A stretch of 64,000 nt of DNA, taken from NCBI RefSeq assembly GCF_022448905.1, contig NZ_JAKVCW010000014.1:28354-92353 (forward strand), read 5' to 3'. Every line of letters begins with the position of its first letter. The first letter of the stretch is position 1. This stretch comes from Shimia sp. (GTDB lineage Bacteria > Pseudomonadota > Alphaproteobacteria > Rhodobacterales > Rhodobacteraceae). The position numbers and the translations under genes are program-made. The notes below the pieces were generated by a model, which had not been told where the DNA came from, searched no databases, and worked only from the letters and a program-made list of their open reading frames with translations. Positions 1 to 64,000 of the stretch are shown in pieces.

Positions 1-131
1 CGGGGGTCATATTGCTCGATGGTGACGCAGTCCTCAAACATGTGAATGATCACATCTTCCCCCAAAGGGGCGGTGCCTTCGTCAACCAGCGTCACAACGG
101 TGGCGTCAAATTCGTGCTCGATGCTGAACAT
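1..131 (-). CDS. Conserved hypothetical protein, 3' part missing at window edge
   Basis: Reading the minus strand from an ATG at 131 gives 43 clean codons to the left edge, beginning MFSIEHEFDATVVTLVDEG and rich in acidic residues. A GGGG run lies just before the ATG. The peptide resembles small acidic hypothetical proteins I recall from Rhodobacterales, but no function is known to me. It is divergent from the M48 lipoprotein gene, with 115 bases between the starts. The frame continues beyond the window, so length and identity stay open. Confidence 0.6.
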   Translation of the reverse strand, partial: MFSIEHEFDATVVTLVDEGTAPLGEDVIIHMFEDCVTIEQYDP

Positions 132-246
132 GTCCCCAGCGTAGCGCAAAGGGGAGGGGGTGCAAGCATTTCCCTCTGGCCTCGCGCGGCTTAGATGATA
201 AATTTACTCCTGTGCCCTAGTATGGACCGCTTGTGGGAGGGATGTC

Positions 247-975
247 ATGCGTCAGAGTTTGCCAGTGAAAGCCAGCGTGGTCAGCGTGATGGCCGCCGTC
301 GTTTTGAGCGGCTGTGTGTCTACCACCACCAGCTCGACGCCGCAGCCTGCCGTACAGCAACAGCCAGCGCCCAAGATTTCCGTGTCGCAGGCCACCTCGC
401 GTTTGGCGCCGGTGAAAGCGCGGATGGAACCTTTGGTGGAGCGGGAATGTAAGGCGCGCACGCCTGCGGGCACCAACTGTGACTACAAGATCTATGTGGA
501 CCCGAAAGAGACCAAGATCGCCAACGCCTATCAGACGCTGGACAAAAATGGTCGTCCGCTGATCATCTTCACGGCGCCTTTGGTGGCGGAGACGCGCAAC
601 AATCATGAGTTGGCTTTTGTCATGGGGCATGAGGCGGCGCACCACATCAAGGGGCATATTGCCCGCAGTCAGGGCAATGCGGCCGCAGGGGCAGCGCTGG
701 GCGCCATTCTGGTAGCGGCAGCTGGTGGCAACTCTCAGGCGATAGAGGCGGCGATGGATTTGGGCGCGGGCGTTGGTGCGCGCAGCTTCTCCAAGAACCA
801 CGAATTGGAAGCCGACCAACTGGGTACGATCCTGACCAAGAGGTCGGGCTATGATCCATTGATCGGAGTGAACTTCTTTGAGCGCACGCCAGATCCGGGT
901 AACCAGTTCCTCGGCACGCACCCGCCCAACGCTTCACGCGTGGCGATTGTGAAGCAGACGGCAGCGGGGCTTTGA
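247..975 (+). CDS. M48-family metalloprotease, lipoprotein
   Basis: A 242-residue protein. The N-terminus has a hydrophobic segment ending in LSGC (Cys23), a lipobox, so it is probably a lipid-anchored periplasmic protein. A proline/glutamine-rich linker (about residues 30-42) precedes the peptidase domain. The zinc motif HEAAH sits at residues 128-132, and a downstream NHELEADQLG segment supplies the third ligand, as in M48 peptidases of the Oma1/BepA/LoiP type. The start has a strong GGGAGGG ribosome site. A role in envelope protein quality control is inferred from the family; the substrate is unknown. The next gene starts 5 bases after the stop and is probably cotranscribed. Confidence 0.88.
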   Translation: MRQSLPVKASVVSVMAAVVLSGCVSTTTSSTPQPAVQQQPAPKISVSQATSRLAPVKARMEPLVERECKARTPAGTNCDYKIYVDPKETKIANAYQTLDKNGRPLIIFTAPLVAETRNNHELAFVMGHEAAHHIKGHIARSQGNAAAGAALGAILVAAAGGNSQAIEAAMDLGAGVGARSFSKNHELEADQLGTILTKRSGYDPLIGVNFFERTPDPGNQFLGTHPPNASRVAIVKQTAAGL

Positions 976-979
976 CGGC

Positions 980-1333
980 GTGCTGCAACTGACCAATGTG
1001 GTCACCGACCGGGGCAGCAAATATGCGGTGTCCGGTGGCAAGGTGACCAGCCGTAAAGAGGCCGACGCCTTTCTCAAAGAGCTCAAACGCAACAAGAAGT
1101 TTGCCAAGGCGACGCACAACACCTGGGCCGCTTTGATGGCGGACGGCACCCCGTTGAAAGGGGATGACGGGGAGAGCGGCGCGGGGTTGGTGATCCTGCG
1201 GATTCTGGAGCGGGAAGAGCTTACGGATCACATTGTGGTGGTTACGCGTTGGTATGGCGGCATAAAGCTCGGCGGGGATCGGTTTCGTCGGGTACAAGAT
1301 TGTGTGCGGGCCTATCTTGAGGCGCTGGCGTAA
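980..1333 (+). CDS. YigZ/IMPACT N-terminal domain protein (single domain)
   Basis: A 117-residue protein with a GTG start 5 bases downstream of the M48 stop. It carries the family signatures GDDGESGAG (about residues 60-68) and VVTRWYGGIKLGGDRF (about 86-101) of the UPF0029/IMPACT N-terminal domain. E. coli YigZ is about 204 residues with an extra ferredoxin-like C-terminal domain; here only the first domain is present, which is common for short alphaproteobacterial members. The biochemical role is not settled; eukaryotic IMPACT binds GCN1 and affects translation control. No further context clue. Confidence 0.8.
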   Translation: MLQLTNVVTDRGSKYAVSGGKVTSRKEADAFLKELKRNKKFAKATHNTWAALMADGTPLKGDDGESGAGLVILRILEREELTDHIVVVTRWYGGIKLGGDRFRRVQDCVRAYLEALA

Positions 1334-1362
1334 GCGCGATCAAATTCCTCTCAGATTGCTGG

Positions 1363-1376
1363 TTGATGCAGGTCAA
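1363..1376. promoter_or_regulatory. FNR/FnrL-type box upstream of the DUF6455 genes
   Basis: The sequence TTGATGCAGGTCAA matches the TTGA-N6-TCAA core of FNR-family operators exactly and the fuller TTGAT-N4-ATCAA with one mismatch. It lies 56 bases before the ATG of the first DUF6455 gene, a sensible place for an activator of that four-gene run. Oxygen- or nitric oxide-linked control is inferred, not shown. Confidence 0.55.
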
Positions 1377-1432
1377 GGGCGTCCTTTGGGCGGCCTGATA
1401 GACTGCGTGGGTCAGCTATCAGAGAGGCGCCT

Positions 1433-1702
1433 ATGACCATTGTGACAGATCGGACTGCGAAGCTGCGCCATCATGCGGCGCTGTTGGATGACACGGCCAG
1501 CCGGTTGGGCATGGACCTGCAGGAGGCGGCCATTCGCGGCGCGCTCAAATTTGACGAGATTTCCGAGGCGGTTTTGCGCTGTACCACCTGCAGCGAACCG
1601 GAGGCCTGTGCCCATTGGCTGAAGGAGGAGGGCGTGGTGGTGGCTGCGCCGCATTACTGTCGCAACACCAAGCTGCTGAAGCGGCTGCAAGGGGCACAGT
1701 AG
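1433..1702 (+). CDS. DUF6455 family protein, copy 1
   Basis: An 89-residue soluble protein, first of four related genes in a row. Signature: LRCTTCSEPEACAHWL, a C-x2-C-x6-C cluster at about residues 46-56, then a fourth cysteine in APHYCRNTKLLKRL near the C-terminus. Four conserved cysteines suggest binding of a metal or iron-sulfur centre, but this is inference; the family is uncharacterised. An FNR-type box lies upstream. The start has a GAGAGGCGCC ribosome site. Confidence 0.8.
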   Translation: MTIVTDRTAKLRHHAALLDDTASRLGMDLQEAAIRGALKFDEISEAVLRCTTCSEPEACAHWLKEEGVVVAAPHYCRNTKLLKRLQGAQ

Positions 1703-1731
1703 ACCACGCAGGACGTGGCAGGGAGTGAGAG

Positions 1732-2013
1732 ATGAAACCGCTTGGCGATCGCACGGAGCACTATTGGTTGGCACAGCGCATGGCGCAGCTGACACAGACC
1801 GATCTGGTGGCGGCGATGGCGCAGGCGGAGCTCTCACAGGAAGACTGGGCTGAGATGGTGGAAAGCTGTCGCGGTTGTGGGTGGGATGCCGGATGCAGCC
1901 GCTATGTGGCGGCGCATGAGCGGGCGGCGCAGACCGAAGAGGTGGCGCCGGAGCCCTGTGTGAACAAAGACCGTTTTAAGTGGCTTAAGACAGCGTTGGA
2001 GGCGCAGAACTAA
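1732..2013 (+). CDS. DUF6455 family protein, copy 2
   Basis: A 93-residue paralogue of the preceding gene, starting MKPLGDRTEHYWLAQRMA, an N-terminus nearly shared with copy 3. The cysteine cluster is VESCRGCGWDAGCSRYV (C-x2-C-x6-C) and the fourth cysteine is in EPCVNKDRFKWL. A GGGAGTGAGAG ribosome site precedes the ATG. Its stop overlaps the start of copy 3 by one base (TAATG), so the two are translationally coupled. Function unknown. Confidence 0.8.
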   Translation: MKPLGDRTEHYWLAQRMAQLTQTDLVAAMAQAELSQEDWAEMVESCRGCGWDAGCSRYVAAHERAAQTEEVAPEPCVNKDRFKWLKTALEAQN

Positions 2014-2279
2014 TGGGAAATATTCAGCCTCTTGGCGATCCGGTGACACATTTCTGGCTGACTCGCAGCATGGCGCGGGTGCTGGGGGTGTCGCTCAGCG
2101 AGGCGATGCTCGATCAGATGTTAAGTGCCGAGGACTACGCCAATATGGTCACGCGCTGTCGCATGTGTCCGCACACCGAGGCCTGTCAGAGCTTTCTGGG
2201 GCAGCGGGCGGGGACGGCCAAAGAAGCGCCGGCGTTCTGCTGCCATGCGGAGTTGTTTGAAAGACTGGCGGCGGGCTGA
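2013..2279 (+). CDS. DUF6455 family protein, copy 3
   Basis: An 88-residue paralogue. The N-terminal MGNIQPLGDPVTHFWLTRSMA parallels copy 2, including the LGD-x-x-x-H-x-W-L pattern. The cysteine cluster VTRCRMCPHTEACQSFL has C-x2-C-x6-C spacing and the C-terminal cysteine lies in APAFCCHAELFERL, here as a CC pair. It starts on the last base of copy 2's stop. Function unknown; same redox or metal-binding inference as for its neighbours. Confidence 0.8.
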   Translation: MGNIQPLGDPVTHFWLTRSMARVLGVSLSEAMLDQMLSAEDYANMVTRCRMCPHTEACQSFLGQRAGTAKEAPAFCCHAELFERLAAG

Positions 2280-2315
2280 CCGGCGCGACTGCAAAACGAG
2301 GGAAAGGAGCCAGCG

Positions 2316-2564
2316 ATGTTTGAGAAAATGAGCCAGCACATCAATTTGGTCACGGGCATGTCCGAACGCGTTGGCATCGATTGGGGGGAGAGGATCATGA
2401 AGAACCCGGAAAATGCCAAAGAGTTTCGTAATGCGGTGATGCAATGCACCCGCTGCCAGGAGCTGGGCGCCTATCAAAAGTTTCAGGAGCTTAATGGCTC
2501 TGCGGCCAATGCGCCGGACTACTGCATGAACGCAGACTTGTTTAAAGAGATGCAGCAGGGCTGA
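2316..2564 (+). CDS. DUF6455 family protein, copy 4, missing one cluster cysteine
   Basis: An 82-residue paralogue, fourth and last of the run, with an AAAGGAG ribosome site. The cluster reads VMQCTRCQELGAYQKFQ: C-x2-C is kept but the third position has tyrosine instead of cysteine; the C-terminal cysteine is kept in APDYCMNADLF. This copy also lacks the LGD-x3-H-x-W-L N-terminus of copies 2 and 3. It may have lost ligand binding or specialised. It is convergent with the DCC protein gene, 3 bases apart. Confidence 0.78.
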   Translation: MFEKMSQHINLVTGMSERVGIDWGERIMKNPENAKEFRNAVMQCTRCQELGAYQKFQELNGSAANAPDYCMNADLFKEMQQG

Positions 2565-2567
2565 GGC

Positions 2568-2945
2568 TTAGGCCGCTTTTGTCTTGGCCTGTCGCCGCAG
2601 GTGTTTGCGGTAGAGCCATGGGGCCAGCACGTGGTCGTAGGCGAGACAAGCCAGTTGCTTGATGCCGGGCAGGCCAATGAGACGCGCAAGCCAGCGGAAG
2701 CGGGGCATTTCCTGCCAGAGGATCAGGAAAGCGGGGATGCCAGAATAGAGCTCCCCGTTTGCCGTGACATGCAGGCGTTTGGCGGCGGTTTCCGGATCAA
2801 TGCCCCATTCTGAGAGGGCGTCAGAGTTCAGATCGTCATAGGCGACGGGGATGTCACGCTGTTCGGTGTAGGACCGATAGTGGCAGATTTCTGCGTCACA
2901 GATCGGGCAGTCTGCATTGTAAAGCACACGCGTTTCGTTGGACAT
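2568..2945 (-). CDS. DCC (DUF393) family thiol-disulfide oxidoreductase-like protein
   Basis: A 125-residue protein beginning MSNETRVLYNADCPICDAEI. The thioredoxin-like CPIC motif at about residues 13-16 followed by a conserved H-Y-R segment is the hallmark of the DCC/DUF393 family. Members are predicted thiol oxidoreductases; substrates are generally unknown. The C-terminal part contains the usual WLARLIGLPG-like amphipathic segment. It converges with the cysteine-rich DUF6455 run, so a shared thiol or redox theme is tempting but unproven. Confidence 0.82.
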   Translation of the reverse strand: MSNETRVLYNADCPICDAEICHYRSYTEQRDIPVAYDDLNSDALSEWGIDPETAAKRLHVTANGELYSGIPAFLILWQEMPRFRWLARLIGLPGIKQLACLAYDHVLAPWLYRKHLRRQAKTKAA

Positions 2946-3215
2946 GTTACTCTCCTGATGAGGGATGTGTCTCGGGCCGTTTGGGGCTGTGAGGAGAGCC
3001 TACGCTTCGGGCAAAAAGGCCTCAAGGGACAGGATGTCGCTGTGTTTGGCAAAGCTAATTGCTCAACGCCACACAGCCGGACCTCTGGTTCGGCCAGCGC
3101 TGGGGGCTCCGCCCGATTGCGGCTGAACGGATCCCCCGGATCCTTTCCAAAGACGCCGCGCGCTCGCCACGGGAGGGCGCTTAAGCCCCCACTCAGGATC
3201 AGGCACTGGGTTCTT
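2946..3215. other. Intergenic stretch with degenerate hairpin/repeat sequence
   Basis: About 270 bases between the starts/stops of two minus-strand genes. It contains GGGGGCTCCGCCC, a CCCCCGGATCCTTTCCAAAG segment and a final ACGGGAGGGCGC...AAGCCCCCAC part. The order and wording recall a diverged copy of the short repeat seen at 11.34, 53.95 and 60.65 kb. No coding frame is convincing here; it probably ends transcripts or carries the promoter of the DCC gene. Confidence 0.35.
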
Positions 3216-4601
3216 TTATGCCTTTAACTGTCCCCACAAATCATACTCGCCAGCCTCATCCACTTCCACAGATACGATGTCGCCCACCTTCAACCCATCG
3301 GTGCCTTCGTCAATGAACAGGTTGCCGTCAATCTCCGGCGCGTCGGCTTTGGTGCGGCAGGTGGCGATGCCGTCTTCATCGATGTCGTCTACGATCACGT
3401 CCATGGTCTGACCGACTTTGGCGGCGAGTTTGGCTTCGGAAATCGCCTGGGCTTTCTCCATGAAGCGTTCCCAACGCTCTTGTTTGACCTCGGCGGGGAT
3501 GTGGTCTGGTAGGTCGTTGGAGCGGGCGCCGTCGACGTTTTCGTACTGGAAGCAGCCAACACGGTCGAGTTGAGCTTCGTCCATCCAATCCAGGAGGTGC
3601 TGGAATTCGGCTTCGGTTTCGCCGGGGTAGCCGACGATGAAGGTGGAGCGCAGGGTGATGTCGGGGCAGATCTCGCGCCAGGCGGCGATTTCGGTCAGGG
3701 TTTTGGAGGTGTGCGCGGGCCGGGCCATGCGTTTGAGTGTGTCCGGGTGGCTGTGTTGGAAGGGGATGTCCAGATAGGGCAGGATCAGCCCGTCCGCCAT
3801 CAGCGGGATCAACTCGCGCACATGGGGGTAGGGGTAAACGTAGTGCAGGCGCACCCAGGCGTCGAATTGGCCCAATTCGCGCGCCAGATCGGTAATGTGG
3901 CTGCGCACTTCGCGGTCTTTCCACGGGTGGGTGCTGTACTTGCGGTCCAATCCATAAGCGGAGGTGTCTTGCGAGATCACAAGCAGTTCACGCACGCCGT
4001 TGTCGACCAGTTTTTCCGCCTCACGCAGGACAGCATGCACTGGCCGCGAGGCGAGTTTGCCGCGCATGTCCGGGATGATGCAGAACTTGCACTTGTGGTT
4101 GCAACCCTCTGAAATCTTTAGATAGCTGTAGTGGCGCGGCGTGAGGGTCACGTTTTTGGCGGGCAGCAGATCGACAAAGGGATCGGGGCTGGGCGGCACG
4201 GCGCCATGTACGGCGTCCAGCACTTGCTCGTATTGGTGCGGTCCCGTCACGGCGAGCACTTTGGGGTGGGCGCCGGTGATGTATTCGGGCTCTGCACCAA
4301 GACAGCCAGTGACAATCACTTTGCCGTTTTCCTGAATGGCCTCACCAATGGCCTGAAGGCTTTCGGCTTTGGCGGAATCCAAAAATCCGCAGGTGTTTAC
4401 GACCACCGCGTCGGCACCGGAATAGTCCGGCGAGATGCCATATCCTTCGGCGCGCAGGCGGGTCAGGATGCGTTCGCTGTCGACCAAAGCTTTTGGGCAG
4501 CCAAGGGAAACCATGCCGATGGTCGGTTGGCCGGGGCGCGCGTCTCCTGTGAGGGTGGTGCGGGCGAGGTCGGGGCGGAGTTCTGGCGGATTGCTGGACA
4601 T
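3216..4601 (-). CDS. rimO: Ribosomal protein S12 methylthiotransferase RimO
   Basis: A radical-SAM enzyme that adds a methylthio group to an aspartate of ribosomal protein S12. Domains in order: MTTase N-terminal domain with its three cysteines ([19 protein letters not shown]), radical-SAM motif [18 protein letters not shown] (C-x3-C-x2-C), then a C-terminal TRAM region ending [10 protein letters not shown]. The 461-residue length fits RimO, and the GCNHKC...RGKLASRP wording separates it from MiaB. I chose the ATG at 4601; the frame is open for 69 more codons upstream, but that part is proline-rich and without family likeness. Monocistronic, divergent from the AsmA gene. Confidence 0.95.
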
Positions 4602-4714
4602 GGGGCGCGTATAGGGCAGCGCGCGTCGTTTGGCAAAGGGGAAGGGCGGTTTGATGCATTGCGTGTGTGTTCTTAGGCGCTTAGGCTCCGCATGGGCAGT
4701 AAAGGAGGTCTCCG

Positions 4715-6661
4715 ATGAAAGTAATCCGGGGATTGGTGGCGGCGGTTTTGATTTTGGCAATTGGCGCGGTGGTGCTGGTTGTGGCGTTGCCGGGGGAGAA
4801 GATTGCAAAACTGGCGGCGGATCAGGTCAAGGCAATGACCGGACGAGAGCTGGTGTTTGAGGGCAAGGTCGGGATCAGCTGGTATCCGGTGCTGGGCGTA
4901 ACCACCGAGAAGGTCAGTTTTGGCAATGCAGCGTGGTCAGAGCGTGGGCCCATGTTCACGGCCGATAAGGCGGTGATTGGTGTCGACGTGATGGCGGCGA
5001 TTGGTGGGGAAATTCGCGTCAAGAATGTCGAGCTGGTGGCACCGGAGGTGCTGCTGGAGAAAACCACCGACGGACGGGTAAATTGGGATTTAAGTGATGG
5101 CACGTCGCCTGTGGTTAGCGGCCAGAGCGCTGAAGCGCAGACCGGCGGTGAGAGCGCTCCAACGTCGGTAACATCGACGGCTTCTCAGTTTGAGAGCTTT
5201 GCGCTTGAGCGGCTGGTGATCAGCGATGCGCAGGTGCGTTATATCGATCATGGCGGCGCGCGACAGGAGTTGTCTGGCGTGTCACTGGCGATGACTTGGC
5301 CGGATGTTGGTGGGGCTGCGGATGTGGTGATCGAGGCCAGCCCGTTTGGCGCACCGATCCAGCTGGACGCTGTGGTTGCAGCGCCATTGGCTTTGATTGA
5401 TGGCGATGTGTCTGCGGTGGAATTGGCTGTGCAGGCGGGCGGTGGGTCCGCCCGTTTTGAGGGGCGTGCTGGGATCGCGCCAGAAGCCAGTGGAAAGTTG
5501 GCTGTCTCGGCATCGGATGCAGCGGCGTTTCTTGCCGCCTTGGGCACAGGCGGGCTTGAAGGGCCTTTGGCGGTGCAAGGTGATGTTACGTTGACCCGAG
5601 CGGGCGTGGTGTCTGTGCGCGGCGGGCGGGTGACCGCTTTGGGCAATGATCTGACGGTGCTGGCGGATGTGGATCTGAATGGGGTGCGCCCGAAAGTGAC
5701 GGCGCAAGTAGCGACACAGGCCTTGCGGCTTGTAGAGAAGGAGGGAGACGAAAGCAGTCAGTCTGGGGAAGCCGCTCCGGTTGGATGGTCCAAAGAACCA
5801 ATTGATGCGAGCGCGTTGGGTTTGGTGGATGGCACCATCAGTTTTGCCGCTGAGGCGATGGATCTGAATGGGATCGCGTTTGGCAAGACTCGTGCCACAG
5901 TGAAGATTGACCGCGCCCGTGCCGTGGCCCGGATTCAGGAAATGGAGGCCTATGAGGGCGCTGTTACGGGGCTGTTTGTGGCCAACAACCGCAATGGCCT
6001 GTCTGTGCGGGGGGACCTGAAGGTGTCGCAGATCGCTTTGCAGCCATTCTTGGCCGCAACGGCGGATTTGGACAAGTTCACCGGCACAGCGGATTTTGAG
6101 AGCCGGTTTCTGAGCTCTGGCGAAACGTTGGACGCCATTATGAACAACATGAGTGGCGATGGCCGTGTTGAGGTTGGACGCGGAACTATTGAAGGCATCG
6201 ATCTGGATAAACTGCTACGCGGCGACGTCACCGGAGGCACCACCGTGTTCAATAGCATGGTGGCGAGCTGGACCATTGCCGATGGTGTGCTGAGCAATCG
6301 GGATCTTTTGATGAAACTGTCGCGCTTGTCAGCAACAGGCAAAGGTACCGTGGGGCTCGGCTTGCGAACAATTGACTATGTGTTCTCGCCGCAGCTCAAC
6401 GGGCCGGATGGGCCGAGCCTGATTGTACCGGTGAAGATCAAAGGCAGCTGGAGCAATCCCAGCGTGGTGCCGGATCTGGAAGCAGCGGTGAAGCGCAGCT
6501 TTGATAAGGAAATCAAAGCCGTGGAAGACGAGGCGAAACAGAAACTTGAGAAAGAACTGGGGCTGGAGAAAAAAGAAGGCCAATCCACAGAAGATGCGAT
6601 CAAAGACAAACTGGAGAAAGAGGCGCTGCGTGGCTTGCAGAACCTGCTGGGCGGCAATTGA
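4715..6661 (+). CDS. AsmA family protein
   Basis: A 648-residue protein with one N-terminal membrane segment (about residues 4-25, hydrophobic from [12 protein letters not shown]) followed by a typical AsmA domain: GREL[15 protein letters not shown], then long beta-rich repeats. The C-terminal third has the conserved AsmA_2-like region ([19 protein letters not shown]) and ends in a charged, helical tail rich in Lys/Glu (about 600-640). AsmA-like proteins span the periplasm and are linked to outer-membrane assembly and lipid transport. AAAGGAGG precedes the ATG. Its TGA overlaps the TTG start of the MFS gene, so the two are probably coupled. Confidence 0.88.
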
Positions 6662-7869
6662 GCGGACCTGAGCGGCGGAGTGCGCCGCATCTCAATACGC
6701 TGATTCTGCTGACCGCGATGTCAGTCTTGTCGTTGAATATGTTCTTGCCGTCCCTGGCGGCCATCGCCGATGAGTTCAGCGTCGACTACGCCGTTGCGAA
6801 CCTGTCGATGGGCGCGTTTTTGGCGGTGACGGTGATGTTGCAAGTCATCATTGGGCCGCTGTCAGATCGCTACGGACGGCGTCCGGTGATGCTGGTTGGC
6901 TTGTTGGTTTTTACTGTTGGCTCAATCGGCTGTTTTCTGGCGACGGATATTGTCGGGTTTCTGGTCAGCCGGATGTTACAGGCGGCAGGCGTGGTTGGCA
7001 TCGCACTGAGCCGCGCGGTGGTGCGCGACATGCACGGGCCCAAAGAGGCGGCAAGCATGTTGGGCTACATCTCGATGGTGATGGCCATCGCCCCGATGAC
7101 AGGCCCAACGATTGGCGGATTTCTGCACGAGGCATTTGGTTGGCGGTCAAACTTTGCGGTGTACGCCTTGATCGGCGCCGGGTTGGTTTGGCTGACCTGG
7201 CGAGATCTGGGCGAGACCAATACCAACCGGGCCGCCACCATGGGGGAGCAGTTTGCCACCTATCCGGAGCTGCTCAAATCACGCCGGTTCTGGGGGTATA
7301 GTTTGTGTAGCAGCCTGTCTGTGGGCGCGTTTTACATCTATATCACCGGGATTGTGTTGATCGGCGTTGCTGTATTTGACCTGCGGCCCACAACGGTGGG
7401 TATGACCGTTGGCGCGATTGCAGTGGGGTTTTCATTGGGGTCGTTTATGTCAGGCCGTTTGGCGAAATCTGTCCCGCTTTGGCAATTGATTATTGGCGGA
7501 CGTGTTGTTGGTCTCACAGGACTATGCGTCGGCTTTGCGATCGTGCTGGCAGGGTTTGTGCAGCCGGTGACCTATGTCGGCGCGGTGATTTTTGTGGGCA
7601 TGGGCAATGGCTTGACCTTGCCCTCGACCAACAGCGGCGCGATGTCCGTGAGACCCAAGCTTGCTGGCAGTGCGTCTGGCCTGTCCGGCGCCATGAGTGT
7701 GGCCATGGGGGCAGCCTTGACGAGCCTCACCGGAGCTGTGCTGACACCCGAGAACGGTGCTGTGCTGATGATGACGATGATGGTGGCTGTGGTCGTGGCC
7801 TCGCTCTTGTGCGCGCTTTATGTCCGTTGGCTCGACATCGTGGAGCCTTTGCCAGAGGAAGCGGGTTGA
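6658..7869 (+). CDS. MFS transporter, Bcr/CflA drug-resistance type
   Basis: A 403-residue, about 12-helix major facilitator. The A-motif is clear between helices 2 and 3 (GPLSDRYGRRPVMLVG), and the layout, with MFLPSL in helix 1 and SRAVVRDM after helix 4, is that of Bcr/CflA exporters of chloramphenicol, bicyclomycin or sulfonamides; the actual substrate is unknown. I placed the start at a TTG that overlaps the AsmA stop (TTGA), because the next ATG at 6718 would cut into helix 1. Unusual start codon, so confidence in the exact start is moderate. Confidence 0.85.
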   Translation: MSGPERRSAPHLNTLILLTAMSVLSLNMFLPSLAAIADEFSVDYAVANLSMGAFLAVTVMLQVIIGPLSDRYGRRPVMLVGLLVFTVGSIGCFLATDIVGFLVSRMLQAAGVVGIALSRAVVRDMHGPKEAASMLGYISMVMAIAPMTGPTIGGFLHEAFGWRSNFAVYALIGAGLVWLTWRDLGETNTNRAATMGEQFATYPELLKSRRFWGYSLCSSLSVGAFYIYITGIVLIGVAVFDLRPTTVGMTVGAIAVGFSLGSFMSGRLAKSVPLWQLIIGGRVVGLTGLCVGFAIVLAGFVQPVTYVGAVIFVGMGNGLTLPSTNSGAMSVRPKLAGSASGLSGAMSVAMGAALTSLTGAVLTPENGAVLMMTMMVAVVVASLLCALYVRWLDIVEPLPEEAG

Positions 7870-8061
7870 CGGCGGCGCGTGATGCGTGTCATCACATGCC
7901 CATGACCAAGAACAACATCTTTTTTGGCACATATTATACCCTGACCACATAGTGGCGGGGTCTTTGGCATCTTCATCCGCTGCGTTTGACGGGGATGAAG
8001 ACACAAAAACCTTCCAAGACAGTTAGTCCCGGCAAACGTGGCCTCACACACGGGGTCCGCT

Positions 8062-8859
8062 ATGGGACAGGAAAAACCAAATAACGAACAGACCACCATT
8101 GGGTTGGTGGGTTTTGGCGGCTTTGGCCGGTTGATTGCACAGGAGCTTTGGGCCGGGTGTCCTATCCGCATCTGTGACCCAAGTTACACCCGCGCCAGTC
8201 TGCCGGACGGGCGGCGGGTGCCGATGGAAGGACTGGCCGAGGTGGCGCAGAGTGACATCGTGATCCTGGCGGTGCCGGTGGCGCGTATGGCGCATGTCTG
8301 TCGGGTTCTGGCTCCGCACTTGCGTCCGGGCACTTTGGTGCTCGATGTGGGCTCGGTGAAGGTTGCCCCCATGCGTGACATGCGGGAGCTGCTGCCGCCG
8401 CATGTGGAGATCCTGGGCACCCACCCGCTGTTTGGCCCACAGAGTGCCAAGAACGGCGTGAAAGGGCGCAAGATTGCATTGTGTCCCGAGCGCGGAGAAC
8501 GCTGGCACAAGGTGGCAGCCTTCCTGAAAGCCAGGGGGCTGGAGGTGATTGTCACCACGGCAGAGGAGCATGACCGCGAGTTGGCGATGGTTCAGGGACT
8601 GACCCACCTGATTGGTAAAGTGCTGACCGATTTGGGACCACTGCCTGAGCGGATGACAACGGCGAGCTTTGACTTGCTGCGTGAAGCAATTGAGATGGTG
8701 CAGGATGATCCCCCAACGGTGTTGCATGCGATTGAGGTTTCCAATCCCTACGCGACTGAGGTGCGCGATGCGTTCTTTGAAAAAGCAGAGGCGTTGCGGG
8801 ATCAGTTTGAGCGATCCTCGCTGATTGTGCAGGGGCAGAGAGTTCTACCCGCCGCATAG
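8062..8859 (+). CDS. Prephenate/arogenate dehydrogenase-like protein
   Basis: A 265-residue NAD(P)-dependent dehydrogenase of tyrosine biosynthesis. A Rossmann motif GFGGFGRLI occurs near the N-terminus, with LDVGSVK and GTHPLFGPQSA marking the TyrA/arogenate dehydrogenase family, and a helical C-terminal part (HDRELAMVQGLTHLIGK). The wording is closest in my memory to the short arogenate-dehydrogenase type also found in plants, without chorismate mutase or ACT domains. I chose ATG 8062 with a GGGG box upstream; an in-frame GTG at 8038 would add eight residues. Roseobacters usually also have a tyrC-type gene elsewhere, so this may be a second copy. Confidence 0.8.
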   Translation: MGQEKPNNEQTTIGLVGFGGFGRLIAQELWAGCPIRICDPSYTRASLPDGRRVPMEGLAEVAQSDIVILAVPVARMAHVCRVLAPHLRPGTLVLDVGSVKVAPMRDMRELLPPHVEILGTHPLFGPQSAKNGVKGRKIALCPERGERWHKVAAFLKARGLEVIVTTAEEHDRELAMVQGLTHLIGKVLTDLGPLPERMTTASFDLLREAIEMVQDDPPTVLHAIEVSNPYATEVRDAFFEKAEALRDQFERSSLIVQGQRVLPAA

Positions 8860-8898
8860 ATCGTGACAGCGGCGACAGCCAAGACACAGTCTTTCCGC

Positions 8899-9630
8899 TC
8901 AGATAACGGTGTAGCCTGCTGTTGCCGCCATGGCGCAGGCTACGCCAATAAGAAAGGCGCGGACGTTCACGCGCTCTCGTGGGGGCAGTTTCAGGCGGAT
9001 CGACAGGATGATGATGATGCCGCCCACCACGGCGGTCGCGATAGATTGGTAGTGGTGGCCCTTTTCGATGTGGTTGCCCAGCACACAACCGACATACATT
9101 GCGGCCATAAAAAGTGGCGCCATCCAGCGGGAAAAGGCAGCGGGGTATTCTCGGTGCAAGAAGCTGTTCACGCCAAAGAGATGCACGGAAAAGACAAAGA
9201 CCGCGACCCCGTAGGCCGCCGTGAGATTGCTTTGAAAATGCGTGATCGTGATGCCGATCAGCAGGTTGTAGGTGGCAAAGGACAAAGCGTTGAGTGTCAG
9301 CGCCGTTCGGGCCGGGCGGTTGTTGTCCTGTTTGAAATCCACCAGGTAGTAGATCAGGAAGCCGATCATCAGATAGACATAGAGCTGATGTTTGAACAGC
9401 AGGCCGTGGTCAGGATATTGTGCGCCGACCAGTTGCGTCATGACCGCAATTTTGGGCAGCAAATAAAGAAAGGCATAGCCAAGCCCAATGCCGGAGCTGA
9501 AATCCAGTAGCCAGCGTGACACAATGGGAAACCGTTTGATGAACGGCGCGGTGCCAACGTGGGTCAGCGAGATCAGAGCAACCGCCAGCACCTCGCGCCA
9601 GGTGATGTCGCCGTAAAGTGTTGCGGACAT
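8899..9630 (-). CDS. Multi-pass membrane protein of unknown function
   Basis: A 243-residue integral membrane protein with about seven hydrophobic segments (for example around residues 10-30, 45-65, 80-100, 115-135, 140-160, 180-200 and 215-240). Histidines sit within or beside the helices (FKHQLYVYLMIGF, VHLFGVN, GNHIEKGHHY), which could hint at metal handling, but I do not recognise a family. The start at 9630 has a GGAG site 9 bases upstream; the frame is open 15 codons further. It is convergent with the dehydrogenase gene and followed upstream by the gcrA terminator. Confidence 0.7.
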   Translation of the reverse strand: MSATLYGDITWREVLAVALISLTHVGTAPFIKRFPIVSRWLLDFSSGIGLGYAFLYLLPKIAVMTQLVGAQYPDHGLLFKHQLYVYLMIGFLIYYLVDFKQDNNRPARTALTLNALSFATYNLLIGITITHFQSNLTAAYGVAVFVFSVHLFGVNSFLHREYPAAFSRWMAPLFMAAMYVGCVLGNHIEKGHHYQSIATAVVGGIIIILSIRLKLPPRERVNVRAFLIGVACAMAATAGYTVI

Positions 9631-9690
9631 TGCGCCGGTCTCCCTTGTTCTGACTTGCAGTAGACACAAAGCCATTGACGGGACACAAGC

Positions 9691-9718
9691 AAAAAGCCCC
9701 GCACAGGGCGAGGCTTTT
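9691..9718 (-). terminator. Rho-independent terminator after gcrA
   Basis: On the minus strand AAAGCCTCG...CGGGGCTTTTTG forms a stem with a CCCTGTG loop and a T run, 25 bases past the gcrA stop. It can work in both directions. Confidence 0.75.
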
Positions 9719-9742
9719 CAAAGTGTCTTAAGGGGCCGCTGC

Positions 9743-10333
9743 TTAGCGTTTGCGGTCGCGGCGCGCGCTCATAGGTTGGAAGGCCACGCCGACGTGGGCT
9801 TCGCAGTAAGGTTTACCGGTTTGCACCGGCAGGCCGCAGAACCAGAAATCTTCGGTGGCCGGGTCACCCACCGGCCATTTGCAGGTGCGTTCGGTCAGTT
9901 CCATCAGCGAGAGCTTCTTGGCGGTCTTTTCAACTTCGTTGACCTTGGCCAGAGCTTCCGGGCTGATCTCATTGGCGGACGGCTGCGGTGGCAGCGGTTG
10001 ACCGGCCGGGATGATCTGCTTGCGCAGCGGCTGCGCTGGACGCGCGGCGACCGCTGGCTCGGTTTTGGGTTCCGGCTTGGGTTCGGCTTTGGGCGCGGCC
10101 TTGGGCTTAGGCGCCGCCTTGGCCTTGGGGGCTGCCTTCGGCTTTGCATCGGCCTTAGGCTTGGCATCCGCCTTGGCGCCACCCGTGGCGCGGTTGGACA
10201 GGCCCAGACGGTGCACCTTGCCAATCACCGCGTTACGGGTCACCCCGCCCAGCTCTTTGGCAATCTGGCTGGCCGATTGGCCTTCGCCCCACATTTTTTT
10301 CAACAGCTCTACGCGCTCGTCGGTCCAGGACAT
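9743..10333 (-). CDS. gcrA: Cell cycle transcriptional regulator GcrA
   Basis: A 196-residue protein starting MSWTDERVELLKKMWGEGQ, the helix-turn-helix of GcrA, followed by the recognition-helix region GGVTRNAVIGKVHRLGL (about residues 29-45). A long Ala/Lys/Pro linker (about 52-105) separates it from the conserved C-terminal domain with TCKWPVGDP, FWFCGLP and YCEAHVGVAFQP. In Caulobacter GcrA binds sigma-70 RNA polymerase and acts at promoters bearing CcrM-methylated GANTC. One GANTC site (GAATC at 10435-10439) lies in the divergent region. A GAGGAAG ribosome site precedes the ATG, and a terminator-like hairpin sits just before it. Confidence 0.96.
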   Translation of the reverse strand: MSWTDERVELLKKMWGEGQSASQIAKELGGVTRNAVIGKVHRLGLSNRATGGAKADAKPKADAKPKAAPKAKAAPKPKAAPKAEPKPEPKTEPAVAARPAQPLRKQIIPAGQPLPPQPSANEISPEALAKVNEVEKTAKKLSLMELTERTCKWPVGDPATEDFWFCGLPVQTGKPYCEAHVGVAFQPMSARRDRKR

Positions 10334-10350
10334 CCGTCACTTCCTCAGCT

Positions 10351-10375
10351 AAAAAGCGGCCTCCAAAAAGGCCGC
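10351..10375 (-). terminator. Terminator-like hairpin in the gcrA leader
   Basis: On the minus strand GCGGCCT-TTTTGG-AGGCCGC is a perfect 7-bp stem followed directly by TTTTT, ending 18 bases before the gcrA ATG. There is no T run on the plus strand, so it points at gcrA. It either blocks antisense transcription coming from the ABC permease gene or acts as an attenuator in the gcrA leader. Confidence 0.6.
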
Positions 10376-10506
10376 CTCTGCATTTCTTGGTCAGGCACCT
10401 ATTCTAATCACCCCAGCCCGAGTTACAAGGCGAAGAATCACCCATGGGCGCGGCAAAGCGGCGAGTGGGGAGGTAAAACCACAGCGACGTTAGGAAATCG
10501 GCAGCA

Positions 10507-11316
10507 ATGGCACAGGATCAGACGACAGAAATGGGCGTGCGCCGCTTTGGCCGGGTGAACTGGCTGGGGCTTGGCACTTTGGCGAAACGTGAGGTTTTGC
10601 GGTTTCTGGCGGTGTGGACACAGACGCTTTTGGCGCCTTTGGTCACTGCTGGGTTGTTCCTGCTGATCTTCTCGATAGCCATCGGGCCCAGCCGAGGGGC
10701 AGTGATGGGCGTGCCGTTCCTGACCTTCCTGATCCCAGGCATTATGATGATGACGGTGATCCAGAACGCTTTTGCCAACACGTCGTCCTCAATTGTGATC
10801 GCAAAAGTGCAGGGTAATATTGTGGATACGCTTATGCCGCCTTTGTCTCCGATGGAAACGGTGCTCGGCTATATGGCCGGGTCTGTGGCACGTGGTTTTT
10901 GTGTGGCAATGGCGATCACCATCGCCTTGGCGCTGGTGCTGGGGCAAGGTGTGGCGCATCCGCTCTGGGCGCTGACCTTTGTGCTGCTTGGCGGGGCCAT
11001 GATGGGTGCAGTCGGGATCGTGGCCGGGATTTTTGCCAATAAATTTGACCAGATGGCGGCGATCACCAACTTCATCGTGACACCTTTGGCCTTTCTGTCC
11101 GGCACGTTCTACTCGGTAGAAGCATTGCCGGAGAGCTTGCAGGGCTTCACCCGTGTGAACCCGATCTTCTACCTGATCGACGGCACACGCTACGGCATGA
11201 TTGGGGTGTCTGATAGTGCGCCAGTGGTGGGCCTGACGGTTGTCACTGCCGTCACCGCTGCTTTGATGGCGGCAGCCTATGCCATGCTCAAAACAGGCTA
11301 TCGCCTCAAAAGCTGA
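10507..11316 (+). CDS. ABC-2 type transporter permease (no adjacent ATPase)
   Basis: A 269-residue permease with six hydrophobic segments and the ABC-2 membrane signature (LSPMETVLGYMAGSVARG; LAFLSGTFYSVEALPESLQ; NPIFYLIDGTRYGM). It resembles the YadH/NodJ class of exporters. Such permeases need an ATP-binding partner; none is adjacent on either side, so the ATPase must be elsewhere. Divergent from gcrA with 173 bases between the starts. Substrate unknown. Confidence 0.88.
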   Translation: MAQDQTTEMGVRRFGRVNWLGLGTLAKREVLRFLAVWTQTLLAPLVTAGLFLLIFSIAIGPSRGAVMGVPFLTFLIPGIMMMTVIQNAFANTSSSIVIAKVQGNIVDTLMPPLSPMETVLGYMAGSVARGFCVAMAITIALALVLGQGVAHPLWALTFVLLGGAMMGAVGIVAGIFANKFDQMAAITNFIVTPLAFLSGTFYSVEALPESLQGFTRVNPIFYLIDGTRYGMIGVSDSAPVVGLTVVTAVTAALMAAAYAMLKTGYRLKS

Positions 11317-11339
11317 CTTGGCTCAATAGGTGATGCGGG

Positions 11340-11398
11340 CTTCTTCTTACCAAAAATATCCTGGGGGAGCCCGTCAGGGCGGGGGCTAAGCCCCCACT
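11340..11398 (+). repeat. Dispersed intergenic repeat, copy A
   Basis: Begins CTTCTTCTTACCAAAAATAT, continues CCTGGGGGAG, then a GGGGGCTAAGCCCCC hairpin. Its first 30 bases recur exactly on the opposite strand at 53966-53996 and in a looser form at 60641-60700. It lies just after the permease stop, and the hairpin may help end transcription. Confidence 0.7.
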
Positions 11399-11405
11399 TC
11401 CGAGC

Positions 11406-11549
11406 TTAGCGCCAGAACGCCAACCATTCGATCAGCTCAAACAGCTTCTTGGCAAGCAGCAGGAACACGGCGCTGTCATTGAACACCACATCGATCCCCA
11501 ACAGTGCCAGCAGGAACAGAAACAGAAAGATGGCAATTTGGTTGGTCAT
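11406..11549 (-). CDS. Small membrane protein (47 residues)
   Basis: Reads MTNQIAIFLFLFLLALLGID, then FNDSAVFLLLAKKLFELIEWLAFWR: one N-terminal transmembrane helix, a short loop and an amphipathic C-terminal helix ending in aromatic residues. I recall near-identical layouts in Rhodobacterales proteins beside gap, so I take it as real despite its size. The ATG at 11549 is preferred over an upstream in-frame start 22 codons earlier. It lies 88 bases downstream of gap on the same strand and could share its transcript. Function unknown. Confidence 0.65.
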   Translation of the reverse strand: MTNQIAIFLFLFLLALLGIDVVFNDSAVFLLLAKKLFELIEWLAFWR

Positions 11550-11637
11550 GACGCACTGCGCCCCCGGATGTGTCGTGGTCGGACCAGATATGCCCGACCC
11601 CATCCGAGGGCGCAAGTTGTTGTGATTTGAGAGGCGC

Positions 11638-12636
11638 TTAGACGCGTCCCATCAGGGCGGCCACATCGGCCATACGCGCGGAGAAGCCCCACTCGTTGTC
11701 ATACCATGCCAGCACGCGCACCAGACGTTTGCCCAGCACTTTAGTCTGGTCACCAGCAAAGGTGGCGCTCTCCGTGGTGTGGTTGAAGTCCACAGAGACC
11801 AGCGGCAGGTCGTTGTACCCCAGCACGCCTTTCATCTCGCCTGCGGCCGCTTCGGCCATGACGGCGTTCACGTCTTCGACGGTGACATCCTTGGAGGCAG
11901 TGAAGGTCAGGTCCACAGCCGAAACATTCGGGGTTGGCACGCGGATTGCGGAGCCGTCGAGCTTGCCTTTGAGTTCCGGCAGAACCTCACCCAGCGCTTT
12001 GGCGGCGCCTGTGGAAGTCGGGATCATCGACATGGCGGCCGCACGGGCGCGGTACAGGTCTTTGTGACGGCGGTCCAGTGTTGGCTGATCGCCAGTGTAG
12101 GCGTGGATCGTGGTCATGATGCCTTCTTCGATGCCAAACGCGTTGTTTAGAACCTTGGCCACCGGTGCGAGACAGTTGGTGGTGCAGGAGCCGTTGGAGA
12201 TCATGTTGTCGTTGGCTTCGAGCTGGGTGTCGTTCACGCCAAACACGATGGTCTTCTGCACGTTCTTTGCCGGCGCGGAGATCAGTACTTTCTTAGCGCC
12301 GCGTTCCAGGTGTTTCTTGGCTTTCTCGCCGTCGTTGAAATTGCCGGTACATTCCAGAACCACATCGACGCCGCTCCAGTCGAGCTCATCCATGTCGTAG
12401 GTGGAGTACATGCGCATCGGGCCCATGCCCACATCCATGGTGCCGTTGCCGGCGATCACTTCGTTGCGGAAGCGGCCATGCACAGAGTCATAGCGGATCA
12501 GGTGCGCGGCGGTGTCCAGCGGGCCGGTGGCGTTGATTTTCACAACGCGGACGTCTTCGCGTGCTTCTTCGGCGATGTGCATGAGGGTCGAACGGCCAAT
12601 GCGGCCAAATCCGTTGATGCCGACGGTAACAGTCAT
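11638..12636 (-). CDS. gap: Glyceraldehyde-3-phosphate dehydrogenase, type I
   Basis: A 332-residue cytosolic enzyme oxidising glyceraldehyde-3-phosphate to 1,3-bisphosphoglycerate, reversible in gluconeogenesis. NAD-binding GINGFGRIGR at the N-terminus; catalytic Cys151 in SNGSCTTNCLAP, where the usual alanine of SNASCTTN is glycine; the substrate-binding HAYTGDQPTLD and the C-terminal WYDNEWGFS are intact. Upstream are two LacI-type operator sequences (12737 and 12780), suggesting control by a carbon-metabolism regulator. Roseobacters often carry two gap genes; this one stands apart from a pgk. Confidence 0.97.
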   Translation of the reverse strand: MTVTVGINGFGRIGRSTLMHIAEEAREDVRVVKINATGPLDTAAHLIRYDSVHGRFRNEVIAGNGTMDVGMGPMRMYSTYDMDELDWSGVDVVLECTGNFNDGEKAKKHLERGAKKVLISAPAKNVQKTIVFGVNDTQLEANDNMISNGSCTTNCLAPVAKVLNNAFGIEEGIMTTIHAYTGDQPTLDRRHKDLYRARAAAMSMIPTSTGAAKALGEVLPELKGKLDGSAIRVPTPNVSAVDLTFTASKDVTVEDVNAVMAEAAAGEMKGVLGYNDLPLVSVDFNHTTESATFAGDQTKVLGKRLVRVLAWYDNEWGFSARMADVAALMGRV

Positions 12637-12736
12637 GAAGAGCTCCTGTCCTGCTCTGAACGGTGGAAAATATGGTCTTCGCTATAGTGGCGTAGAGACA
12701 TTTTAGGAAGGTAAAATCCCAATAAAAAACGGGATG

Positions 12737-12746
12737 TTAGCGTTAA
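12737..12746. promoter_or_regulatory. LacI-type operator upstream of gap, site 1
   Basis: TTAGCGTTAA fits TTA-N-CG-N-TAA, the palindrome with a central CG typical of LacI-family operators, and resembles the site I remember for CceR in Rhodobacter. It lies 101 bases upstream of the gap start. Confidence 0.55.
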
Positions 12747-12779
12747 AACTGGGCGGTGTCGCTATCGGTTCCGCTGCCG

Positions 12780-12789
12780 GTAACGCTAA
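12780..12789. promoter_or_regulatory. LacI-type operator upstream of gap, site 2
   Basis: GTAACGCTAA matches the same palindrome with one mismatch. Its centre is 43 bases from that of site 1, close to four helix turns, so two bound dimers would face the same side of the DNA. The GTTAGCGTTA and TAACGCTAAC segments of the two sites are also inverted copies of one another. Confidence 0.5.
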
Positions 12790-13045
12790 CGGTTGGAGAT
12801 TGGTTGGCCATGTCGAGCTAAGTTGTGTGCAAGTGCAGAAAGTTGACCTTCAAAAATGTGTGATCTCGAATCATGAAGTGGGCAGTTACGATTAAGGTGG
12901 TGAGGCACCTAAAACTGCGCGGGTCGGTATTGGAATTTTGTCACGACATGCAGGTGAAATGGCGCAATCTGCGAGTGGCGGCTGTTTTGGAAGGCCTATT
13001 CTATTTGCAACAACGCAACTAGCGCCAAAGAACGGGAGGCAGCTT

Positions 13046-13504
13046 ATGCAACTGATCGTGGACGGGAAATCCCATGAGGTGGATGTCGAAGAGGACATGC
13101 CGCTGTTGTGGGTGCTTCGGGATGAACTGGGGATCAAAGGTGTAAAATACGGCTGCGGTGTTGCGGCTTGTGGCGCTTGCACCGTGCACATTGATGGTGT
13201 GGCGGTGCGGTCGTGCCAGACACCGGTGGCGGATGTGGATGGGCCTGTGACCACCATTGAGGGCTTGGGGCAGCCCGAGGCGATGCACGCGGTGCAGGAG
13301 GCCTGGGTGGAGCATCAGGTGGCACAATGTGGCTATTGCCAGTCTGGTCAGATCATGCAGGCAGCGTCGCTGTTGTCGGAGATCAAGATGCCGTCGGATG
13401 CAGAGATTGACGAAGCGATGAGCGGCAACCTGTGCCGTTGCGGGACGTACCCGCGTATTCGCGCCGCCGTGAAAACGGCCGCTGCCAAGATGCAGGAGGC
13501 GTAA
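13046..13504 (+). CDS. Molybdenum hydroxylase 2Fe-2S subunit
   Basis: A 152-residue small subunit of a xanthine oxidase-family enzyme. The plant-type 2Fe-2S cluster is [15 protein letters not shown] with a further cysteine in RSCQTPV; the second cluster is CGYCQSGQ and [11 protein letters not shown]. It resembles IorA of isoquinoline 1-oxidoreductase and the small subunits of CoxS type. The GGGAGG site before ATG 13046 fixes the start; an upstream in-frame start is less likely. The large subunit starts 3 bases after the stop, so the two form an operon. Confidence 0.93.
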
Positions 13505-13507
13505 GGT

Positions 13508-15748
13508 ATGGGCAAGGTTGGAAAAATCGCGCGCCGTACGTTCTTGTTTGGCGCTGTGGCTGTGGCCGGCGGCGTGGCCTTTGGCGTCTACAAAGTGCGC
13601 ACGCCGTATGAGAATCCACTCAAAGATGGGCTGGCTGATGGGGCGTCCACGTTTAACCCTTGGGTGGTGATTGATGGCGAGAAAATCACCCTGATCACGC
13701 CGCATGGCGACAAAGGGCAGGGCGTGGCACATGCCCAGGCCGCGCTGATTGCAGAAGAACTGGACGTGGAGTTTGGTCAGTTCGAGATCGATTTTGGCAA
13801 GCCGGACAAAGCCTATTGGAACCGGGCGTTGGCCGGGGACGGTGCGCCGTTTATGGCGACAGACGAGAGTTTCACAGCCGAAGCAACCCGCAGCTTTATG
13901 GGCGGCATGATTAAACTGTTGGGCATGCAGATCACTGGCGGCTCAACAGCGATGCCGGACAGCTATGACAAGCTGCGTGAGGCTGGCGCTGTGGCGCGGG
14001 AAACTTTGAAGCTGGCGGCGTCCAATGTGAGCGGCGTGCCAGTGGCGCAGCTGAAAACCGCAAATGGGGCTGTGCAGCTGCCAGATGGCTCAGAACTGGC
14101 CTATACGGCGCTGGCTGGTGCAGCGGCGAAGGTTGAACCTGTCACCGAGATCACGCTGCGCAAGCCGTCGGAATGGCGTTTGATTGGCAAGCCGATGCAG
14201 CGGTTGGATATGGTGGCGAAATCCACCGGCACCTTGAACTATGGCATCGACGTAGACATCGACGGCATGGTGCATGCGGCGGTGATGTGTAACCCGCGTC
14301 AGGGCGGGAAACTTGAAGGCTATGATGCCAGTACCGCGGAAAGCATGCGTGGTGTGCAAAAGGTTGTTGAAGTCAGCGGCGGTGTTGCTGTGGTGGCAGA
14401 CAACACTTGGCGGGCTATTCAAGCGGTGCAGGCGATTGACTTTGACTGGGGCGCCGCGCCGTATCCGGCGGAGCAGGATGGCCATTGGGCGGCCATCGAG
14501 GCGTCTTTTACTGAAGAGCAACTCGACAAAGAGTGGCGCAATGAAGGGGATGTGACGGCTGCCATGTCGGGAGGCAAGGCTGTCGAAGCCGCATACCGCG
14601 TGCCCTATGTGGCGCATGCGCCGCTGGAGCCGCTGAACGCCACGGTGTTGGTGGAGGACGACAAGGTCACGGTGTGGACCGGGCATCAGATCCCGCGCAT
14701 GTTGCAGGATCAGGTGGCGAAGGTCACCGGCCACAAGTCAGAGCAGATCGAGCTGGTGAACCACTTCATGGGTGGCAGCTTTGGGCATCGTTTGGAGTTC
14801 AAGCATGTGGAACTGGCAGCGGAGATTGCCAATCAGATGCGTGGCACGCCGGTGAAGCTGACCTACAGTCGCGAAGAGGACTTCGCGCATGACTTCCCGC
14901 GTCACATCGGCATGGCGCGCGGCAGTGGCGCGGTGCAGGATGGCAAAGTGACAGCGATGGATTTGCAGGTGGCGATGCCGTCTGTGGTTGTGTCGCAGAT
15001 GGGCCGTGCGGGCCTGAATGTACCGGGCCCTGATATGCAGATCGCGGCGGGGGCGTGGAACAACCCGTACGGGTTGGAGAATTTCCGCATGCGAGCCTAT
15101 CGCGTGCCCGAATTGGCGCCGGTCTCGAGCTGGCGCTCTGTGGGGGCCTCTGCCGGTGGGTTCTTCTTTGACAGCCTGCTCGATGAGTTGATCCACGAGG
15201 CGGGCGCTGATCCGCTGCAAGAGCGCATTCGCCTGATGCAGCATGATGTGAGCCGCAAAGTGCTTGAAGCTGTTGGCGAAATGTCCAACTGGGGCAGTTC
15301 GTTGGGACCCAACAAAGGGCGTGGTGTCGCTTTTGTGGAGAGCTTTGGCGTGCCAACGGCGGAGGTGATTGAGGTCACCAATACCGAAGATGGCATCACC
15401 ATCGACAAGGTTTGGGTTGCCGCGGACGTTGGCACGGTGATTGACCCGGTGAACTTTGAAAACCTTGTGCAAGGCGGCGTGATCTTTGCGCTGGGCCACG
15501 CGATGAACAGCGAGATTACCTATTCCGACGGGATGGCGGAGCAAGCCAACTATTGGGATGCAGAAGGGATGCGCCTGAAGCAATGTCCGGAGATCATGGT
15601 GCGTGGCTTGGAGAATGGCGATAAGGTGCGCGGTATTGGCGAGCCGCCGGTTCCACCGGCGGCACCAGCCTTGGCCAATGCGATTTTTGCGGCCACAGGG
15701 CAACGCATTCGCGAATTGCCGCTCTATCATCACATTGATTTTGCCTGA
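13508..15748 (+). CDS. Molybdopterin-binding large subunit, IorB-like (twin-arginine signal)
   Basis: A 746-residue xanthine dehydrogenase-family subunit. The N-terminal ARRTFLFGAVAVAGG is a twin-arginine-like signal, so the enzyme is probably folded in the cytosol and exported with its small subunit. The ending GIGEPPVPPAAPALANAI includes the conserved glutamate expected near the molybdenum. With no FAD subunit in the locus, electrons probably go to a cytochrome or quinone, as in isoquinoline 1-oxidoreductase and membrane-bound aldehyde dehydrogenases. The substrate (an aldehyde or N-heterocycle) cannot be told. A terminator follows. Confidence 0.9.
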   Translation: MGKVGKIARRTFLFGAVAVAGGVAFGVYKVRTPYENPLKDGLADGASTFNPWVVIDGEKITLITPHGDKGQGVAHAQAALIAEELDVEFGQFEIDFGKPDKAYWNRALAGDGAPFMATDESFTAEATRSFMGGMIKLLGMQITGGSTAMPDSYDKLREAGAVARETLKLAASNVSGVPVAQLKTANGAVQLPDGSELAYTALAGAAAKVEPVTEITLRKPSEWRLIGKPMQRLDMVAKSTGTLNYGIDVDIDGMVHAAVMCNPRQGGKLEGYDASTAESMRGVQKVVEVSGGVAVVADNTWRAIQAVQAIDFDWGAAPYPAEQDGHWAAIEASFTEEQLDKEWRNEGDVTAAMSGGKAVEAAYRVPYVAHAPLEPLNATVLVEDDKVTVWTGHQIPRMLQDQVAKVTGHKSEQIELVNHFMGGSFGHRLEFKHVELAAEIANQMRGTPVKLTYSREEDFAHDFPRHIGMARGSGAVQDGKVTAMDLQVAMPSVVVSQMGRAGLNVPGPDMQIAAGAWNNPYGLENFRMRAYRVPELAPVSSWRSVGASAGGFFFDSLLDELIHEAGADPLQERIRLMQHDVSRKVLEAVGEMSNWGSSLGPNKGRGVAFVESFGVPTAEVIEVTNTEDGITIDKVWVAADVGTVIDPVNFENLVQGGVIFALGHAMNSEITYSDGMAEQANYWDAEGMRLKQCPEIMVRGLENGDKVRGIGEPPVPPAAPALANAIFAATGQRIRELPLYHHIDFA

Positions 15749-15753
15749 ATGAG

Positions 15754-15781
15754 AAAGGCCCGCCGAGTTGGCGGGCCTTTT
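15754..15781. terminator. Bidirectional terminator
   Basis: AAAGGCCCGCC-GAGTT-GGCGGGCCTTT is a perfect 11-bp stem with a T run, between the convergent molybdenum hydroxylase and enoyl-CoA hydratase genes. It can end both transcripts. Confidence 0.88.
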
Positions 15782-15783
15782 GT

Positions 15784-16548
15784 TTAGCTGGGTTTGAAAT
15801 TTGGTGGGCGTTTCTCAAAGAACGCGGCGCGTCCTTCTTTGGCGTTGTCACTGCCCAACAGCAGCGGTTGTAGGTCGCGCTCATAGTCGATCGCACGATC
15901 CATGCGGCCACTGTCAAACGCCTTGATGGCGCGCAGAGCCTCTGGCCCCAGAGTTTCGACGTGTTTGGCAAGCTCAAGCGCGGTTTCGAGCGCTTTTCCA
16001 TCTTCAACCAATTCGTCCACCATACCGATGCTTTCGGCTCGTTCCGCGGTGACAGGTTTGGCATAAAGCATGATTTGCCGTGCGCGGGACTGGCCGACGC
16101 GGGCGGGCAGGGAGGCGAGCAGGCCGTAGTCTGGCATCAGGCCGATTTTGGGGAACGCCGCCATGAAACGCGCTGAGCGGCCAGCAATGACTGTGTCGCA
16201 CAACATTGCGACAGCCAGACCGGCCCCCGCAGCCCAACCTTCGACAGCCGCGATCACCGGGACCGAGCCGCCGGTGATTTGGTTCACCATATGTTTGACA
16301 TGTTCGAAGTTGATGCGTTTGAGGCGGGCAGGGGCGTCCATTGCGGAAATGTCGCCACCCGAGGAGAAGTTACCCCCTGCGCCAGTGAGAATGACCGCCC
16401 GGATGGAGGTGTCAGCTTCGGCTTGTTCAAGCGCTTCGGAAATCGCTTCGCGGGTTGCGACGCCAATGGGGTTCAGGCGGACAGGATCGTTGAGTGTCAG
16501 CACCAAGGCATTGTCGATGCGTTCTGACAAAAGGGGTTGGTCGGGCAT
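15784..16548 (-). CDS. Enoyl-CoA hydratase/isomerase family protein
   Basis: A 254-residue crotonase-fold protein. The oxyanion-hole segments AVILTGAGGNFSSGGDI and AVEGWAAGAGLAVAMLCD are present. The usual second catalytic glutamate region reads FPKIGLMPDYGLLASL: an acidic residue is present, but the wording is that of crotonases of the PaaG/isomerase kind rather than classic hydratases, so the reaction is open. ATG 16548 has an AAGGAG site. Single gene; no beta-oxidation partner nearby. Confidence 0.85.
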   Translation of the reverse strand: MPDQPLLSERIDNALVLTLNDPVRLNPIGVATREAISEALEQAEADTSIRAVILTGAGGNFSSGGDISAMDAPARLKRINFEHVKHMVNQITGGSVPVIAAVEGWAAGAGLAVAMLCDTVIAGRSARFMAAFPKIGLMPDYGLLASLPARVGQSRARQIMLYAKPVTAERAESIGMVDELVEDGKALETALELAKHVETLGPEALRAIKAFDSGRMDRAIDYERDLQPLLLGSDNAKEGRAAFFEKRPPNFKPS

Positions 16549-16733
16549 GGGGGCTCCTTGGCGTGGCTTTGCGCTCAACCTTAGAAGCTCACGCGCTGTG
16601 CTCAAGTGGGCGGCAGCATGCGACACGTGACGTCACAGGCCAATCACGTTGATTGGGGCAGATACACCGAGGGCTTCCCTTCAGGGTGTTGGGACGCTAC
16701 GGTTGGGTCGTAAGGGTTTGGGGAATAAAGAAA

Positions 16734-17117
16734 ATGACAGAGATCCGAAAAATCCTGCATGTTGAGGATGATGCAGATATTCGCGAGATCACCTATTTGG
16801 CGCTGGCTGAATTTGGCGGCTTTGAGGTGATGCAATGCGCCAATGGCATGGATGCGATCAAGAAGGCGGCTAAATTTGCGCCGGACCTGTTGTTGCTTGA
16901 TGTGATGATGCCGGGGTTAAGCGGATTGGAGACGTTGACCAAGCTGCGCCGTCAGGATGACTTGGCCGATGTGCCAGTGATTTTTATGACGTCCAAAGAC
17001 GTCACCTCCAAACACCATTCTGACATTCGGGAAAACGCTGTGGGGGCGATCCAGAAACCGTTTGATCCGGTGGCGTTACCGGATCAACTGCGGGCCATTG
17101 TGGCCAATGCGGAGTAA
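16734..17117 (+). CDS. Single-domain response regulator
   Basis: A 127-residue stand-alone receiver: acidic pair ED-D at residues 11-13, phospho-acceptor Asp56 in LLLLDVMMPG, the T/S switch in FMTSKD and the conserved lysine in QKPFDP. No output domain, so it acts as a phosphate shuttle or by protein contact. It converges with the Hpt gene (6 bases apart), and the histidine kinase follows, giving the three parts of a phosphorelay in 2.2 kb. ATG 16734 is preferred over an upstream in-frame start because the receiver begins there. Confidence 0.9.
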   Translation: MTEIRKILHVEDDADIREITYLALAEFGGFEVMQCANGMDAIKKAAKFAPDLLLLDVMMPGLSGLETLTKLRRQDDLADVPVIFMTSKDVTSKHHSDIRENAVGAIQKPFDPVALPDQLRAIVANAE

Positions 17118-17123
17118 GCGCGC

Positions 17124-17462
17124 TTAGGCGGTTTCGATCACACAGCCGAGCTCCTCGGTGAGCAGGTCTGTGGCGACAAGGATGTCCTCCATCTCTGCAT
17201 CACAGGGCTCTTGAGCCTGGCTGCGTTCCAGTAGGGCTTCGGCTTTTTCCGCCAGTTGGCCCAAGCGGTGCAGGCCGTAGGTGGCACAGATGCCGGCCAG
17301 TTTGTGCGCGGCCAGATGTAACCCTTCCAGTGCAGGGCGATCGGCGCCGAGCTCCAGAAGTGTTGCGGTATACTCTTCGATCTCCGCCTCACGTTGCGGC
17401 AAGCCGGACATGAAGTGGCGGCGGAGGCGGTCAAACTTGTCCTGATGATCGTCTGGAAACAT
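17124..17462 (-). CDS. Histidine phosphotransfer (Hpt) protein
   Basis: A 112-residue helical protein with the Hpt motif HLAAHKLAGICATYG; the phospho-accepting histidine is His53, followed by the usual K and G. The rest is predicted as a four-helix bundle. It lies 20 bases downstream of the histidine kinase stop, on the same strand, so it is almost certainly cotranscribed. Expected role: passing phosphate between the kinase here and a receiver, perhaps the adjacent one. Confidence 0.88.
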   Translation of the reverse strand: MFPDDHQDKFDRLRRHFMSGLPQREAEIEEYTATLLELGADRPALEGLHLAAHKLAGICATYGLHRLGQLAEKAEALLERSQAQEPCDAEMEDILVATDLLTEELGCVIETA

Positions 17463-17482
17463 GGGGGAGCTCCTTCTGGGGC

Positions 17483-18940
17483 TTACATTTGCGGCAGTTC
17501 GATGCTGATGTTGTCTTCGGTGTCACAGAGCGGGAACACCGCGAAGAAGCGGGTGCCTTCGCCCAAAGTGCTGTCAAAGTCGATGGAGGCACCGTGGTCC
17601 TCGATGATCTGGCGTGCGATAGAGAGGCCAAGGCCAGAACCGTCAAAATTGCGGCAGTCGGAGTTGTCGACCTGGGTGAATTTGCCAAAGATCTGGTTGC
17701 GCTCACCTTCGGGGATACCAACGCCGTAATCGCGAACTTCGAGCATGGCACAGCCATCCACGAGGCGGGCGCTGAGTTCGACGTAGCCGCCTTCATGGGA
17801 GAATTTCACCGCGTTGGACAGCAGGTTGTCGAGCACCTGCATCATGCGTTCGTGATCAGCGCGGATGGTCAAAGGGAAGGGCGGGGGCGCGGTACGCACC
17901 ACAATTTCATATTGATCCGCATAAGGCGTGATGGATTGAGCAGCGTCGTTGAGCAATTCGCCAAGATCCACTGGCGCAAAGTGGTAGACCATCTTGCGCG
18001 CTTCCATTTTCTGAATGTCGAGCAGGTCGTTTATCAGTTTGCTCAGGCGTTTGCTGTTTTTATGGGCAATGTCGAGCATCCGGTCTGCTTTTTCCGGATC
18101 CTTGGACAGGTTGGTTTCCCGCATCAGAGTGAGCGAGCCGGTGATGGAGGTCAGCGGGGTGCGCAGTTCATGGCTAACAACTGAGACAAACTGAGATTTG
18201 ATCTCATAGCTTTCGCGGGCCTTGTCACGCTCCGAGCGCAATTCGTCCATCTGGTCCAGAGTGCGCTGATACATGCGCAGGAAGATGGTGGAGCATTCCA
18301 ACACGAAATAGAGCACAAACAGCGAGGTGGCGAAGTGCAGCCAGAGCTTGGACGTGAAGTGCGCGCCTTGCGTGAGGATGTCGGAGGCCGGAATAAAGAT
18401 GAACAATGCGCCATAGATGATCAGGCGTAGGGCGAGAACTTGTTTAAGTTGATGATTGTTCACTGCCGCAAAGAGGCCGGCAGCAAATAGGAAAAACAGC
18501 GAGGTGAAATGCTCGCCTGGTCCTTCCAATCGGGCCAGTAATAGCGTGAAAGTTGCAATTGAAACGGCGGATATGGCGTTTGAGGCAAAGAGCAGCTTCA
18601 ATAGCTTGTGGCTGTGGCGCAACGAGTGGTCGGTGCGATGGATCACCTTGTGGCAAACAATGCTGTCAAAAATGTCGCCAATCTGAATCAGCAGGTAGCA
18701 CATCGCGGCCAGTGGCCAGGAAAAGTAGAAGCCGCAGAGAAAGCCTGCCCCGGCATAGATGCCCTGACGCTGCCAGAACAGCGCGACGCCGCCACTGGCA
18801 AAGTCGTGCATTTGTTTCTTGAGACGGCGGGAGTGCTCGACCGGCGGTTTGCGGCGAGGGAACATCCCCCGAAGACGACGGGCGATACGACGCAGTATCG
18901 GCGTGTCTAACCGGGAGCGGTTCGAGTGTTCAATGTGCAT
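17483..18940 (-). CDS. Membrane sensor histidine kinase
   Basis: A 485-residue kinase. A basic N-terminus (residues 1-50) leads to a membrane region with about six hydrophobic segments (about 60-220), a short coiled coil, the HisKA box VVSHELRTPLTS with His257, and a HATPase_c domain with the N box DNLLSNAVKFS, DYGVGIP and DGSGLGLSIA. No receiver is fused, so phosphate must go to a separate protein. The membrane part has no PAS or recognised sensor domain; its signal is unknown. Next in the transcript is an Hpt gene. A LuxI-type gene lies 1 kb upstream on the other strand. Confidence 0.92.
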   Translation of the reverse strand: MHIEHSNRSRLDTPILRRIARRLRGMFPRRKPPVEHSRRLKKQMHDFASGGVALFWQRQGIYAGAGFLCGFYFSWPLAAMCYLLIQIGDIFDSIVCHKVIHRTDHSLRHSHKLLKLLFASNAISAVSIATFTLLLARLEGPGEHFTSLFFLFAAGLFAAVNNHQLKQVLALRLIIYGALFIFIPASDILTQGAHFTSKLWLHFATSLFVLYFVLECSTIFLRMYQRTLDQMDELRSERDKARESYEIKSQFVSVVSHELRTPLTSITGSLTLMRETNLSKDPEKADRMLDIAHKNSKRLSKLINDLLDIQKMEARKMVYHFAPVDLGELLNDAAQSITPYADQYEIVVRTAPPPFPLTIRADHERMMQVLDNLLSNAVKFSHEGGYVELSARLVDGCAMLEVRDYGVGIPEGERNQIFGKFTQVDNSDCRNFDGSGLGLSIARQIIEDHGASIDFDSTLGEGTRFFAVFPLCDTEDNISIELPQM

Positions 18941-19059
18941 TCTGCGACATCCGGTAGTGATCGGTTGGTCGCCAAGTGGCAGCTTGGCGCGGTTGCCATC
19001 AAAAAAGCAGCAGAATGTGGCTCAAAGATGGTCCGCGTTCGGCCAGAAAAGGGATTTTC

Positions 19060-19440
19060 TTAGCTAGGACGGGCGTTTGTGTCAGGCTGAAACACGCGGC
19101 CATCATGCTCTAGCTTGCCAACCGCTTCGGTACGGACAAAGTCGAGCAGCTCGAACGTCGTGTCGATGTGGCCACGATTGTGCGGCACGTAGCCGGACTG
19201 ATCAAAGGTGCCGGTTGCCTCGATCACATCACCCGGCGCGACGGTGTCGCGAAAGCGTGCAATCAGGTCTTGGTCGGTTACTGTGAAGCAGACGCGTTTG
19301 GGGTAGCGAAAACCCGGTGCTTCGGCCTCTGTTGCAGCGGTGGCGGAAATGTCAACCAACAGCTTTGGTTCCGGATCGGACAAAAGCAAGGTATGGGCGA
19401 TTTCACCTTTAACGTGAAAGTTGAGGAAGTATGGCTGCAT
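19060..19440 (-). CDS. Hypothetical protein, possibly OB-fold
   Basis: A 126-residue protein beginning MQPYFLNFHVKGEIAHTLL. The alternation of beta-like segments and the stretch GDVIEATGTFDQSGYVPHN followed by ELLDFV recall small OB-fold proteins, but I do not recognise a family. I chose ATG 19440, preceded by GGGAAAGAG; the frame is open 60 codons further upstream into AT-rich DNA, where the reading looks unlike protein. It lies between the kinase and the LuxI-type gene and may be read with the kinase. Function unknown. Confidence 0.6.
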   Translation of the reverse strand: MQPYFLNFHVKGEIAHTLLLSDPEPKLLVDISATAATEAEAPGFRYPKRVCFTVTDQDLIARFRDTVAPGDVIEATGTFDQSGYVPHNRGHIDTTFELLDFVRTEAVGKLEHDGRVFQPDTNARPS

Positions 19441-19993
19441 CTCTTTCCCTGTGATCCTCTTAACGTGGCGCGTGACTGTTCTCTGCAGCTTTGGCGGCAC
19501 AAGGTGGCATTTTGGTGTTTGAGGCTGGGAATTTTCACGAAGCCATTCGTTAACGACTCCCGCCGTTAATAAAGGTTTCGCCTTAATTGGTTGATAGAGA
19601 GTAAATTTTTTGCATAACATTCATATAAAAATATGAAAACTGTGTTCTAGGAGCAGAAACAATCGACAAAATTTTAAAGTTGAACATTTTGTGTAGTGTT
19701 TGGCTAAAAATTGTGTCTCAATCGATTTGAAGGTGAATTTGGACCCAAGAGCTGTTGCGCGGCTAGGTTGTGTCGGGGAGAGGCGCTGGGGGTCCGAGTA
19801 AGGGTTTTCCGGTTGATGTGTGAACGGTTTGTGGGAGCCTGCTGAAGGGGCAGGTGGCCGTGATCTCCTGTGTGTTTTGTGTGTGGTGACGAGTGTTTTG
19901 TTGTGTATCCGGCGCGCGCCAGAATGGCCGTGTCACTGTGTGAGTGAGTTCATTTGGTACCTGGGGCAATGAGTATCCGGAGAAATTGGGGAA
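19441..19993. promoter_or_regulatory. Long AT-rich non-coding region upstream of the LuxI-type gene
   Basis: About 550 bases without a convincing gene between divergent starts. The part 19600-19745 is clearly richer in A and T than the rest of the window. Further right, at 19837-19855, GCCTG-N9-CAGGT is an imperfect inverted repeat like a lux box (usually 5+10+5). The region probably holds the promoters of both neighbours; no strong -35/-10 pair can be named. Confidence 0.4.
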
Positions 19994-20581
19994 ATGCTGA
20001 CGACTACCCTGTCATTCGAGAACATGCACAAGCATGGCGAATTGATGGTCAATCTGCTGAGGGCGCGAAAGCAGTCCTTTATTGTGCAGAACAACTGGGA
20101 CCTGCCCGAGGTGGCAGGCATGGAGTACGACCAATACGACACGCCAGCGTCAAGCTGGATTGCGGTACATGAAGGCGACCGTGTGCTGGCCGGGGTTCGG
20201 CTGACGCCGACAACCGCACGCTGCGGCATGTATTCATATATGATTCGAGATGCCCAGAAAGGCATGCTGGAGTCCATTCCAACCAACCTGCTTTATGACG
20301 AGGCGCCGATCGATCCGTACATTCTGGATGCAAGCCGTGTGTTTGTGGCCCGCGATGTGCCCGCGGAGGATCGCACCGAAGTGCAGACGCAGTTGATGGA
20401 AAAGCTGATCGAGACGGCAAGAGAGATGGGGGCCAAACAAGTGCTTGGTCTGGTGCCCGCGATTTGGCCGCGCTGGATACGCCGTTTGGGTTTGATTGCA
20501 GAGCCTGCTGGGCCGGTGATGTTGGTGGACGGTGCGCCGGTTCAGGTGGCCCGTATGAACCTATCCCATACGCACCACTGA
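19994..20581 (+). CDS. luxI: LuxI-type acyl-homoserine-lactone synthase
   Basis: A 195-residue protein that would make an acyl-homoserine lactone from S-adenosylmethionine and an acyl-ACP or acyl-CoA. The invariant LuxI residues fall at their normal positions: Arg25, Phe29, Trp35, Asp46, Asp49, and Arg69. The conserved Glu of the WE-x-SR block is replaced by Asp112 (LDASRVFV). No luxR gene lies in the window, so the synthase is not paired with a receptor here. It is convergent with a response regulator gene (15 bases apart). GGAGAAATTGGGG precedes the ATG. The acyl chain cannot be predicted. Confidence 0.82.
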   Translation: MLTTTLSFENMHKHGELMVNLLRARKQSFIVQNNWDLPEVAGMEYDQYDTPASSWIAVHEGDRVLAGVRLTPTTARCGMYSYMIRDAQKGMLESIPTNLLYDEAPIDPYILDASRVFVARDVPAEDRTEVQTQLMEKLIETAREMGAKQVLGLVPAIWPRWIRRLGLIAEPAGPVMLVDGAPVQVARMNLSHTHH

Positions 20582-20596
20582 CAAACCTGGTCGCGG

Positions 20597-21670
20597 TTAG
20601 CCAAACGCCGTCGCGATTTTTGGAGACTGGCCGTCATCATTTAAGGCGTCGTGCAGCAAGGATTCGTAAGCGCGGCGCTCCATTTCCGTTTGAAAGCCAC
20701 TTGCCGGATGCAGGCGCACGGTTTTGCGCAGGTCCGCTGCAGGCGTGCCCGGAAGGCGTTCCCTTACGCTTTCTGCGGCCTTTTGCAGTGCGTCCAACGC
20801 GCCGCCGCGGGTCAGGGTGCGCAGTTTGATGGCCTCGCCAAAACACACATCGTTTTGTAGCCCGTCGATTTGCGTCGATGGCACGTATTCCAGGCGGCTG
20901 TTGAGTTCTGCTTCCAGACGCGCGCTGGAGTATCTGGCGCTGCGGGGCAGGGTGCCGACGAACACACCGTCCCCCTTGTAGGTCACTTGGGCGTCATTGT
21001 TGGCCAGGACAGACAACAGCTCGCTGCCGATGTCTGTCAGGAGTTGGCGAAACGCCATTGCGGACAAGGAGGTATAGGCGCTTTCCACGGTGTTGATTTT
21101 CACAGCAAAAGCCTGTGTGCGCATGCGTTGGCGGCGCGGCATGTCCAGCACGTGTCGCTCAAACGCCATGCAGCCGACAAGCTGCGTCACGCCGGTGATT
21201 TCAATCGGTTCACTCAGGCTGTGGGCGGTGTTGAATATCAAGTCTTTCTTCAGGGCGGCCATCTCCGAGACACTGGCCGTGAGTTCCTGCTGCTCAGAAA
21301 CTTGGCGCTCGGCGATGGTGATCCGTGTGAAGAGTTCCAGGAAGTCGAACGGTTTCGTGACGTAGTCCGTGGCGCCCGCTTCAAAAGCGGCATCGATGTA
21401 TTTCTTTTGCGACATTGCCGTCAGCATCAGAATAGGTGTGCGCGTGTAGGCTTTGATTTTGCGGATCTTTTTGGCCAGCGTGATGCCGTCCATGATTGGC
21501 ATTTGAACGTCCAGCAGAAAGCAGTCAAACGGCACTTTGGCTTTCGCAATGGCACGAATGGCCTCTGGTCCGGAGGTCACGGTGACAATGCTATGATTGG
21601 TTTTGGCAGCGACAGCCTCTGACAGCAGTTCGCAGATGTGTTCGTCGTCATCAACGGCCAAAATTTTCAT
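20597..21670 (-). CDS. Response regulator with degenerate GGDEF-like output domain
   Basis: A 357-residue protein. Residues 1-120 are an intact receiver (acidic DDD at 7-9, Asp54 in FLLDVQMP, Lys106 in VTKPFD). A short coiled coil follows (SEQQELTASVSEMAALKKD). The C-terminal half shows a pattern like a nucleotide cyclase fold: FAVKINTVESAY, FRQLLTDIGSELLSVL, then YKGDGVFVG, where an active enzyme would have the GG(D/E)EF loop. That loop has lost its glutamate and one glycine, so catalysis is unlikely. I chose ATG 21670, where the receiver starts. It may receive phosphate from the neighbouring relay. Confidence 0.78.
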   Translation of the reverse strand: MKILAVDDDEHICELLSEAVAAKTNHSIVTVTSGPEAIRAIAKAKVPFDCFLLDVQMPIMDGITLAKKIRKIKAYTRTPILMLTAMSQKKYIDAAFEAGATDYVTKPFDFLELFTRITIAERQVSEQQELTASVSEMAALKKDLIFNTAHSLSEPIEITGVTQLVGCMAFERHVLDMPRRQRMRTQAFAVKINTVESAYTSLSAMAFRQLLTDIGSELLSVLANNDAQVTYKGDGVFVGTLPRSARYSSARLEAELNSRLEYVPSTQIDGLQNDVCFGEAIKLRTLTRGGALDALQKAAESVRERLPGTPAADLRKTVRLHPASGFQTEMERRAYESLLHDALNDDGQSPKIATAFG

Positions 21671-21954
21671 AGTCCCAGCCCTTTCTGGCGCTGTGCCTGT
21701 GCTTTGTACCTTCCTAACTGTATCACTCACTACCGCCGACGTTCTCATCGGTTCTGTGGGAGTGAGTATGTTGGGGGAATGCGGTCAGAAAGGGGCGGGA
21801 ATGGCGCCCTAGGGGGAAAAATTAAGAATTTGTTAACCCAGTTTTTTATGGGGGAAATGGATCAGGGTATTGGAAATGCGGCAGGATTTCGGCGCAGGTG
21901 CGTCGTAGTCAACTTAGGGGGGAGGAGTTTTTTTGTGCCTCGCGCAGGCTTCGG

Positions 21955-22818
21955 CTAAACAAACTTCCGGAAGATTTTTGTCTGGTCAAACATATCTTCC
22001 AGCGCGTGCATCCGGGTTTCCGTCTGATCCCAGCGGGCTTCTTGTACGGCGGCGATCAAGGTTTCTGACAGCAGCATCATCGACACGGTTGAGTCCCAGG
22101 CTGACGGGGCTTCGATGCGACATTTCAGGGACACATCGGCGTATTGGCTGATCGGGCTTTGCCATTGATCGGTGATCAGGGCGATTTTTGCGCCGCGCTC
22201 TTTGGCGATTTCGGCCAACCGCAAGGTGGAGTTCTCGTAGCGTCGGATGTCGTAGATCAGCACCACGTCGCCTTCGGCTATGTCGAGTAAGTCATGTGGC
22301 CAAGCGTTGGAGGTGGAGCGAATATGGCGTACGCGGGCGCGGATGACCTGCATGTGCAGATGCAGATACTCGCTCAACGCATGGGTGATGCGGCCGCCAG
22401 TGATATAGAGCGCCCGCTTTTCGTCCGCGAGCAGCGCGGTGAGCGCGTCAAATTGCGCAGGGTCAATGTTGGCCAGTGTCTGGCGAATGTTGCTCATGAC
22501 CGCATCGGTAAAGCGGTTGAGGATATGCGCTTCCGGGGCGCTTTGGGCCCAGCTTTCATGTTTCGCGATGGGATTAGAGAAGCGGGCTTCCACTTCCTGG
22601 CGCAGCGCGTCCTGAAACTCTGGGAAGCCGGAGTAGCCGAGCTTTTGCACCATACGGGCCACAGTGGGCGTGGAGACCGACGCCTTCTCTGCGAGGCGCG
22701 TGATCGAGCCCATGCCCGACATCGGGTAGTTCTCCAAGATCACACCGGCGAGCTGGCGCTCGGCGCGGGTCAAACTGTCATAAATCTTGTTTATCGTTTC
22801 CTGAGCGGTGTCGGCCAC
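21955..22818 (-). CDS. MurR/RpiR family transcriptional regulator
   Basis: A 287-residue regulator. Residues 1-80 form the RpiR helix-turn-helix (LTRAERQLAGVILENYP...VSTPTVARMVQKLGYSGFPEFQ), and residues about 125-260 a SIS domain (LYITGGRITHALSEYLH, GDVVLIYDIRRYENSTLRLA), which usually binds a phosphosugar or similar small molecule. It is divergent from the N-formylglutamate amidohydrolase and TRAP genes and is very probably their regulator. Two palindrome-like sequences lie in the divergent region. Confidence 0.92.
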   Translation of the reverse strand: MADTAQETINKIYDSLTRAERQLAGVILENYPMSGMGSITRLAEKASVSTPTVARMVQKLGYSGFPEFQDALRQEVEARFSNPIAKHESWAQSAPEAHILNRFTDAVMSNIRQTLANIDPAQFDALTALLADEKRALYITGGRITHALSEYLHLHMQVIRARVRHIRSTSNAWPHDLLDIAEGDVVLIYDIRRYENSTLRLAEIAKERGAKIALITDQWQSPISQYADVSLKCRIEAPSAWDSTVSMMLLSETLIAAVQEARWDQTETRMHALEDMFDQTKIFRKFV

Positions 22819-22837
22819 GGGATGTCCACTTACTAAC

Positions 22838-22906
22838 TGCTACAAATGTAAGCATAGTTTCAAAGCATCGGTCTGAGAAGAAAAATTTTCAGAATAATTA
22901 TTGACA
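22838..22906. promoter_or_regulatory. Divergent control region with candidate RpiR operators
   Basis: Two near-palindromes: TGCTACAAATGTAAGCA (22838-22854, one base out of register) and GAAAAATTTTC (22880-22890). A -35-like TTGACA follows at 22901-22906 on the plus strand, but no good -10 can be named. Placed between rpiR and the catabolic genes, so likely operators. Confidence 0.4.
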
Positions 22907-22964
22907 GGATGGGTGACTCTGAAGAAGTTTGTTCACAAATGCGAATTGGCACGACAGGACCAAC

Positions 22965-23720
22965 ATGACTCTAGACGATTCAGAGGCAGTGATGATCGAG
23001 GGCGCGGTGGCGCCCTGCGATATTCTGTTTGTGTGCGAACATGCCTCCTGCCATTTCCCCGACGCTTTTGGGGACCTTGGCCTTGATGAGGCGGTGCGCC
23101 GCAGCCATGTGGCCTGGGATCCCGGTGCGCTGACGCTGACCCGCGAGTTGGCCAAGCGGTTTTACTGTACGCTGGTTGCGGGGGGCGTGTCGCGGTTGCT
23201 GTATGACTGCAATCGCCCGCCCGAAGCCAAGGATGCGGTGCCAACCAAAAGCGAGATTTTTGAGATTCCCGGCAATTCGGATCTGTCCGATGCAGAGCGT
23301 CGGGCGCGGGTGACCCAGATCTACCAACCCTTCAAAGAGGCGGTGGAGCAGGTGATCGAGGTGGTGCATCCGAAAGCAATCGTCACGGTCCATAGCTTCA
23401 CGCCGGTGTATCACGGCAAGCAGCGTGCGGTGGAGATTGGCATACTGCACGATCGAGACACGCGGTTGGCCGACAGCATGATGAACTCCATGGCGGACGG
23501 CCCGTTTGTCACGCTGCGCAATGACCCCTATGGGCCAGAGCATGGCGTCACACATTCGCTCAAGGCCTACGCGCTGCCCAACAAGCTGCCCAATGTGATG
23601 CTTGAGGTGCGCAATGACCTGTTGGCTGAGGACGCCAAGGCGGCGGAGATCACAGACGCGCTGGAGGCCGCCATTGCCCAAGGCATGGCAGAGTTGCGCG
23701 ATGCGGGGGAGATCACCTGA
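22965..23720 (+). CDS. N-formylglutamate amidohydrolase family protein
   Basis: A 251-residue protein. The family motifs are there: FVCEHASCHFP near the N-terminus, DPGALTLTRELA, SRLLYDCNRPP, TVHSFTPVYHG and LEVRNDLL. Histidines and acidic residues of these motifs form a zinc site in related enzymes. The classic reaction is hydrolysis of N-formyl-L-glutamate in histidine breakdown, but no hut gene is nearby; in this locus it may act on another acylated or gamma-glutamylated compound (inference). ATG 22965 is chosen over an upstream in-frame ATG at 22929. Its stop overlaps the dctQ-like start (TGATG). Confidence 0.85.
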   Translation: MTLDDSEAVMIEGAVAPCDILFVCEHASCHFPDAFGDLGLDEAVRRSHVAWDPGALTLTRELAKRFYCTLVAGGVSRLLYDCNRPPEAKDAVPTKSEIFEIPGNSDLSDAERRARVTQIYQPFKEAVEQVIEVVHPKAIVTVHSFTPVYHGKQRAVEIGILHDRDTRLADSMMNSMADGPFVTLRNDPYGPEHGVTHSLKAYALPNKLPNVMLEVRNDLLAEDAKAAEITDALEAAIAQGMAELRDAGEIT

Positions 23721-24316
23721 TGCCCAAGCTTATTCGCTATTACATCCACGGCGTGGACTGGTTTAACCGCAAGGTTGGCCGGTTTGTCATGTATGGCATC
23801 TTTGTCATGATGGCGATCCTTCTGTGGTCGTCGTTCTCCAAGACCTTCATGACACCGTCGATGTGGACGCTGGAAATGGCGCAATTTGCGATGGTGGCCT
23901 ACTACATCCTTGGCGGGCCTTACGCGGTGCAAATGGGCTCCAACGTGCGGATGGACCTGTTCTATGGCGAATGGACGTTTCGCCAGCGAGCCATCGTCGA
24001 CGCGATGACCGTGTTCTTCCTAGGGTTCTATCTGGTGATCCTGATCCACGGGGCGGTTGGCTCCAGCGCCTATTCACTGGGGCACTTTGGGGTTGAGCCA
24101 TACACCTTCTACAAGGACCTGGTTGTGGCCTACATCACCGGTGGCAAAGAGGCTGCCAGTGAAATCATCGGATACATCGAGCGCAGCCCGACGGCCTGGC
24201 GCCCGGTTCTCTGGCCAATCAAGCTGATCATGCTTTTTGGCTTTATTCTTATGCTCTTGCAGGCGATTTCTGAGCTCATGAAAGACATCGCGCGCATTCG
24301 TGGGGTGGACTACTAA
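23720..24316 (+). CDS. TRAP transporter small permease (DctQ type)
   Basis: A 198-residue four-helix membrane protein of the tripartite ATP-independent periplasmic system (for example VMYGIFVMMAILLWSSF, FAMVAYYILGG, DAMTVFFLGFYLVIL, LWPIKLIMLFGFILML). It has a longer than usual loop between helices 3 and 4. The start overlaps the previous stop by one base and its stop overlaps the DctM start (TAATG), so the genes are coupled. The substrate is not known. Confidence 0.92.
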   Translation: MPKLIRYYIHGVDWFNRKVGRFVMYGIFVMMAILLWSSFSKTFMTPSMWTLEMAQFAMVAYYILGGPYAVQMGSNVRMDLFYGEWTFRQRAIVDAMTVFFLGFYLVILIHGAVGSSAYSLGHFGVEPYTFYKDLVVAYITGGKEAASEIIGYIERSPTAWRPVLWPIKLIMLFGFILMLLQAISELMKDIARIRGVDY

Positions 24317-25638
24317 TGTCTTACGAAATGATCGCCATTCTGATGTTCTCGACTATGATGCTGATGCTCATGACCGGGCAACGTGTCTTTGGCGCAATTG
24401 GCTTTGTTGGCGTGCTGGCAGCGGTGTTGCTGTGGGGCACTGGTGGTTCTGACATCGGCTTCTCCGCCGCGATGAAACTGATGAAATGGTATCCGCTGCT
24501 GACGCTGCCGATGTTCATTTTCATGGGCTACGTGCTCAGCGAGTCAAAGATTGCCGACGACCTCTACAAGATGTTCCATGTCTGGATGGGACCAGTGAGA
24601 GGCGGGCTCGCTATTGGTACTATTCTGTTGATGGTTCTAGTTTCCGCAATGAACGGTCTGAGTGTGGCAGGTATGGCGATTGGTGCCACCATTGCGCTGC
24701 CGGAACTGCTGAAGCGGGGCTATGACAAACGCATGGTCACTGGGGTTATTCAGGCTGGATCAAGCTTGGGTATTTTGGTGCCGCCCTCTGTGGTGCTGGT
24801 GCTCTATGCGATGATCGCGCGCCAGCCGGTTGGGCAGCTGTGGCTTGCAGGGGTGTTTCCGGGCCTGATGATGGCCGCGATGTTCATTCTCTATGTGGTG
24901 ATCCGCTGCCGCATTCAGCCGGAGCTTGGACCCGCGCTGCCGGAAGCCGAGCGTAACATCAGCCGCGCGGAAAAGATGAAACTCCTGCGCGCCGGCCTGC
25001 TGCCAATTGTGATCTTCGCCACCATGATGATCCCCTTTGTGAACGGCTGGACCTCATTGGTGGAAAGCTCGGCAATTGGCGCGATCACTGCCTTTGTCGC
25101 GGCAGTCTTGAAGGGCCGCATGACCCGCGAGGTGTTTGAGAACTCCGTGCGCAGCACGCTGGGTATTTCCTGCATGTTCATGTGGATCATTCTGGCAGCG
25201 CTCGGGTTTGGCGCGGTGTTTGACGGGTTGGGTGCGGTGAAAGCCATCGACAACCTGTTCACCGAGCAGCTGGGGCTGGAGCCATGGATGATCCTGATCC
25301 TGATGCAGTTGAGCTTCATCATCATGGGCACCTTTCTGGATGACACCGCGATGCTGGTGATTGTGGCGCCGCTCTATGTGCCGCTGGTGAAGGTGCTGGG
25401 CTTTGATCTGATCTGGTATGGCGTGCTGTACACCATCACCACGCAGATCGCCTATATGACGCCGCCTTTCGGCTACAACCTGTTTCTCATGCGGGCCATG
25501 GCGCCCAAAGAAGTCACCCTACGCGACATTTATCGCAGCATCGTGCCCTTTGTGGCGGTGATGGTCCTGGCCTTGGCCTTGGTCATGATCTTCCCACAGA
25601 TCGCGCTGTGGCTGCCGAACTATGTTTACGGAAAATAA
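24316..25638 (+). CDS. TRAP transporter large permease (DctM type)
   Basis: A 440-residue, about 12-helix membrane protein using an ion gradient to import the ligand handed over by the binding protein. DctM family wording: TLPMFIFMGYVLSES, MGPVRGGLAIGTIL, GASLGILVPPS-type motif as QAGSSLGILVPPSVVLVLY, and TPPFGYNLFLMR near the C-terminus. Same cluster type as TRAP transporters of organic acids, but the PPS/TPPFG motifs do not tell the substrate. Confidence 0.94.
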   Translation: MSYEMIAILMFSTMMLMLMTGQRVFGAIGFVGVLAAVLLWGTGGSDIGFSAAMKLMKWYPLLTLPMFIFMGYVLSESKIADDLYKMFHVWMGPVRGGLAIGTILLMVLVSAMNGLSVAGMAIGATIALPELLKRGYDKRMVTGVIQAGSSLGILVPPSVVLVLYAMIARQPVGQLWLAGVFPGLMMAAMFILYVVIRCRIQPELGPALPEAERNISRAEKMKLLRAGLLPIVIFATMMIPFVNGWTSLVESSAIGAITAFVAAVLKGRMTREVFENSVRSTLGISCMFMWIILAALGFGAVFDGLGAVKAIDNLFTEQLGLEPWMILILMQLSFIIMGTFLDDTAMLVIVAPLYVPLVKVLGFDLIWYGVLYTITTQIAYMTPPFGYNLFLMRAMAPKEVTLRDIYRSIVPFVAVMVLALALVMIFPQIALWLPNYVYGK

Positions 25639-25691
25639 CAACAGAAAAGAGCGCCGCAAACGGGGCCGAAACGCAACAAGGAGAGTAAGAG

Positions 25692-26726
25692 ATGACGACA
25701 AGACGTAAGTTTCTTCAGACCGCTGGTGTTGGGGCGATGGCCGCACCACTGGCGACCCCGGCGCTCGCACAGAGCACCATCAAATGGCGTATGCAGACCT
25801 ATGCAGGTCCGTCGCTGGCCGCGCATGTGATTGATCCAGCGATCAACATGTTCAACAAGATCGCAGGCGACCGCATGCAGATCGAACTGTTCTACGCCGA
25901 TCAGCTGGTCCCGACCGGTGAGCTGTTCCGTGCGATGCAGCGCGGCACTATCGATGCGGTTCAGTCGGACGATGACTCCATGGCGTCCCCAACCGAAGTG
26001 ACCGTGTTTGGCGGCTACTTCCCGTTTGGCTCGCGCTACAGCCTCGACGTACCTGTGCTGTTCAACCAGTACGGCCTGAACGAGATTTGGGACGAAGAGT
26101 ATTCCAAAGTGGGCGTGAAGCACATCAGCGCCGGCGCATGGGACCCATGCCACTTTGCCACCAAAGACCCAATCAACTCGCTCGACGACCTCAAAGGTAA
26201 GCGCGTCTTCACCTTCCCAACTGCAGGCCGCTTCCTGAGCCAGTTTGGCGTGGTGCCAGTGACCCTGCCATGGGAAGACATCGAAGTTGCGGTTCAGACC
26301 GGCGAGTTGGACGGTATCGCATGGTCCGGCATCACCGAGGACTACACGGTGGGTTGGGCCGACGTGACCAACTACTTCCTGACCAACAACATCTCCGGTG
26401 CTTGGGCGGGCAGCTTCTTTGCCAACCAGGGCCGTTGGAATGAGCTGCCAGAAGATCTGCAGACCCTGTTCCGTGTGTGCTGTGATCAGTCGCACTACTA
26501 CCGTCAGTGGTGGTATTGGGGGGGCGAAGCCAACCTGCGCGTCAATGGCACCAAGATGCAGCTGACCACCATTCCGGATGACGAATGGGCACAGGTGGAA
26601 ACCGCAGCCGTGAAGTTCTGGGACGAGATCGCAGCCGAAAGCCCAACCAAGGCGAAAGTTGTGGAAATCTTCAAGAAGTACAACGCGGACATGCAGGCGG
26701 CTGGCCGCCCATACCGTTACGGCTAA
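25692..26726 (+). CDS. TRAP transporter substrate-binding protein (DctP type)
   Basis: A 344-residue periplasmic binding protein with a twin-arginine signal (TTRRKFLQTAGVGAMAAPLA) and cleavage probably after ALA-Q, residue 28. It has the DctP fold landmarks (ADQLVPTGELFRAMQRGTID, GKRVFTFPTAGRFLSQFG, VAVQTGELDGIAWSG). The twin-arginine signal places it in the branch with FcbT1/mandelate-related binders rather than the Sec-exported C4-dicarboxylate ones. GGAGAG precedes the ATG. A strong hairpin follows the gene, which fits a more abundant binding protein than membrane part. Confidence 0.92.
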   Translation: MTTRRKFLQTAGVGAMAAPLATPALAQSTIKWRMQTYAGPSLAAHVIDPAINMFNKIAGDRMQIELFYADQLVPTGELFRAMQRGTIDAVQSDDDSMASPTEVTVFGGYFPFGSRYSLDVPVLFNQYGLNEIWDEEYSKVGVKHISAGAWDPCHFATKDPINSLDDLKGKRVFTFPTAGRFLSQFGVVPVTLPWEDIEVAVQTGELDGIAWSGITEDYTVGWADVTNYFLTNNISGAWAGSFFANQGRWNELPEDLQTLFRVCCDQSHYYRQWWYWGGEANLRVNGTKMQLTTIPDDEWAQVETAAVKFWDEIAAESPTKAKVVEIFKKYNADMQAAGRPYRYG

Positions 26727-26749
26727 GGTCCCTTAGCGATGAAAACTGC

Positions 26750-26777
26750 GAAGCCCCGGTTGTTGTGCCGGGGCTTC
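26750..26777 (+). terminator. Hairpin after the binding-protein gene
   Basis: GAAGCCCCGG-TTGTTGTG-CCGGGGCTTC is a perfect 10-bp stem without a T run, 24 bases past the stop. It may protect the upstream mRNA end or partly end transcription before the synthetase gene. Confidence 0.6.
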
Positions 26778-26827
26778 GGTGACAAAACACGCCACGCGAA
26801 GGCCCGATACAAAGGAATGCGCATCAG

Positions 26828-28192
26828 ATGTCTGGCAACCTGACTCTAGAAGAACTGGGCGCGCTGAGCGCCAGCGGCGAGATCGACACTGTTCTGGCCT
26901 GTATTGTGGACATGCAGGGCCGCCTGATGGGCAAGCGTTTTGTGGCGCAGCATTTTGTCGACAGCGCCTGGGAAGAGACCCATTGCTGCAACTACCTGCT
27001 GGCGACCGATCTGGAGATGCACACAGTGGAAGGCTACGCCTCCACCAGTTGGTCGGCGGGCTATGGCGACTACATCATGAAGCCGGACCTCAGCACACTT
27101 CGCAAAGCGGCCTGGCTGGAAGGCACTGCGCTGGTGATTTGCGACGTGATGGACCATCACGGCCATCACGACATCGAACACTCCCCGCGTGGTATGCTGA
27201 AGAAGCAGGTGGCGCGGCTGGCGGAAATGGGCTTTGAAGCCGTGTCCGCAACCGAGCTGGAGTTCTTTATCTTTGAGCAGAGCTTTGAAGAGCTGAGCAA
27301 ATCCGGCTACCGCGATCTGACCCCGATCAGCGCCTACAACGAAGACTACCACATCCTGCAGACGACCAAGGAAGAAGGCGTGATGCGCACCCTGCGCAAC
27401 GGTCTTTATGCGTCTGGTATTCCAATTGAAGGCTCCAAAGGCGAGGCCGAGACCGGGCAGGAAGAGCTCAACATCCGCTACGGCAGCGCGATGGACGCGG
27501 CGGAAAACCACACCGTTGCAAAGCACGCCGCCAAGGAAATCGGCTGGCAGCAGGGCCACGCGGTGTCGTTCTTGCCAAAGTGGCGTCACGACAAAGTTGG
27601 CAGCGCCAGCCACGTGCATCAGTCGCTCTGGACCAAAGACGGGGTGCCTGCATTCTACGACGCTGATGCGGATCTCGGCATGTCCGAGCTGGCGCGCCAC
27701 TATCTGGGCGGCTTGCTGAAGTATGCCGATGACATCACCGTGTTCCTCGCGCCCTATGTGAACAGCTACAAACGCTTCCAGAAGGGCAGCTTTGCACCCA
27801 CAGCGAAGGTCTGGTCGGTGGACAACCGCACGGCGGCTTTCCGTCTCTGCGGGGACAGCACCAAAGCCGTGCGCGTTGAATGTCGTGTGCCAGGCGCGGA
27901 TATGAACCCTTATCTTGCGATTGCCGCGCTGTTGGCCGCAGGCATCAAGGGCATTGAGGAAAAATGTGATCCGGGCGCGCCGTTGAGCGGGGATGCCTAT
28001 GAGAACAGCAATGCGCAGATCCCGACTACGTTGAAAGACGCAACCGAGGCCCTACGTGGGTCCAAGATGCTGCGTGAGGCTATGGGCGATGCGGTGGTCG
28101 ACCACTATGTGCGCATGGCGGAATGGGAGCAGGAAGCCTTTGAGGCGGTTGTGACCGATTGGGAAATTGCCCGCGGGTTTGAGCGGGCCTAA
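26828..28192 (+). CDS. Glutamine synthetase family protein, PuuA-like gamma-glutamyl-amine synthetase
   Basis: A 454-residue enzyme of the glutamine synthetase superfamily. The N-terminal beta-grasp region (VDMQGRLMGKRF) and catalytic domain are present: ATELEFFIF for metal glutamates, SHVHQSLW in place of GSGMHVHQSL, and FRLCGDSTKAVRVECRVPGADMNPYLAIAA. The ending EAVVTDWEIARGFERA matches gamma-glutamylpolyamine synthetases (PuuA type) rather than ammonia-using GlnA. It should ligate glutamate to an amine with ATP; which amine is unknown. AAAGGA before the start. It follows the TRAP genes and precedes aldehyde and alcohol dehydrogenases. Confidence 0.9.
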   Translation: MSGNLTLEELGALSASGEIDTVLACIVDMQGRLMGKRFVAQHFVDSAWEETHCCNYLLATDLEMHTVEGYASTSWSAGYGDYIMKPDLSTLRKAAWLEGTALVICDVMDHHGHHDIEHSPRGMLKKQVARLAEMGFEAVSATELEFFIFEQSFEELSKSGYRDLTPISAYNEDYHILQTTKEEGVMRTLRNGLYASGIPIEGSKGEAETGQEELNIRYGSAMDAAENHTVAKHAAKEIGWQQGHAVSFLPKWRHDKVGSASHVHQSLWTKDGVPAFYDADADLGMSELARHYLGGLLKYADDITVFLAPYVNSYKRFQKGSFAPTAKVWSVDNRTAAFRLCGDSTKAVRVECRVPGADMNPYLAIAALLAAGIKGIEEKCDPGAPLSGDAYENSNAQIPTTLKDATEALRGSKMLREAMGDAVVDHYVRMAEWEQEAFEAVVTDWEIARGFERA

Positions 28193-28283
28193 GACCGGCG
28201 CGAGGGGGCGACCCTTCGCTTTTCCGGCGGACTAGTGAACTAAGAAAAGCGGGGCAGGTGCCCCCTCTGGATGGAGTGTTGCC

Positions 28284-29666
28284 ATGAGCGGCATGTTGAC
28301 GTGTATTTCTCCGATCGACGGATCGGTCTTTGCAGAACGCCCTGTGTTGAGCGCGGATGAGGCCTTTGCTGCCGCGAAACGCGCAAAGGAGGCACAGAAA
28401 GCTTGGGCGGCGCGTCCGTTGCAGGAGCGCGTGGATCTGGTGAGGGCCGGTGTCGCGGCTGTTGGCGCAATAAACGATGAAATCGTTCCTGAGATTGCCA
28501 AGATGATGGGCCGTCCGGTGCGTTATGGCGGCGAGTTTGGCGGCTTTAACGAGCGCGCGAGCCATATGGCATCCATCGCGGCGGAGAGCCTTGCGGATAT
28601 TCAAGTTGGCGAGGACTCCACCTTCAAACGTTACATCAAGCGCCTTCCGCATGGGGTGGTCTTTGTTGTCTCGCCTTGGAACTACCCTTACATGACCGCC
28701 ATTAACACTGTTGCGCCTGCGCTGATTGCGGGCAACACGGTGATGCTGAAACACGCGACGCAAACGCTGGTCGTTGGCGAGCGCATGGCGCAGGCGTTCC
28801 ACTCCGCCGGTGTTCCGGAAGACGTGTTCCAGAATGTGTTCCTGAGCCATGACGTGACCAACGAGCTGATCGCGGGCAATGCGTTTGACTTTGTGAACTT
28901 CACCGGCTCTGTGGGTGGCGGTCAGGCGATGGAGCGCGCGGCCGCGGGCACTTTCACCGGCGTTGGCACCGAGCTGGGTGGCAAAGATCCGGGCTATGTC
29001 ATGGAAGACGCAGACGTGGATGCGGCGGTGGATACGCTGATCGACGGCGCGATGTTCAACTCGGGCCAGTGTTGCTGTGGTATTGAGCGTATTTACGTGC
29101 ATGAGAGCCTGTATGACGATTTTGTCGCCAAGGCGGTTGAGATTGTGCAAGGCTACAAGCTGGGCAATCCGCTGGAGGAAGACACCACCATTGGCCCAAT
29201 GGCGAACGTGCGTTTTGCCAATGAGGTTCGAGCGCAGATTTCTGAGGCCTTGGAAGCCGGTGCCACCGCGCATATCGAGACTTTCGCCGAAGATGACGGC
29301 GGGGCCTATCTGACGCCACAAATTCTGACCGACGTGACGCATGAGATGCGCGTGATGCGCGATGAGAGCTTTGGTCCGGTTGTTGGCATCATGAAGGTGT
29401 CCTCCGATGAGGAAGCCATCGCGCTGATGAATGACAGCGAGTTTGGCCTGACCGCGTCGCTGTGGACCAAAGACGTGGAGCGCGCCGAGCGCGTGGGCAA
29501 CGAGATCGAGACCGGCACCGTGTTTATGAACCGCGCCGACTACCTTGATCCGGGTCTGTGCTGGACCGGCTGCAAAAACACTGGCCGTGGCGGTGGGTTG
29601 TCGGTGATCGGCTACCAGAACCTGACACGACCAAAGAGCTATCACCTGAAAAAGGTGACTGTGTAA
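28284..29666 (+). CDS. Aldehyde dehydrogenase family protein
   Basis: A 460-residue NAD(P)-dependent aldehyde dehydrogenase. The catalytic glutamate lies in GTELGGKDPGYV and the catalytic cysteine in FNSGQCCCGIERIYVH; FTGSVGGGQ is the cofactor loop, with VSPWNYPY before it. The length is at the short end of the family but no motif is missing. Given its neighbours it may oxidise a gamma-glutamylated or free amino aldehyde to the acid. Only 91 bases separate it from the synthetase gene, and a GGAGTG site precedes its ATG. Confidence 0.93.
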   Translation: MSGMLTCISPIDGSVFAERPVLSADEAFAAAKRAKEAQKAWAARPLQERVDLVRAGVAAVGAINDEIVPEIAKMMGRPVRYGGEFGGFNERASHMASIAAESLADIQVGEDSTFKRYIKRLPHGVVFVVSPWNYPYMTAINTVAPALIAGNTVMLKHATQTLVVGERMAQAFHSAGVPEDVFQNVFLSHDVTNELIAGNAFDFVNFTGSVGGGQAMERAAAGTFTGVGTELGGKDPGYVMEDADVDAAVDTLIDGAMFNSGQCCCGIERIYVHESLYDDFVAKAVEIVQGYKLGNPLEEDTTIGPMANVRFANEVRAQISEALEAGATAHIETFAEDDGGAYLTPQILTDVTHEMRVMRDESFGPVVGIMKVSSDEEAIALMNDSEFGLTASLWTKDVERAERVGNEIETGTVFMNRADYLDPGLCWTGCKNTGRGGGLSVIGYQNLTRPKSYHLKKVTV

Positions 29667-29674
29667 ATATGGGG

Positions 29675-29741
29675 ATCCGTTCTCTGTCAGTGCTATGAGA
29701 ACGGATAAACCGGGTGCCGGAGACAGAATGTCCCGGCATCC
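29675..29741 (+). terminator. Two tandem hairpins between aldehyde and alcohol dehydrogenase genes
   Basis: ATCCGTTCTC (29675-29684) pairs perfectly with GAGAACGGAT (29697-29706); next, GGGTGCCGG (29712-29720) pairs with CCGGCATCC (29733-29741) using one G-T pair. No T run follows, so processing or stabilising elements are as likely as terminators. Confidence 0.55.
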
Positions 29742-29759
29742 ACATTTTGAGGAAGAACA

Positions 29760-30905
29760 ATGACACTCACTGGAAACTGGTCTTATCCGACCGCGATCCG
29801 TTTTGGGGCTGGCCGCATTGGGGAATTGGCAGAAGCCTGTGCCCAGGCTGGCATGAAAAAACCGCTGCTGGTGACCGACAAAGGTCTGGCAAACCTGCCA
29901 ATCACCGTGGCTACGCTGGACCTGTTGGAAGCTGCTGGTCTTGGCCGTGGGCTGTTTGCCGAAGTTGACCCAAACCCAAATGAGCTGAACCTGACAGCCG
30001 GTGTGGAAGCCTATAAGGCGGGTGGCCACGATGGCGTGATTGCCTTTGGTGGCGGCTCTGGTCTTGATCTAGGTAAAATGGTGGCCTTTATGGCGGGCCA
30101 AACCCGTCCGATCTGGGACTTTGAAGACATCGGCGATTGGTGGGCCCGTGCGGACGCCCACGCGATTGCGCCGATTGTGGCGGTGCCAACCACCGCGGGT
30201 ACCGGCTCCGAAGTGGGCCGCGCCAGCGTGATCACCAACAGCGTCACCCATGAGAAGAAGATCATCTTCCACCCGAAGGTGCTGCCATCTGTGGTGATTT
30301 GTGATCCGGAACTAACTGTGGGCATGCCACAGTTCATCACTGCTGGCACCGGTCTGGACGCCTTTGCACACTGTGTCGAAGCCTACTCCAGCCCGCACTA
30401 CCATCCAATGAGCCAGGGCATTGCGCTGGAAGGCATGAAGCTGGTGGTGGAGAACCTGCCGCGTGCTTATGCTGACGGACGTGACATTGAAGCCCGTGCG
30501 GAGATGATGAGCGCCGCGATGATGGGGGCGACCGCTTTCCAAAAGGGCTTGGGCGCGATCCACGCGATGAGCCACCCGGTTGGCGCGATGTTCAACACCC
30601 ACCACGGCACCACCAATGCGGTTTGCATGCCCGCGGTTCTGGAGTTGAACGCGTCGGTGATTGCGGAGCGGTTTGACCGTGCGGCGGGCTATCTCGGCAT
30701 CGAAGGCGGCTTTGATGGTTTCTGCGCCTTTGTGCAGGGCTTCAACGACAGCATGGGCATCCCACGCAAGCTCTCTGAGTTGGGCGTGACCACGGATGCG
30801 ATCCCTGAGCTGGTAAAAGGCGCGTTGATTGACCCGTCTTGCGGCGGCAACCCGGTTGAGTTGACCGAAGCCAACTTGACTGCGCTGTTTGAAGCGACAA
30901 TCTAA
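29760..30905 (+). CDS. Iron-containing alcohol dehydrogenase
   Basis: A 381-residue group III dehydrogenase. The NAD-binding GGGS is in AFGGGSGLDLGK; the metal site is built from GTGLDAFAHCVEAY, HAMSHPVGAMFNTHHGTTNAV with Asp and three His as expected; PTTAGTGSEVGRASV is the second family signature. In this locus it may oxidise a hydroxyl group to an aldehyde that the upstream dehydrogenase takes further. GAGGAAG precedes the ATG. The stop overlaps the stop of cobF on the other strand (CTAA). Confidence 0.93.
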   Translation: MTLTGNWSYPTAIRFGAGRIGELAEACAQAGMKKPLLVTDKGLANLPITVATLDLLEAAGLGRGLFAEVDPNPNELNLTAGVEAYKAGGHDGVIAFGGGSGLDLGKMVAFMAGQTRPIWDFEDIGDWWARADAHAIAPIVAVPTTAGTGSEVGRASVITNSVTHEKKIIFHPKVLPSVVICDPELTVGMPQFITAGTGLDAFAHCVEAYSSPHYHPMSQGIALEGMKLVVENLPRAYADGRDIEARAEMMSAAMMGATAFQKGLGAIHAMSHPVGAMFNTHHGTTNAVCMPAVLELNASVIAERFDRAAGYLGIEGGFDGFCAFVQGFNDSMGIPRKLSELGVTTDAIPELVKGALIDPSCGGNPVELTEANLTALFEATI

Positions 30906-31657
30906 GTCGATTTGCGCAGTAGGTAGATATCCATAATCCACCCGTTAGAGGCCCGTGCATCCGCGCGGGCCTCAACGATTTGGGCAGAGACCTCAGACAA
31001 AGGGCCTTCGATTAGGACCTGTTGATCCATGCCGACATAGCCCCCCCACCAGATGTGGATGCCACTTGGGTCGAGGTTTTGGAACGAGCATTCGCCGTCC
31101 AGCATCACCGCCACAGTGGGCGTATCGACTGGCCAGCCTTCATCCCGCAGTTTGCGGCCTGTGGTGATTTGCACCGCACCACCGAGGGTGTTGAGCGGGA
31201 TGGCGTGGGCCGCTGTCAGCATTTGTAAGGACGTGATGCCGGGGATAACTTGCACGTTAAGGTCGATACCGCGTGCGATCAGGCGGTCTGCAATGCGCAG
31301 GGTGCTGTCGTAAAGCGACGGGTCGCCCCAGACCATCAGCGCGACACTGCCGTTGTCTGGCACGTGGCTGGCAATCAGGTCCTGCCAGATGGCGGCCAGC
31401 GCGTCGTGCCATGTGTTCACGCCGTCGAGGTATTTCGGCGTGTTGGCATCGCGCACCGGATAGTCAAATTCAACAATCTTTGGCGACGTGCTGAGCAGCT
31501 CGCTGGCAATCATCCGACGCAGGTCGGCAAGTTCGGTTTTCTCATCCCCTTTGCGCGGCAACAGGATCACGTCGGCGCCTTCCAGCATCTTGATCGCTTG
31601 AAGCGTCAAGTGATCGGGGTTGCCGGAGCCAATGCCGACCAAAGATAGGTTGATCAT
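30902..31657 (-). CDS. cobF: Precorrin-6A synthase (deacetylating) CobF
   Basis: A 251-residue SAM-dependent methyltransferase of the aerobic cobalamin pathway: it methylates C1 of precorrin-5 and removes the acetyl group. N-terminal GIGSGNPDHLTLQAIK, then VWGDPSLYDSTLRI and VIPGITSLQMLTAA are the tetrapyrrole methylase landmarks; length and wording match CobF. Last gene on the minus-strand run, starting within the cobA stop (ATGA overlap). CobF exists only in the oxygen-dependent route. Its stop codon overlaps that of the alcohol dehydrogenase gene. Confidence 0.94.
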   Translation of the reverse strand: MINLSLVGIGSGNPDHLTLQAIKMLEGADVILLPRKGDEKTELADLRRMIASELLSTSPKIVEFDYPVRDANTPKYLDGVNTWHDALAAIWQDLIASHVPDNGSVALMVWGDPSLYDSTLRIADRLIARGIDLNVQVIPGITSLQMLTAAHAIPLNTLGGAVQITTGRKLRDEGWPVDTPTVAVMLDGECSFQNLDPSGIHIWWGGYVGMDQQVLIEGPLSEVSAQIVEARADARASNGWIMDIYLLRKST

Positions 31658-32376
31658 GCGCTTACCGCCAACTCGCCAAAGAGGATGATGCCAGGGGCCT
31701 TGGTGATCTCCTTGCTGAGCTGGTCTGCCAAGGCCTCCATGGTGGTGCGGGTCAGAGTTTGATCCGGGTGGGAAACGTTTTCAGCCAAGAGAGCAGGGCA
31801 GTCGCGGCGCAGGCCGGACGCGAAAAGCTTCTCGGCCAGTTCCGGAAAAGTGCGCTTGGGCATAAACAAAACAGTGGTCGCACCAGGATCGGTCAGCGAT
31901 TGCAGGTGCAGATCGCCGGGCAAGGCGCCTGCCACGTCATGGCCGGTCACAAATTGCACACGCCGCGCCACAAGGCGGCGGGTGAGCGGAATACCTGCGG
32001 CAGCTGCGGCCGCACTTGCCGAGGTCACGCCGGGGATGATCTCAAAGTCGATGCCATGTTCTTTGAGTGCGGTGATCTCTTCTTCAAGGCGGCCAAAAAT
32101 GCCGCAGTCACCCGACTTCAAACGCACCACATGGGCGCCTGTTTTGGCATAGTCCACGAGAAGTTGGCTAACATGATGCTGTTTCGGACTTGGCCGTCCC
32201 GCGCGTTTGCCAACCCCCACCAGATCGGCGTCCTTGTTGGCGTGCTCCAGGATGGGACCGGAGGACAGGTCGTCAAACAGAACCGCTTCGGCCTTGCCAA
32301 GGCGGTTCACGGCTTTGAGGGTCAAAAGCTCGGGATCGCCTGGACCGGAGCTGACGAAGCTGACAAATCCGCTCAT
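31654..32376 (-). CDS. cobA: Uroporphyrinogen-III C-methyltransferase CobA
   Basis: A 240-residue enzyme making precorrin-2 by two methylations of uroporphyrinogen III, the branch point to cobalamin and siroheme. GSGPGDPELLTLKA-like start (SSGPGDPELLTLKAV), VGKRAGRPSPKQ, VVRLKSGDCGIFGR and IIPGVTSASAAAAAAGIPLT are classic SUMT motifs; the usual KGGDPF is KSGDCG here, a change worth noting. Stand-alone type without CysG oxidase domain. Start and stop overlap cobB and cobF by ATGA. Confidence 0.94.
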   Translation of the reverse strand: MSGFVSFVSSGPGDPELLTLKAVNRLGKAEAVLFDDLSSGPILEHANKDADLVGVGKRAGRPSPKQHHVSQLLVDYAKTGAHVVRLKSGDCGIFGRLEEEITALKEHGIDFEIIPGVTSASAAAAAAGIPLTRRLVARRVQFVTGHDVAGALPGDLHLQSLTDPGATTVLFMPKRTFPELAEKLFASGLRRDCPALLAENVSHPDQTLTRTTMEALADQLSKEITKAPGIILFGELAVSA

Positions 32377-33683
32377 GAGGTGGCCTCTGCGATCAGGTGG
32401 AAGAAGGTGCCAGTGACATGGCCTTTGATGGAGCCGGTTTCCGGGACAGGGTTGCCATCCGCGTCGCCCACTTGGGCCAGAGGTTCGTCCGGTTCTTCCA
32501 AAATGGTGGTGTAATGAAACTCGTGCCCACGAAGACGCGCGCCGGTGTCAAAACCCAGCATCGGGGCATTGAGGGTGGCCTGGCGGTAGCCGAGGTGAAA
32601 TTTGCGTTTCTCGTAAGAAGTCACAAGGCCGAGTAGCCCAGCCATTTCATGGCGGATGCCGTCTTTATCGATCAAAGCAGTTCCGAGCGCCATATAGCCG
32701 CCGCACTCTCCGTGCACCGGTTTGGTTTTGGCATGTTTGCGCAGGCCGGTGAGATAGGTTTGGTTGGCGGCGAGTTTGCTGGCGTGCAGCTCCGGGTAGC
32801 CGCCGGGCAGCCAGACCAGATCGGCGCTTGGATCAGGCGCTTCATCCGCAAGGGGCGAGAACGGCAGAATTTCCGCACCGGCGTTGCTCCAGCCGGTTAA
32901 AAGGTGGGGGTAGGTGAAGCTAAAGGCGGCATCGCGCGCCAAAGCAATGCGCTGCGCAGGTGGTTTGGGCAGGGTTCCGGTTTTGGTGTCGCCTGAGCGC
33001 GCAGCGGATTTAATCGCTTCGAGATCGACGTGTTCACGCAAGAAAGCCGCATAGCCGGTGATGGCCTCTTCCAAATCTGGATGCTCCACCGCCTGGATCA
33101 GCCCGAGATGGCGTTCTGGCAGGGTTAGGTCGCCACGACGCGGCAACACGCCAAGTACGTTCACGCCAGCTTTGTCCATACCCAGTCGCGCAAGGCGCTC
33201 GTGGCGCGGTGAGGCGCAGCGGTTGAGGATCACGCCAGCAAACGGAAGATCGGGATTGTAGGTTTTGAACCCCAAAGCTGTGGCCGCAGCAGATTGCGCT
33301 TGGCCGCCCACGTCGATCACCAAGACCACCGGCCAGCCCATCATCAGGGCGGTCTCCGCCGAACTTCCAAAGCCGTTTTCGCCGCGCGTGGCAACGCCGT
33401 CAAACAGGCCCATACTGCCTTCGGCGACCACAATGTCGGCACCTTGGGCTTGCTCAGAGATTCCACCAGCCAGCGCAGGCGGCATGGCCCAAGTGTCGAG
33501 GTTGAAGGCCGGGCGGCGCGCGGCAGCATGGTGAAACGCCGGGTCGATGTAATCCGGGCCTGATTTGAACGGTTGCACTTTCAGTCCGTCTTCGGCCAAT
33601 GCACGTAGGAGGCCCAACATAACCGTGGTTTTGCCGGTGCCGGAGGAAGGGGCGGAGATCAGAATACCGGGAGGCATGGTCAT
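32373..33683 (-). CDS. cobB: Cobyrinate a,c-diamide synthase CobB
   Basis: A 436-residue amidotransferase that amidates side chains a and c with ATP and glutamine; in the aerobic route the substrate is hydrogenobyrinate. P-loop SAPSSGTGKTTVMLGL and KSGPDYIDPAFH at the N-terminus, ILNRCASPRHE in the middle, and the glutamine amidotransferase part with the nucleophile cysteine in VHGECGGYMALG. The length is normal. It starts 15 bases after cobM and overlaps cobA. Confidence 0.96.
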   Translation of the reverse strand: MTMPPGILISAPSSGTGKTTVMLGLLRALAEDGLKVQPFKSGPDYIDPAFHHAAARRPAFNLDTWAMPPALAGGISEQAQGADIVVAEGSMGLFDGVATRGENGFGSSAETALMMGWPVVLVIDVGGQAQSAAATALGFKTYNPDLPFAGVILNRCASPRHERLARLGMDKAGVNVLGVLPRRGDLTLPERHLGLIQAVEHPDLEEAITGYAAFLREHVDLEAIKSAARSGDTKTGTLPKPPAQRIALARDAAFSFTYPHLLTGWSNAGAEILPFSPLADEAPDPSADLVWLPGGYPELHASKLAANQTYLTGLRKHAKTKPVHGECGGYMALGTALIDKDGIRHEMAGLLGLVTSYEKRKFHLGYRQATLNAPMLGFDTGARLRGHEFHYTTILEEPDEPLAQVGDADGNPVPETGSIKGHVTGTFFHLIAEATS

Positions 33684-33698
33684 GTCAGTTATCTTTCT

Positions 33699-34493
33699 TT
33701 AGTCGTCGCCGTGTTGCCAGCTGGACCACGGGCTGTCAGCGGTCTGCGGGCGATAGCGGCGGTCATATTCGGTGGCGTAGAGGCAGCTTTCGTCAAAGCC
33801 TTCACCTGCGAGTGCGGGGCCTACGAGGATCAGCGCGGTGCGGGTTATGTTCTCGGTCACATCGTCTTTCAGGCTGGCGAGCGTCGTGCGGATGACTTGC
33901 TGGTCCGGCCAACTGGCGCGGTATACCACGGCGACAGGGCAGGTGGTCCCATAGGCTGGTGTGAGGTCTGCAATCACCTTATCGAGATTGCCAATCGATA
34001 GGTGAATTGCCAATGTCGCGCCGGTGGCGGCGAAGTTGGTGAGTGTCTCGCCTTTTGGCATGGACGACGCGCGGCCCGGTGTTCGGGTCAAAACCACGGA
34101 TTGGGCGAGGCCGGGCAGGGTTAGCTCGGATTGCAGGGCGGCAGCTGCGGCGGCAAAACTGGGCACGCCGGGAGTCACGGATACCGGGATGCCTTCGGCC
34201 TTCAGGCGGCGGATTTGCTCTCCCATGGCGGACCAGACGGACAAGTCGCCGGAATGCAGGCGGGCCACGTCTTGACCAGCCTCATGGGCCACTTTGCACT
34301 CGGCCACGATGGCGTCGAGGTCCAGCGGTGCCGTGTTGATCACGCGGGCGTTGTCGGGGCAATGTGACAAGATGGCGTCGGGTACTAAGGAGCCCGCATA
34401 GAGGCAAACCGGGCAGGATGCGATCAGGTCGCGGCCCCGCAAAGTGAGCAGATCTGCGGCACCAGGGCCTGCGCCAATGAAGTGAACAGTCAT
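33699..34493 (-). CDS. cobM: Precorrin-4 C11-methyltransferase CobM
   Basis: A 264-residue tetrapyrrole methylase acting on C11 of precorrin-4. The start [20 protein letters not shown] and the block [17 protein letters not shown] are highly typical of CobM/CbiF, as is [16 protein letters not shown]. It overlaps the cobE stop by ATGA, so translation is coupled. Part of the lower half of the minus-strand cobalamin genes, downstream of antisense cobK. Confidence 0.96.
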
Positions 34494-34849
34494 AGGGGCT
34501 CTCCTTGCGCGATGGCGCAGGTGGCAAGGCGGTCGGCGGAAACGACGCGCGATGTGGTCAGGCAGGCGTTGTTAAGGGCTGCAAGCGCACAGGCTTCAGC
34601 CACCGAGCCGGTACCGCGTTGTTCATGCACCTTGGCGGATTGGGTTGGCGTTTCAACAGCTTGCATTGCGCCCGCTTCAATTTCCAAAACTGGTAAGTTG
34701 TGTGCTTGAGCAAAGGATTGCAGCGTTTTGCTTTTCGCTTTGTCCGCAGGCGTAGCGATGGCGTCGACCTTGGCCGCCGTCAATGCGAGTGCATCGCTCA
34801 GGCTGTGCTCCGTAGCGGAGGCCCGGAATCCAAAACCAGCGACGATCAT
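34490..34849 (-). CDS. cobE: Cobalamin biosynthesis protein CobE (CbiG C-terminal-like)
   Basis: A 119-residue protein beginning [13 protein letters not shown], with [22 protein letters not shown] and [16 protein letters not shown], the pattern of the CobE/CbiG C-terminal domain. In the aerobic pathway its exact job is not settled; an assisting role in later methylation steps has been proposed. The ATG at 34849 forms an ATGA overlap with the cobL stop, which is why I prefer it to an in-frame start at 34864. Confidence 0.88.
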
Positions 34850-36042
34850 TTCTGCACACTCCACTGCACGATGGGATAACTGGATTTCCAGCCCCGCTTG
34901 CGGCCCAAAGGCTTAGATTGCGCCAGTTCGATGCGCAAGAGGTCGCCGCCTTTGTCGGCCTGCCAATTTGCCAAAAGCACCTCGGCTTCGAGCGTGACGG
35001 CATTGGCCACAAGGCGCGCGCCCATTGGCAGGGCTGCCCATACGGTTTGCAACATCTCTTCGGAGATGCCGCCGCCGATGAACACGGCATCCGGCGCGGG
35101 CAAACCTTCCAAGGCGTCGGGAGCGGCGCCAGTGACGACGGAGAGACGGTCCGCGCCAAGGTTCGCGGCGTTTTTTGCAATGCGGTCCGCACGCGTTGGC
35201 TCAATTTCAACGGAGGTCGCCTGTGTGCTCGAATGCGCGAGCAGCCATTCAATCGCAATGGAGCCGGAGCCGCCGCCGATGTCCCAAAGGTGTTCGCCTG
35301 GGAGAGGGGCCAGAGCGGAGAGGGTCAGCGCACGCACGGGGCGTTTGGTGATTTGGCCATCGTTGTCAAAGAATGCGTCATCCTTGCCACCCACCGAGGT
35401 GAGGGCAGGGCCGCCGGACGCATCTATGGCGACGCAGACCGGATGTTGGATGTTCTCTAAATCAAATGCATCAGCGCGCGTTTCACGGATGCGCTGACGC
35501 GGTCCACCAAGGGCTTCGAGCACATGTAACGTGCTTGCGCCAAAGCCAATCTCTGTGAGCCATGCGGCCAAGGTTGGCACAGCCTCGCCATCGCGCAGCG
35601 TCACAATCGCGCGGGTGCTGTTGGCCAGATGCGGGCGCAGGCGCGTGAAGGGTGCGGCGTGTAAGCCAAGTGTGATGGCGCTTTCCAGCGGCCAGCCGAG
35701 GGCGGCGGCAGCGAGCGACATGGTGGACGGGGCGGGCAGGGTCTGCCACTCACCACGGTCCAAGTGTTTGGTCAGTGACGTGCCCGCGCCGTGCCAGAAG
35801 GGATCGCCAGAGGCCAAGGCTACAGTTTTGCGCCCTCGCTGTTCGAGCAGAAATGGGATGCCGTCAGCAAATGGCACCGGCCAGGTGATGATCTCTGCCG
35901 ATAGGTCTGGCAACAGCGATAAATGCCGTTCAGCCCCCATAACCACCTCGGCCTCCTCAAGCGCTTTGCGGCTTGCGGGCGACAGGCCTTCTGGGCCATC
36001 TTCGCCCAACCCGACAATAGTCAACCACGGATTTTCAGACAT
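34846..36042 (-). CDS. cobL: Precorrin-6B C5,15-methyltransferase (decarboxylating) CobL
   Basis: A 398-residue two-domain enzyme. The N-terminal half is the CbiE-type methylase (IVGLGEDGPEGLSPAS, VALASGDPFWHGAGTSL), the C-terminal half the CbiT-type methylase/decarboxylase with its SAM site LWDIGGGSGSIAIEW. It methylates C5 and C15 and decarboxylates the C12 acetate. The ATG at 36042 shares two bases with the ATG of cobK on the other strand (CATG). AAGGAG lies 11 bases upstream, inside cobK. First gene of the lower minus-strand run. Confidence 0.95.
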   Translation of the reverse strand: MSENPWLTIVGLGEDGPEGLSPASRKALEEAEVVMGAERHLSLLPDLSAEIITWPVPFADGIPFLLEQRGRKTVALASGDPFWHGAGTSLTKHLDRGEWQTLPAPSTMSLAAAALGWPLESAITLGLHAAPFTRLRPHLANSTRAIVTLRDGEAVPTLAAWLTEIGFGASTLHVLEALGGPRQRIRETRADAFDLENIQHPVCVAIDASGGPALTSVGGKDDAFFDNDGQITKRPVRALTLSALAPLPGEHLWDIGGGSGSIAIEWLLAHSSTQATSVEIEPTRADRIAKNAANLGADRLSVVTGAAPDALEGLPAPDAVFIGGGISEEMLQTVWAALPMGARLVANAVTLEAEVLLANWQADKGGDLLRIELAQSKPLGRKRGWKSSYPIVQWSVQK

Positions 36043-36778
36043 GGCGCCCAAACTCCTTCTTCTCGGTGGGACAACCGAGGCCAACCTCTTGGCACGCGCC
36101 TTGGCGGAGCGCGACGTGGACGCTGTGTTTTCTTACGCCGGACGCGTGGCCAGCCCCAAGGCGCAGCCGTTGCCCACGCGGGTGGGCGGCTTTGGCGGTG
36201 TGGCAGGATTGGTCCAGTATTTGCAGGAGCATAACATCACCCATGTGGTGGACGCCACGCATCCCTTTGCCGCGCAGATGAGCTGGAATGCGTTTGAAGC
36301 TTGTCATCATCAGGCTGGCACGGAATTGATGGCGCTGACGCGACCTGCCTGGCAAGCGCGGGTCGGAGATCGATGGACGCATGTGTCCGACATTGACGGC
36401 GCCGTTGCGGCGTTGGCCGGCGATCCCAAACGGGTTCTTTTGGCGCTGGGCAAGTTGAATGTACCCGCCTTTGCGGCGCAGCCGCAGCATCAGTACGTTT
36501 TGCGCTTGGTGGATCAGCCGGAAGCGCCACCGGCGCTGCCCAGTCACACGGTTGTTGTCGCGCGCGGGCCGTTTGATGTGGCGGGCGACCGCGCGTTGAT
36601 GCAGGAGCAAGGCATTGAGCTGGTGGTCTGCAAAAACGCGGGCGGTGTCGGCGCAGAAGCCAAACTGACTGCGGCCCGCGAACTCGGCATCCCAGTGATC
36701 ATGATTGATCGACCAAACTTGCCGCCGCGATCCGAGGTCGCGACTGTGGATGCCGTGCTGGAGTGGGTCACAAGTTGA
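36041..36778 (+). CDS. cobK: Precorrin-6A reductase CobK
   Basis: A 245-residue NADPH-dependent reductase turning precorrin-6A into precorrin-6B. Start MAPKLLLLGGTTEANLLARAL, then YAGRVASPKAQPLPTRVGGFGG, VVDATHPFAAQMS and VVCKNAGGVGAEAKLTAA are the CobK/CbiJ family blocks. It is the only gene of the section on the plus strand, set between cobJ and cobL, and overlaps cobL's start codon. No ribosome site is evident before the ATG. The frame stays open far upstream through antisense cobL, but that part is not coding-like. Confidence 0.94.
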   Translation: MAPKLLLLGGTTEANLLARALAERDVDAVFSYAGRVASPKAQPLPTRVGGFGGVAGLVQYLQEHNITHVVDATHPFAAQMSWNAFEACHHQAGTELMALTRPAWQARVGDRWTHVSDIDGAVAALAGDPKRVLLALGKLNVPAFAAQPQHQYVLRLVDQPEAPPALPSHTVVVARGPFDVAGDRALMQEQGIELVVCKNAGGVGAEAKLTAARELGIPVIMIDRPNLPPRSEVATVDAVLEWVTS

Positions 36779-36781
36779 CGG

Positions 36782-36806
36782 GCGCAATCCTGAGAGGATG
36801 CGCTTT
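36782..36806 (+). terminator. Weak terminator-like hairpin after cobK
   Basis: GCGCAATCCT pairs with AGGATGCGC with a one-base bulge and a GAG loop, followed by only three T. It begins 4 bases after the cobK stop, in the 57-base gap to cobJ. Confidence 0.4.
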
Positions 36807-36835
36807 GTCGCCGTTTGACTGGCGCCCCAAGTCAC

Positions 36836-37588
36836 CTAGCCCTCCACCGAGCGCGGGGTGTAGACCATGGGTGCGCCATCACGCTCAATAATCCGGGTTT
36901 GGCTGGACCCCACAAGCACAACCGTGCGCATGTCGGCCATGTCTGGCGTGGTCTCTTGCAAGGGCACAATGTTGATCGTTTGGTCCGGGCGGGAGACGTT
37001 CCGGGCAAAGATCATCGGACGATTGTCGCCGCAGCTTTCCTTGAGCGTTTTGAGCGCTTTTTCAAAGCCTTCCGGGCGAGACTTCGAGCGTGGATTGTAA
37101 AACGCCATGGCAAAATCAGCTTCGGCCGCCAGATGCAAGCGCTTCTCGATCAGCTCCCATGGTTTGAGGTTGTCGCTGAGGTTGATGGCGCAGAAATCAT
37201 GGCCTAGTGGCGCACCGCAAGCCGCAGATGCCGCGAGCATGGCAGTGATGCCTGGCAACACGCGAATGTCGAGATCGCGCCACGCAGGCTCGCCGTGCTC
37301 AACCGCCTCAAACACTGCCGCCGCCATGGCAAACACGCCGGGATCGCCGGAACTGACCACCACCACACGTTTGCCCTCGGAGGCCATTTCCAACGCATGG
37401 CGGGAGCGGTCAATTTCCACGCGGTTGTCAGACGGGTGCAGGGTCAGGTTCGGGTTTTGCGCCACCCGTTCCACGTAGGGAATATACCCAACCGCATCGG
37501 TGGCCTCGGCCAAAGCGGCCTGCACCTGTGGGGTCACGAGCGCGTCGTCGCCGGGGCCGATGCCGACAATCTGAACCCAGCCACTCAT
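36836..37588 (-). CDS. cobJ: Precorrin-3B C17-methyltransferase CobJ
   Basis: A 250-residue tetrapyrrole methylase that methylates C17 and drives ring contraction. IVGIGPGDDALVTPQVQ, GYIPYVERV, VVVVSSGDPGVFAMAAAVFEA and FYNPRSKSRPEGFEKAL are typical of CobJ/CbiH. Starts with an ATGA overlap with cobI. It ends the upper minus-strand run, converging with cobK. Confidence 0.96.
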   Translation of the reverse strand: MSGWVQIVGIGPGDDALVTPQVQAALAEATDAVGYIPYVERVAQNPNLTLHPSDNRVEIDRSRHALEMASEGKRVVVVSSGDPGVFAMAAAVFEAVEHGEPAWRDLDIRVLPGITAMLAASAACGAPLGHDFCAINLSDNLKPWELIEKRLHLAAEADFAMAFYNPRSKSRPEGFEKALKTLKESCGDNRPMIFARNVSRPDQTINIVPLQETTPDMADMRTVVLVGSSQTRIIERDGAPMVYTPRSVEG

Positions 37589-38316
37589 GGCCGCCGTCCT
37601 TGTCCGTGCACCACAATGATGGAGAAATAGGGCGTGCCGTGATCCGTTGTTTCCGACAGTTTTTTGACGCTCTGTTTTTGCATGGTGGCAAACTGCACCA
37701 ACCAGGCTTCTTCATAGCGGTTTGAGGCTTTCAAGGCACGGATGACCTTGTCGTAGTTGGTGCCAATTTTCATCACCACCATTGCGTCCGTGTCAGCCAT
37801 GTGACGGGTGAGTTTTTCTTCGTCCAACGTGCCCATCAGCACGGTCAGCACGTCGTCGCCCCATGTAATTGGGGCTTCGGTGGCAGTCCAGGCGCCGGAC
37901 ATGCCGGTGATCGCGGGCACAACCTGGGTTGGCACCACGTCGCGCACGCGAGCGTAGATGTGCATGAAGGAGCCGTAGAAGAACGGATCGCCTTCGCAGA
38001 GCACCACCACGTCTTCGCCGGTTTGCGCCAGCGCGATCAGGTGTTGGGTGACGTCTTCATAGAAGGCAGACAATGCCTCGTTGTAGCGCGGGTCATGCAC
38101 CGAGATTTCCGTGGTGACTGGGTACTCCATTGGAAACTCAATTGCCGTTTCTGGCAACATGCCATCGACAATCGCGCGTGCTTGTCCTTTGCGACCTGCT
38201 TTGCGGAAAAAGGCCACGTGTTTCGCGTTGGTAATAAGCCGATGCGAGCGCACGCTCATCAGGTCGGGATCGCCGGGGCCAAGCCCAACGCCGTAAATTG
38301 TGCCGGTTTGGGTCAT
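37585..38316 (-). CDS. cobI: Precorrin-2 C20-methyltransferase CobI
   Basis: A 243-residue enzyme methylating C20 of precorrin-2, committing it to cobalamin. The start MTQTGTIYGVGLGPGDPDLMS is unmistakable for CobI, followed by VALCEGDPFFYGSF-like VVLCEGDPFFYGSFMHI and VVPAITGMSGAWTA. The ATG at 38316 overlaps the cobH stop as ATGA; the frame extends further upstream through cobH but that is antisense-frame noise. Length normal. Confidence 0.96.
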   Translation of the reverse strand: MTQTGTIYGVGLGPGDPDLMSVRSHRLITNAKHVAFFRKAGRKGQARAIVDGMLPETAIEFPMEYPVTTEISVHDPRYNEALSAFYEDVTQHLIALAQTGEDVVVLCEGDPFFYGSFMHIYARVRDVVPTQVVPAITGMSGAWTATEAPITWGDDVLTVLMGTLDEEKLTRHMADTDAMVVMKIGTNYDKVIRALKASNRYEEAWLVQFATMQKQSVKKLSETTDHGTPYFSIIVVHGQGRRP

Positions 38317-38942
38317 TCTTTGCGGCTCGCGATGGCGTTGATAGCAGCTACGGTCATGGCGGAGCCGCCAAGACGGCCATCCACGATCATGCAGGGCACG
38401 GGTTGATCGTTCCAAAGCGCGTCTTTGCTCTCCATCGCGCCGACAAAGCCCACCGGGCAGCCGATGATGGCAGCAGGGCGCGGGCAGTCCGGGTCTTCGA
38501 GCATGTTCAGAAGGTGGAAGAGGGCGGTCGGTGCGTTGCCAATGGCCACGATGGCGCCACCCAATTTGTCGCGCCAATGTTCCAGCGCCGCAGCGGAGCG
38601 GGTGTTGCCGATTTTTGCCGCCAGCTCATAGATGCCTTCGGCGTGCAGGGTGCAGATCACCTCGTTGTCGGTAGGCAAGCGTGGGCGGGTCACACCCTCG
38701 CTGACCATGCGCGCGTCACAGAAGATCGGCGCGCCGTCTTCCATGGCTTTGCGCGCAGCGGCGACCATACCGGGGGTGAATTTCACATGCTTTTCCAAAC
38801 CAACCATGCCGGCCGCGTGGATCATACGCACCACAACCTGTTCTTCGTCTTTGTCAAACCCGGCCAGATCGGCCTCGCGCCGGATGGTGGCGAAGCTTTC
38901 GTCATAGATCGCCTGACCGTTTTTTTCGTATTCGTAAGGCAC
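38313..38942 (-). CDS. cobH: Precorrin-8X methylmutase CobH
   Basis: A 209-residue enzyme moving a methyl group from C11 to C12 to give hydrogenobyrinate. Motifs: YEKNGQAIYDESFATIRREA, RMIHAAGMVGLEKHV with the catalytic histidine, PIFCDARMVSEGVTR, and IIGCPVGFVGAMESKDAL. It uses a GTG start overlapping the cobG stop by one base (TAGTG). Confidence 0.96.
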   Translation of the reverse strand: MPYEYEKNGQAIYDESFATIRREADLAGFDKDEEQVVVRMIHAAGMVGLEKHVKFTPGMVAAARKAMEDGAPIFCDARMVSEGVTRPRLPTDNEVICTLHAEGIYELAAKIGNTRSAAALEHWRDKLGGAIVAIGNAPTALFHLLNMLEDPDCPRPAAIIGCPVGFVGAMESKDALWNDQPVPCMIVDGRLGGSAMTVAAINAIASRKE

Positions 38943-40075
38943 TAAAGCTCTCCTCGGGCTTCAAGTAAGGTGCTCGGCGTGAGGCCGGTTTTCACAGGCG
39001 CATCCCATGGGCGGCCGTTTTTCACAAGATCAAATGCGCCGTCATTGCCGACCAATGTTGTCGCACAGGGGCGCGGCAGGGCGCAGCCTTTGGCACAGCC
39101 GGAGACGTGCAGGGGCGTTGGCAAATGGTTCGCCAGTTGGCGGGCCAGTTGGCGAGTCTCTACGGTTGCGGAATTGCACAACGGGGCGCCAGGGCAGGCG
39201 TCCACATGCAGCAGCGGATCATGCGTGTCGGTGATAAAGGCGTCAGTTTCAACAATGTCTGCTCCCTCCAGCAGGAACAACCGCCATGGGGTGACACGCA
39301 TCGCCTCTGCTTTGGTTGCGGTTATCAGGTTGGCCAGTTGCGCCGCTTCGATCTGACCAAACGCCACGCCAAACAAGGCGCCAATTTCTGTGTCACCGGG
39401 CACTGGCGGTTTTTGCAATGCGGCGGGGGGCACGGCTTGCCAGTCCGCAGGCAAAGGCGTCAGAGCCACATGTGCGGCCATACGGCGGCGGGTCGGCCCA
39501 TCCGTGTCAACAAACCACCGCGCCATCTCCAACAGGGCGTCGACGGCGGCGTCCACAGTCACAACGCGACCACGAGAGGCGCCATCGGCGCGTAGGATAA
39601 GGCCGCCATTGGTGTCGCGTTCAAAGCGGAAGTCTGCTGATTTGTCAGAGAGTTGCGGGCCGCCTTGAATGTCGATGGCGTAACCCATTTTGGGCGGCAG
39701 GTCTGGGAGTTCACCAAGGCGCGCGACCAATTCGGACGCCACGCGATGTGTGTCATCGTCTTCGCGCCACATCGGCGGGATAAGGATATTGCGACGGCTT
39801 TCGAGGGCAGGATCGTCTGGCAGCAGGTCGAGTTTGTGTAGCTCTACCAGAACTGCCTCGTGATCTTCTTCTTTGACGCCGCGAATTTGCAAATTGGCGC
39901 GGCTCGTCAAGTCGATCAGGCCAGAGCCAAATCGGTCTGCTGTTTCGCACAAGCCCAGAATCTGTTCCTGCGTCAAACGGGCCATAACTGGGCGCACGCG
40001 CACCACCAGACCATCGCCGGACATCATCGGTTTATAGGCGCCGGGGCACCAGCCTTTGGCGTCCGGACGGCTCAT
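38942..40075 (-). CDS. cobG: Precorrin-3B synthase CobG
   Basis: A 377-residue iron-sulfur monooxygenase that uses oxygen to make precorrin-3B; it marks the aerobic cobalamin route. Related to sulfite/nitrite reductases: DLTSRANLQIRGV in the N-terminal half, and four cluster cysteines in CPGAPLCNSATV and VSGCAKGCALP. The ATG at 40075 forms an ATGA overlap with the cobN stop; an earlier in-frame ATG lies inside cobN. Shorter than the Pseudomonas protein but complete in motifs. Confidence 0.93.
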   Translation of the reverse strand: MSRPDAKGWCPGAYKPMMSGDGLVVRVRPVMARLTQEQILGLCETADRFGSGLIDLTSRANLQIRGVKEEDHEAVLVELHKLDLLPDDPALESRRNILIPPMWREDDDTHRVASELVARLGELPDLPPKMGYAIDIQGGPQLSDKSADFRFERDTNGGLILRADGASRGRVVTVDAAVDALLEMARWFVDTDGPTRRRMAAHVALTPLPADWQAVPPAALQKPPVPGDTEIGALFGVAFGQIEAAQLANLITATKAEAMRVTPWRLFLLEGADIVETDAFITDTHDPLLHVDACPGAPLCNSATVETRQLARQLANHLPTPLHVSGCAKGCALPRPCATTLVGNDGAFDLVKNGRPWDAPVKTGLTPSTLLEARGEL

Positions 40076-43000
40076 GAAGCTTGCTCCAGATTGGCAAGAA
40101 TGGAGTTGCGGCGGGTGATCCACAGGCCAGCGTCATGAAGCGCAGCAAAACGATCGCGCATGGCGGCCAGCGCTTGTGGGTTTTCACGCTCAAGGAAGGC
40201 GACAATATCGTCGTTTCCCAAAGTGGCATCATGGTAGGCGTCAAATAGCTGGGGTGGCACGGCGCCAGCCAGATTGGCAAAAGCGCCCATATGATCCAGC
40301 GTTGCAGCAATCTCCGCACCGCCACGGAAGCCGTGGCGCATCATCCCGGCAAGCCAATCCGGGTTGGTCGCGCGGGCATGTACTACGCGAGCGATTTCCT
40401 CGGTCAAGCTGCGCGCACGCGGGTTTTCAGGATTGGTGTTGTCGACATGATACAGGTTTGCGTTGCCACCCGTTATGGCTTGCGCCGCGGCAAACCCTGC
40501 CTCGTGCGCAGCATAATCTGAGGCCACAAGCACATCGGTTTCCGGAAGGTCTTGCAAATGTACAAAACTGTCCGCCGCGCCAACCCGGTCGCGAATGCCA
40601 TCAAGGTCTTTGGTACCTTCGCCGGTGTCGAGCGCGTAGGAAGAAGCGTTGAGCCAAGCCTCGCCAGCGGATTTTCGGCCTTCGTCGGAGTAGTTTTCGA
40701 TCTCGTGTCCCATGCCAAGCCCGTAGCTGCCCGGCGCAGGGCCGTAGACACGCGGAGCGGTGATGCGGCCCGCAAATGGGTTCCAGTCTGCGGCCTCGTC
40801 GCGCTCTGCAAGCGCTTTCACGGCTTGGCCAAAAAGCGTTGAGAGCGTTGAGAAGACGTCGCGGAACAGGCCCGAGACCCTCAAGGTGACGTCGATGCGT
40901 GGTCGGTCCAGCAACGCGATGGGCAAGATTTCCACACCAGATACACGCTCACTGCCCTCGTCCCAAACAGGTTTCGCGCCCAGAAGATGCAGCGCCATGG
41001 CAAATTCTTCGCCTGCTGTGCGCATGGTGGCGGAGCCCCAGAGGTCCACGATCAGGTTTTTGGGGTAGTCGCCTTCTTCTTGCAAATGGCGGCGCACCAG
41101 CTCTTCTGCAAGTTTCACACCCTGTGCGTAAGCAGACCGCGACGGAACCGAGCGCGGGTCCGTGGTATAGAGGTTGCGCCCCGTAGGCAGCACATCATGC
41201 CGGCCTCGGTAAGGTGAGCCGGACGGACCTGCTTCAATGCGTTTGCCTTCGAGCGCTTTGATCAGCGCGTCACGCTCGGCATTCGCGGAGGGGGCGGCAT
41301 CAAAGCTTCCCTCGGTTAGTGGCGCGCGACCATAAATATGCAAGCCGTCGCCAAATTGGCTTTCTTTGATGTCGCAGACAAACGTGTCGATGCGCGTGAT
41401 GGCTTCGGCCAGAGATGTCGCGTCGTCCAGACCCAACTCCGCTTGCAAACCAAGCGCTTCGGCCTCGTCGCGAATGTCGGTTTGCAGCCGGTCTCGGCGT
41501 TTGGGGTCCAACCCGTCGGCATTGGAGAACTCATCAAGGATGGTTTCCAAACGGGCAAATCGCTCTGGCGTCGCGGATTGTTTGAGCGGCGGTGGCACGT
41601 GCCCAAGCGTCAGCGCGTTGATCCGGCGTTTGGCTTGGGCGGCCTCACCGGGGTCGTTCACGATAAACGGGTAGATCACAGGCAGATCGCCAATCAGCGC
41701 TTCGGGCCAACACTCTGCGGACAGCGCCACGGATTTGCCCGGCAGCCACTCCAGAGTGCCGTGGGCGCCAACATGGATCAGCGCGTCAGAATTGAGCGCA
41801 TGGCGGAGCCAGAGGTAGAAGGCGACATAGCTGTGGCGCGGCACGCGGGAGAGGTCATGGTACTCATCTTCGCGTTGCTGATCGCTGCCACGTTCGGGCT
41901 GCAAGGCCACAAGCACGTTGCCGCGTTTGGTGGCTTTGAAGTGGAATGCACCGTCGGCAAATGTTAAGTCGTTTTCAGGAGCGCCCCAAACTTCGGTCAG
42001 GTCGTCGCGCAGTGCTTCGGGGAGCGTTGCCAACGTGGCGTGGTAGTCCGCTAGAGACCAGGACAGAGTTTCCGTCAGTAACGCGTCTTCGAGTTTGCCC
42101 GCATGTGCGGTTTGAAATCCAGCGTTCTGCAAGTCGCCAAGAACAGCTTCCACACTGGCGAGAGGATCTAGTCCAACTGCATGCGCCATGTTCCAGTCTT
42201 TGCCCGGATAGGTGCTCAGAACGCAGGCGATCTGTTTGTCCGTATTGGCTTTCTGCGCAAGCGACACCCAGCCTTCAACTTTGTCGGCCACGGACGCAAT
42301 GCGTTCTGGCAAGGCGCGATGGGCAAAGCGGGAGTACTCCAGCGCTTGGTCTTTCTTGCCCGGTTCCTTGAATGAACTCACGCCTGCAAACAGACGCCCG
42401 TCCACTTCTGGCAGCACGACATGCATGGCGAGGTCCGCTGGCGCCAAGCCGCGCTCGGATCCGGACCAGGCTTTTTTGCGTGAGGTGGCGAGCGCGACCT
42501 GGAACACTGGCGCATCGGTGGCATCCAAAGGGGAGGTGCCATTGTCACCTTTGCCGGAGAAGGACGTGGCGTTCACTATGGCGTCGGGGGAGAGCTGTTG
42601 GAGCGTGTCCGCCATCCATGCTGCAGACGCTGGCACTTTCAGCGATGGCGCAAAAAGACCAATCACGTCAAAGCCACGGCCACGGAACTCCTCAAACAGC
42701 GCTTCAATAGGGGCGGTATCTGCAGAGCTTACATAGGCGCGGTAAAACGTCAGCGCGATCAGTGGTTTGTCGGTACTGCGGCCCGCCAACGGGTCACACA
42801 GGCCAGTTTCAGGAGTCCAGCCGCCGTGATCTGGCAGGGCTTTGGAGCCCATCACTGGTTTGGCATATAGCCCCGCAGCCAGAGCCAGTTGTGCCAATGC
42901 AGCCTGTGCCGCAATCGCGCCGCCCGTGTCACACAGGTGTGTCAGGCGATGGAGCGTCGAGGCGGGCAGGGTGGAGACTTCGTCCAACCGCTCATCAGGC

Positions 43001-43356
43001 CGACCGTCGGCTGGCAACACCGCCAGCGCGATGCCTTTTTCCAGCGCCAAGGCCTGCACCTGTTGGATGCCATATTGCCAGTAGGAAATGCCCCCGATCA
43101 GGCGGATCAAGATGGCCTTGGCGCCCACCAATGTCTGTTCGATGTAGGTGTCTACCGACAGCGGATGTTTGAGCGCCGTCAGATTGGCCAACCGCAGCGT
43201 GGGCAAGTCTCCGTTGCTGCGGTGCCAGCCTGCCGCGAAAGCTCCAAGGTCACTGTCAGAGAAGGACAGCACCACAAGATCGGCCGGGGTTTGACCCAGA
43301 TCCATTGGAGTGTCGGCCTCATCCAGACCATGGCTTTCGCGAAAGACAACGTGCAT
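40072..43356 (-). CDS. cobN: Cobaltochelatase subunit CobN
   Basis: A 1094-residue large subunit of the ATP-dependent cobaltochelatase CobNST, which inserts cobalt into hydrogenobyrinate a,c-diamide. Family blocks include HVGAHGTLEWLPGKSVALS, YPFIVNDPGEAAQAKRR, NLYTTDPRSVPSRSAY, DLWGSATMRTAGEEFAM and GMMRHGFRGGAEIAATLDH. It is somewhat shorter than the Pseudomonas protein (about 1275), as is usual in Rhodobacterales. cobS and cobT are not in the window and must be elsewhere. Five bases separate it from cobW. Confidence 0.97.
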   Translation of the reverse strand: MHVVFRESHGLDEADTPMDLGQTPADLVVLSFSDSDLGAFAAGWHRSNGDLPTLRLANLTALKHPLSVDTYIEQTLVGAKAILIRLIGGISYWQYGIQQVQALALEKGIALAVLPADGRPDERLDEVSTLPASTLHRLTHLCDTGGAIAAQAALAQLALAAGLYAKPVMGSKALPDHGGWTPETGLCDPLAGRSTDKPLIALTFYRAYVSSADTAPIEALFEEFRGRGFDVIGLFAPSLKVPASAAWMADTLQQLSPDAIVNATSFSGKGDNGTSPLDATDAPVFQVALATSRKKAWSGSERGLAPADLAMHVVLPEVDGRLFAGVSSFKEPGKKDQALEYSRFAHRALPERIASVADKVEGWVSLAQKANTDKQIACVLSTYPGKDWNMAHAVGLDPLASVEAVLGDLQNAGFQTAHAGKLEDALLTETLSWSLADYHATLATLPEALRDDLTEVWGAPENDLTFADGAFHFKATKRGNVLVALQPERGSDQQREDEYHDLSRVPRHSYVAFYLWLRHALNSDALIHVGAHGTLEWLPGKSVALSAECWPEALIGDLPVIYPFIVNDPGEAAQAKRRINALTLGHVPPPLKQSATPERFARLETILDEFSNADGLDPKRRDRLQTDIRDEAEALGLQAELGLDDATSLAEAITRIDTFVCDIKESQFGDGLHIYGRAPLTEGSFDAAPSANAERDALIKALEGKRIEAGPSGSPYRGRHDVLPTGRNLYTTDPRSVPSRSAYAQGVKLAEELVRRHLQEEGDYPKNLIVDLWGSATMRTAGEEFAMALHLLGAKPVWDEGSERVSGVEILPIALLDRPRIDVTLRVSGLFRDVFSTLSTLFGQAVKALAERDEAADWNPFAGRITAPRVYGPAPGSYGLGMGHEIENYSDEGRKSAGEAWLNASSYALDTGEGTKDLDGIRDRVGAADSFVHLQDLPETDVLVASDYAAHEAGFAAAQAITGGNANLYHVDNTNPENPRARSLTEEIARVVHARATNPDWLAGMMRHGFRGGAEIAATLDHMGAFANLAGAVPPQLFDAYHDATLGNDDIVAFLERENPQALAAMRDRFAALHDAGLWITRRNSILANLEQAS

Positions 43357-43361
43357 GGGGT

Positions 43362-44456
43362 TTAGTCTACCAGAGCTGCGCGGATCGCTTCGACGTTTAC
43401 GTCACCCTGTTCGGCAATCACGACCATGCGGCCCTGGCGGCCTTCTTCGGGTTTCCATGGGCGGTCGAACTGATGACGCACCCGCGCACCAACCGCTTGC
43501 ACCAACAGACGCATCGGTTTGCCGGTCACAGCCGCATAGCCTTTCACGCGCAAGATGTTCTGATCTTTGGCCATTTTCTCAATCTTGGCCGCAAAAGCCG
43601 CTGGATCAGCTTGCTCCGGCACGTCCACCACAATGCTGTTAAACGCATCGTGATCGTGGTCATGGCCGTGATGATGGTGGTGATCGTCGTCGTGATCATG
43701 GTCGTGATCGTGGTGGTGATGATGGTCCTCGTGATGGGACGGACGCGCATCAATGTCGTCTTCCGCAGCCGCTTCGAGCCCCAGAATCACACGAGGGTCG
43801 ACTTCGCCTTCGGCCACTTCGACAACTGGCAACGCACGTGGGGCAGCTTTCAGCACGATGTCTTTGGCTTTGGCGGTGCCGTCGGGGCCAGCCAGGTCAG
43901 GCTTGGTCAACAACACGATGTCGGCGCAGTTGATTTGATCCTGAAAGACTTCCGACAACGGCGTCTCATGGTCCAACCCTTCATCGGCTTCCCGCTGCGC
44001 ATCCACTGCGGCAACGTTGGTGGCAAATCGGCCATCGGCGACGGCTTCGGCATCGGCGAGTGCAATCACGCCGTCCACGGTGATCTTGGAGCGGATATCG
44101 GGCCAATCAAACGCCTTCAAAAGCGGCTTTGGCAGAGCCAGACCGGAGGTTTCAATCAGGATATGTTCCGGGCGTGGTTCCAGCGCCATAAGCGCTTCGA
44201 TGGTTGGGATAAAATCATCCGCCACGGTGCAGCAGATGCAGCCGTTGGCCAGCTCCAGAATATTTTCCGCCGGGCAATCCGGAATGGCGCAGGATTTCAG
44301 GATCTCGCCATCCACACCCACATCGCCAAATTCATTTACGATCACGGCAAGGCGCTTGCCCTGCGGATTCTGCATCAGGCCACGCACCAAAGTGGTTTTA
44401 CCGGAGCCGAGAAAACCGGTGATGACGGTGACGGGGAGTTTCTCAAGGGTGCTCAT
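43362..44456 (-). CDS. cobW: Cobalt metallochaperone-like GTPase CobW
   Basis: A 364-residue G3E-family GTPase that likely delivers cobalt for corrin insertion. Walker A GFLGSGKTTLVRG, the metal-binding CxCC in NGCICCTVADDF, and TKPDLAGPDG for guanine recognition. Between the GTPase and the CobW C-terminal domain lies a histidine/aspartate-rich stretch (about residues 245-273, mostly HHDHDHDD), a probable metal buffer. Overlaps the DUF1636 stop by ATGA. Directly under the B12 riboswitch. Confidence 0.96.
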   Translation of the reverse strand: MSTLEKLPVTVITGFLGSGKTTLVRGLMQNPQGKRLAVIVNEFGDVGVDGEILKSCAIPDCPAENILELANGCICCTVADDFIPTIEALMALEPRPEHILIETSGLALPKPLLKAFDWPDIRSKITVDGVIALADAEAVADGRFATNVAAVDAQREADEGLDHETPLSEVFQDQINCADIVLLTKPDLAGPDGTAKAKDIVLKAAPRALPVVEVAEGEVDPRVILGLEAAAEDDIDARPSHHEDHHHHHDHDHDHDDDHHHHHGHDHDHDAFNSIVVDVPEQADPAAFAAKIEKMAKDQNILRVKGYAAVTGKPMRLLVQAVGARVRHQFDRPWKPEEGRQGRMVVIAEQGDVNVEAIRAALVD

Positions 44457-44833
44457 TCAGGGATCTCCAGTGGTGGAATGCGCGCGATGCAATTTTTACG
44501 AAAGTGAGTGGACCGCTCGCGCCATGGCACAAGACCATCGGCAGTGGCGGCGTATTTGGTGACGCCTTCAGCAACGAGATCAACGTCGGCTCCGGTGAAG
44601 TTGCCGTAGACATAAGTCCAGCGTTCGTCACCGCCCCGGATTGTGATCGAACAGCCTTGGTCACAATTGGAAAAACAGGCCACGCCTTTCACGGTTACAT
44701 TGTCAGGCAAGTCCGCTGCGCAAAGGTCGTCAAACAGTTGCGTGCCTGGGCGGGGGCCTTCGACGTCCGTCGGCTGTCCGGCACGACAAGAGGTGCAGAC
44801 AAGCAGATCGACAGGCGCAGATGCGTCAGCCAT
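44453..44833 (-). CDS. DUF1636 family metal-binding protein
   Basis: A 126-residue protein with cysteines in LLVCTSCRAGQ and GVACFSNCDQGCSITI, arranged as in thioredoxin-like 2Fe-2S ferredoxins; this is the DUF1636 family, usually found with cobW. First gene after the B12 riboswitch, coupled to cobW. A role in cobalt handling or as a small electron carrier in cobalt insertion is inferred from its constant company. ATG 44833 has an AAAGGA site; an earlier in-frame start lies in the riboswitch region. Confidence 0.85.
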   Translation of the reverse strand: MADASAPVDLLVCTSCRAGQPTDVEGPRPGTQLFDDLCAADLPDNVTVKGVACFSNCDQGCSITIRGGDERWTYVYGNFTGADVDLVAEGVTKYAATADGLVPWRERSTHFRKNCIARIPPLEIPE

Positions 44834-44919
44834 GGGTTCGGTCCTTTTTCTGGACAAGGCAGGCGTGGGACTCCCTTGGGCAGCCCGACACCGAAACACC
44901 CCGTCCGGTACATGTCATG

Positions 44920-45090
44920 TCCGCTGGCAGGTCTCCCGGCTTGCGGATTACGGCATCTGCCTGCGGCCCACCTGCCTTCCCGGATATCTCCAGTGACTGT
45001 GGTGGACCTCTCCGGTCACGGTCGCGGGGGCGGCTGCGCTTTGGGCCTTGACGTTGGGCCCGTTTCACATTCCCTTTTCACCTGCTCAAA
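44920..45090 (-). promoter_or_regulatory. Cobalamin (AdoCbl) riboswitch
   Basis: On the minus strand: AGGTGAAAAGGGAATGTG at the 5' end, then GCGCAGCCGCCCCCGCGACC, GTCACTGG, GGGAAGGC and the B12 box GCCGGGAGACCTGCC (44927-44941), all in the canonical order. It ends about 87 bases before the DUF1636 start. On B12 binding it should lower expression of DUF1636-cobW-cobN and the genes beyond. No long T-tract terminator is evident between it and the gene, so control may act on translation. Confidence 0.93.
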
Positions 45091-45159
45091 TGAGCAGGAA
45101 CCAGCAACATCCCGAATGGGCAATCATGGCGGTTAAGTCAAGCGGGAACGGAGAGGCAG

Positions 45160-45777
45160 ATGTCTGATAGCGTCGAACAAAATGAACGCCACAAGGCCAA
45201 GATGGCGAAAATCAAAGCCGCACGCGACCGAATGATGGCCACGAAGACCGAGGAAAAAGGTCTGATCATGGTGCACACTGGGCCGGGCAAGGGCAAATCA
45301 TCCTCCGGCTTTGGCATGATCATGCGCTGTATTGCGCACGAGATGCCGGTGGCTGTGGTGCAGTTCATCAAGGGCGCGATGGCCACAGGCGAGCGTGCGT
45401 TTTTGGAAGAGCATTTTCCGGAAGAGGTGAAATTTCACGTGTCCGGCGAAGGGTTTACCTGGGAAACGCAGGACCGCGAGCGTGACATCGCCAAGGCCGA
45501 AGCGGGCTGGGAACTGGCGAAGCAGTTGATCCGCGATCCCGCGAACCGCTTTGTAATGCTCGATGAAATCAACATTGCGCTGCGCAACGACTATCTGAAC
45601 ATTGACGACGTGGTCGATTTCCTTCTGAGCGAAAAGCCAGAGATGACCCATGTTTTGTTGACCGGGCGCAATGCCAAACCGGAGCTGATTGAGGCGGCGG
45701 ATTTGGTGACCGAGATGACTTTGGTGAAGCATCCGTTCCGCGATGGGATCAAGGCGCAGGCTGGGGTGGAGTTCTAA
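45160..45777 (+). CDS. cobO: Cob(I)yrinic acid a,c-diamide adenosyltransferase CobO
   Basis: A 205-residue enzyme attaching the adenosyl group to cobalt. P-loop VHTGPGKGKSSSGFGM and the family blocks VVQFIKGAM, GEGFTWETQDRERD and VMLDEINIALRN. It is divergent from the riboswitch-led genes and does not carry a riboswitch of its own in the 70 bases available. The next gene starts 3 bases after its stop, and a coupled run of five genes continues to cobQ. Confidence 0.96.
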   Translation: MSDSVEQNERHKAKMAKIKAARDRMMATKTEEKGLIMVHTGPGKGKSSSGFGMIMRCIAHEMPVAVVQFIKGAMATGERAFLEEHFPEEVKFHVSGEGFTWETQDRERDIAKAEAGWELAKQLIRDPANRFVMLDEINIALRNDYLNIDDVVDFLLSEKPEMTHVLLTGRNAKPELIEAADLVTEMTLVKHPFRDGIKAQAGVEF

Positions 45778-45779
45778 TA

Positions 45780-46250
45780 ATGTTGGTTGCGCACCTGCCG
45801 GCTGGCTATCTTGCCGCTAAGAGCGCACAGGCAGCCGGTGTTTCCAAAGCTGTTTTCTGGGGAATTCTGATCGGGAGCATCGCCCCGGATTTGGATATGC
45901 TTTGGTTTCATTTGGTGGACAATCGCAGCACGCATCACCATGAGTATCTGACCCATCGCCCTATCATTTGGGCTGGTTTTTTGCTTGTCGGGCTGGTCCT
46001 CAGGAGGTCGTTCATTGCAGCCGTTGGCGTTGGTGCGCTATTCCACCTGATGTTGGACAGCATAGCCGGGAAAGTAAGCTGGGGTTGGCCGTTTTTTGAC
46101 GGTACCACGACGCTTGTGACCGTGCAGGCCACACATGATCATTGGATCAAATCCTTCATGGCACATTGGACGTTCAAGGTTGAACTTGTCATCGTGGCTG
46201 TCGCCTTGATTGTTTTTGTCCGTTCAGTTTTCAAAGGCAAATCAACATGA
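45780..46250 (+). CDS. YdjM-like membrane-bound metal-dependent hydrolase
   Basis: A 156-residue membrane protein of the LexA-binding/DUF457 type: HLPAGYLAA at the N-terminus, GSIAPDLDMLWFHL, HHHEYLTHRP and FHLMLDSIAGKVSWGWPFF, with histidines and aspartates in or at four hydrophobic segments. The family is called putative hydrolases; the reaction is unknown. It sits between cobO and the Lin0512 genes and is coupled to both (TAATAATG, ATGA), so a link with cobalamin is possible. Confidence 0.83.
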   Translation: MLVAHLPAGYLAAKSAQAAGVSKAVFWGILIGSIAPDLDMLWFHLVDNRSTHHHEYLTHRPIIWAGFLLVGLVLRRSFIAAVGVGALFHLMLDSIAGKVSWGWPFFDGTTTLVTVQATHDHWIKSFMAHWTFKVELVIVAVALIVFVRSVFKGKST

Positions 46251-46594
46251 TAAAACGCTTGCTCACCGAATTCGGCATGGGCTCGTCGCTGCGGCGGCTG
46301 GACTATACAGAAGCAGCGTCGCGGGCTGTGAAAGACGCGTTGTGGCACAATTCGATCAATCTCGCGGAGCTGTTTGGCAAAGACAAATCCGAGATGATCA
46401 TCACCGTAGAGGTGGCCGTGCAGCAGCCTGAGAAAGTCGACGTAGACGTCATTGCCGCGATCTTTCCCTATGGCCAAGTCACTGTAAATCCTGTGAAAGG
46501 CGGATTGGATGTGCCGCGTGAGGATGGTGGCAACCCAACGGTGATTGCCAATGTGGCGATCTCGGTTGCGCTGGATGTGGAGGTTGCGGCATGA
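46247..46594 (+). CDS. Lin0512 family protein, copy 1
   Basis: A 115-residue protein: MIKRLLTEFGMGSSLRRLDYTEAASRAVKDALWHNS, then VEVAVQQPEKVDVDVIA and GGLDVPREDGGNPTVIANVAI. It is a paralogue of the next gene and of the Lin0512 family, whose function is unknown to me. Overlaps the previous gene by ATGA and the next by ATGA, so all are read together with cobO and cobQ. Confidence 0.85.
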   Translation: MIKRLLTEFGMGSSLRRLDYTEAASRAVKDALWHNSINLAELFGKDKSEMIITVEVAVQQPEKVDVDVIAAIFPYGQVTVNPVKGGLDVPREDGGNPTVIANVAISVALDVEVAA

Positions 46595-46935
46595 GCGATC
46601 AGCGTTTCATCATCGAAATGGGCATGGGCAACGACCAATATGGTCAGGACTATACCAAGGCCGCCGCGCGGGCGATTGAAGATGCGATCCGCCATTCCGC
46701 GATCCCGATGTTTGCCGCGCTGGGTAAAGACCCCAAAGAGATGCGAGTGCAGGTGACGGTCGGCGTGCAGGAACCAGAGAAGGTGGATTGCGTCGCCTTG
46801 GCAGAGAAGTTGCCGCGTGGGCGGGCTGAGGTCAAAGCTGTGTTCGGCGGTATGAATGTGACCAATCCGGATGACGGCAATGTGTTGGTGATCGCTTCCG
46901 CAGCCGTTGAGGCATTTTTGCCCAAGCAGGTGTGA
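46591..46935 (+). CDS. Lin0512 family protein, copy 2
   Basis: A 114-residue paralogue: [55 protein letters not shown] and [21 protein letters not shown] align position by position with copy 1. The second copy keeps the GNDQ and D-x-T loop that copy 1 changes to SSLRRLDYT, so the pair may form a heteromer. Its stop is one base before the GTG of cobQ. Confidence 0.85.
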
Positions 46936-46936
46936 C

Positions 46937-48385
46937 GTGACCAAAGCACTTATGATTCAAGGCACGGGCTCCAATGTCGGTAAGTCGATGTTGGTGGCGG
47001 GGCTGTGCCGGGCGGCGGCGCGCCGGGGGCTGTCTGTGGCACCATTTAAGCCGCAAAACATGTCCAATAATGCCGCCGTGACCAGCGACGGCGGCGAGAT
47101 TGGCCGGGCGCAGGCGTTGCAGGCTTTGGCTTGTGGCAAAGCGTTAACGGTGGATATGAATCCGGTGCTGTTGAAGCCGGAGACCGATGTGGGGTCTCAG
47201 GTTGTGGTGCAGGGCAAACGGCTGACCACGGTGAAGGCGCGCGAGTATGCGAAGCTGAAACCACAGCTGATGGAGGCTGTGCTTGAAAGCTTCAACCGAC
47301 TGAAATCAAACAATGATCTGGTGATTGTCGAGGGCGCGGGCAGCCCGGCGGAGGTCAATTTGCGCCAGGGCGACATTGCCAATATGGGCTTTGCGCAGGC
47401 GGCGAATGTGCCGGTGGTTTTGGCTGGCGACATCGATCGGGGCGGCGTGATCGCGCAGATCGTTGGCACGCAGGCGGTGATTTCCGAAGAGGACGCGGCG
47501 CTGGTGGCGGGCTTCCTTGTGAACAAATTTCGCGGTGATCCCAGTTTGTTTGATGATGGTTACGAGCTGATTAAAGACACGACCGGATGGGCGGGCTTTG
47601 GGGTGTTGCCGTATTTTGGCGAGGCTTGGAAATTGCCCGCCGAAGATGCGCTCGACATCAAGAACGCCAAAAAGGTTGGCGGGTTGAATGTGGTTTGCCT
47701 TGGGCTGTCGCGAATTGCGAATTTTGACGATCTGGACCCGTTGGCGCAGGAGCCGGGCGTGTCGTTGACGATGTTGCGGGCAGGGGAGCCGATTCCGGGC
47801 GACACAGATGTGGTGATCATTCCAGGCAGCAAATCCACGCGTGGCGATCTGGCGTTTCTGCGGGAGCAGGGCTGGGATGTGGATCTTCTGGCGCATGTGC
47901 GCCGTGGCGGCCATGTGCTGGGGATTTGTGGCGGATATCAGATGCTTGGCCGAGAAGTGCGCGATCCAGACGGCATCGAAGGCCCGGCTGGCACGACGGA
48001 AGGTCTGGGCCTGCTGGACGTGATTACCGAGATGACACCGGACAAGCGGTTGACGGAAACCGCCGCACAGCATGTGGCCTCGGGGCAGGCGTTTCGGGGC
48101 TATGAAATCCACATCGGGCGCACGGATGGGGCGGATCGGGCGCGGCCGTTTGCGACTGTGGATGGGCGTGATGAGGGGGCTGTGTCTGAGGATGGACGTG
48201 TGTCCGGCAGCTATTTGCACGGTATGTTCCGGGACGACGGGTTCCGGCGGGCGTGGTTGGCGGCATTGGGTGCGGAGGTGGGCAACGAGGGCTATGACGC
48301 CACCGTGGAAGCGGTGTTGGATCGCTTGGCCGATCACATCGAGACCCATCTGGATGTGGACGGCTTGTTGGCGGTAGCGCGTTAG
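46937..48385 (+). CDS. cobQ: Cobyric acid synthase CobQ
   Basis: A 482-residue amidotransferase adding four amides to adenosylcobyrinic acid a,c-diamide. P-loop [46 protein letters not shown]-like [18 protein letters not shown], and the glutaminase cysteine in [14 protein letters not shown]. The start is GTG at 46937, just after the Lin0512 stop; in-frame codons before it lie inside that gene. Last gene of the cobO run. Confidence 0.96.
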
Positions 48386-48405
48386 AGGCTCATAAAATCA
48401 GTGGC

Positions 48406-49383
48406 TTAGTGTCGTTTGTTGCGTAAGGATCGCACAGAGGCGCCATGCGCGGCTTTGAAGGCGCGGGCAAAGCTGGTGGGGCTGTTGAAGCCTGTGGCCA
48501 AGGCGATGTCGCGCACCGGGGTTTGCGTGTCTGTCGCGAGGCGCAGAGCCTCTTCGAGGCGCATGGTCAGGTAGACCGCTTGCGGCGACTTGCGCAGGTG
48601 GGTTTGGAAGTTGAGTTCCAAAGTGCGTGTGGAAAGCCCTGTTTTTGTTGCAATTTCCGGGATGGATAGTGGGGATTCTAGGGTTTGGCCCATAAGGTCC
48701 AGCGCCTTGATCACCTTTGGGTGATGATGGATCGCACGGGGGATGGAGATGGGGCGTTGGGCGCTGGCGGGCATGGGGTCGTAGACAAAGGCGCTGCTGA
48801 CGCGGCGGGCGAGATCCGCGCCGTAGCGGGTCTCAATAAGGTAGAGCATCATGTCGATGCAGGGGCTGGCGCCGCCGGATGTGGCAATGCGGTCAGAGAT
48901 GCAGAATCGGTCTCGGAGCGTTGTAACCTTCGGGAATTGTTGGGAGAATTTTTCGATGTCCTCCCAGTGGGTGGTGGCGTTGTGACCGTCCAGTAAGCCG
49001 GCTTCTGCCAGAATCCACGGACCACCGTCGATGGCGGCGATGGTGGTGCCGGTGGCATAGAGCCGTCGCAGGGAGGCCGATAGGCGTGGGGTCGCTTGCT
49101 CTTCTAATCGAAAGCCAGCCACGACCAACAAAAGATCGCAGCGCAGCAGTTGGTCAATGGCTAACCCGTTGATTTGTAATCCACTTGTGAGCGAGGCTGG
49201 GGCATCGGTTGCGGTGTAAAACTGCCAGTCAAACAGGTTTTTTCCGGCGCGGCGATTGGCGGCGCGCATGGGGTCCACGGCGGCGGCGAAGCTGAGCGTG
49301 TTGCAGTCATCCAGCACCAGAATGGCGACGTTCAGAGGGGCCGGGTCGTGGCGGAAAACGCTGGTTTCTGCGAAAATAGACAT
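48406..49383 (-). CDS. GlxA-type AraC regulator, probable carnitine catabolism activator
   Basis: A 325-residue regulator: N-terminal DJ-1/PfpI-like domain (VAILVLDDCNTLSFAAAVDPMRAANR; AIDGGPWILAEAGLLDG) and a C-terminal AraC helix-turn-helix pair (LSIPEIATKTGLSTRTLELNF; PVRDIALATGFNSPTSFARAFK). The layout matches CdhR, which activates carnitine dehydrogenase in Pseudomonas. It is divergent from the dehydrocarnitine-cleavage gene with 74 bases between the starts. An in-frame ATG 18 codons upstream is a weaker option. Confidence 0.88.
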   Translation of the reverse strand: MSIFAETSVFRHDPAPLNVAILVLDDCNTLSFAAAVDPMRAANRRAGKNLFDWQFYTATDAPASLTSGLQINGLAIDQLLRCDLLLVVAGFRLEEQATPRLSASLRRLYATGTTIAAIDGGPWILAEAGLLDGHNATTHWEDIEKFSQQFPKVTTLRDRFCISDRIATSGGASPCIDMMLYLIETRYGADLARRVSSAFVYDPMPASAQRPISIPRAIHHHPKVIKALDLMGQTLESPLSIPEIATKTGLSTRTLELNFQTHLRKSPQAVYLTMRLEEALRLATDTQTPVRDIALATGFNSPTSFARAFKAAHGASVRSLRNKRH

Positions 49384-49457
49384 ATTGGCTTCGTAGAATG
49401 AAAAGTGTTGCGCAGCAAGTGCGGTACGCTTGGGCAAGGAACACGAAAGGAATCGCC

Positions 49458-50369
49458 ATGCCTTTGCAAATGAACCGCGAGGTTTTCATCACCTGTGCCG
49501 TGACCGGATCGGGTGGCACGCAGGATCGCAGCCCGCATGTGCCGCGTAGCCCAAAACAGATTGCTGAGAGCGCGATTGCGGCGGCCAAAGCCGGTGCGGC
49601 AGTGGTGCATTGCCACGTGCGTGATCCGGAGACTGGCGCACCGAGCCGCGACCTTGGCTACTACCGCGAAGTTACCGACCGTATTCGCGACAGCGAGGTG
49701 GATATGGTGCTCAATCTGACCGCCGGCATGGGGGGTGACATTGTGTTTGGCGGCGTGGAAAGCCCGCTGCCCACGGTCGATGGCACAGACATGGTGGGCG
49801 CCACGGAACGGGTGGCACATGTGGCGGAATGCTTGCCGGAAATCTGTACATTGGATTGCGGCACGATGAATTTTGCCGAAGCCGATTATGTGATGACCAA
49901 CACCCCCGGCATGCTGCGTAGCATGGGAAAAATGATGACTGATCTTGGGGTTAAGCCCGAGATTGAGGCCTTTGACACCGGTCATCTGTGGTTTGCCAAG
50001 GAGCTTGTCAAAGAAGGCGTGCTGGCGCCGGATGCACTGGTGCAGCTGTGCATGGGCGTGCCGTGGGGCGCACCGGATGACCTCAACACCTTCATGGCGA
50101 TGGTGAATAATGTGCCGGATGAGTGGACGTTTAGCGCGTTCTCGCTGGGCCGCAATCAGATGGCTTATGTGGCGGCGGCGGTGCTGGCGGGCGGCAATGT
50201 GCGCGTGGGGCTTGAGGACAATCTGTGGCTTGGCAAAGGCGAGTTGGCGCAGAACTGGCAACTTGTGGAGCGGGCGGGCACCATCATTGAAAACATGGGC
50301 GCGCGGGTGATTGGGCCTGCGGAGGTGCGCGAGAAACTGGGGCTGGTGAAGCGAGCACCCAAAGGGTGA
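49458..50369 (+). CDS. BKACE-family 3-keto acid cleavage enzyme, probably for dehydrocarnitine
   Basis: A 303-residue zinc enzyme that would cleave 3-dehydrocarnitine with acetyl-CoA to acetoacetate and betainyl-CoA. Motifs: FITCAVTGSGGTQDRSPHVP, the metal-binding VVHCHVRDPETG, and LDCGTMNFAE and FDTGHLWFA. BKACE members differ in substrate; the carnitine assignment rests on the carnitine regulator beside it and the dehydrogenase-thioesterase fusion 1.3 kb downstream. AAAGGA precedes the ATG. Confidence 0.9.
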   Translation: MPLQMNREVFITCAVTGSGGTQDRSPHVPRSPKQIAESAIAAAKAGAAVVHCHVRDPETGAPSRDLGYYREVTDRIRDSEVDMVLNLTAGMGGDIVFGGVESPLPTVDGTDMVGATERVAHVAECLPEICTLDCGTMNFAEADYVMTNTPGMLRSMGKMMTDLGVKPEIEAFDTGHLWFAKELVKEGVLAPDALVQLCMGVPWGAPDDLNTFMAMVNNVPDEWTFSAFSLGRNQMAYVAAAVLAGGNVRVGLEDNLWLGKGELAQNWQLVERAGTIIENMGARVIGPAEVREKLGLVKRAPKG

Positions 50370-50557
50370 GTGTTGCGGCAACAGCTGCGCACGCAGGCTT
50401 AGGAATTGGCGGTTTGGGGGGGGTGCACAGAGCGGCGCAACACGTCGGTAAGGTGTCTGTATCGCGACTGTTTTGCGGAGGTGCGCATGTTCGCGTGAAT
50501 TTGGGCGCAGGCATTTTAACCTTTAAGGCAGCGCGCGACCCTAGGTGGGTGCTGGAA

Positions 50558-50612
50558 GCGCCCTCCCGTCAAACCGAAGGTTTGCCTCCGGCAAAACGGG
50601 AGGGTCGGGCGC
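50558..50612. repeat. Palindromic intergenic element
   Basis: GCGCCCTCCCGT faces ACGGGAGGGTCGGGCGC around a 26-base centre that itself contains CCGAAGGTTTGCCTCCGG-like inverted parts. It lies between two convergent stops and may act as a terminator. A related ACGGGAGGGCGC motif occurs at 3169-3180. Confidence 0.5.
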
Positions 50613-50653
50613 TGCCAGTTTCGCAAAGCGAAACCGGCTTGGTCAGGGCTAGG

Positions 50654-51118
50654 CTAGTCAGGTTTCACCCGACACAAAAAACAGTTGTTGGACGCGCTGC
50701 GCACATCAACAAAGGCGATGTCGTCACGGGCGAGCAGGTTTTCGGCGTAACGCGCAATGTTCGCGGTCAGGGTCACTTGGCCCGTTCCATAGACAATACG
50801 CTCGTCCGCAGAGTAGCCGCGTACAATATAGGTTGGCGCTGTCAGGATGTCGGGCAGGGTGCTGGACGGCGCGGTGCCAGCACAATCTTCGCACAAAAAA
50901 ATCGGGCCGGTCTCGGTGTAGGCGTTTTGGCCTTCAAACGGGCGATGTGCGAGGATCAGGAAGGGCCTGCCTTTGGGCGTGACCTTCAGGCAGGATCGGC
51001 AAGGGATGCCGTCGCCGTCGCTGATCGCGACCTCCACAGTGTTGCCGTAGGCGTCGGTGCGGCTGTTGCGGATGGCGTCCACGTGATCGGCGGGCAATGG
51101 GTGAAACTGGATGGTCAT
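50654..51118 (-). CDS. DUF1203 family protein
   Basis: A 154-residue soluble protein with cysteines in IPCRSCLKVTPKG, IFLCEDCAG and NNCFLCRV, plus AYTETGPIFLC and YNSERIVYG-like GYSADERIVYG, the wording of DUF1203. Paired CxxC cysteines suggest a metal site, but the function is unknown. It interrupts the carnitine genes on the opposite strand. ATG 51118 with AAAAGGAG upstream. Confidence 0.82.
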   Translation of the reverse strand: MTIQFHPLPADHVDAIRNSRTDAYGNTVEVAISDGDGIPCRSCLKVTPKGRPFLILAHRPFEGQNAYTETGPIFLCEDCAGTAPSSTLPDILTAPTYIVRGYSADERIVYGTGQVTLTANIARYAENLLARDDIAFVDVRSASNNCFLCRVKPD

Positions 51119-51321
51119 GTAAGCGCTCCTTTTGAGGGGACGCTATGACGTGGCGTGGGCATGCGGCGACCCGTTTCCTGCTAATTAAGTGGAGACACGG
51201 ACAGGCAGCGCCAGAGGCATGTCTGAAGAGCAAACCGATTGGGGTTGAAAATGCGCTTGAAGTGGATCTGAGATGTGGGTCTAGCTACTTTGAGTTGTTT
51301 GCATTTCCAAAGAGGGTCTTC

Positions 51322-51651
51322 ATGTTTGCAGTTTTGACTTTGGCGGTATTGGTTGGCGTGATGGCTGCCTTGACGAGTTATCTTCAGTACGATGCTGTTT
51401 GGTGGAAGGGCATTTTGTGGTCAGCGCTTATTATGGCGATTTCGCTCGGCCTGATCGCAGCCGGAGGGCATGAACCGGCCACTTCGGACAATCCGCTGAC
51501 TGTTTCTGCCTCAATTGGGATAGCGGCTGCGATCCTTCTGGCGCTTGTAAGTTTGGCAACAATTGCGGCGCGAAAGCGGTTTTCGGAACGTCAAACAGTT
51601 TCGGCGGCATTTTGTGCCGGCATGGTGCTTTTTCTAGTGGGTCTTTTTTGA
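51322..51651 (+). CDS. Small membrane protein of unknown function
   Basis: A 109-residue protein with four hydrophobic segments starting MFAVLTLAVLVGVMAALTSY, then LWSALIMAISLGLIAAGG, AAAILLALVSLATIAA and a last one at FCAGMVLFLVGLF. AGAGGG precedes ATG 51322; the frame is open 59 codons upstream but that part is not protein-like. I do not recognise it. It sits just before the carnitine dehydrogenase gene and its base use is slightly richer in A and T than its neighbours. Confidence 0.6.
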   Translation: MFAVLTLAVLVGVMAALTSYLQYDAVWWKGILWSALIMAISLGLIAAGGHEPATSDNPLTVSASIGIAAAILLALVSLATIAARKRFSERQTVSAAFCAGMVLFLVGLF

Positions 51652-51675
51652 GGCGGTCAAAAAGCAGGAGATGAC

Positions 51676-53151
51676 ATGACAAAAACGGCAGCGATTATTG
51701 GCGGTGGGGTGATTGGCGGCGGCTGGGCCGCGCGGTTTTTGCTCAATGGCTGGGATGTACAAGTCTTTGACCCGGACCCGGAAGCAGAGCGCAAAATTGG
51801 CGAGGTGATTGCCAACGCGCGGGTGTCTTTGCCGGGGTTGAGCGATACGGCTTTGCCGCCGGAAGGCGCGCTGAGCTTTCATGAGACCATGTCTGAGGCG
51901 GTTGCAGGCGCGTCTTGGATTCAGGAGAGCGTGCCAGAGCGGTTAGAACTCAAGCGGAAGGTTTATCAGACGCTGCAGGAGCATTGTGACACCGAGGCGA
52001 TTTTGGGCAGCTCGACCAGCGGGTTTAAACCCAGTGAATTGCAGGGCTGTGCGACGCGCCCAGAGCAGATTGTGGTCACACATCCGTTTAACCCGGTCTA
52101 CCTGATGCCGCTGGTGGAACTGGTGCCAACCGAGAAAAACGCGCCTGACTTGATCGAACGCGCCAAGGAGACGCTCAAGGGTCTGGGCATGTTCCCATTG
52201 CATGTGCGCAAGGAAATTGATGCCCATATTGCAGATCGCTTCCTTGAGGCGGTGTGGCGTGAGGCGCTTTGGCTGGTGAAAGACGGCATTGCCACCACAG
52301 AAGAGATTGATGAGGCTATTCGTATGGGCTTTGGCATCCGCTGGGCGCAGATGGGGTTGTTTGACACCTATCGTGTGGCCGGTGGTGAGGCGGGTATGAA
52401 ACACTTCATGGCGCAGTTTGGCCCGGCACTAGAATGGCCCTGGACCAAATTGATGGATGTGCCGGAGTTCACCGACGAGTTGGTGGATCTGATCGCTGGC
52501 CAAAGTGACGCACAGTCCGGCCATTTGACAATCCGGGAAATGGAGCGGATACGGGACAACAACCTTGTTGCCATGATGCGCGCGCTGAAAGCGCAGGATT
52601 TTGCATCGGGTGCAGTGCTCAACCAGCACGACGTCAAGCTCTCAGCGGCGGCTGGTATGGTGCGAAGGGCCAGCGACATAGCCAACCCGACGCAACCCAT
52701 CGTGACTGTGCGCCGTGCGGTGCCGGTGGATTGGTTGGACTACAACGGGCATATGACCGAAAGCCGCTATTTGCAGGCCTTTGCCGATGCGAGTGACCGG
52801 CTGATGGAGATCATTGGGTGTGATCAGGAGTATATCGCGACGGGGGGCAGCTTCTTCACGGCGGAGACGCATATCCGGCACATCGACGAGACCCATCTGG
52901 GCAGCGTGATTGACGTGCGGACGCGTGTGCTGATGGCAGAGGGCAAGAAGATGCACCTTTGGCATGAGATGTATGCGGGCGAGAAACTGCTAGCGACAGC
53001 GGAGCATATCCTGATCCACGTGAGCCTTGAGACACGACGGCCTGCGCCGTTTAGTCCGGAAATTGCCGCCAACCTGAAGATGATCAGCGAGGCGCAGGCC
53101 GATTTGCCCGCGCCGGAAGGGCTCGGGCGCTACGTTGGGCAACCCCGATGA
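51676..53151 (+). CDS. L-carnitine dehydrogenase fused to betainyl-CoA thioesterase
   Basis: A 491-residue fusion. Residues 1-320 are a 3-hydroxyacyl-CoA dehydrogenase-like carnitine dehydrogenase: GGGVIGGGWAARFLLNGW binds NAD, and SSTSGFKPSEL and THPFNPVYLMPLVELVP belong to the active part. Residues about 335-470 are a hotdog thioesterase (VPVDWLDYNGHMTESRYLQ). Together they oxidise carnitine to 3-dehydrocarnitine and hydrolyse betainyl-CoA to glycine betaine, the steps before and after the BKACE enzyme. The stop overlaps the SDR start by ATGA. Confidence 0.93.
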   Translation: MTKTAAIIGGGVIGGGWAARFLLNGWDVQVFDPDPEAERKIGEVIANARVSLPGLSDTALPPEGALSFHETMSEAVAGASWIQESVPERLELKRKVYQTLQEHCDTEAILGSSTSGFKPSELQGCATRPEQIVVTHPFNPVYLMPLVELVPTEKNAPDLIERAKETLKGLGMFPLHVRKEIDAHIADRFLEAVWREALWLVKDGIATTEEIDEAIRMGFGIRWAQMGLFDTYRVAGGEAGMKHFMAQFGPALEWPWTKLMDVPEFTDELVDLIAGQSDAQSGHLTIREMERIRDNNLVAMMRALKAQDFASGAVLNQHDVKLSAAAGMVRRASDIANPTQPIVTVRRAVPVDWLDYNGHMTESRYLQAFADASDRLMEIIGCDQEYIATGGSFFTAETHIRHIDETHLGSVIDVRTRVLMAEGKKMHLWHEMYAGEKLLATAEHILIHVSLETRRPAPFSPEIAANLKMISEAQADLPAPEGLGRYVGQPR

Positions 53152-53909
53152 CGGGGCGGGTTCTGATCACCGCGGGTGCGTCTGGTGTAGGGCGGGCTAT
53201 GGCGGAGGTGTTTGACCGCGAAGGCTGGCAGGTCTGGGTTGCGGATGTGGATGCGGCGGCTTTGGCAGAGGTGCCAAAACGGTGGCGCAGCACGCAGGTG
53301 AATGTGACCGACGAAGGTGCTGTTGCTGCGCTGTTTTCCGAGATTGATGAGGCCTGGGGCGGGCTGGATGCGCTTTGCGCAAATGCCGGTATTGCCGGAC
53401 CAACGGCGGCGGTGGAAGACATAAACCTGCAAGATTGGCAGGCCTGCGTGGCGGTCAATTTGGAAGGGGCGTTTCTGGCGGCCAAATATGCCGCGCCGAT
53501 GATGAAGACGGCAGGGCAGGGCGCGATTGTGGTGACGTCTTCCACGGCGGGGCAATATGGCTATCCTTATCGTGCGCCTTACGCGGCGGCGAAATGGGCC
53601 GTCATCGGCCTAACCAAAACGCTGGCCATGGAGTTGGGGGCGTTTGGCGTGCGGGCCAATGTGATTTGTCCCGGCGCGGTGGAAGGGCCGCGTATGGAAG
53701 GGGTGTTGGCGCGCGAAGCAGAAGCCAAAGGCATGACGCGGGATGCGGTGTATGAGGGCTATGCCTCTGGCACGGCGCTGGGCTCCTTTGTGGAGGGGCG
53801 GGATGTGGCCGAGATGGCGGTGTTTTTGTGCAGCGACAAGGCGCGGCTGGTGAGCGGGCAGGTGATCGCCGTGGATGGGTTTACGGTGAACCCGGACCCG
53901 AAGGTTTAG
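53148..53909 (+). CDS. SDR family oxidoreductase in the carnitine locus
   Basis: A 253-residue short-chain dehydrogenase: TAGASGVGRAMAEVF for NAD(P), NAG in CANAGIAG, catalytic Ser in SSTAGQYGYPYRAPYAAAKWA with the Tyr-x3-Lys. Coupled to the carnitine dehydrogenase fusion. A role in the pathway (for instance on D-carnitine or 3-hydroxybutyrate from the acetoacetate) is inference only. Confidence 0.88.
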   Translation: MTGRVLITAGASGVGRAMAEVFDREGWQVWVADVDAAALAEVPKRWRSTQVNVTDEGAVAALFSEIDEAWGGLDALCANAGIAGPTAAVEDINLQDWQACVAVNLEGAFLAAKYAAPMMKTAGQGAIVVTSSTAGQYGYPYRAPYAAAKWAVIGLTKTLAMELGAFGVRANVICPGAVEGPRMEGVLAREAEAKGMTRDAVYEGYASGTALGSFVEGRDVAEMAVFLCSDKARLVSGQVIAVDGFTVNPDPKV

Positions 53910-53930
53910 GCGCGGGTAGCCAGAGGGCGA

Positions 53931-53996
53931 GAGGGGGCTTTGCCCCCGTCACAGCGGCGCTGCGACTCCCCCAGGATATTTTTGGTAAGAAGAAGC
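53931..53996 (-). repeat. Dispersed intergenic repeat, copy B
   Basis: Opposite orientation to copy A. GGGGGCTTTGCCCCC hairpin, a spacer, then CTCCCCCAGGATATTTTTGG and TAAGAAGAAGC; about 31 bases match copy A exactly when reversed. It lies 21 bases after the SDR stop. Confidence 0.7.
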
Positions 53997-54036
53997 GGGG
54001 CGGGGACGCGTTTGCTGGCTGGACTACCGCATGAGT

Positions 54037-54894
54037 TTACAGGGCAGATTTGAGGGCGGCGACATGGTCCGGGATTTGGCGGGCGGTGACATCTGCTTGG
54101 CGGATCAGGTCGTCAAAGTGCTCGGTGAAGCTGGTGACACGTTCGCGGTCTCGGAAGGCGAGGTAATTGCGGCCCAGATAGAGCACGGCCAACAGGGGAC
54201 CAAAGACGGTGATGGGGCTGGAGTACAGCCGACGCGCGTCAAACAGGTAGAGGCGCAGGCGCGGATAGAGTTGGCTGCTGAGATCGGCAAAGTGGTCAAG
54301 CTGCTGCGCGCGTAGGTCTTCGGGCAGGCCCGCGTAATAGCCTTCGCCGCGGGCAAAGGCGGCCAGCTCGTGCATCGGCAGGGCGATTTCGTAGTCCGAT
54401 TGCGATTGGCGCATCCAGTTCAGCCGGTCGCGCGACGCGTTGATCGCCTGTTCCGTGGTGCGGCCCAAATGTGGGGCATATTCCCAATCCAACATGTCGT
54501 TGGTTTTTAACATGTCCGGCAGACCGGCAGGTACGTGACGGATCTTGTAGCCGACAGCTTCTTGGTGCCAAGCAAAAATCTGTTCATCCACCAGCGCACG
54601 GGGAGCCTCTGTGACCGTCAGAGCGTTTGCAAGAATATCGGCGGTGTTTTCAGGCCTGTCGGTAAGCGAGAGCAGCCAATCCGCAGAAACCCCAAGCGCA
54701 GCGGCGCATTCACCCACGACTTGTGCATTCGGCAGACGCGCGCCCTGGTCCTTCAGCAATTGGCTGATGGTGGAGCGGTCCACGCCGATGCTGCGAGCCA
54801 GGCCAGCTTGGGTGGTGTCTTTGTTGCGCATGGCGGTGGCCAGGCGCTTGCGGAACTGATCTGCGCGCAGACGTTTGTCGATAGTTTCAATCAT
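54037..54894 (-). CDS. XRE-family transcriptional regulator
   Basis: A 285-residue regulator. N-terminal helix-turn-helix (about residues 25-75): TTQAGLARSIGVDRSTISQLLKDQ. The remaining 200 residues form an unnamed ligand-binding or dimer domain rich in aromatic residues (LFDARRLYSSPITVFGPLLAVLYLGRNYLAF). A perfect short palindrome lies 3 bases before its start and covers the ribosome site, which suggests self-repression. Divergent from the DUF2061-desaturase pair, a possible target. Confidence 0.88.
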   Translation of the reverse strand: MIETIDKRLRADQFRKRLATAMRNKDTTQAGLARSIGVDRSTISQLLKDQGARLPNAQVVGECAAALGVSADWLLSLTDRPENTADILANALTVTEAPRALVDEQIFAWHQEAVGYKIRHVPAGLPDMLKTNDMLDWEYAPHLGRTTEQAINASRDRLNWMRQSQSDYEIALPMHELAAFARGEGYYAGLPEDLRAQQLDHFADLSSQLYPRLRLYLFDARRLYSSPITVFGPLLAVLYLGRNYLAFRDRERVTSFTEHFDDLIRQADVTARQIPDHVAALKSAL

Positions 54895-54897
54895 AAG

Positions 54898-54911
54898 GTG
54901 ATAAATATCAC
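54898..54911. promoter_or_regulatory. Palindromic operator at the XRE regulator start
   Basis: GTGAT-AAAT-ATCAC is a perfect inverted repeat beginning 3 bases upstream of the regulator ATG. Binding there would block translation or transcription of the regulator itself, and possibly of the divergent genes. Confidence 0.55.
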
Positions 54912-55002
54912 AGCTGTCGAGTTTTGTTAATCAGATACAGAATTCTGCAACGCCTTTTTTGCCGGTAACACATCTGTGAAGACAGACGCACGGGACGGCG
55001 CA

Positions 55003-55209
55003 ATGGACACGCAAAAACGCTCCATCGTGAAAGCGGTGATTTGGAATGTGATTGGCATCATATCGATGTCCGTGGTGGGAATTTTGGCCACCGGATCAGC
55101 GGCTCTTGGGGGAAAGATGGCGCTGATCAACACCGGATTGGGGTTCAGCATGTATGTGATTTACGAGCGGATCTGGTCCCGTGTGCGCTGGGGGCGACAG
55201 CATGGCTGA
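55003..55209 (+). CDS. DUF2061 family small membrane protein
   Basis: A 68-residue protein: MDTQKRSIVKAVIWNVIGI, a second hydrophobic segment and YERIWSRVRWGR, the pattern of DUF2061. GGGACGG precedes ATG 55003; an in-frame GTG at 54976 is possible. Overlaps the desaturase start by 8 bases, so the two are coupled. Function unknown. Confidence 0.83.
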   Translation: MDTQKRSIVKAVIWNVIGIISMSVVGILATGSAALGGKMALINTGLGFSMYVIYERIWSRVRWGRQHG

Positions 55210-56107
55210 GCAGCGCTTGCCCAAAGTGGAGTGGCCCACGCTGGTTTTGGTGGCAGGGTGTTACGGGCTTTATGCTTTGGGCACAGTTTGGGCGGCGCAG
55301 CTTTGGCTGCCTTTGGGCATGGCGCTGACGATTGTCGCGCTGGCATTGCACAGCTCGTTAAGTCATGAGGTGCTGCATGGACATCCGTTTCAAAACAAAG
55401 TGTTGAATGCAGCGCTGGTGTTTCCGGCGATTGGTTTGTTTGTGCCGTATCTGCGGTTCAAAGACACCCATCTGGATCACCATTTGGACAGCCGTTTGAC
55501 TGATCCTTATGACGATCCGGAGAGCAATTACCTTTACGCCGAGGACTGGCAGGCCTTGTCAAAATGGCGGCAGGCTGTGCTCTTGTTCAACAACACGCTG
55601 GTGGGACGGTTGTTGGTGGGGCCGCTGGTGGGGCAGGTCTGTTTTATGGTGAGCGATTGGCAGGCGATCTTGGGCGGAGATCGCCGAGTTTTGGCAGGCT
55701 GGCTGTGGCATGTGCCTGCGGTTTTGGTGGTTGTTTGGTGGATGAGGACTTTTGGTGCAGTCCCTGGCTGGGCCTATCTGATTTGTGCGTATGCGGCGCT
55801 GTCGATCCTCAAAATCCGCACCTTTCTGGAACATCAGGCACATGAGCGGGCGCGGGGGCGGACGGTGATCATTGAGGATCGTGGGCCGCTGGCGTGGATT
55901 TTCCTGAACAACAATCTACATGTGGTGCATCACATGCACCCCAAGATGCCGTGGTATCGCCTGCCGGAGCTGTTTCGCAGCAATCGGGAGCGCTACCTGT
56001 CGCGCAACGACGGCTATTATTTTGCCTCTTATGGCGAGGTGTTTCGGCGGTTTTTCTGGCGGCGCAAGGACCCGGTGGCGCATCCGCTTTGGAAACGGGA
56101 TGGCTGA
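55202..56107 (+). CDS. Fatty acid desaturase family protein
   Basis: A 301-residue membrane di-iron protein. Three histidine boxes: HEVLHGH, HLDHH and HVVHHMHP, with four or five hydrophobic segments between them. It could be a lipid or carotenoid-type desaturase or hydroxylase; the short size and the HVVHHMHP box are shared by several subfamilies, so the substrate is open. Coupled to the DUF2061 gene. Confidence 0.86.
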   Translation: MAEQRLPKVEWPTLVLVAGCYGLYALGTVWAAQLWLPLGMALTIVALALHSSLSHEVLHGHPFQNKVLNAALVFPAIGLFVPYLRFKDTHLDHHLDSRLTDPYDDPESNYLYAEDWQALSKWRQAVLLFNNTLVGRLLVGPLVGQVCFMVSDWQAILGGDRRVLAGWLWHVPAVLVVVWWMRTFGAVPGWAYLICAYAALSILKIRTFLEHQAHERARGRTVIIEDRGPLAWIFLNNNLHVVHHMHPKMPWYRLPELFRSNRERYLSRNDGYYFASYGEVFRRFFWRRKDPVAHPLWKRDG

Positions 56108-56174
56108 CAGCGGCGCGTGTAAGGGTACAATCTTTCTCGTGACTTCCATGGCTTAGCTGGGCATCAAGGCGGCC

Positions 56175-57077
56175 ATGGAACTCTGGATCATCGCCTCCGT
56201 CGCCGCCGCCGCTTTTCAAACTGTGCGCTTCATGTTGCAAAAACATCTGGCGCAGGTGTCTTTGTCCGCCGCGGGCGCGACCTTTGCGCGGTTTGTCTAT
56301 TCCGCGCCCATTGCTGCGGCAGTCCTGGCGACGCTGGTGGCCACGGGCCGTGTAACCTTGCCGGATGTCACGCCAAGTTTCTGGTTGTTTGGCGCTGTAG
56401 GCGGTGCGGCGCAGATCACGGCGACGGTCTGCACGGTGATGCTGTTTGGGCGGCGCAACTTTGCTGTCGGCATGGCCTTCATCAAAAGCGAAGTGTTTTT
56501 CACGGCGTTGATTGGCTTGGTGCTGTTCTCGGAAACCATTTCCGGCGTGGGGCTGATTGCGATCACCATTGGCGTTGGTGGGGTTTTGGTTTTGTCCGGG
56601 CCGATTGAAGCCGAGGCGACCGGCTGGCGGCGGGTTTTGACGCCTTCGGCGGCGCTGGGCTTGGTGGCGGGGGCGCTGTTTGGGGTCTCAGCCGTGTGTT
56701 ATCGCGGCGCGTCGCTTGAGGTGGTTACGGATGCGCCATTGTTGCGCGCGCTGGTAACCTTGGCGGCCGTGACGCTGATGCAGATGGTCAGCATGTGGCT
56801 TTGGCTCACGCTGCGCGAACCGGGGGAAGTGGGGCGGGTGTTGTCGGCTTGGCGCAGCGCGGGGTTCATTGGGCTGACCAGCATGGCAGGGACGTTTTGC
56901 TGGTTCACTGCCTTCACGCTACAAAATGCGGCTTATGTGAAAGCGGTGGGGCAGATCGAACTGGTGTTTGGCATCCTCGGCACAGTGTTGATCTTCAAAG
57001 AGACCATCAGCCGCCGCGAATACCTCGGCATGGCGCTTTTGGCGGTGTCGATCTTGACGCTGGTGCTTTTGGCTTAA
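56175..57077 (+). CDS. EamA/DMT family transporter
   Basis: A 300-residue protein with ten hydrophobic segments in two similar halves, as in the drug/metabolite transporter superfamily; the end ETISRREYLGMALLAVSILTLVLL is typical of the second EamA repeat. Substrate unknown. Its stop overlaps that of the Nudix gene on the other strand (TTAA). Confidence 0.85.
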   Translation: MELWIIASVAAAAFQTVRFMLQKHLAQVSLSAAGATFARFVYSAPIAAAVLATLVATGRVTLPDVTPSFWLFGAVGGAAQITATVCTVMLFGRRNFAVGMAFIKSEVFFTALIGLVLFSETISGVGLIAITIGVGGVLVLSGPIEAEATGWRRVLTPSAALGLVAGALFGVSAVCYRGASLEVVTDAPLLRALVTLAAVTLMQMVSMWLWLTLREPGEVGRVLSAWRSAGFIGLTSMAGTFCWFTAFTLQNAAYVKAVGQIELVFGILGTVLIFKETISRREYLGMALLAVSILTLVLLA

Positions 57078-57808
57078 TCGTCTCGCCCGTTCAGATCCGG
57101 CAAGCGGCCTTTGAGGCGCAAAAACAGGCTCTCTTCATCATCATTGCGGAAGAACGGCACCGCCTCGGGTGGAGTTCGGTCGGTCACGCGGGCTTCGATC
57201 TCGGCCAGCACCACCTCGGTGATGAAGGGCAAATCAAAGCTGCGGGCTTCTTTGAGCGGAATCCACTGCAGATGGGAGAGCTCTTCGCAGGCGGCGGAGA
57301 AGTCATCCAGATCGCTGGTGATTTCGTCTGCATCCAACAGGAAGAAGCGCGCGTCAAAGCGGCGCGGGCGGCCCGGAGGGGTGATGGCGCGGAAGACAAA
57401 TTGCAGGGCCTCTGCGGTGGGCACGTGGCCGGTGGCCGCGTAGGTTTCCCAATCCGCAGGGGGCGTGATCGACCAGTTGCCTTGGGTGCCAAGGATCAGG
57501 CCGGTCTCTTCCCAGAGTTCGCGAATAGCGGCGACGGCCAGCGCGTGCACGATGCTTTCGCTTGTGTCTTCGCGCCGGTCTTCCAGCAGACGCTGGCTGC
57601 AAAAGTCGGAGATCGGCGCGGCCAGCGGGATGTCGGCATCCTCAAGGTCCACCGCCCCGCCGGGGAACACCACCTTGTTGGGCATGAACGCCGCCTTGGC
57701 GCCGCGCTGGCCCATCAGGATTTGTGGATTGGTGTCACGATCTCTGAGCACAATCACCGTGGCGGCGTTGCGGATCGCGGTTTTGTCCACTGTGGTGGCG
57801 TTGGTCAT
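57074..57808 (-). CDS. Nudix hydrolase, long-loop type
   Basis: A 244-residue protein. The Nudix box is split by a long insertion: FPGGAVDLEDADIP, about 38 residues, then ALAVAAIRELWEETGLILG. This layout resembles Nudt8/Nudt19-type CoA pyrophosphatases, so a CoA or nucleotide-derivative substrate is plausible but not shown. Confidence 0.86.
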   Translation of the reverse strand: MTNATTVDKTAIRNAATVIVLRDRDTNPQILMGQRGAKAAFMPNKVVFPGGAVDLEDADIPLAAPISDFCSQRLLEDRREDTSESIVHALAVAAIRELWEETGLILGTQGNWSITPPADWETYAATGHVPTAEALQFVFRAITPPGRPRRFDARFFLLDADEITSDLDDFSAACEELSHLQWIPLKEARSFDLPFITEVVLAEIEARVTDRTPPEAVPFFRNDDEESLFLRLKGRLPDLNGRDD

Positions 57809-57843
57809 GCTGTGCTCCCCTCACAGGATGGGGTGGCCGGGCT

Positions 57844-58239
57844 CTATTTGAACCCGTGCATCCGGCGCGCCCATTGGAAAGCGACCACACACCCCTTCAA
57901 TCTCGGCAGAAGGTAGAGTGAGAGCCCGACGCAGCCAACCGAAAAAACGGTGAAAAGAATGAACGGGTCAGGCCGCCAGTGCACAAAGGCCACGTGCAAC
58001 AGCGGGGCCAGCAGGTGGCCGACCACAAGAATCGTCAGATAAGCCGGGCCGTCATCGGCGCGGTGGTGGCTCAGGTCCTCTTTGCAGACCGGGCAATGGT
58101 CGCGGACTTTCAGATAGCCCTTAAGCATCGGGCCTGTCCCACAATTTGGGCATTTACGACGCCAGCCTCGATACAAGGCTTGCTTCATTGGGCGGTCCTC
58201 TTCGGCAATGACCGCATCAGACATATTGGTTTCACTCAT
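57844..58239 (-). CDS. DUF983 family zinc-ribbon membrane protein
   Basis: A 131-residue protein. Zinc ribbon CPNCGTGPMLKGYLKVRDHCPVC at about residues 28-50, here shown as CPNC and CPVC, followed by HHRADDGPAY and two membrane helices (YLTILVVGHLLAPLLHVAF; FILFTVFSVGCVGLSLYLL). GAGGGG before ATG 58239. Function unknown. Confidence 0.87.
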   Translation of the reverse strand: MSETNMSDAVIAEEDRPMKQALYRGWRRKCPNCGTGPMLKGYLKVRDHCPVCKEDLSHHRADDGPAYLTILVVGHLLAPLLHVAFVHWRPDPFILFTVFSVGCVGLSLYLLPRLKGCVVAFQWARRMHGFK

Positions 58240-58466
58240 CACGTTTCCCCTCGGTGCTCGCGTGGCCAAGATGTGTCGGTTTGCGCAAACATGAAAGGGG
58301 GCAATCTGACTTGCGTCGCGATGTCGCAAAAGCCCCCTCAAAACAGTCTTGCCAAAAAAAGATTGAGAATGTGCGACGGAAACTCTGAGGCGCCGCGTTT
58401 TACCATCACTGAACAGGCAATGAGCCGACGCAGACAACCATGAGACAGGCCCAAAAGGAGACCACC

Positions 58467-59057
58467 ATGAAGAGCACAATGATGATCAGCGCCGTAGTGA
58501 TTGCAGCCCTGGGTGTGACCGCCGTGTCCGCTTCCGCCAAAGAAGGCGGCAAGATGCGCCACATGCGCGGGCAGATGCCAAGCTTTGAGCAACTCGACAC
58601 CAATGGCGATGGCTTTATCACCGCTGAAGATCTGCAGGCGAAGGCTGCAGAGCGTTTTGCCGGCATCGATGCCAACGGCGACGGGGTGATCACCAAAGAA
58701 GAGCTGACCGCACATGCCGAATCCCAAGGCAACGAGCGAATGGTGAAAAAGCTGGATCGCATGATCAGCCGGATGGATGCCAATGGCGACGGGCAGTTGA
58801 GCGTGGATGAGATGAAACCCAAAACAGATCGCTTGGCTAAGATGATCGAGAAGCTGGACACGGACGGCGACGGCAAGATTTCCAAAGCCGAGTTCGAAAC
58901 CGCGCAGGCAGAGCGCAAGACCAAGCGCTCTGAGCGTAAGGCGGAGATGTTCAAGAAGCTCGACACCAATGGCGACGGCACGATTTCTCAGGAAGAATGG
59001 GATGCTGCCAAAGAAGCGCGTGGCTTTAAAAAGCGTGGCGATACGCAGGACAACTGA
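58467..59057 (+). CDS. Secreted protein with five EF-hands
   Basis: A 196-residue protein with a signal peptide (cut probably after SASA, residue 24) and five canonical calcium loops: DTNGDGFITAED, DANGDGVITKEE, DANGDGQLSVDE, DTDGDGKISKAE and DTNGDGTISQEE. Probably a periplasmic calcium binder. AAAAGGAG site. Next come an ECF sigma factor gene, a single-helix protein and a CpxP-like sensor; a UUCG hairpin separates it from them. Confidence 0.9.
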   Translation: MKSTMMISAVVIAALGVTAVSASAKEGGKMRHMRGQMPSFEQLDTNGDGFITAEDLQAKAAERFAGIDANGDGVITKEELTAHAESQGNERMVKKLDRMISRMDANGDGQLSVDEMKPKTDRLAKMIEKLDTDGDGKISKAEFETAQAERKTKRSERKAEMFKKLDTNGDGTISQEEWDAAKEARGFKKRGDTQDN

Positions 59058-59071
59058 TCCCGCTCACGGGA

Positions 59072-59091
59072 GGGCGGCCTTCGGGCCGCCC
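59072..59091 (+). terminator. Hairpin with UUCG loop after the EF-hand gene
   Basis: GGGCGGCC-TTCG-GGCCGCCC is a perfect 8-bp stem, 15 bases past the stop, without a T run. Likely an mRNA-stabilising or partly terminating element before the sigma factor gene. Confidence 0.6.
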
Positions 59092-59140
59092 AACTGAGAC
59101 TGATTGCACAACCGCCCATGAGAGGCTAGCCATCGAGACT

Positions 59141-59725
59141 ATGACGATGCCTTACGATCAACAGGAGGACACGCCGGACGACGCCTTGTTGGTGCTATAT
59201 GCCAACGGTGACGGTTCGGCGGCGCGGGTTTTGACGCTGCGGTTGACGCCGCGCGCCTTTGCGCATGCCTTCCGCATGTTGGGGGATCGGGCAGAGGCCG
59301 AAGATGTGGCACAAGAGGCAATGATCCGGCTGTTCAAGCAGGCGCCTGACTGGCGGCAGGGTGAGGCCAAGGTGACAACCTGGCTGTATCGCGTGACCGC
59401 CAATCTGTGCACCGACCGGTTGCGTAAGACAAAAGGGGTGGCGCTAGATGCCATTCCAGAACCGGAAGACGGGGCCAAATCGGCGGCCCAAGAAATGCAG
59501 GACCGTGCCCGTGCGGATGCTTTGCAAAACGCGTTGGCAACATTGCCGGACCGGCAACGGCAGGCAGTGGTGCTGCGGCACATAGAGGGTCAAAGCAATC
59601 CCGAGATTGCGGAGATCATGGAGATCAGCGTCGAGGCGGTGGAAAGCCTCACGGCGCGGGGTAAACGGGCGTTGGCACAGGCTTTGGCTAGCCAGCGCGA
59701 GGCACTGGGGTATACCGATGGCTGA
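59141..59725 (+). CDS. ECF-type RNA polymerase sigma factor
   Basis: A 194-residue sigma factor: region 2 (LGDRAEAEDVAQEAMIRLFKQ; TTWLYRVTANLCTDRLRK) and region 4 (LPDRQRQAVVLRHIEGQSNPEIAEIMEISVEAVESLTARGKRAL), quoted here in parts. The ATG at 59141 is uncertain; a second ATG lies 2 codons later. The next gene overlaps by 8 bases and is a good candidate for its anti-sigma factor. The promoters it serves are unknown. Confidence 0.9.
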   Translation: MTMPYDQQEDTPDDALLVLYANGDGSAARVLTLRLTPRAFAHAFRMLGDRAEAEDVAQEAMIRLFKQAPDWRQGEAKVTTWLYRVTANLCTDRLRKTKGVALDAIPEPEDGAKSAAQEMQDRARADALQNALATLPDRQRQAVVLRHIEGQSNPEIAEIMEISVEAVESLTARGKRALAQALASQREALGYTDG

Positions 59726-60092
59726 GAAGTTTGACGACGATATGCTGGACGATCTGTTTGCAGCGGCCCGAAATGACAGCCGCGCCACCCCGTCGCCTGA
59801 CCTTCCGGCACGGGTGCTGAGTGAGGCCGAGGGGCTCCAGGTTGCGGAACCTGTCCCGTCTGCACCACCGTTGCGACCAAGCCTTTGGGCAGCGTTGGTG
59901 GCGGCCGTCGGCGGCTGGCCCGCGCTCAGTGGCGTGGCTATGGCTGGGGTGGCCGGTGTCTGGATCGGCGTCGCGTCTGGCACTACTTTTATGCAGAATA
60001 CCCTGGGCCTTGATATTTATGGAGAGACCGCTCAAAGCTATCTCTCTGATCTGGATGATACCTATGCCTTTGATTTTACAGCGGAGGAGTGA
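59718..60092 (+). CDS. Putative anti-sigma factor (single membrane helix)
   Basis: A 124-residue protein: acidic cytosolic N-terminus (MAEKFDDDMLDDLFAAARN), a proline-rich middle, one hydrophobic segment (LSGVAMAGVAGVWIGVASG, about residues 77-95) and a short periplasmic tail. No zinc HxxxCxxC motif is seen. The overlap with the sigma gene and the layout suggest an anti-sigma factor; the family is not recognised. Confidence 0.7.
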   Translation: MAEKFDDDMLDDLFAAARNDSRATPSPDLPARVLSEAEGLQVAEPVPSAPPLRPSLWAALVAAVGGWPALSGVAMAGVAGVWIGVASGTTFMQNTLGLDIYGETAQSYLSDLDDTYAFDFTAEE

Positions 60093-60094
60093 GC

Positions 60095-60628
60095 ATGACT
60101 GAGCCAAAAAGCGAATTGCCCACCCCTAAACCCCGCCGCTTGACCCGTGCGCTCCTTATCGGATCGCTGGCCTTGAACCTGTTGATCATCGGCGTTGTTG
60201 GCGGCGCGGCGATCAGCATCCGCGGACATGGATCAAAACCCCCGGTGTCAGACCGATACGGCTCGCCCCACATCAAGGCGCTGACCTTTGATGACAAGCG
60301 CGAAGTCGGCCGCGCCATCCGGGACGCCTACCGTAAAGGTGACGTGGATCATCGGGCAGACCATCAACATTACAAAGAGGCGCTCGCGGTTTTACGCACC
60401 AGCCCGTTTGACGAGGCGGCGCTGCGCGACTTGGTCACGACGTTGGATCAGGCAAGCGAAAATCGTCGAAAAGTGGCTCGTGAGGTGCTTCTGCAGAAAA
60501 TCCTGTCGATGAGTGATGCGGAGCGTGCGGCCTATGCCGACAGGCTTCAAGAAGTGCTGGAGAAAGGGCACAAAAATAAGAAACATCCGTCTAAGGATGG
60601 CAAGCCACGCTCCTCCAAACAGCCCTGA
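60095..60628 (+). CDS. CpxP/CnrR-like periplasmic heavy-metal sensor family protein
   Basis: A 177-residue protein with an N-terminal membrane anchor (LTRALLIGSLALNLLIIGVVGG, about 14-35) and a helical periplasmic part rich in His, Arg and Glu (DVDHRADHQHYKEALAVL; LRDLVTTLDQASENRRKVARE), as in the Spy/CpxP/CnrX metal-resistance fold. A basic tail follows. GGAGGAG precedes ATG 60095; a GTG at 60089 is an alternative. It probably feeds a signal into the sigma/anti-sigma pair. Confidence 0.8.
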   Translation: MTEPKSELPTPKPRRLTRALLIGSLALNLLIIGVVGGAAISIRGHGSKPPVSDRYGSPHIKALTFDDKREVGRAIRDAYRKGDVDHRADHQHYKEALAVLRTSPFDEAALRDLVTTLDQASENRRKVAREVLLQKILSMSDAERAAYADRLQEVLEKGHKNKKHPSKDGKPRSSKQP

Positions 60629-60635
60629 TCTTCAT

Positions 60636-60700
60636 CTGTCGATAAATATCCCGGGGGAGCCCCATCACAGGATGGGGCGGGGGCAGCGCCCCCAACGGCG
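60636..60700 (+). repeat. Dispersed intergenic repeat, diverged copy C
   Basis: GATAAATATCCCGGGGGAGC followed by a GGGGGCAGCGCCCCC hairpin. Same order of parts as copies A and B but with substitutions. It lies between the sensor and diguanylate cyclase stops. Confidence 0.55.
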
Positions 60701-60706
60701 CTTGAT

Positions 60707-62131
60707 TTAAGCCGCAGCGAACGACAGCAGCACCTTGTCGCGCCCGTCCGCCTTGGCGCCGTAAAGCGCCTGATCCGCTTGATCGATCAGGGCGCTGGCC
60801 AGGCTGTCTTCGCCGCCGCCAAATTTGGCTTTCCTGGCTGCCAGCATGTCGCTGCCCATGGCGACGCCGATGCTGACGGTCACAGGGATCTGGATGTCGC
60901 GGCCGCGCAGATAAACCGGTTCCGCTCGCACCACATCGCAGAGGCGTTGGGCCACTTTGGCCGCGCTTTCGCGGTTGTCGGTCTGCACCACCACAAGGAA
61001 TTCCTCGCCGCCCATTCGGGCAATCAGATCAGCGGATTTGATGTTGGCGCGCATACGGCGGGCAATCTCGGCCAGCACGATGTCGCCAGCAGCGTGGCCA
61101 TATTTGTCATTCACCTCTTTGAAGTGGTCGAGATCGGCCAGCATCACGGCAAAATCGCCGGTCTGGTCGCTGTGCCCGGTGGCGCGTTGCGCCATGTTGT
61201 CCAGATGCGGCATCGCGTAACGGCGGTTGAACAGGCCGGTCAGCGGGTCGGTGACCGAGGCGGTCAGACCGTCCTCGACTTTCTGGCGCAGGCGATCGGT
61301 CAGGCGCTTACGGGCAATCATCTTATCGAGCCGCAGCACTGCCTCTTCGGCATGGAAACCGTCGGCAATCACGTCATTGGCCCCAAGGTCCAGCGCATTG
61401 ATCCGCGCGGTGTCGTCGTTTTCATCCAGCACAACCAACACAGCGGCCTGGCGCGTGGCGGCGCGGGCGCGGATTTCCGCGAGCAGGCGCAGGGCTTCTT
61501 CCGGAGCCGCCACGGCGAGGGAAATGACAATGGCATCCGGCGCAGTGAACTGCCCCATGTTGCGCATGATGTCGGCTTCCATCTGGTGGCGCAGGGCAAA
61601 GGGGGCAAGCTTGGACAGCTGCGCCTGCCAGCGCGCGCCTTCGGTTTCATTGCGGGCAGCGATCAGCACGGACGCGGGGGAGTCAAACGCGGCGGGCGTT
61701 TCGGCGAGTCCGGGAATATGTCCGGTGCTTTCGCGCAGGCGCAGTTCCTCAAAGCTGTTGCGGGCGCGTACGATTGAGCGGATGCGGGCCAGCAGCGCGT
61801 CGGTGCTGACTGACATGTCAAAGGAGTCATCGGCCCCCACACGCAGCGCATCAATCAGATCGGCGCGGTGGCCGTCGGTGTGCACCAGCAAGACCGGCAG
61901 ATTGGCCAGTTGCGGGCGCTTCTTGATGACCGAACAAAGGTCAATTGCATTCATGTCCACAAGGTCGCCCCCCAGCACCAGAAGGTCGGGCGCGGCTTCG
62001 TTTTCGAGGAGGTCTAACGCCTCCCCGGCACTGGCAGCCTGCTCAACCTGAGCGAATGCATTGGCCAGTTTGACTTTCAACAAGATACGGTTCGCCGAAA
62101 TGCTGTCGACGATCAAGACACGAGCTGCCAT
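60707..62131 (-). CDS. pleD: PleD-like diguanylate cyclase with two receiver domains
   Basis: A 474-residue protein: receiver 1 (residues 1-125), receiver-like 2 (about 155-285) and a GGDEF domain with active-site GGEEF in LIARMGGEEFLVV. Catalytic Asp in LADLDHFKEVND is kept, so c-di-GMP synthesis is likely. Receiver 1 seems degenerate: where the phospho-Asp is expected the text is LLVLGGDLVD, and the conserved Lys region reads SFDMSVS. The inhibitory site is KSAD rather than RxxD. ATG 62131 is chosen over an upstream start. Divergent from DUF3572. Confidence 0.9.
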   Translation of the reverse strand: MAARVLIVDSISANRILLKVKLANAFAQVEQAASAGEALDLLENEAAPDLLVLGGDLVDMNAIDLCSVIKKRPQLANLPVLLVHTDGHRADLIDALRVGADDSFDMSVSTDALLARIRSIVRARNSFEELRLRESTGHIPGLAETPAAFDSPASVLIAARNETEGARWQAQLSKLAPFALRHQMEADIMRNMGQFTAPDAIVISLAVAAPEEALRLLAEIRARAATRQAAVLVVLDENDDTARINALDLGANDVIADGFHAEEAVLRLDKMIARKRLTDRLRQKVEDGLTASVTDPLTGLFNRRYAMPHLDNMAQRATGHSDQTGDFAVMLADLDHFKEVNDKYGHAAGDIVLAEIARRMRANIKSADLIARMGGEEFLVVVQTDNRESAAKVAQRLCDVVRAEPVYLRGRDIQIPVTVSIGVAMGSDMLAARKAKFGGGEDSLASALIDQADQALYGAKADGRDKVLLSFAAA

Positions 62132-62215
62132 AGAGAAACCTGAAACTGTGGAAAGAAGGGACACGTTCATAATGTGGTATGAATGGTTAACAAACCCTTT
62201 CGAAAGTGAGAAAAA

Positions 62216-62500
62216 ATGAGTGTTTCTCAGGAGGTCGCCGAGACCACCGCCTTGAAGGCCCTGGCCTGGTTGGTCAACAACGAGGAAGTGTGCTCTGTAT
62301 TTTTGGGCTCAACCGGTGCGTCAGTAGAGGACCTGCGCGCACGGGCGGCGGAGCCTGATTTTCTGGGCTCTGTGCTTGAGTTTATCACCATGGATGATGC
62401 TTGGGTGGTTGAATTCTGTGACAGCAATGCACTCGCCTATGAAGTGCCGATGATGGCGGCTACGACCCTGCTTGGGACCGCCCGAACCCATTGGACCTGA
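62216..62500 (+). CDS. DUF3572 family protein
   Basis: A 94-residue protein: ALKALAWLVNNEEVCSVFLGSTGASVEDLRARA and DDAWVVEFCDSNAL (given in parts as usual for DUF3572). It lies beside pleD in many alphaproteobacteria as I recall. Helical, soluble, function unknown. Confidence 0.87.
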   Translation: MSVSQEVAETTALKALAWLVNNEEVCSVFLGSTGASVEDLRARAAEPDFLGSVLEFITMDDAWVVEFCDSNALAYEVPMMAATTLLGTARTHWT

Positions 62501-62597
62501 GCCTAAGATTGGGTTAATGGCGCAGATCCGCTTGCACTGAGGTTGGCGGCAGGGCAGGGTCTGCGGCAGGACCACAGTGAGGCAAGGCAGATCAAAC

Positions 62598-63287
62598 ATG
62601 CGCGTAGACGGACTTCTGTTTGACAAAGATGGCACCCTGTTTGATTTCGGGGCGACTTGGAACGGCTGGGCGGCGAGCATGATTGACCGCTTTGCCCAAG
62701 GCGACGCCGCGGTGTCGCAACGGATTGCCGAGGCTTTGATGTTTGATCTGACGGCCAAGGCGTTTTTGCCAGAGAGCTTTGTGATTGCGGGCACCAACCG
62801 CGAGGCGGCAGAGGCGGTGGCAAGCGCGTTGCCGGGGTCTGATGTGGACGCCATTGACGAAGAACTGATGTTGGCTGCCGCAGAGGCGCCACTGGCTCCG
62901 GCCGTGCCGCTTGCGCCGTTGATGGACGGGTTTCGTGAGGTCGGTCTGAAGTTGGGCGTGATGACCAATGACACGGAATACGGCGCCAAGGCGCATTTGA
63001 CAGAAGCGGGCGTGATGGACCGGTTTGACTTTATCGCCGGATTTGACAGCGGCTTTGGCGCAAAGCCGGAACCCGGCCCGTTGCTGGCTTTTGCGGAACA
63101 CACCAAGCTGGCCCCGGCGCGGGTGGCGATGGTGGGGGACAGCACCCACGACCTGATCGCCGGTCGCCGCGCGGGGATGCAGACCGTGGCCGTGCTGACC
63201 GGTGTGGCACTGGAGGCAGAACTGGCCCCGCATGCGGATGTGGTGTTGCCCAATATCGGGCATATCCCGGCGTGGATGGCGGCCTGA
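62598..63287 (+). CDS. HAD-superfamily hydrolase, phosphoglycolate phosphatase-like
   Basis: A 229-residue phosphatase: nucleophile motif LLFDKDGTLFDFG, motif II VMTNDT, Lys in GFGAKPEPGPLLAF, and motif IV MVGDSTHDLIAGRRAGM. Similar to phosphoglycolate phosphatases, but the substrate cannot be fixed. ATG 62598 is chosen where the HAD motif begins. A terminator follows. Confidence 0.9.
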   Translation: MRVDGLLFDKDGTLFDFGATWNGWAASMIDRFAQGDAAVSQRIAEALMFDLTAKAFLPESFVIAGTNREAAEAVASALPGSDVDAIDEELMLAAAEAPLAPAVPLAPLMDGFREVGLKLGVMTNDTEYGAKAHLTEAGVMDRFDFIAGFDSGFGAKPEPGPLLAFAEHTKLAPARVAMVGDSTHDLIAGRRAGMQTVAVLTGVALEAELAPHADVVLPNIGHIPAWMAA

Positions 63288-63312
63288 CGCGTCAGTAGAA
63301 CTTGGGTTTGTG

Positions 63313-63340
63313 AACGGCGTGCCTTTGGGCGCGCCGTTTT
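63313..63340 (+). terminator. Rho-independent terminator after the HAD gene
   Basis: AACGGCG-TGCCTTTGGGCG-CGCCGTTTT: a 7-bp stem extended by inner GCC/GGC pairs, with a T run, 25 bases past the stop. Confidence 0.8.
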
Positions 63341-63456
63341 GCGTTTAATCGTGCCTCGCCAATCCCAAACGGCAAAAACGACAGCTTTTGTCGCAAACGC
63401 GCAGACTTGGGCGCGGAGATGGCATTTGCTTTTCCCAACGCGAAGGGGAGGCCAAG

Positions 63457-64000
63457 ATGTCGGACACAGACAGCAAACCCAAAGGGCGGCGCGGCGGTGG
63501 GCGCGCGGGCAATGCGGCGCGGCGCAGGAAATCTGGCGTGATCGAGCAGATGCCCTGGCGCTTGCCGGTCAATACGGATCGCCCAACGGAACCGCTCTCC
63601 GCAGAGGGCACGCAGGCCATCCATGAGGGCGCGATGCGCATCCTCGAGGAAATTGGCATCGCTTTTTACAATGATGAGGCGCGGACCATCCTGAAAGGCG
63701 CCGGGTGTAAAGTTGTCGAGGATCAGGTCTTCTTTGATCGGACCTTTGTGATGGAAATGGTCCGAAGGGCGCCCGCGCGCTGGAACATGACCCCGCGCAA
63801 TTCAGAGCGACAGCTGGTGATGGGGGACAATCATATCCTCTTTGGCAACGTCTCCAGCCCGCCGAACTATTGGGATCTGGAACTGGGGCGCAAGGTGCCC
63901 GGTACGCGAGAACACTGCGCCAACCTGCTTAAGCTGACGCAGTATTTCAACTGTATCCACTTCACCGGAGGTTATCCGGTGGAGCCGCAGGACATCCACG
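63457..64000 (+). CDS. MttB-family (trimethylamine methyltransferase family) protein, cut by window edge
   Basis: 181 codons run to the right edge from ATG 63457, which has an AAGGGGAGG site. A basic, glycine-rich N-terminus is followed by typical MttB text: LSAEGTQAIHEGAMRILEEIG, AGCKVVEDQVFFDR, FVMEMVRRAPARWNMTPRN and HFTGGYPVEPQDIH. Non-pyrrolysine members demethylate quaternary amines such as glycine betaine to a corrinoid protein; many bacterial copies have unknown substrates. The catalytic region lies outside the window, so pyrrolysine use cannot be judged. Confidence 0.88.
   Translation, partial: MSDTDSKPKGRRGGGRAGNAARRRKSGVIEQMPWRLPVNTDRPTEPLSAEGTQAIHEGAMRILEEIGIAFYNDEARTILKGAGCKVVEDQVFFDRTFVMEMVRRAPARWNMTPRNSERQLVMGDNHILFGNVSSPPNYWDLELGRKVPGTREHCANLLKLTQYFNCIHFTGGYPVEPQDIH

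Follow-up and report, generated by a model that had tools for sequence, protein, structure and literature searches.

A Shimia gene cluster that very probably encodes a Roseobacter-type ethanolamine catabolic operon

Which compound is imported and broken down by a TRAP transporter that is encoded together with a glutamine-synthetase-like ligase, two dehydrogenases and an amidohydrolase, and is such a route already known? The question is raised by a run of genes in the genome of Shimia sp., within a stretch of 64,000 nucleotides that we analysed as a whole and call the window. A sequence-only reading of this DNA had placed the run at 21955-30905, and all eight open frames are indeed found there, as a divergent RpiR gene and seven genes on the plus strand. 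We conclude that the locus is very probably a Roseobacter-type ethanolamine catabolic operon, judging from orthology; it is an orthologue of a published ethanolamine operon and in that sense brings no novelty. Its features are as follows, with identities to the copies in the corresponding locus of Roseobacter sp. MED193 (L006).

21955..22818, minus strand: RpiR-family regulator (HTH_6 and SIS), divergent from the operon; Pfam, 52% identity to the RpiR protein at the same place in L006
22819..22964, no strand: control region of the divergent pair, holding a promoter-like TATTGACA box and repeats of the CTGAA type; possible operator for RpiR, by prediction
22929..23720, plus strand: GGAH, FGase-family amidohydrolase, predicted gamma-glutamylglycine amidohydrolase; Pfam, structure 2ODF, L006 copy (49% identity over 91% of its length)
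23720..24316, plus strand: EtoV, TRAP small permease (DctQ); Pfam, 63% identity
24316..25638, plus strand: EtoW, TRAP large permease (DctM); Pfam, 72% identity
25692..26726, plus strand: EtoX, ethanolamine-binding TRAP solute-binding protein by homology, with a Tat-type signal; structure 4UAB, 94% identity to MED193 EtoX
26828..28192, plus strand: ETAGA, predicted glutamine-synthetase-like ethanolamine gamma-glutamylase; Pfam, structure 5DM3, 68% identity
28284..29666, plus strand: GAADDH, aldehyde dehydrogenase, predicted to convert gamma-glutamylacetaldehyde amide to gamma-glutamylglycine; Pfam Aldedh, 85% identity
29760..30905, plus strand: GETADH, iron alcohol dehydrogenase, predicted to oxidize gamma-glutamylethanolamide; Pfam Fe-ADH, 84% identity

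Every family assignment stands above its curated Pfam cut-off: HTH_6 (58 bits) and SIS (75.8) for the regulator, FGase (121.1) for the amidohydrolase, DctQ (48.5), DctM (229) and DctP (73.3) for the importer, Gln-synt_C (337.2) for the ligase, Aldedh (388.5) for the aldehyde dehydrogenase, and Fe-ADH (157.8) with ADH_Fe_C (152.5) for the alcohol dehydrogenase. The genes are tightly packed, with one-base frame overlaps at 23720 and 24316 and gaps of 53 to 101 bases between the remaining plus-strand genes.

A counterpart of this run has been published for Phaeobacter sp. MED193, where MED193_10021 to 10056 are listed as RpiR, GGAH, EtoV, EtoW, EtoX, ETAGA, GAADDH and GETADH and a gamma-glutamyl route for ethanolamine is drawn (PMC10132767, 2023). 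On phosphorylethanolamine, five of these proteins (GGAH, EtoX, ETAGA, GAADDH and GETADH) are raised in MED193 (Table 2 of PMC10132767), and EtoX is also raised without any phosphorus source. MED193 EtoX binds ethanolamine with a Kd of 7.9 ± 1.9 µM and, according to the text of the same paper, does not bind phosphorylethanolamine, glycerol-1-phosphate, glycerol-3-phosphate or phosphocholine. The MED193 locus shares all eight genes with the window in the same order and orientation, RpiR being divergent from GGAH-EtoV-EtoW-EtoX-ETAGA-GAADDH-GETADH in both, and the enzyme steps are predicted by orthology. Identity between the two is uneven, running from the binding protein, through the two dehydrogenases, the large permease, the ligase, the small permease and the regulator, down to the amidohydrolase.

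By analogy with that operon, EtoVWX would import ethanolamine, the ligase would join it to glutamate, the resulting gamma-glutamylethanolamide would be oxidized to gamma-glutamylglycine by the iron alcohol dehydrogenase together with the aldehyde dehydrogenase, and the FGase-family amidohydrolase would release glutamate and glycine, with RpiR probably controlling the operon. The sequence-only reading had proposed import of a small compound bearing amine and hydroxyl groups, gamma-glutamylation, oxidation of the alcohol to aldehyde and acid, and glutamate release by the amidohydrolase-like protein, a scheme that matches the published ethanolamine route. We infer the activity of each window protein in the window organism, as well as the role of RpiR. 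What the window itself contributes is orthology and a gene order that is conserved, whereas the binding-protein ligand and the rise of five proteins on phosphorylethanolamine are evidence from elsewhere (PMC10132767).

The arrangement recurs in related loci. A scan with the binding protein returned at least 582 related places, and we kept the best 80, which are 85-98% identical to the query and whose titles are largely from the Roseobacter group, with some others. In 65 of these 80 loci all eight genes are present with order and orientation unchanged, so the arrangement is not due to chance. Among the best 80 of at least 582, the binding protein and DctM were each detected in 80, DctQ in 78, FGase in 75, RpiR and the ligase in 74 each, the aldehyde dehydrogenase in 72 and the alcohol dehydrogenase in 69, as called by tblastn at E 1e-20, a threshold at which more diverged copies would be missed.

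As regards the ligand, the binding protein starts with MTTRRKFLQTAG, apparently a signal of the twin-arginine type, as had been claimed. It matches 4UAB at 638 bits, with 266 of 318 aligned residues identical (84%), and the next structure chain scores 73 bits. In alignment to 4YZZ, a more ordinary TRAP protein, Phe173 lies opposite an arginine, and 4UAB has the same phenylalanine; we take this to be the place of Arg147 of SiaP, going by the arginine of 4YZZ and by PMC4646407. The structure 4UAB is that of Csal_0678 from Chromohalobacter salexigens with ethanolamine bound (PMC12410723), and Csal_0678 is described as having no equivalent of the carboxylate-binding arginine of other TRAP proteins (PMC4646407). 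Glu220 of Csal_0678 is named as the acid that holds ethanolamine (PMC12410723); Glu216 of the window protein aligns with index 217 of the 4UAB chain and is likely to be this platform acid, assuming that the two numberings differ by 3. The window thus encodes an EtoX-type protein with no carboxylate-binding arginine and, by the assumed offset, with the platform glutamate. An acid as the ligand of the TRAP importer was rejected because of the missing arginine and the closeness to the ethanolamine-bound structure.

Phe173 and Glu216, as well as Y37, W150, W211, Y218 and W238, are each kept in 80 of 80 loci, although this is a consistency check that carries little weight alone, because the loci were picked as the best matches (85-98% identical) out of at least 582. 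The aromatic residues Y37, W150, W211, Y218 and W238 might surround the ligand, but this is a guess. In its own genome the protein is the single strong copy, the five other matches being 21-30% identical. Ethanolamine is the ligand of the EtoX-type family, to judge from 4UAB and MED193 EtoX, and we infer its binding by the window protein from homology; it was also the first compound in the list of candidate substrates that the sequence-only reading put forward for growth assays.

The ligase finds its best solved-structure matches in 5DM3 (699 bits, residues 1-453) and 11ZS (554 bits), with the next at 199 bits. It had been described as a PuuA-like synthetase, of which the synthetase family is borne out by Gln-synt_C, whereas the likeness to PuuA is loose: the protein scores 211.7 bits with the model for gamma-glutamylputrescine synthetase (NF045547), far under the cut-off of 650. 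It likewise falls below the cut-offs for type I GlnA (TIGR00653, 251.8 versus 429.15 bits) and type III glutamine synthetase (244.2 versus 469.6 bits), and identity as PuuA or GlnA was rejected on these scores. Such family-level matches to the GlnA, type III and gamma-glutamylputrescine synthetase models are what would favour reading the enzymes as serving polyamine or ammonia assimilation, with a PuuA-like or true glutamine synthetase beside a TRAP importer for an organic acid. Given that all three scores stay well under their curated cut-offs, that a phenylalanine occupies the position of the arginine in an ordinary TRAP protein, and that Pfam matches reveal no polyamine oxidase or aminotransferase among the eight genes, we find this barely credible.

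The two dehydrogenases retain the catalytic residues expected of their families. In the aldehyde dehydrogenase, N133, E230, C263 and C264 are present in 71 of 71 aligned loci, and in the iron alcohol dehydrogenase D200, H204, H268 and H282 are present in 68 of 68 and H281 in 67 of 68, one further locus not covering the residues in each case; we take these to be the expected catalytic or metal-binding residues. The amidohydrolase matches 2ODF, named Atu2144, at 267 bits. It has a nearly invariant group of polar residues: E37, H38, D64, R89, N95 and R96 occur in 74 of 74 aligned loci (one further locus does not cover them), H60 in 73 of 74, and H155 and E226 in 75 of 75. That its substrate is gamma-glutamylglycine is a prediction founded on the published assignment and on gene context.

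The divergence of two of these enzymes from their MED193 copies leaves some room for other substrates. The main substrate might be another small amino alcohol (3-aminopropanol, serinol and alaninol are examples), ethanolamine being only a secondary ligand; the ligase (68%) and amidohydrolase (49%) have indeed diverged from MED193 more than the binding protein (94%), and the four compounds named in the text of PMC10132767 as unbound by MED193 EtoX include no other free amino alcohol. However, the window protein is 94% identical to an EtoX that binds ethanolamine with micromolar affinity and 84% identical to a protein crystallized with ethanolamine, and the five MED193 proteins were raised on phosphorylethanolamine (PMC10132767), so we consider this alternative highly improbable. 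A milder version is that the substrate range in the window branch has widened or shifted to further amino alcohols entering via the same importer. As the ligase and amidohydrolase have drifted from MED193 and the binding protein has not, the range could have drifted with them, but we regard this too as very unlikely.

Ethanolamine catabolism of this kind, to which we assign the window locus, has been described or proposed beyond the Roseobacter group. Chromohalobacter salexigens, which belongs to a bacterial class other than that of the window organism, has the closely similar Csal_0678, likewise missing the equivalent of Arg-147 of SiaP. Csal_0678 is described as an ethanolamine TRAP binding protein associated with a glutamylation pathway (PMC10132767, PMC6529630, PMC4646407, PMC12410723). 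Two of these papers present the evidence from C. salexigens with unequal firmness: the ethanolamine route of C. salexigens and A. tumefaciens C58 is cited from earlier work in PMC10132767, and that of C. salexigens is called predicted in silico in PMC6529630. In Streptomyces coelicolor, the route proposed for GlnA4 passes through gamma-glutamylethanolamide, gamma-glutamylacetaldehyde and gamma-glutamylglycine and ends with an enzyme of the formylglutamate-amidohydrolase family, proposed in print in 2019 (PMC6529630). Its intermediates and last enzyme resemble those predicted for the window, but the Streptomyces cluster has a short-chain dehydrogenase instead of an iron alcohol dehydrogenase, a putative transporter to which the main text does not apply the term TRAP, and the regulator EpuRI (PMC6529630).

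The sequence-only reading had presented TRAP import and an amidohydrolase of this family as new parts of gamma-glutamylation routes. This claim fails because both are already published: TRAP uptake of ethanolamine for Csal_0678/4UAB and EtoX (PMC10132767, PMC4646407, PMC12410723), and the FGase-family protein as gamma-glutamylglycine hydrolase (PMC10132767, PMC6529630). The value of the present assignment lies instead in accurate annotation, as from family models alone the genes would pass for those of an N-formylglutamate amidohydrolase, a generic TRAP importer and a glutamine synthetase. In the sea, ethanolamine derived from membrane lipids serves as a source of nitrogen and carbon, and the genes for its transport are reported to be widespread there and expressed at high levels (PMC10132767); the locus adds one member. 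EutB (PF06751) had no match in the organism's own genome, which is 99.99% complete, and among 14 control genomes it was matched in E. coli only. The B12-dependent ethanolamine route (EutBC) is therefore not apparent in this genome, and was rejected on the search for EutB.

Fifteen of the 80 loci are incomplete. Eight of them (L011, L013, L016, L045, L054, L061, L067 and L072) do not extend far enough on the side where genes are missing, so their gaps are uninformative. The other seven (L018, L022, L047, L051, L055, L063 and L070) have room and lack matches to one to five genes at E 1e-20. In L018, L022, L051, L063 and L070 the importer is present, and the ligase and both dehydrogenases are unmatched within 8000 bases downstream; with the exception of L018, each of these is also missing RpiR, FGase or both. 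L047 is without a match to the aldehyde dehydrogenase only and L055 to the iron alcohol dehydrogenase only, and in these two replacement of the enzyme is possible. As roomy loci carry the importer without some of the enzymes, the two sets are separable, and in the five loci the rest of the pathway may lie elsewhere or have been replaced. This separability counts against our assignment, as do the rise of MED193 EtoX without a phosphorus source and the divergence of the ligase and amidohydrolase from MED193. No obvious ethanolamine-degrading enzyme was seen among 10 Pfam-scanned flanking proteins of L018, L022 and L063. The neighbours in L022 include a phosphatidylserine decarboxylase, a CDP-alcohol phosphatidyltransferase and an MTTB-family protein.

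The TATTGACA box and the CTGAA-type repeats, which lie between rpiR and the gene for the amidohydrolase, form a candidate promoter and RpiR operator, predicted from sequence. The longest GGAH frame opens with TTG at 22929 and contains an in-frame ATG at 22965; the box lies close before 22929, which suggests that translation starts at the ATG rather than the TTG. Both flanking genes were found in 73 loci, one of which was too short and was dropped, giving 73 control regions with the window included. The pattern T[AT]TTGACA occurs upstream of the amidohydrolase gene in 45 of these 73 regions, compared with an average of 0.45 of 73 over 20 mononucleotide shuffles. This contrast is overstated because the shuffles preserve nothing but base content, related loci were counted, and the choice of pattern followed k-mer counts of those same regions. 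A search of the control region for inverted repeats returned short or imperfect ones only.

Downstream, the operon is bounded by a convergent gene at 30902-31657 that passes the CobF cut-off (320.3 versus 195.8 bits). CobF and its neighbours are a separate cluster on the minus strand, convergent to the operon; it occupies 30902-43356 of the window and comprises cobalamin biosynthesis genes (CobF, several tetrapyrrole methylases, a CobB/CbiA-type protein, CbiG_C and CobN). Unlike EutBC, the gamma-glutamyl route for ethanolamine has no known requirement for B12. Among the best 80 of at least 582 loci, CobF lies beside the operon in L001-L003 only, which are the closest loci among the matches listed and come from two Shimia and one Rhodobacteraceae bacterium. 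On the other side, window positions 17483-21748 adjoin the operon and encode, on the minus strand, a histidine kinase (17483-18940) and a receiver-domain protein (20597-21748). The latter has no further Pfam domain and, again among the best 80 of at least 582, is common to L001-L003 and weakly matched in L021.
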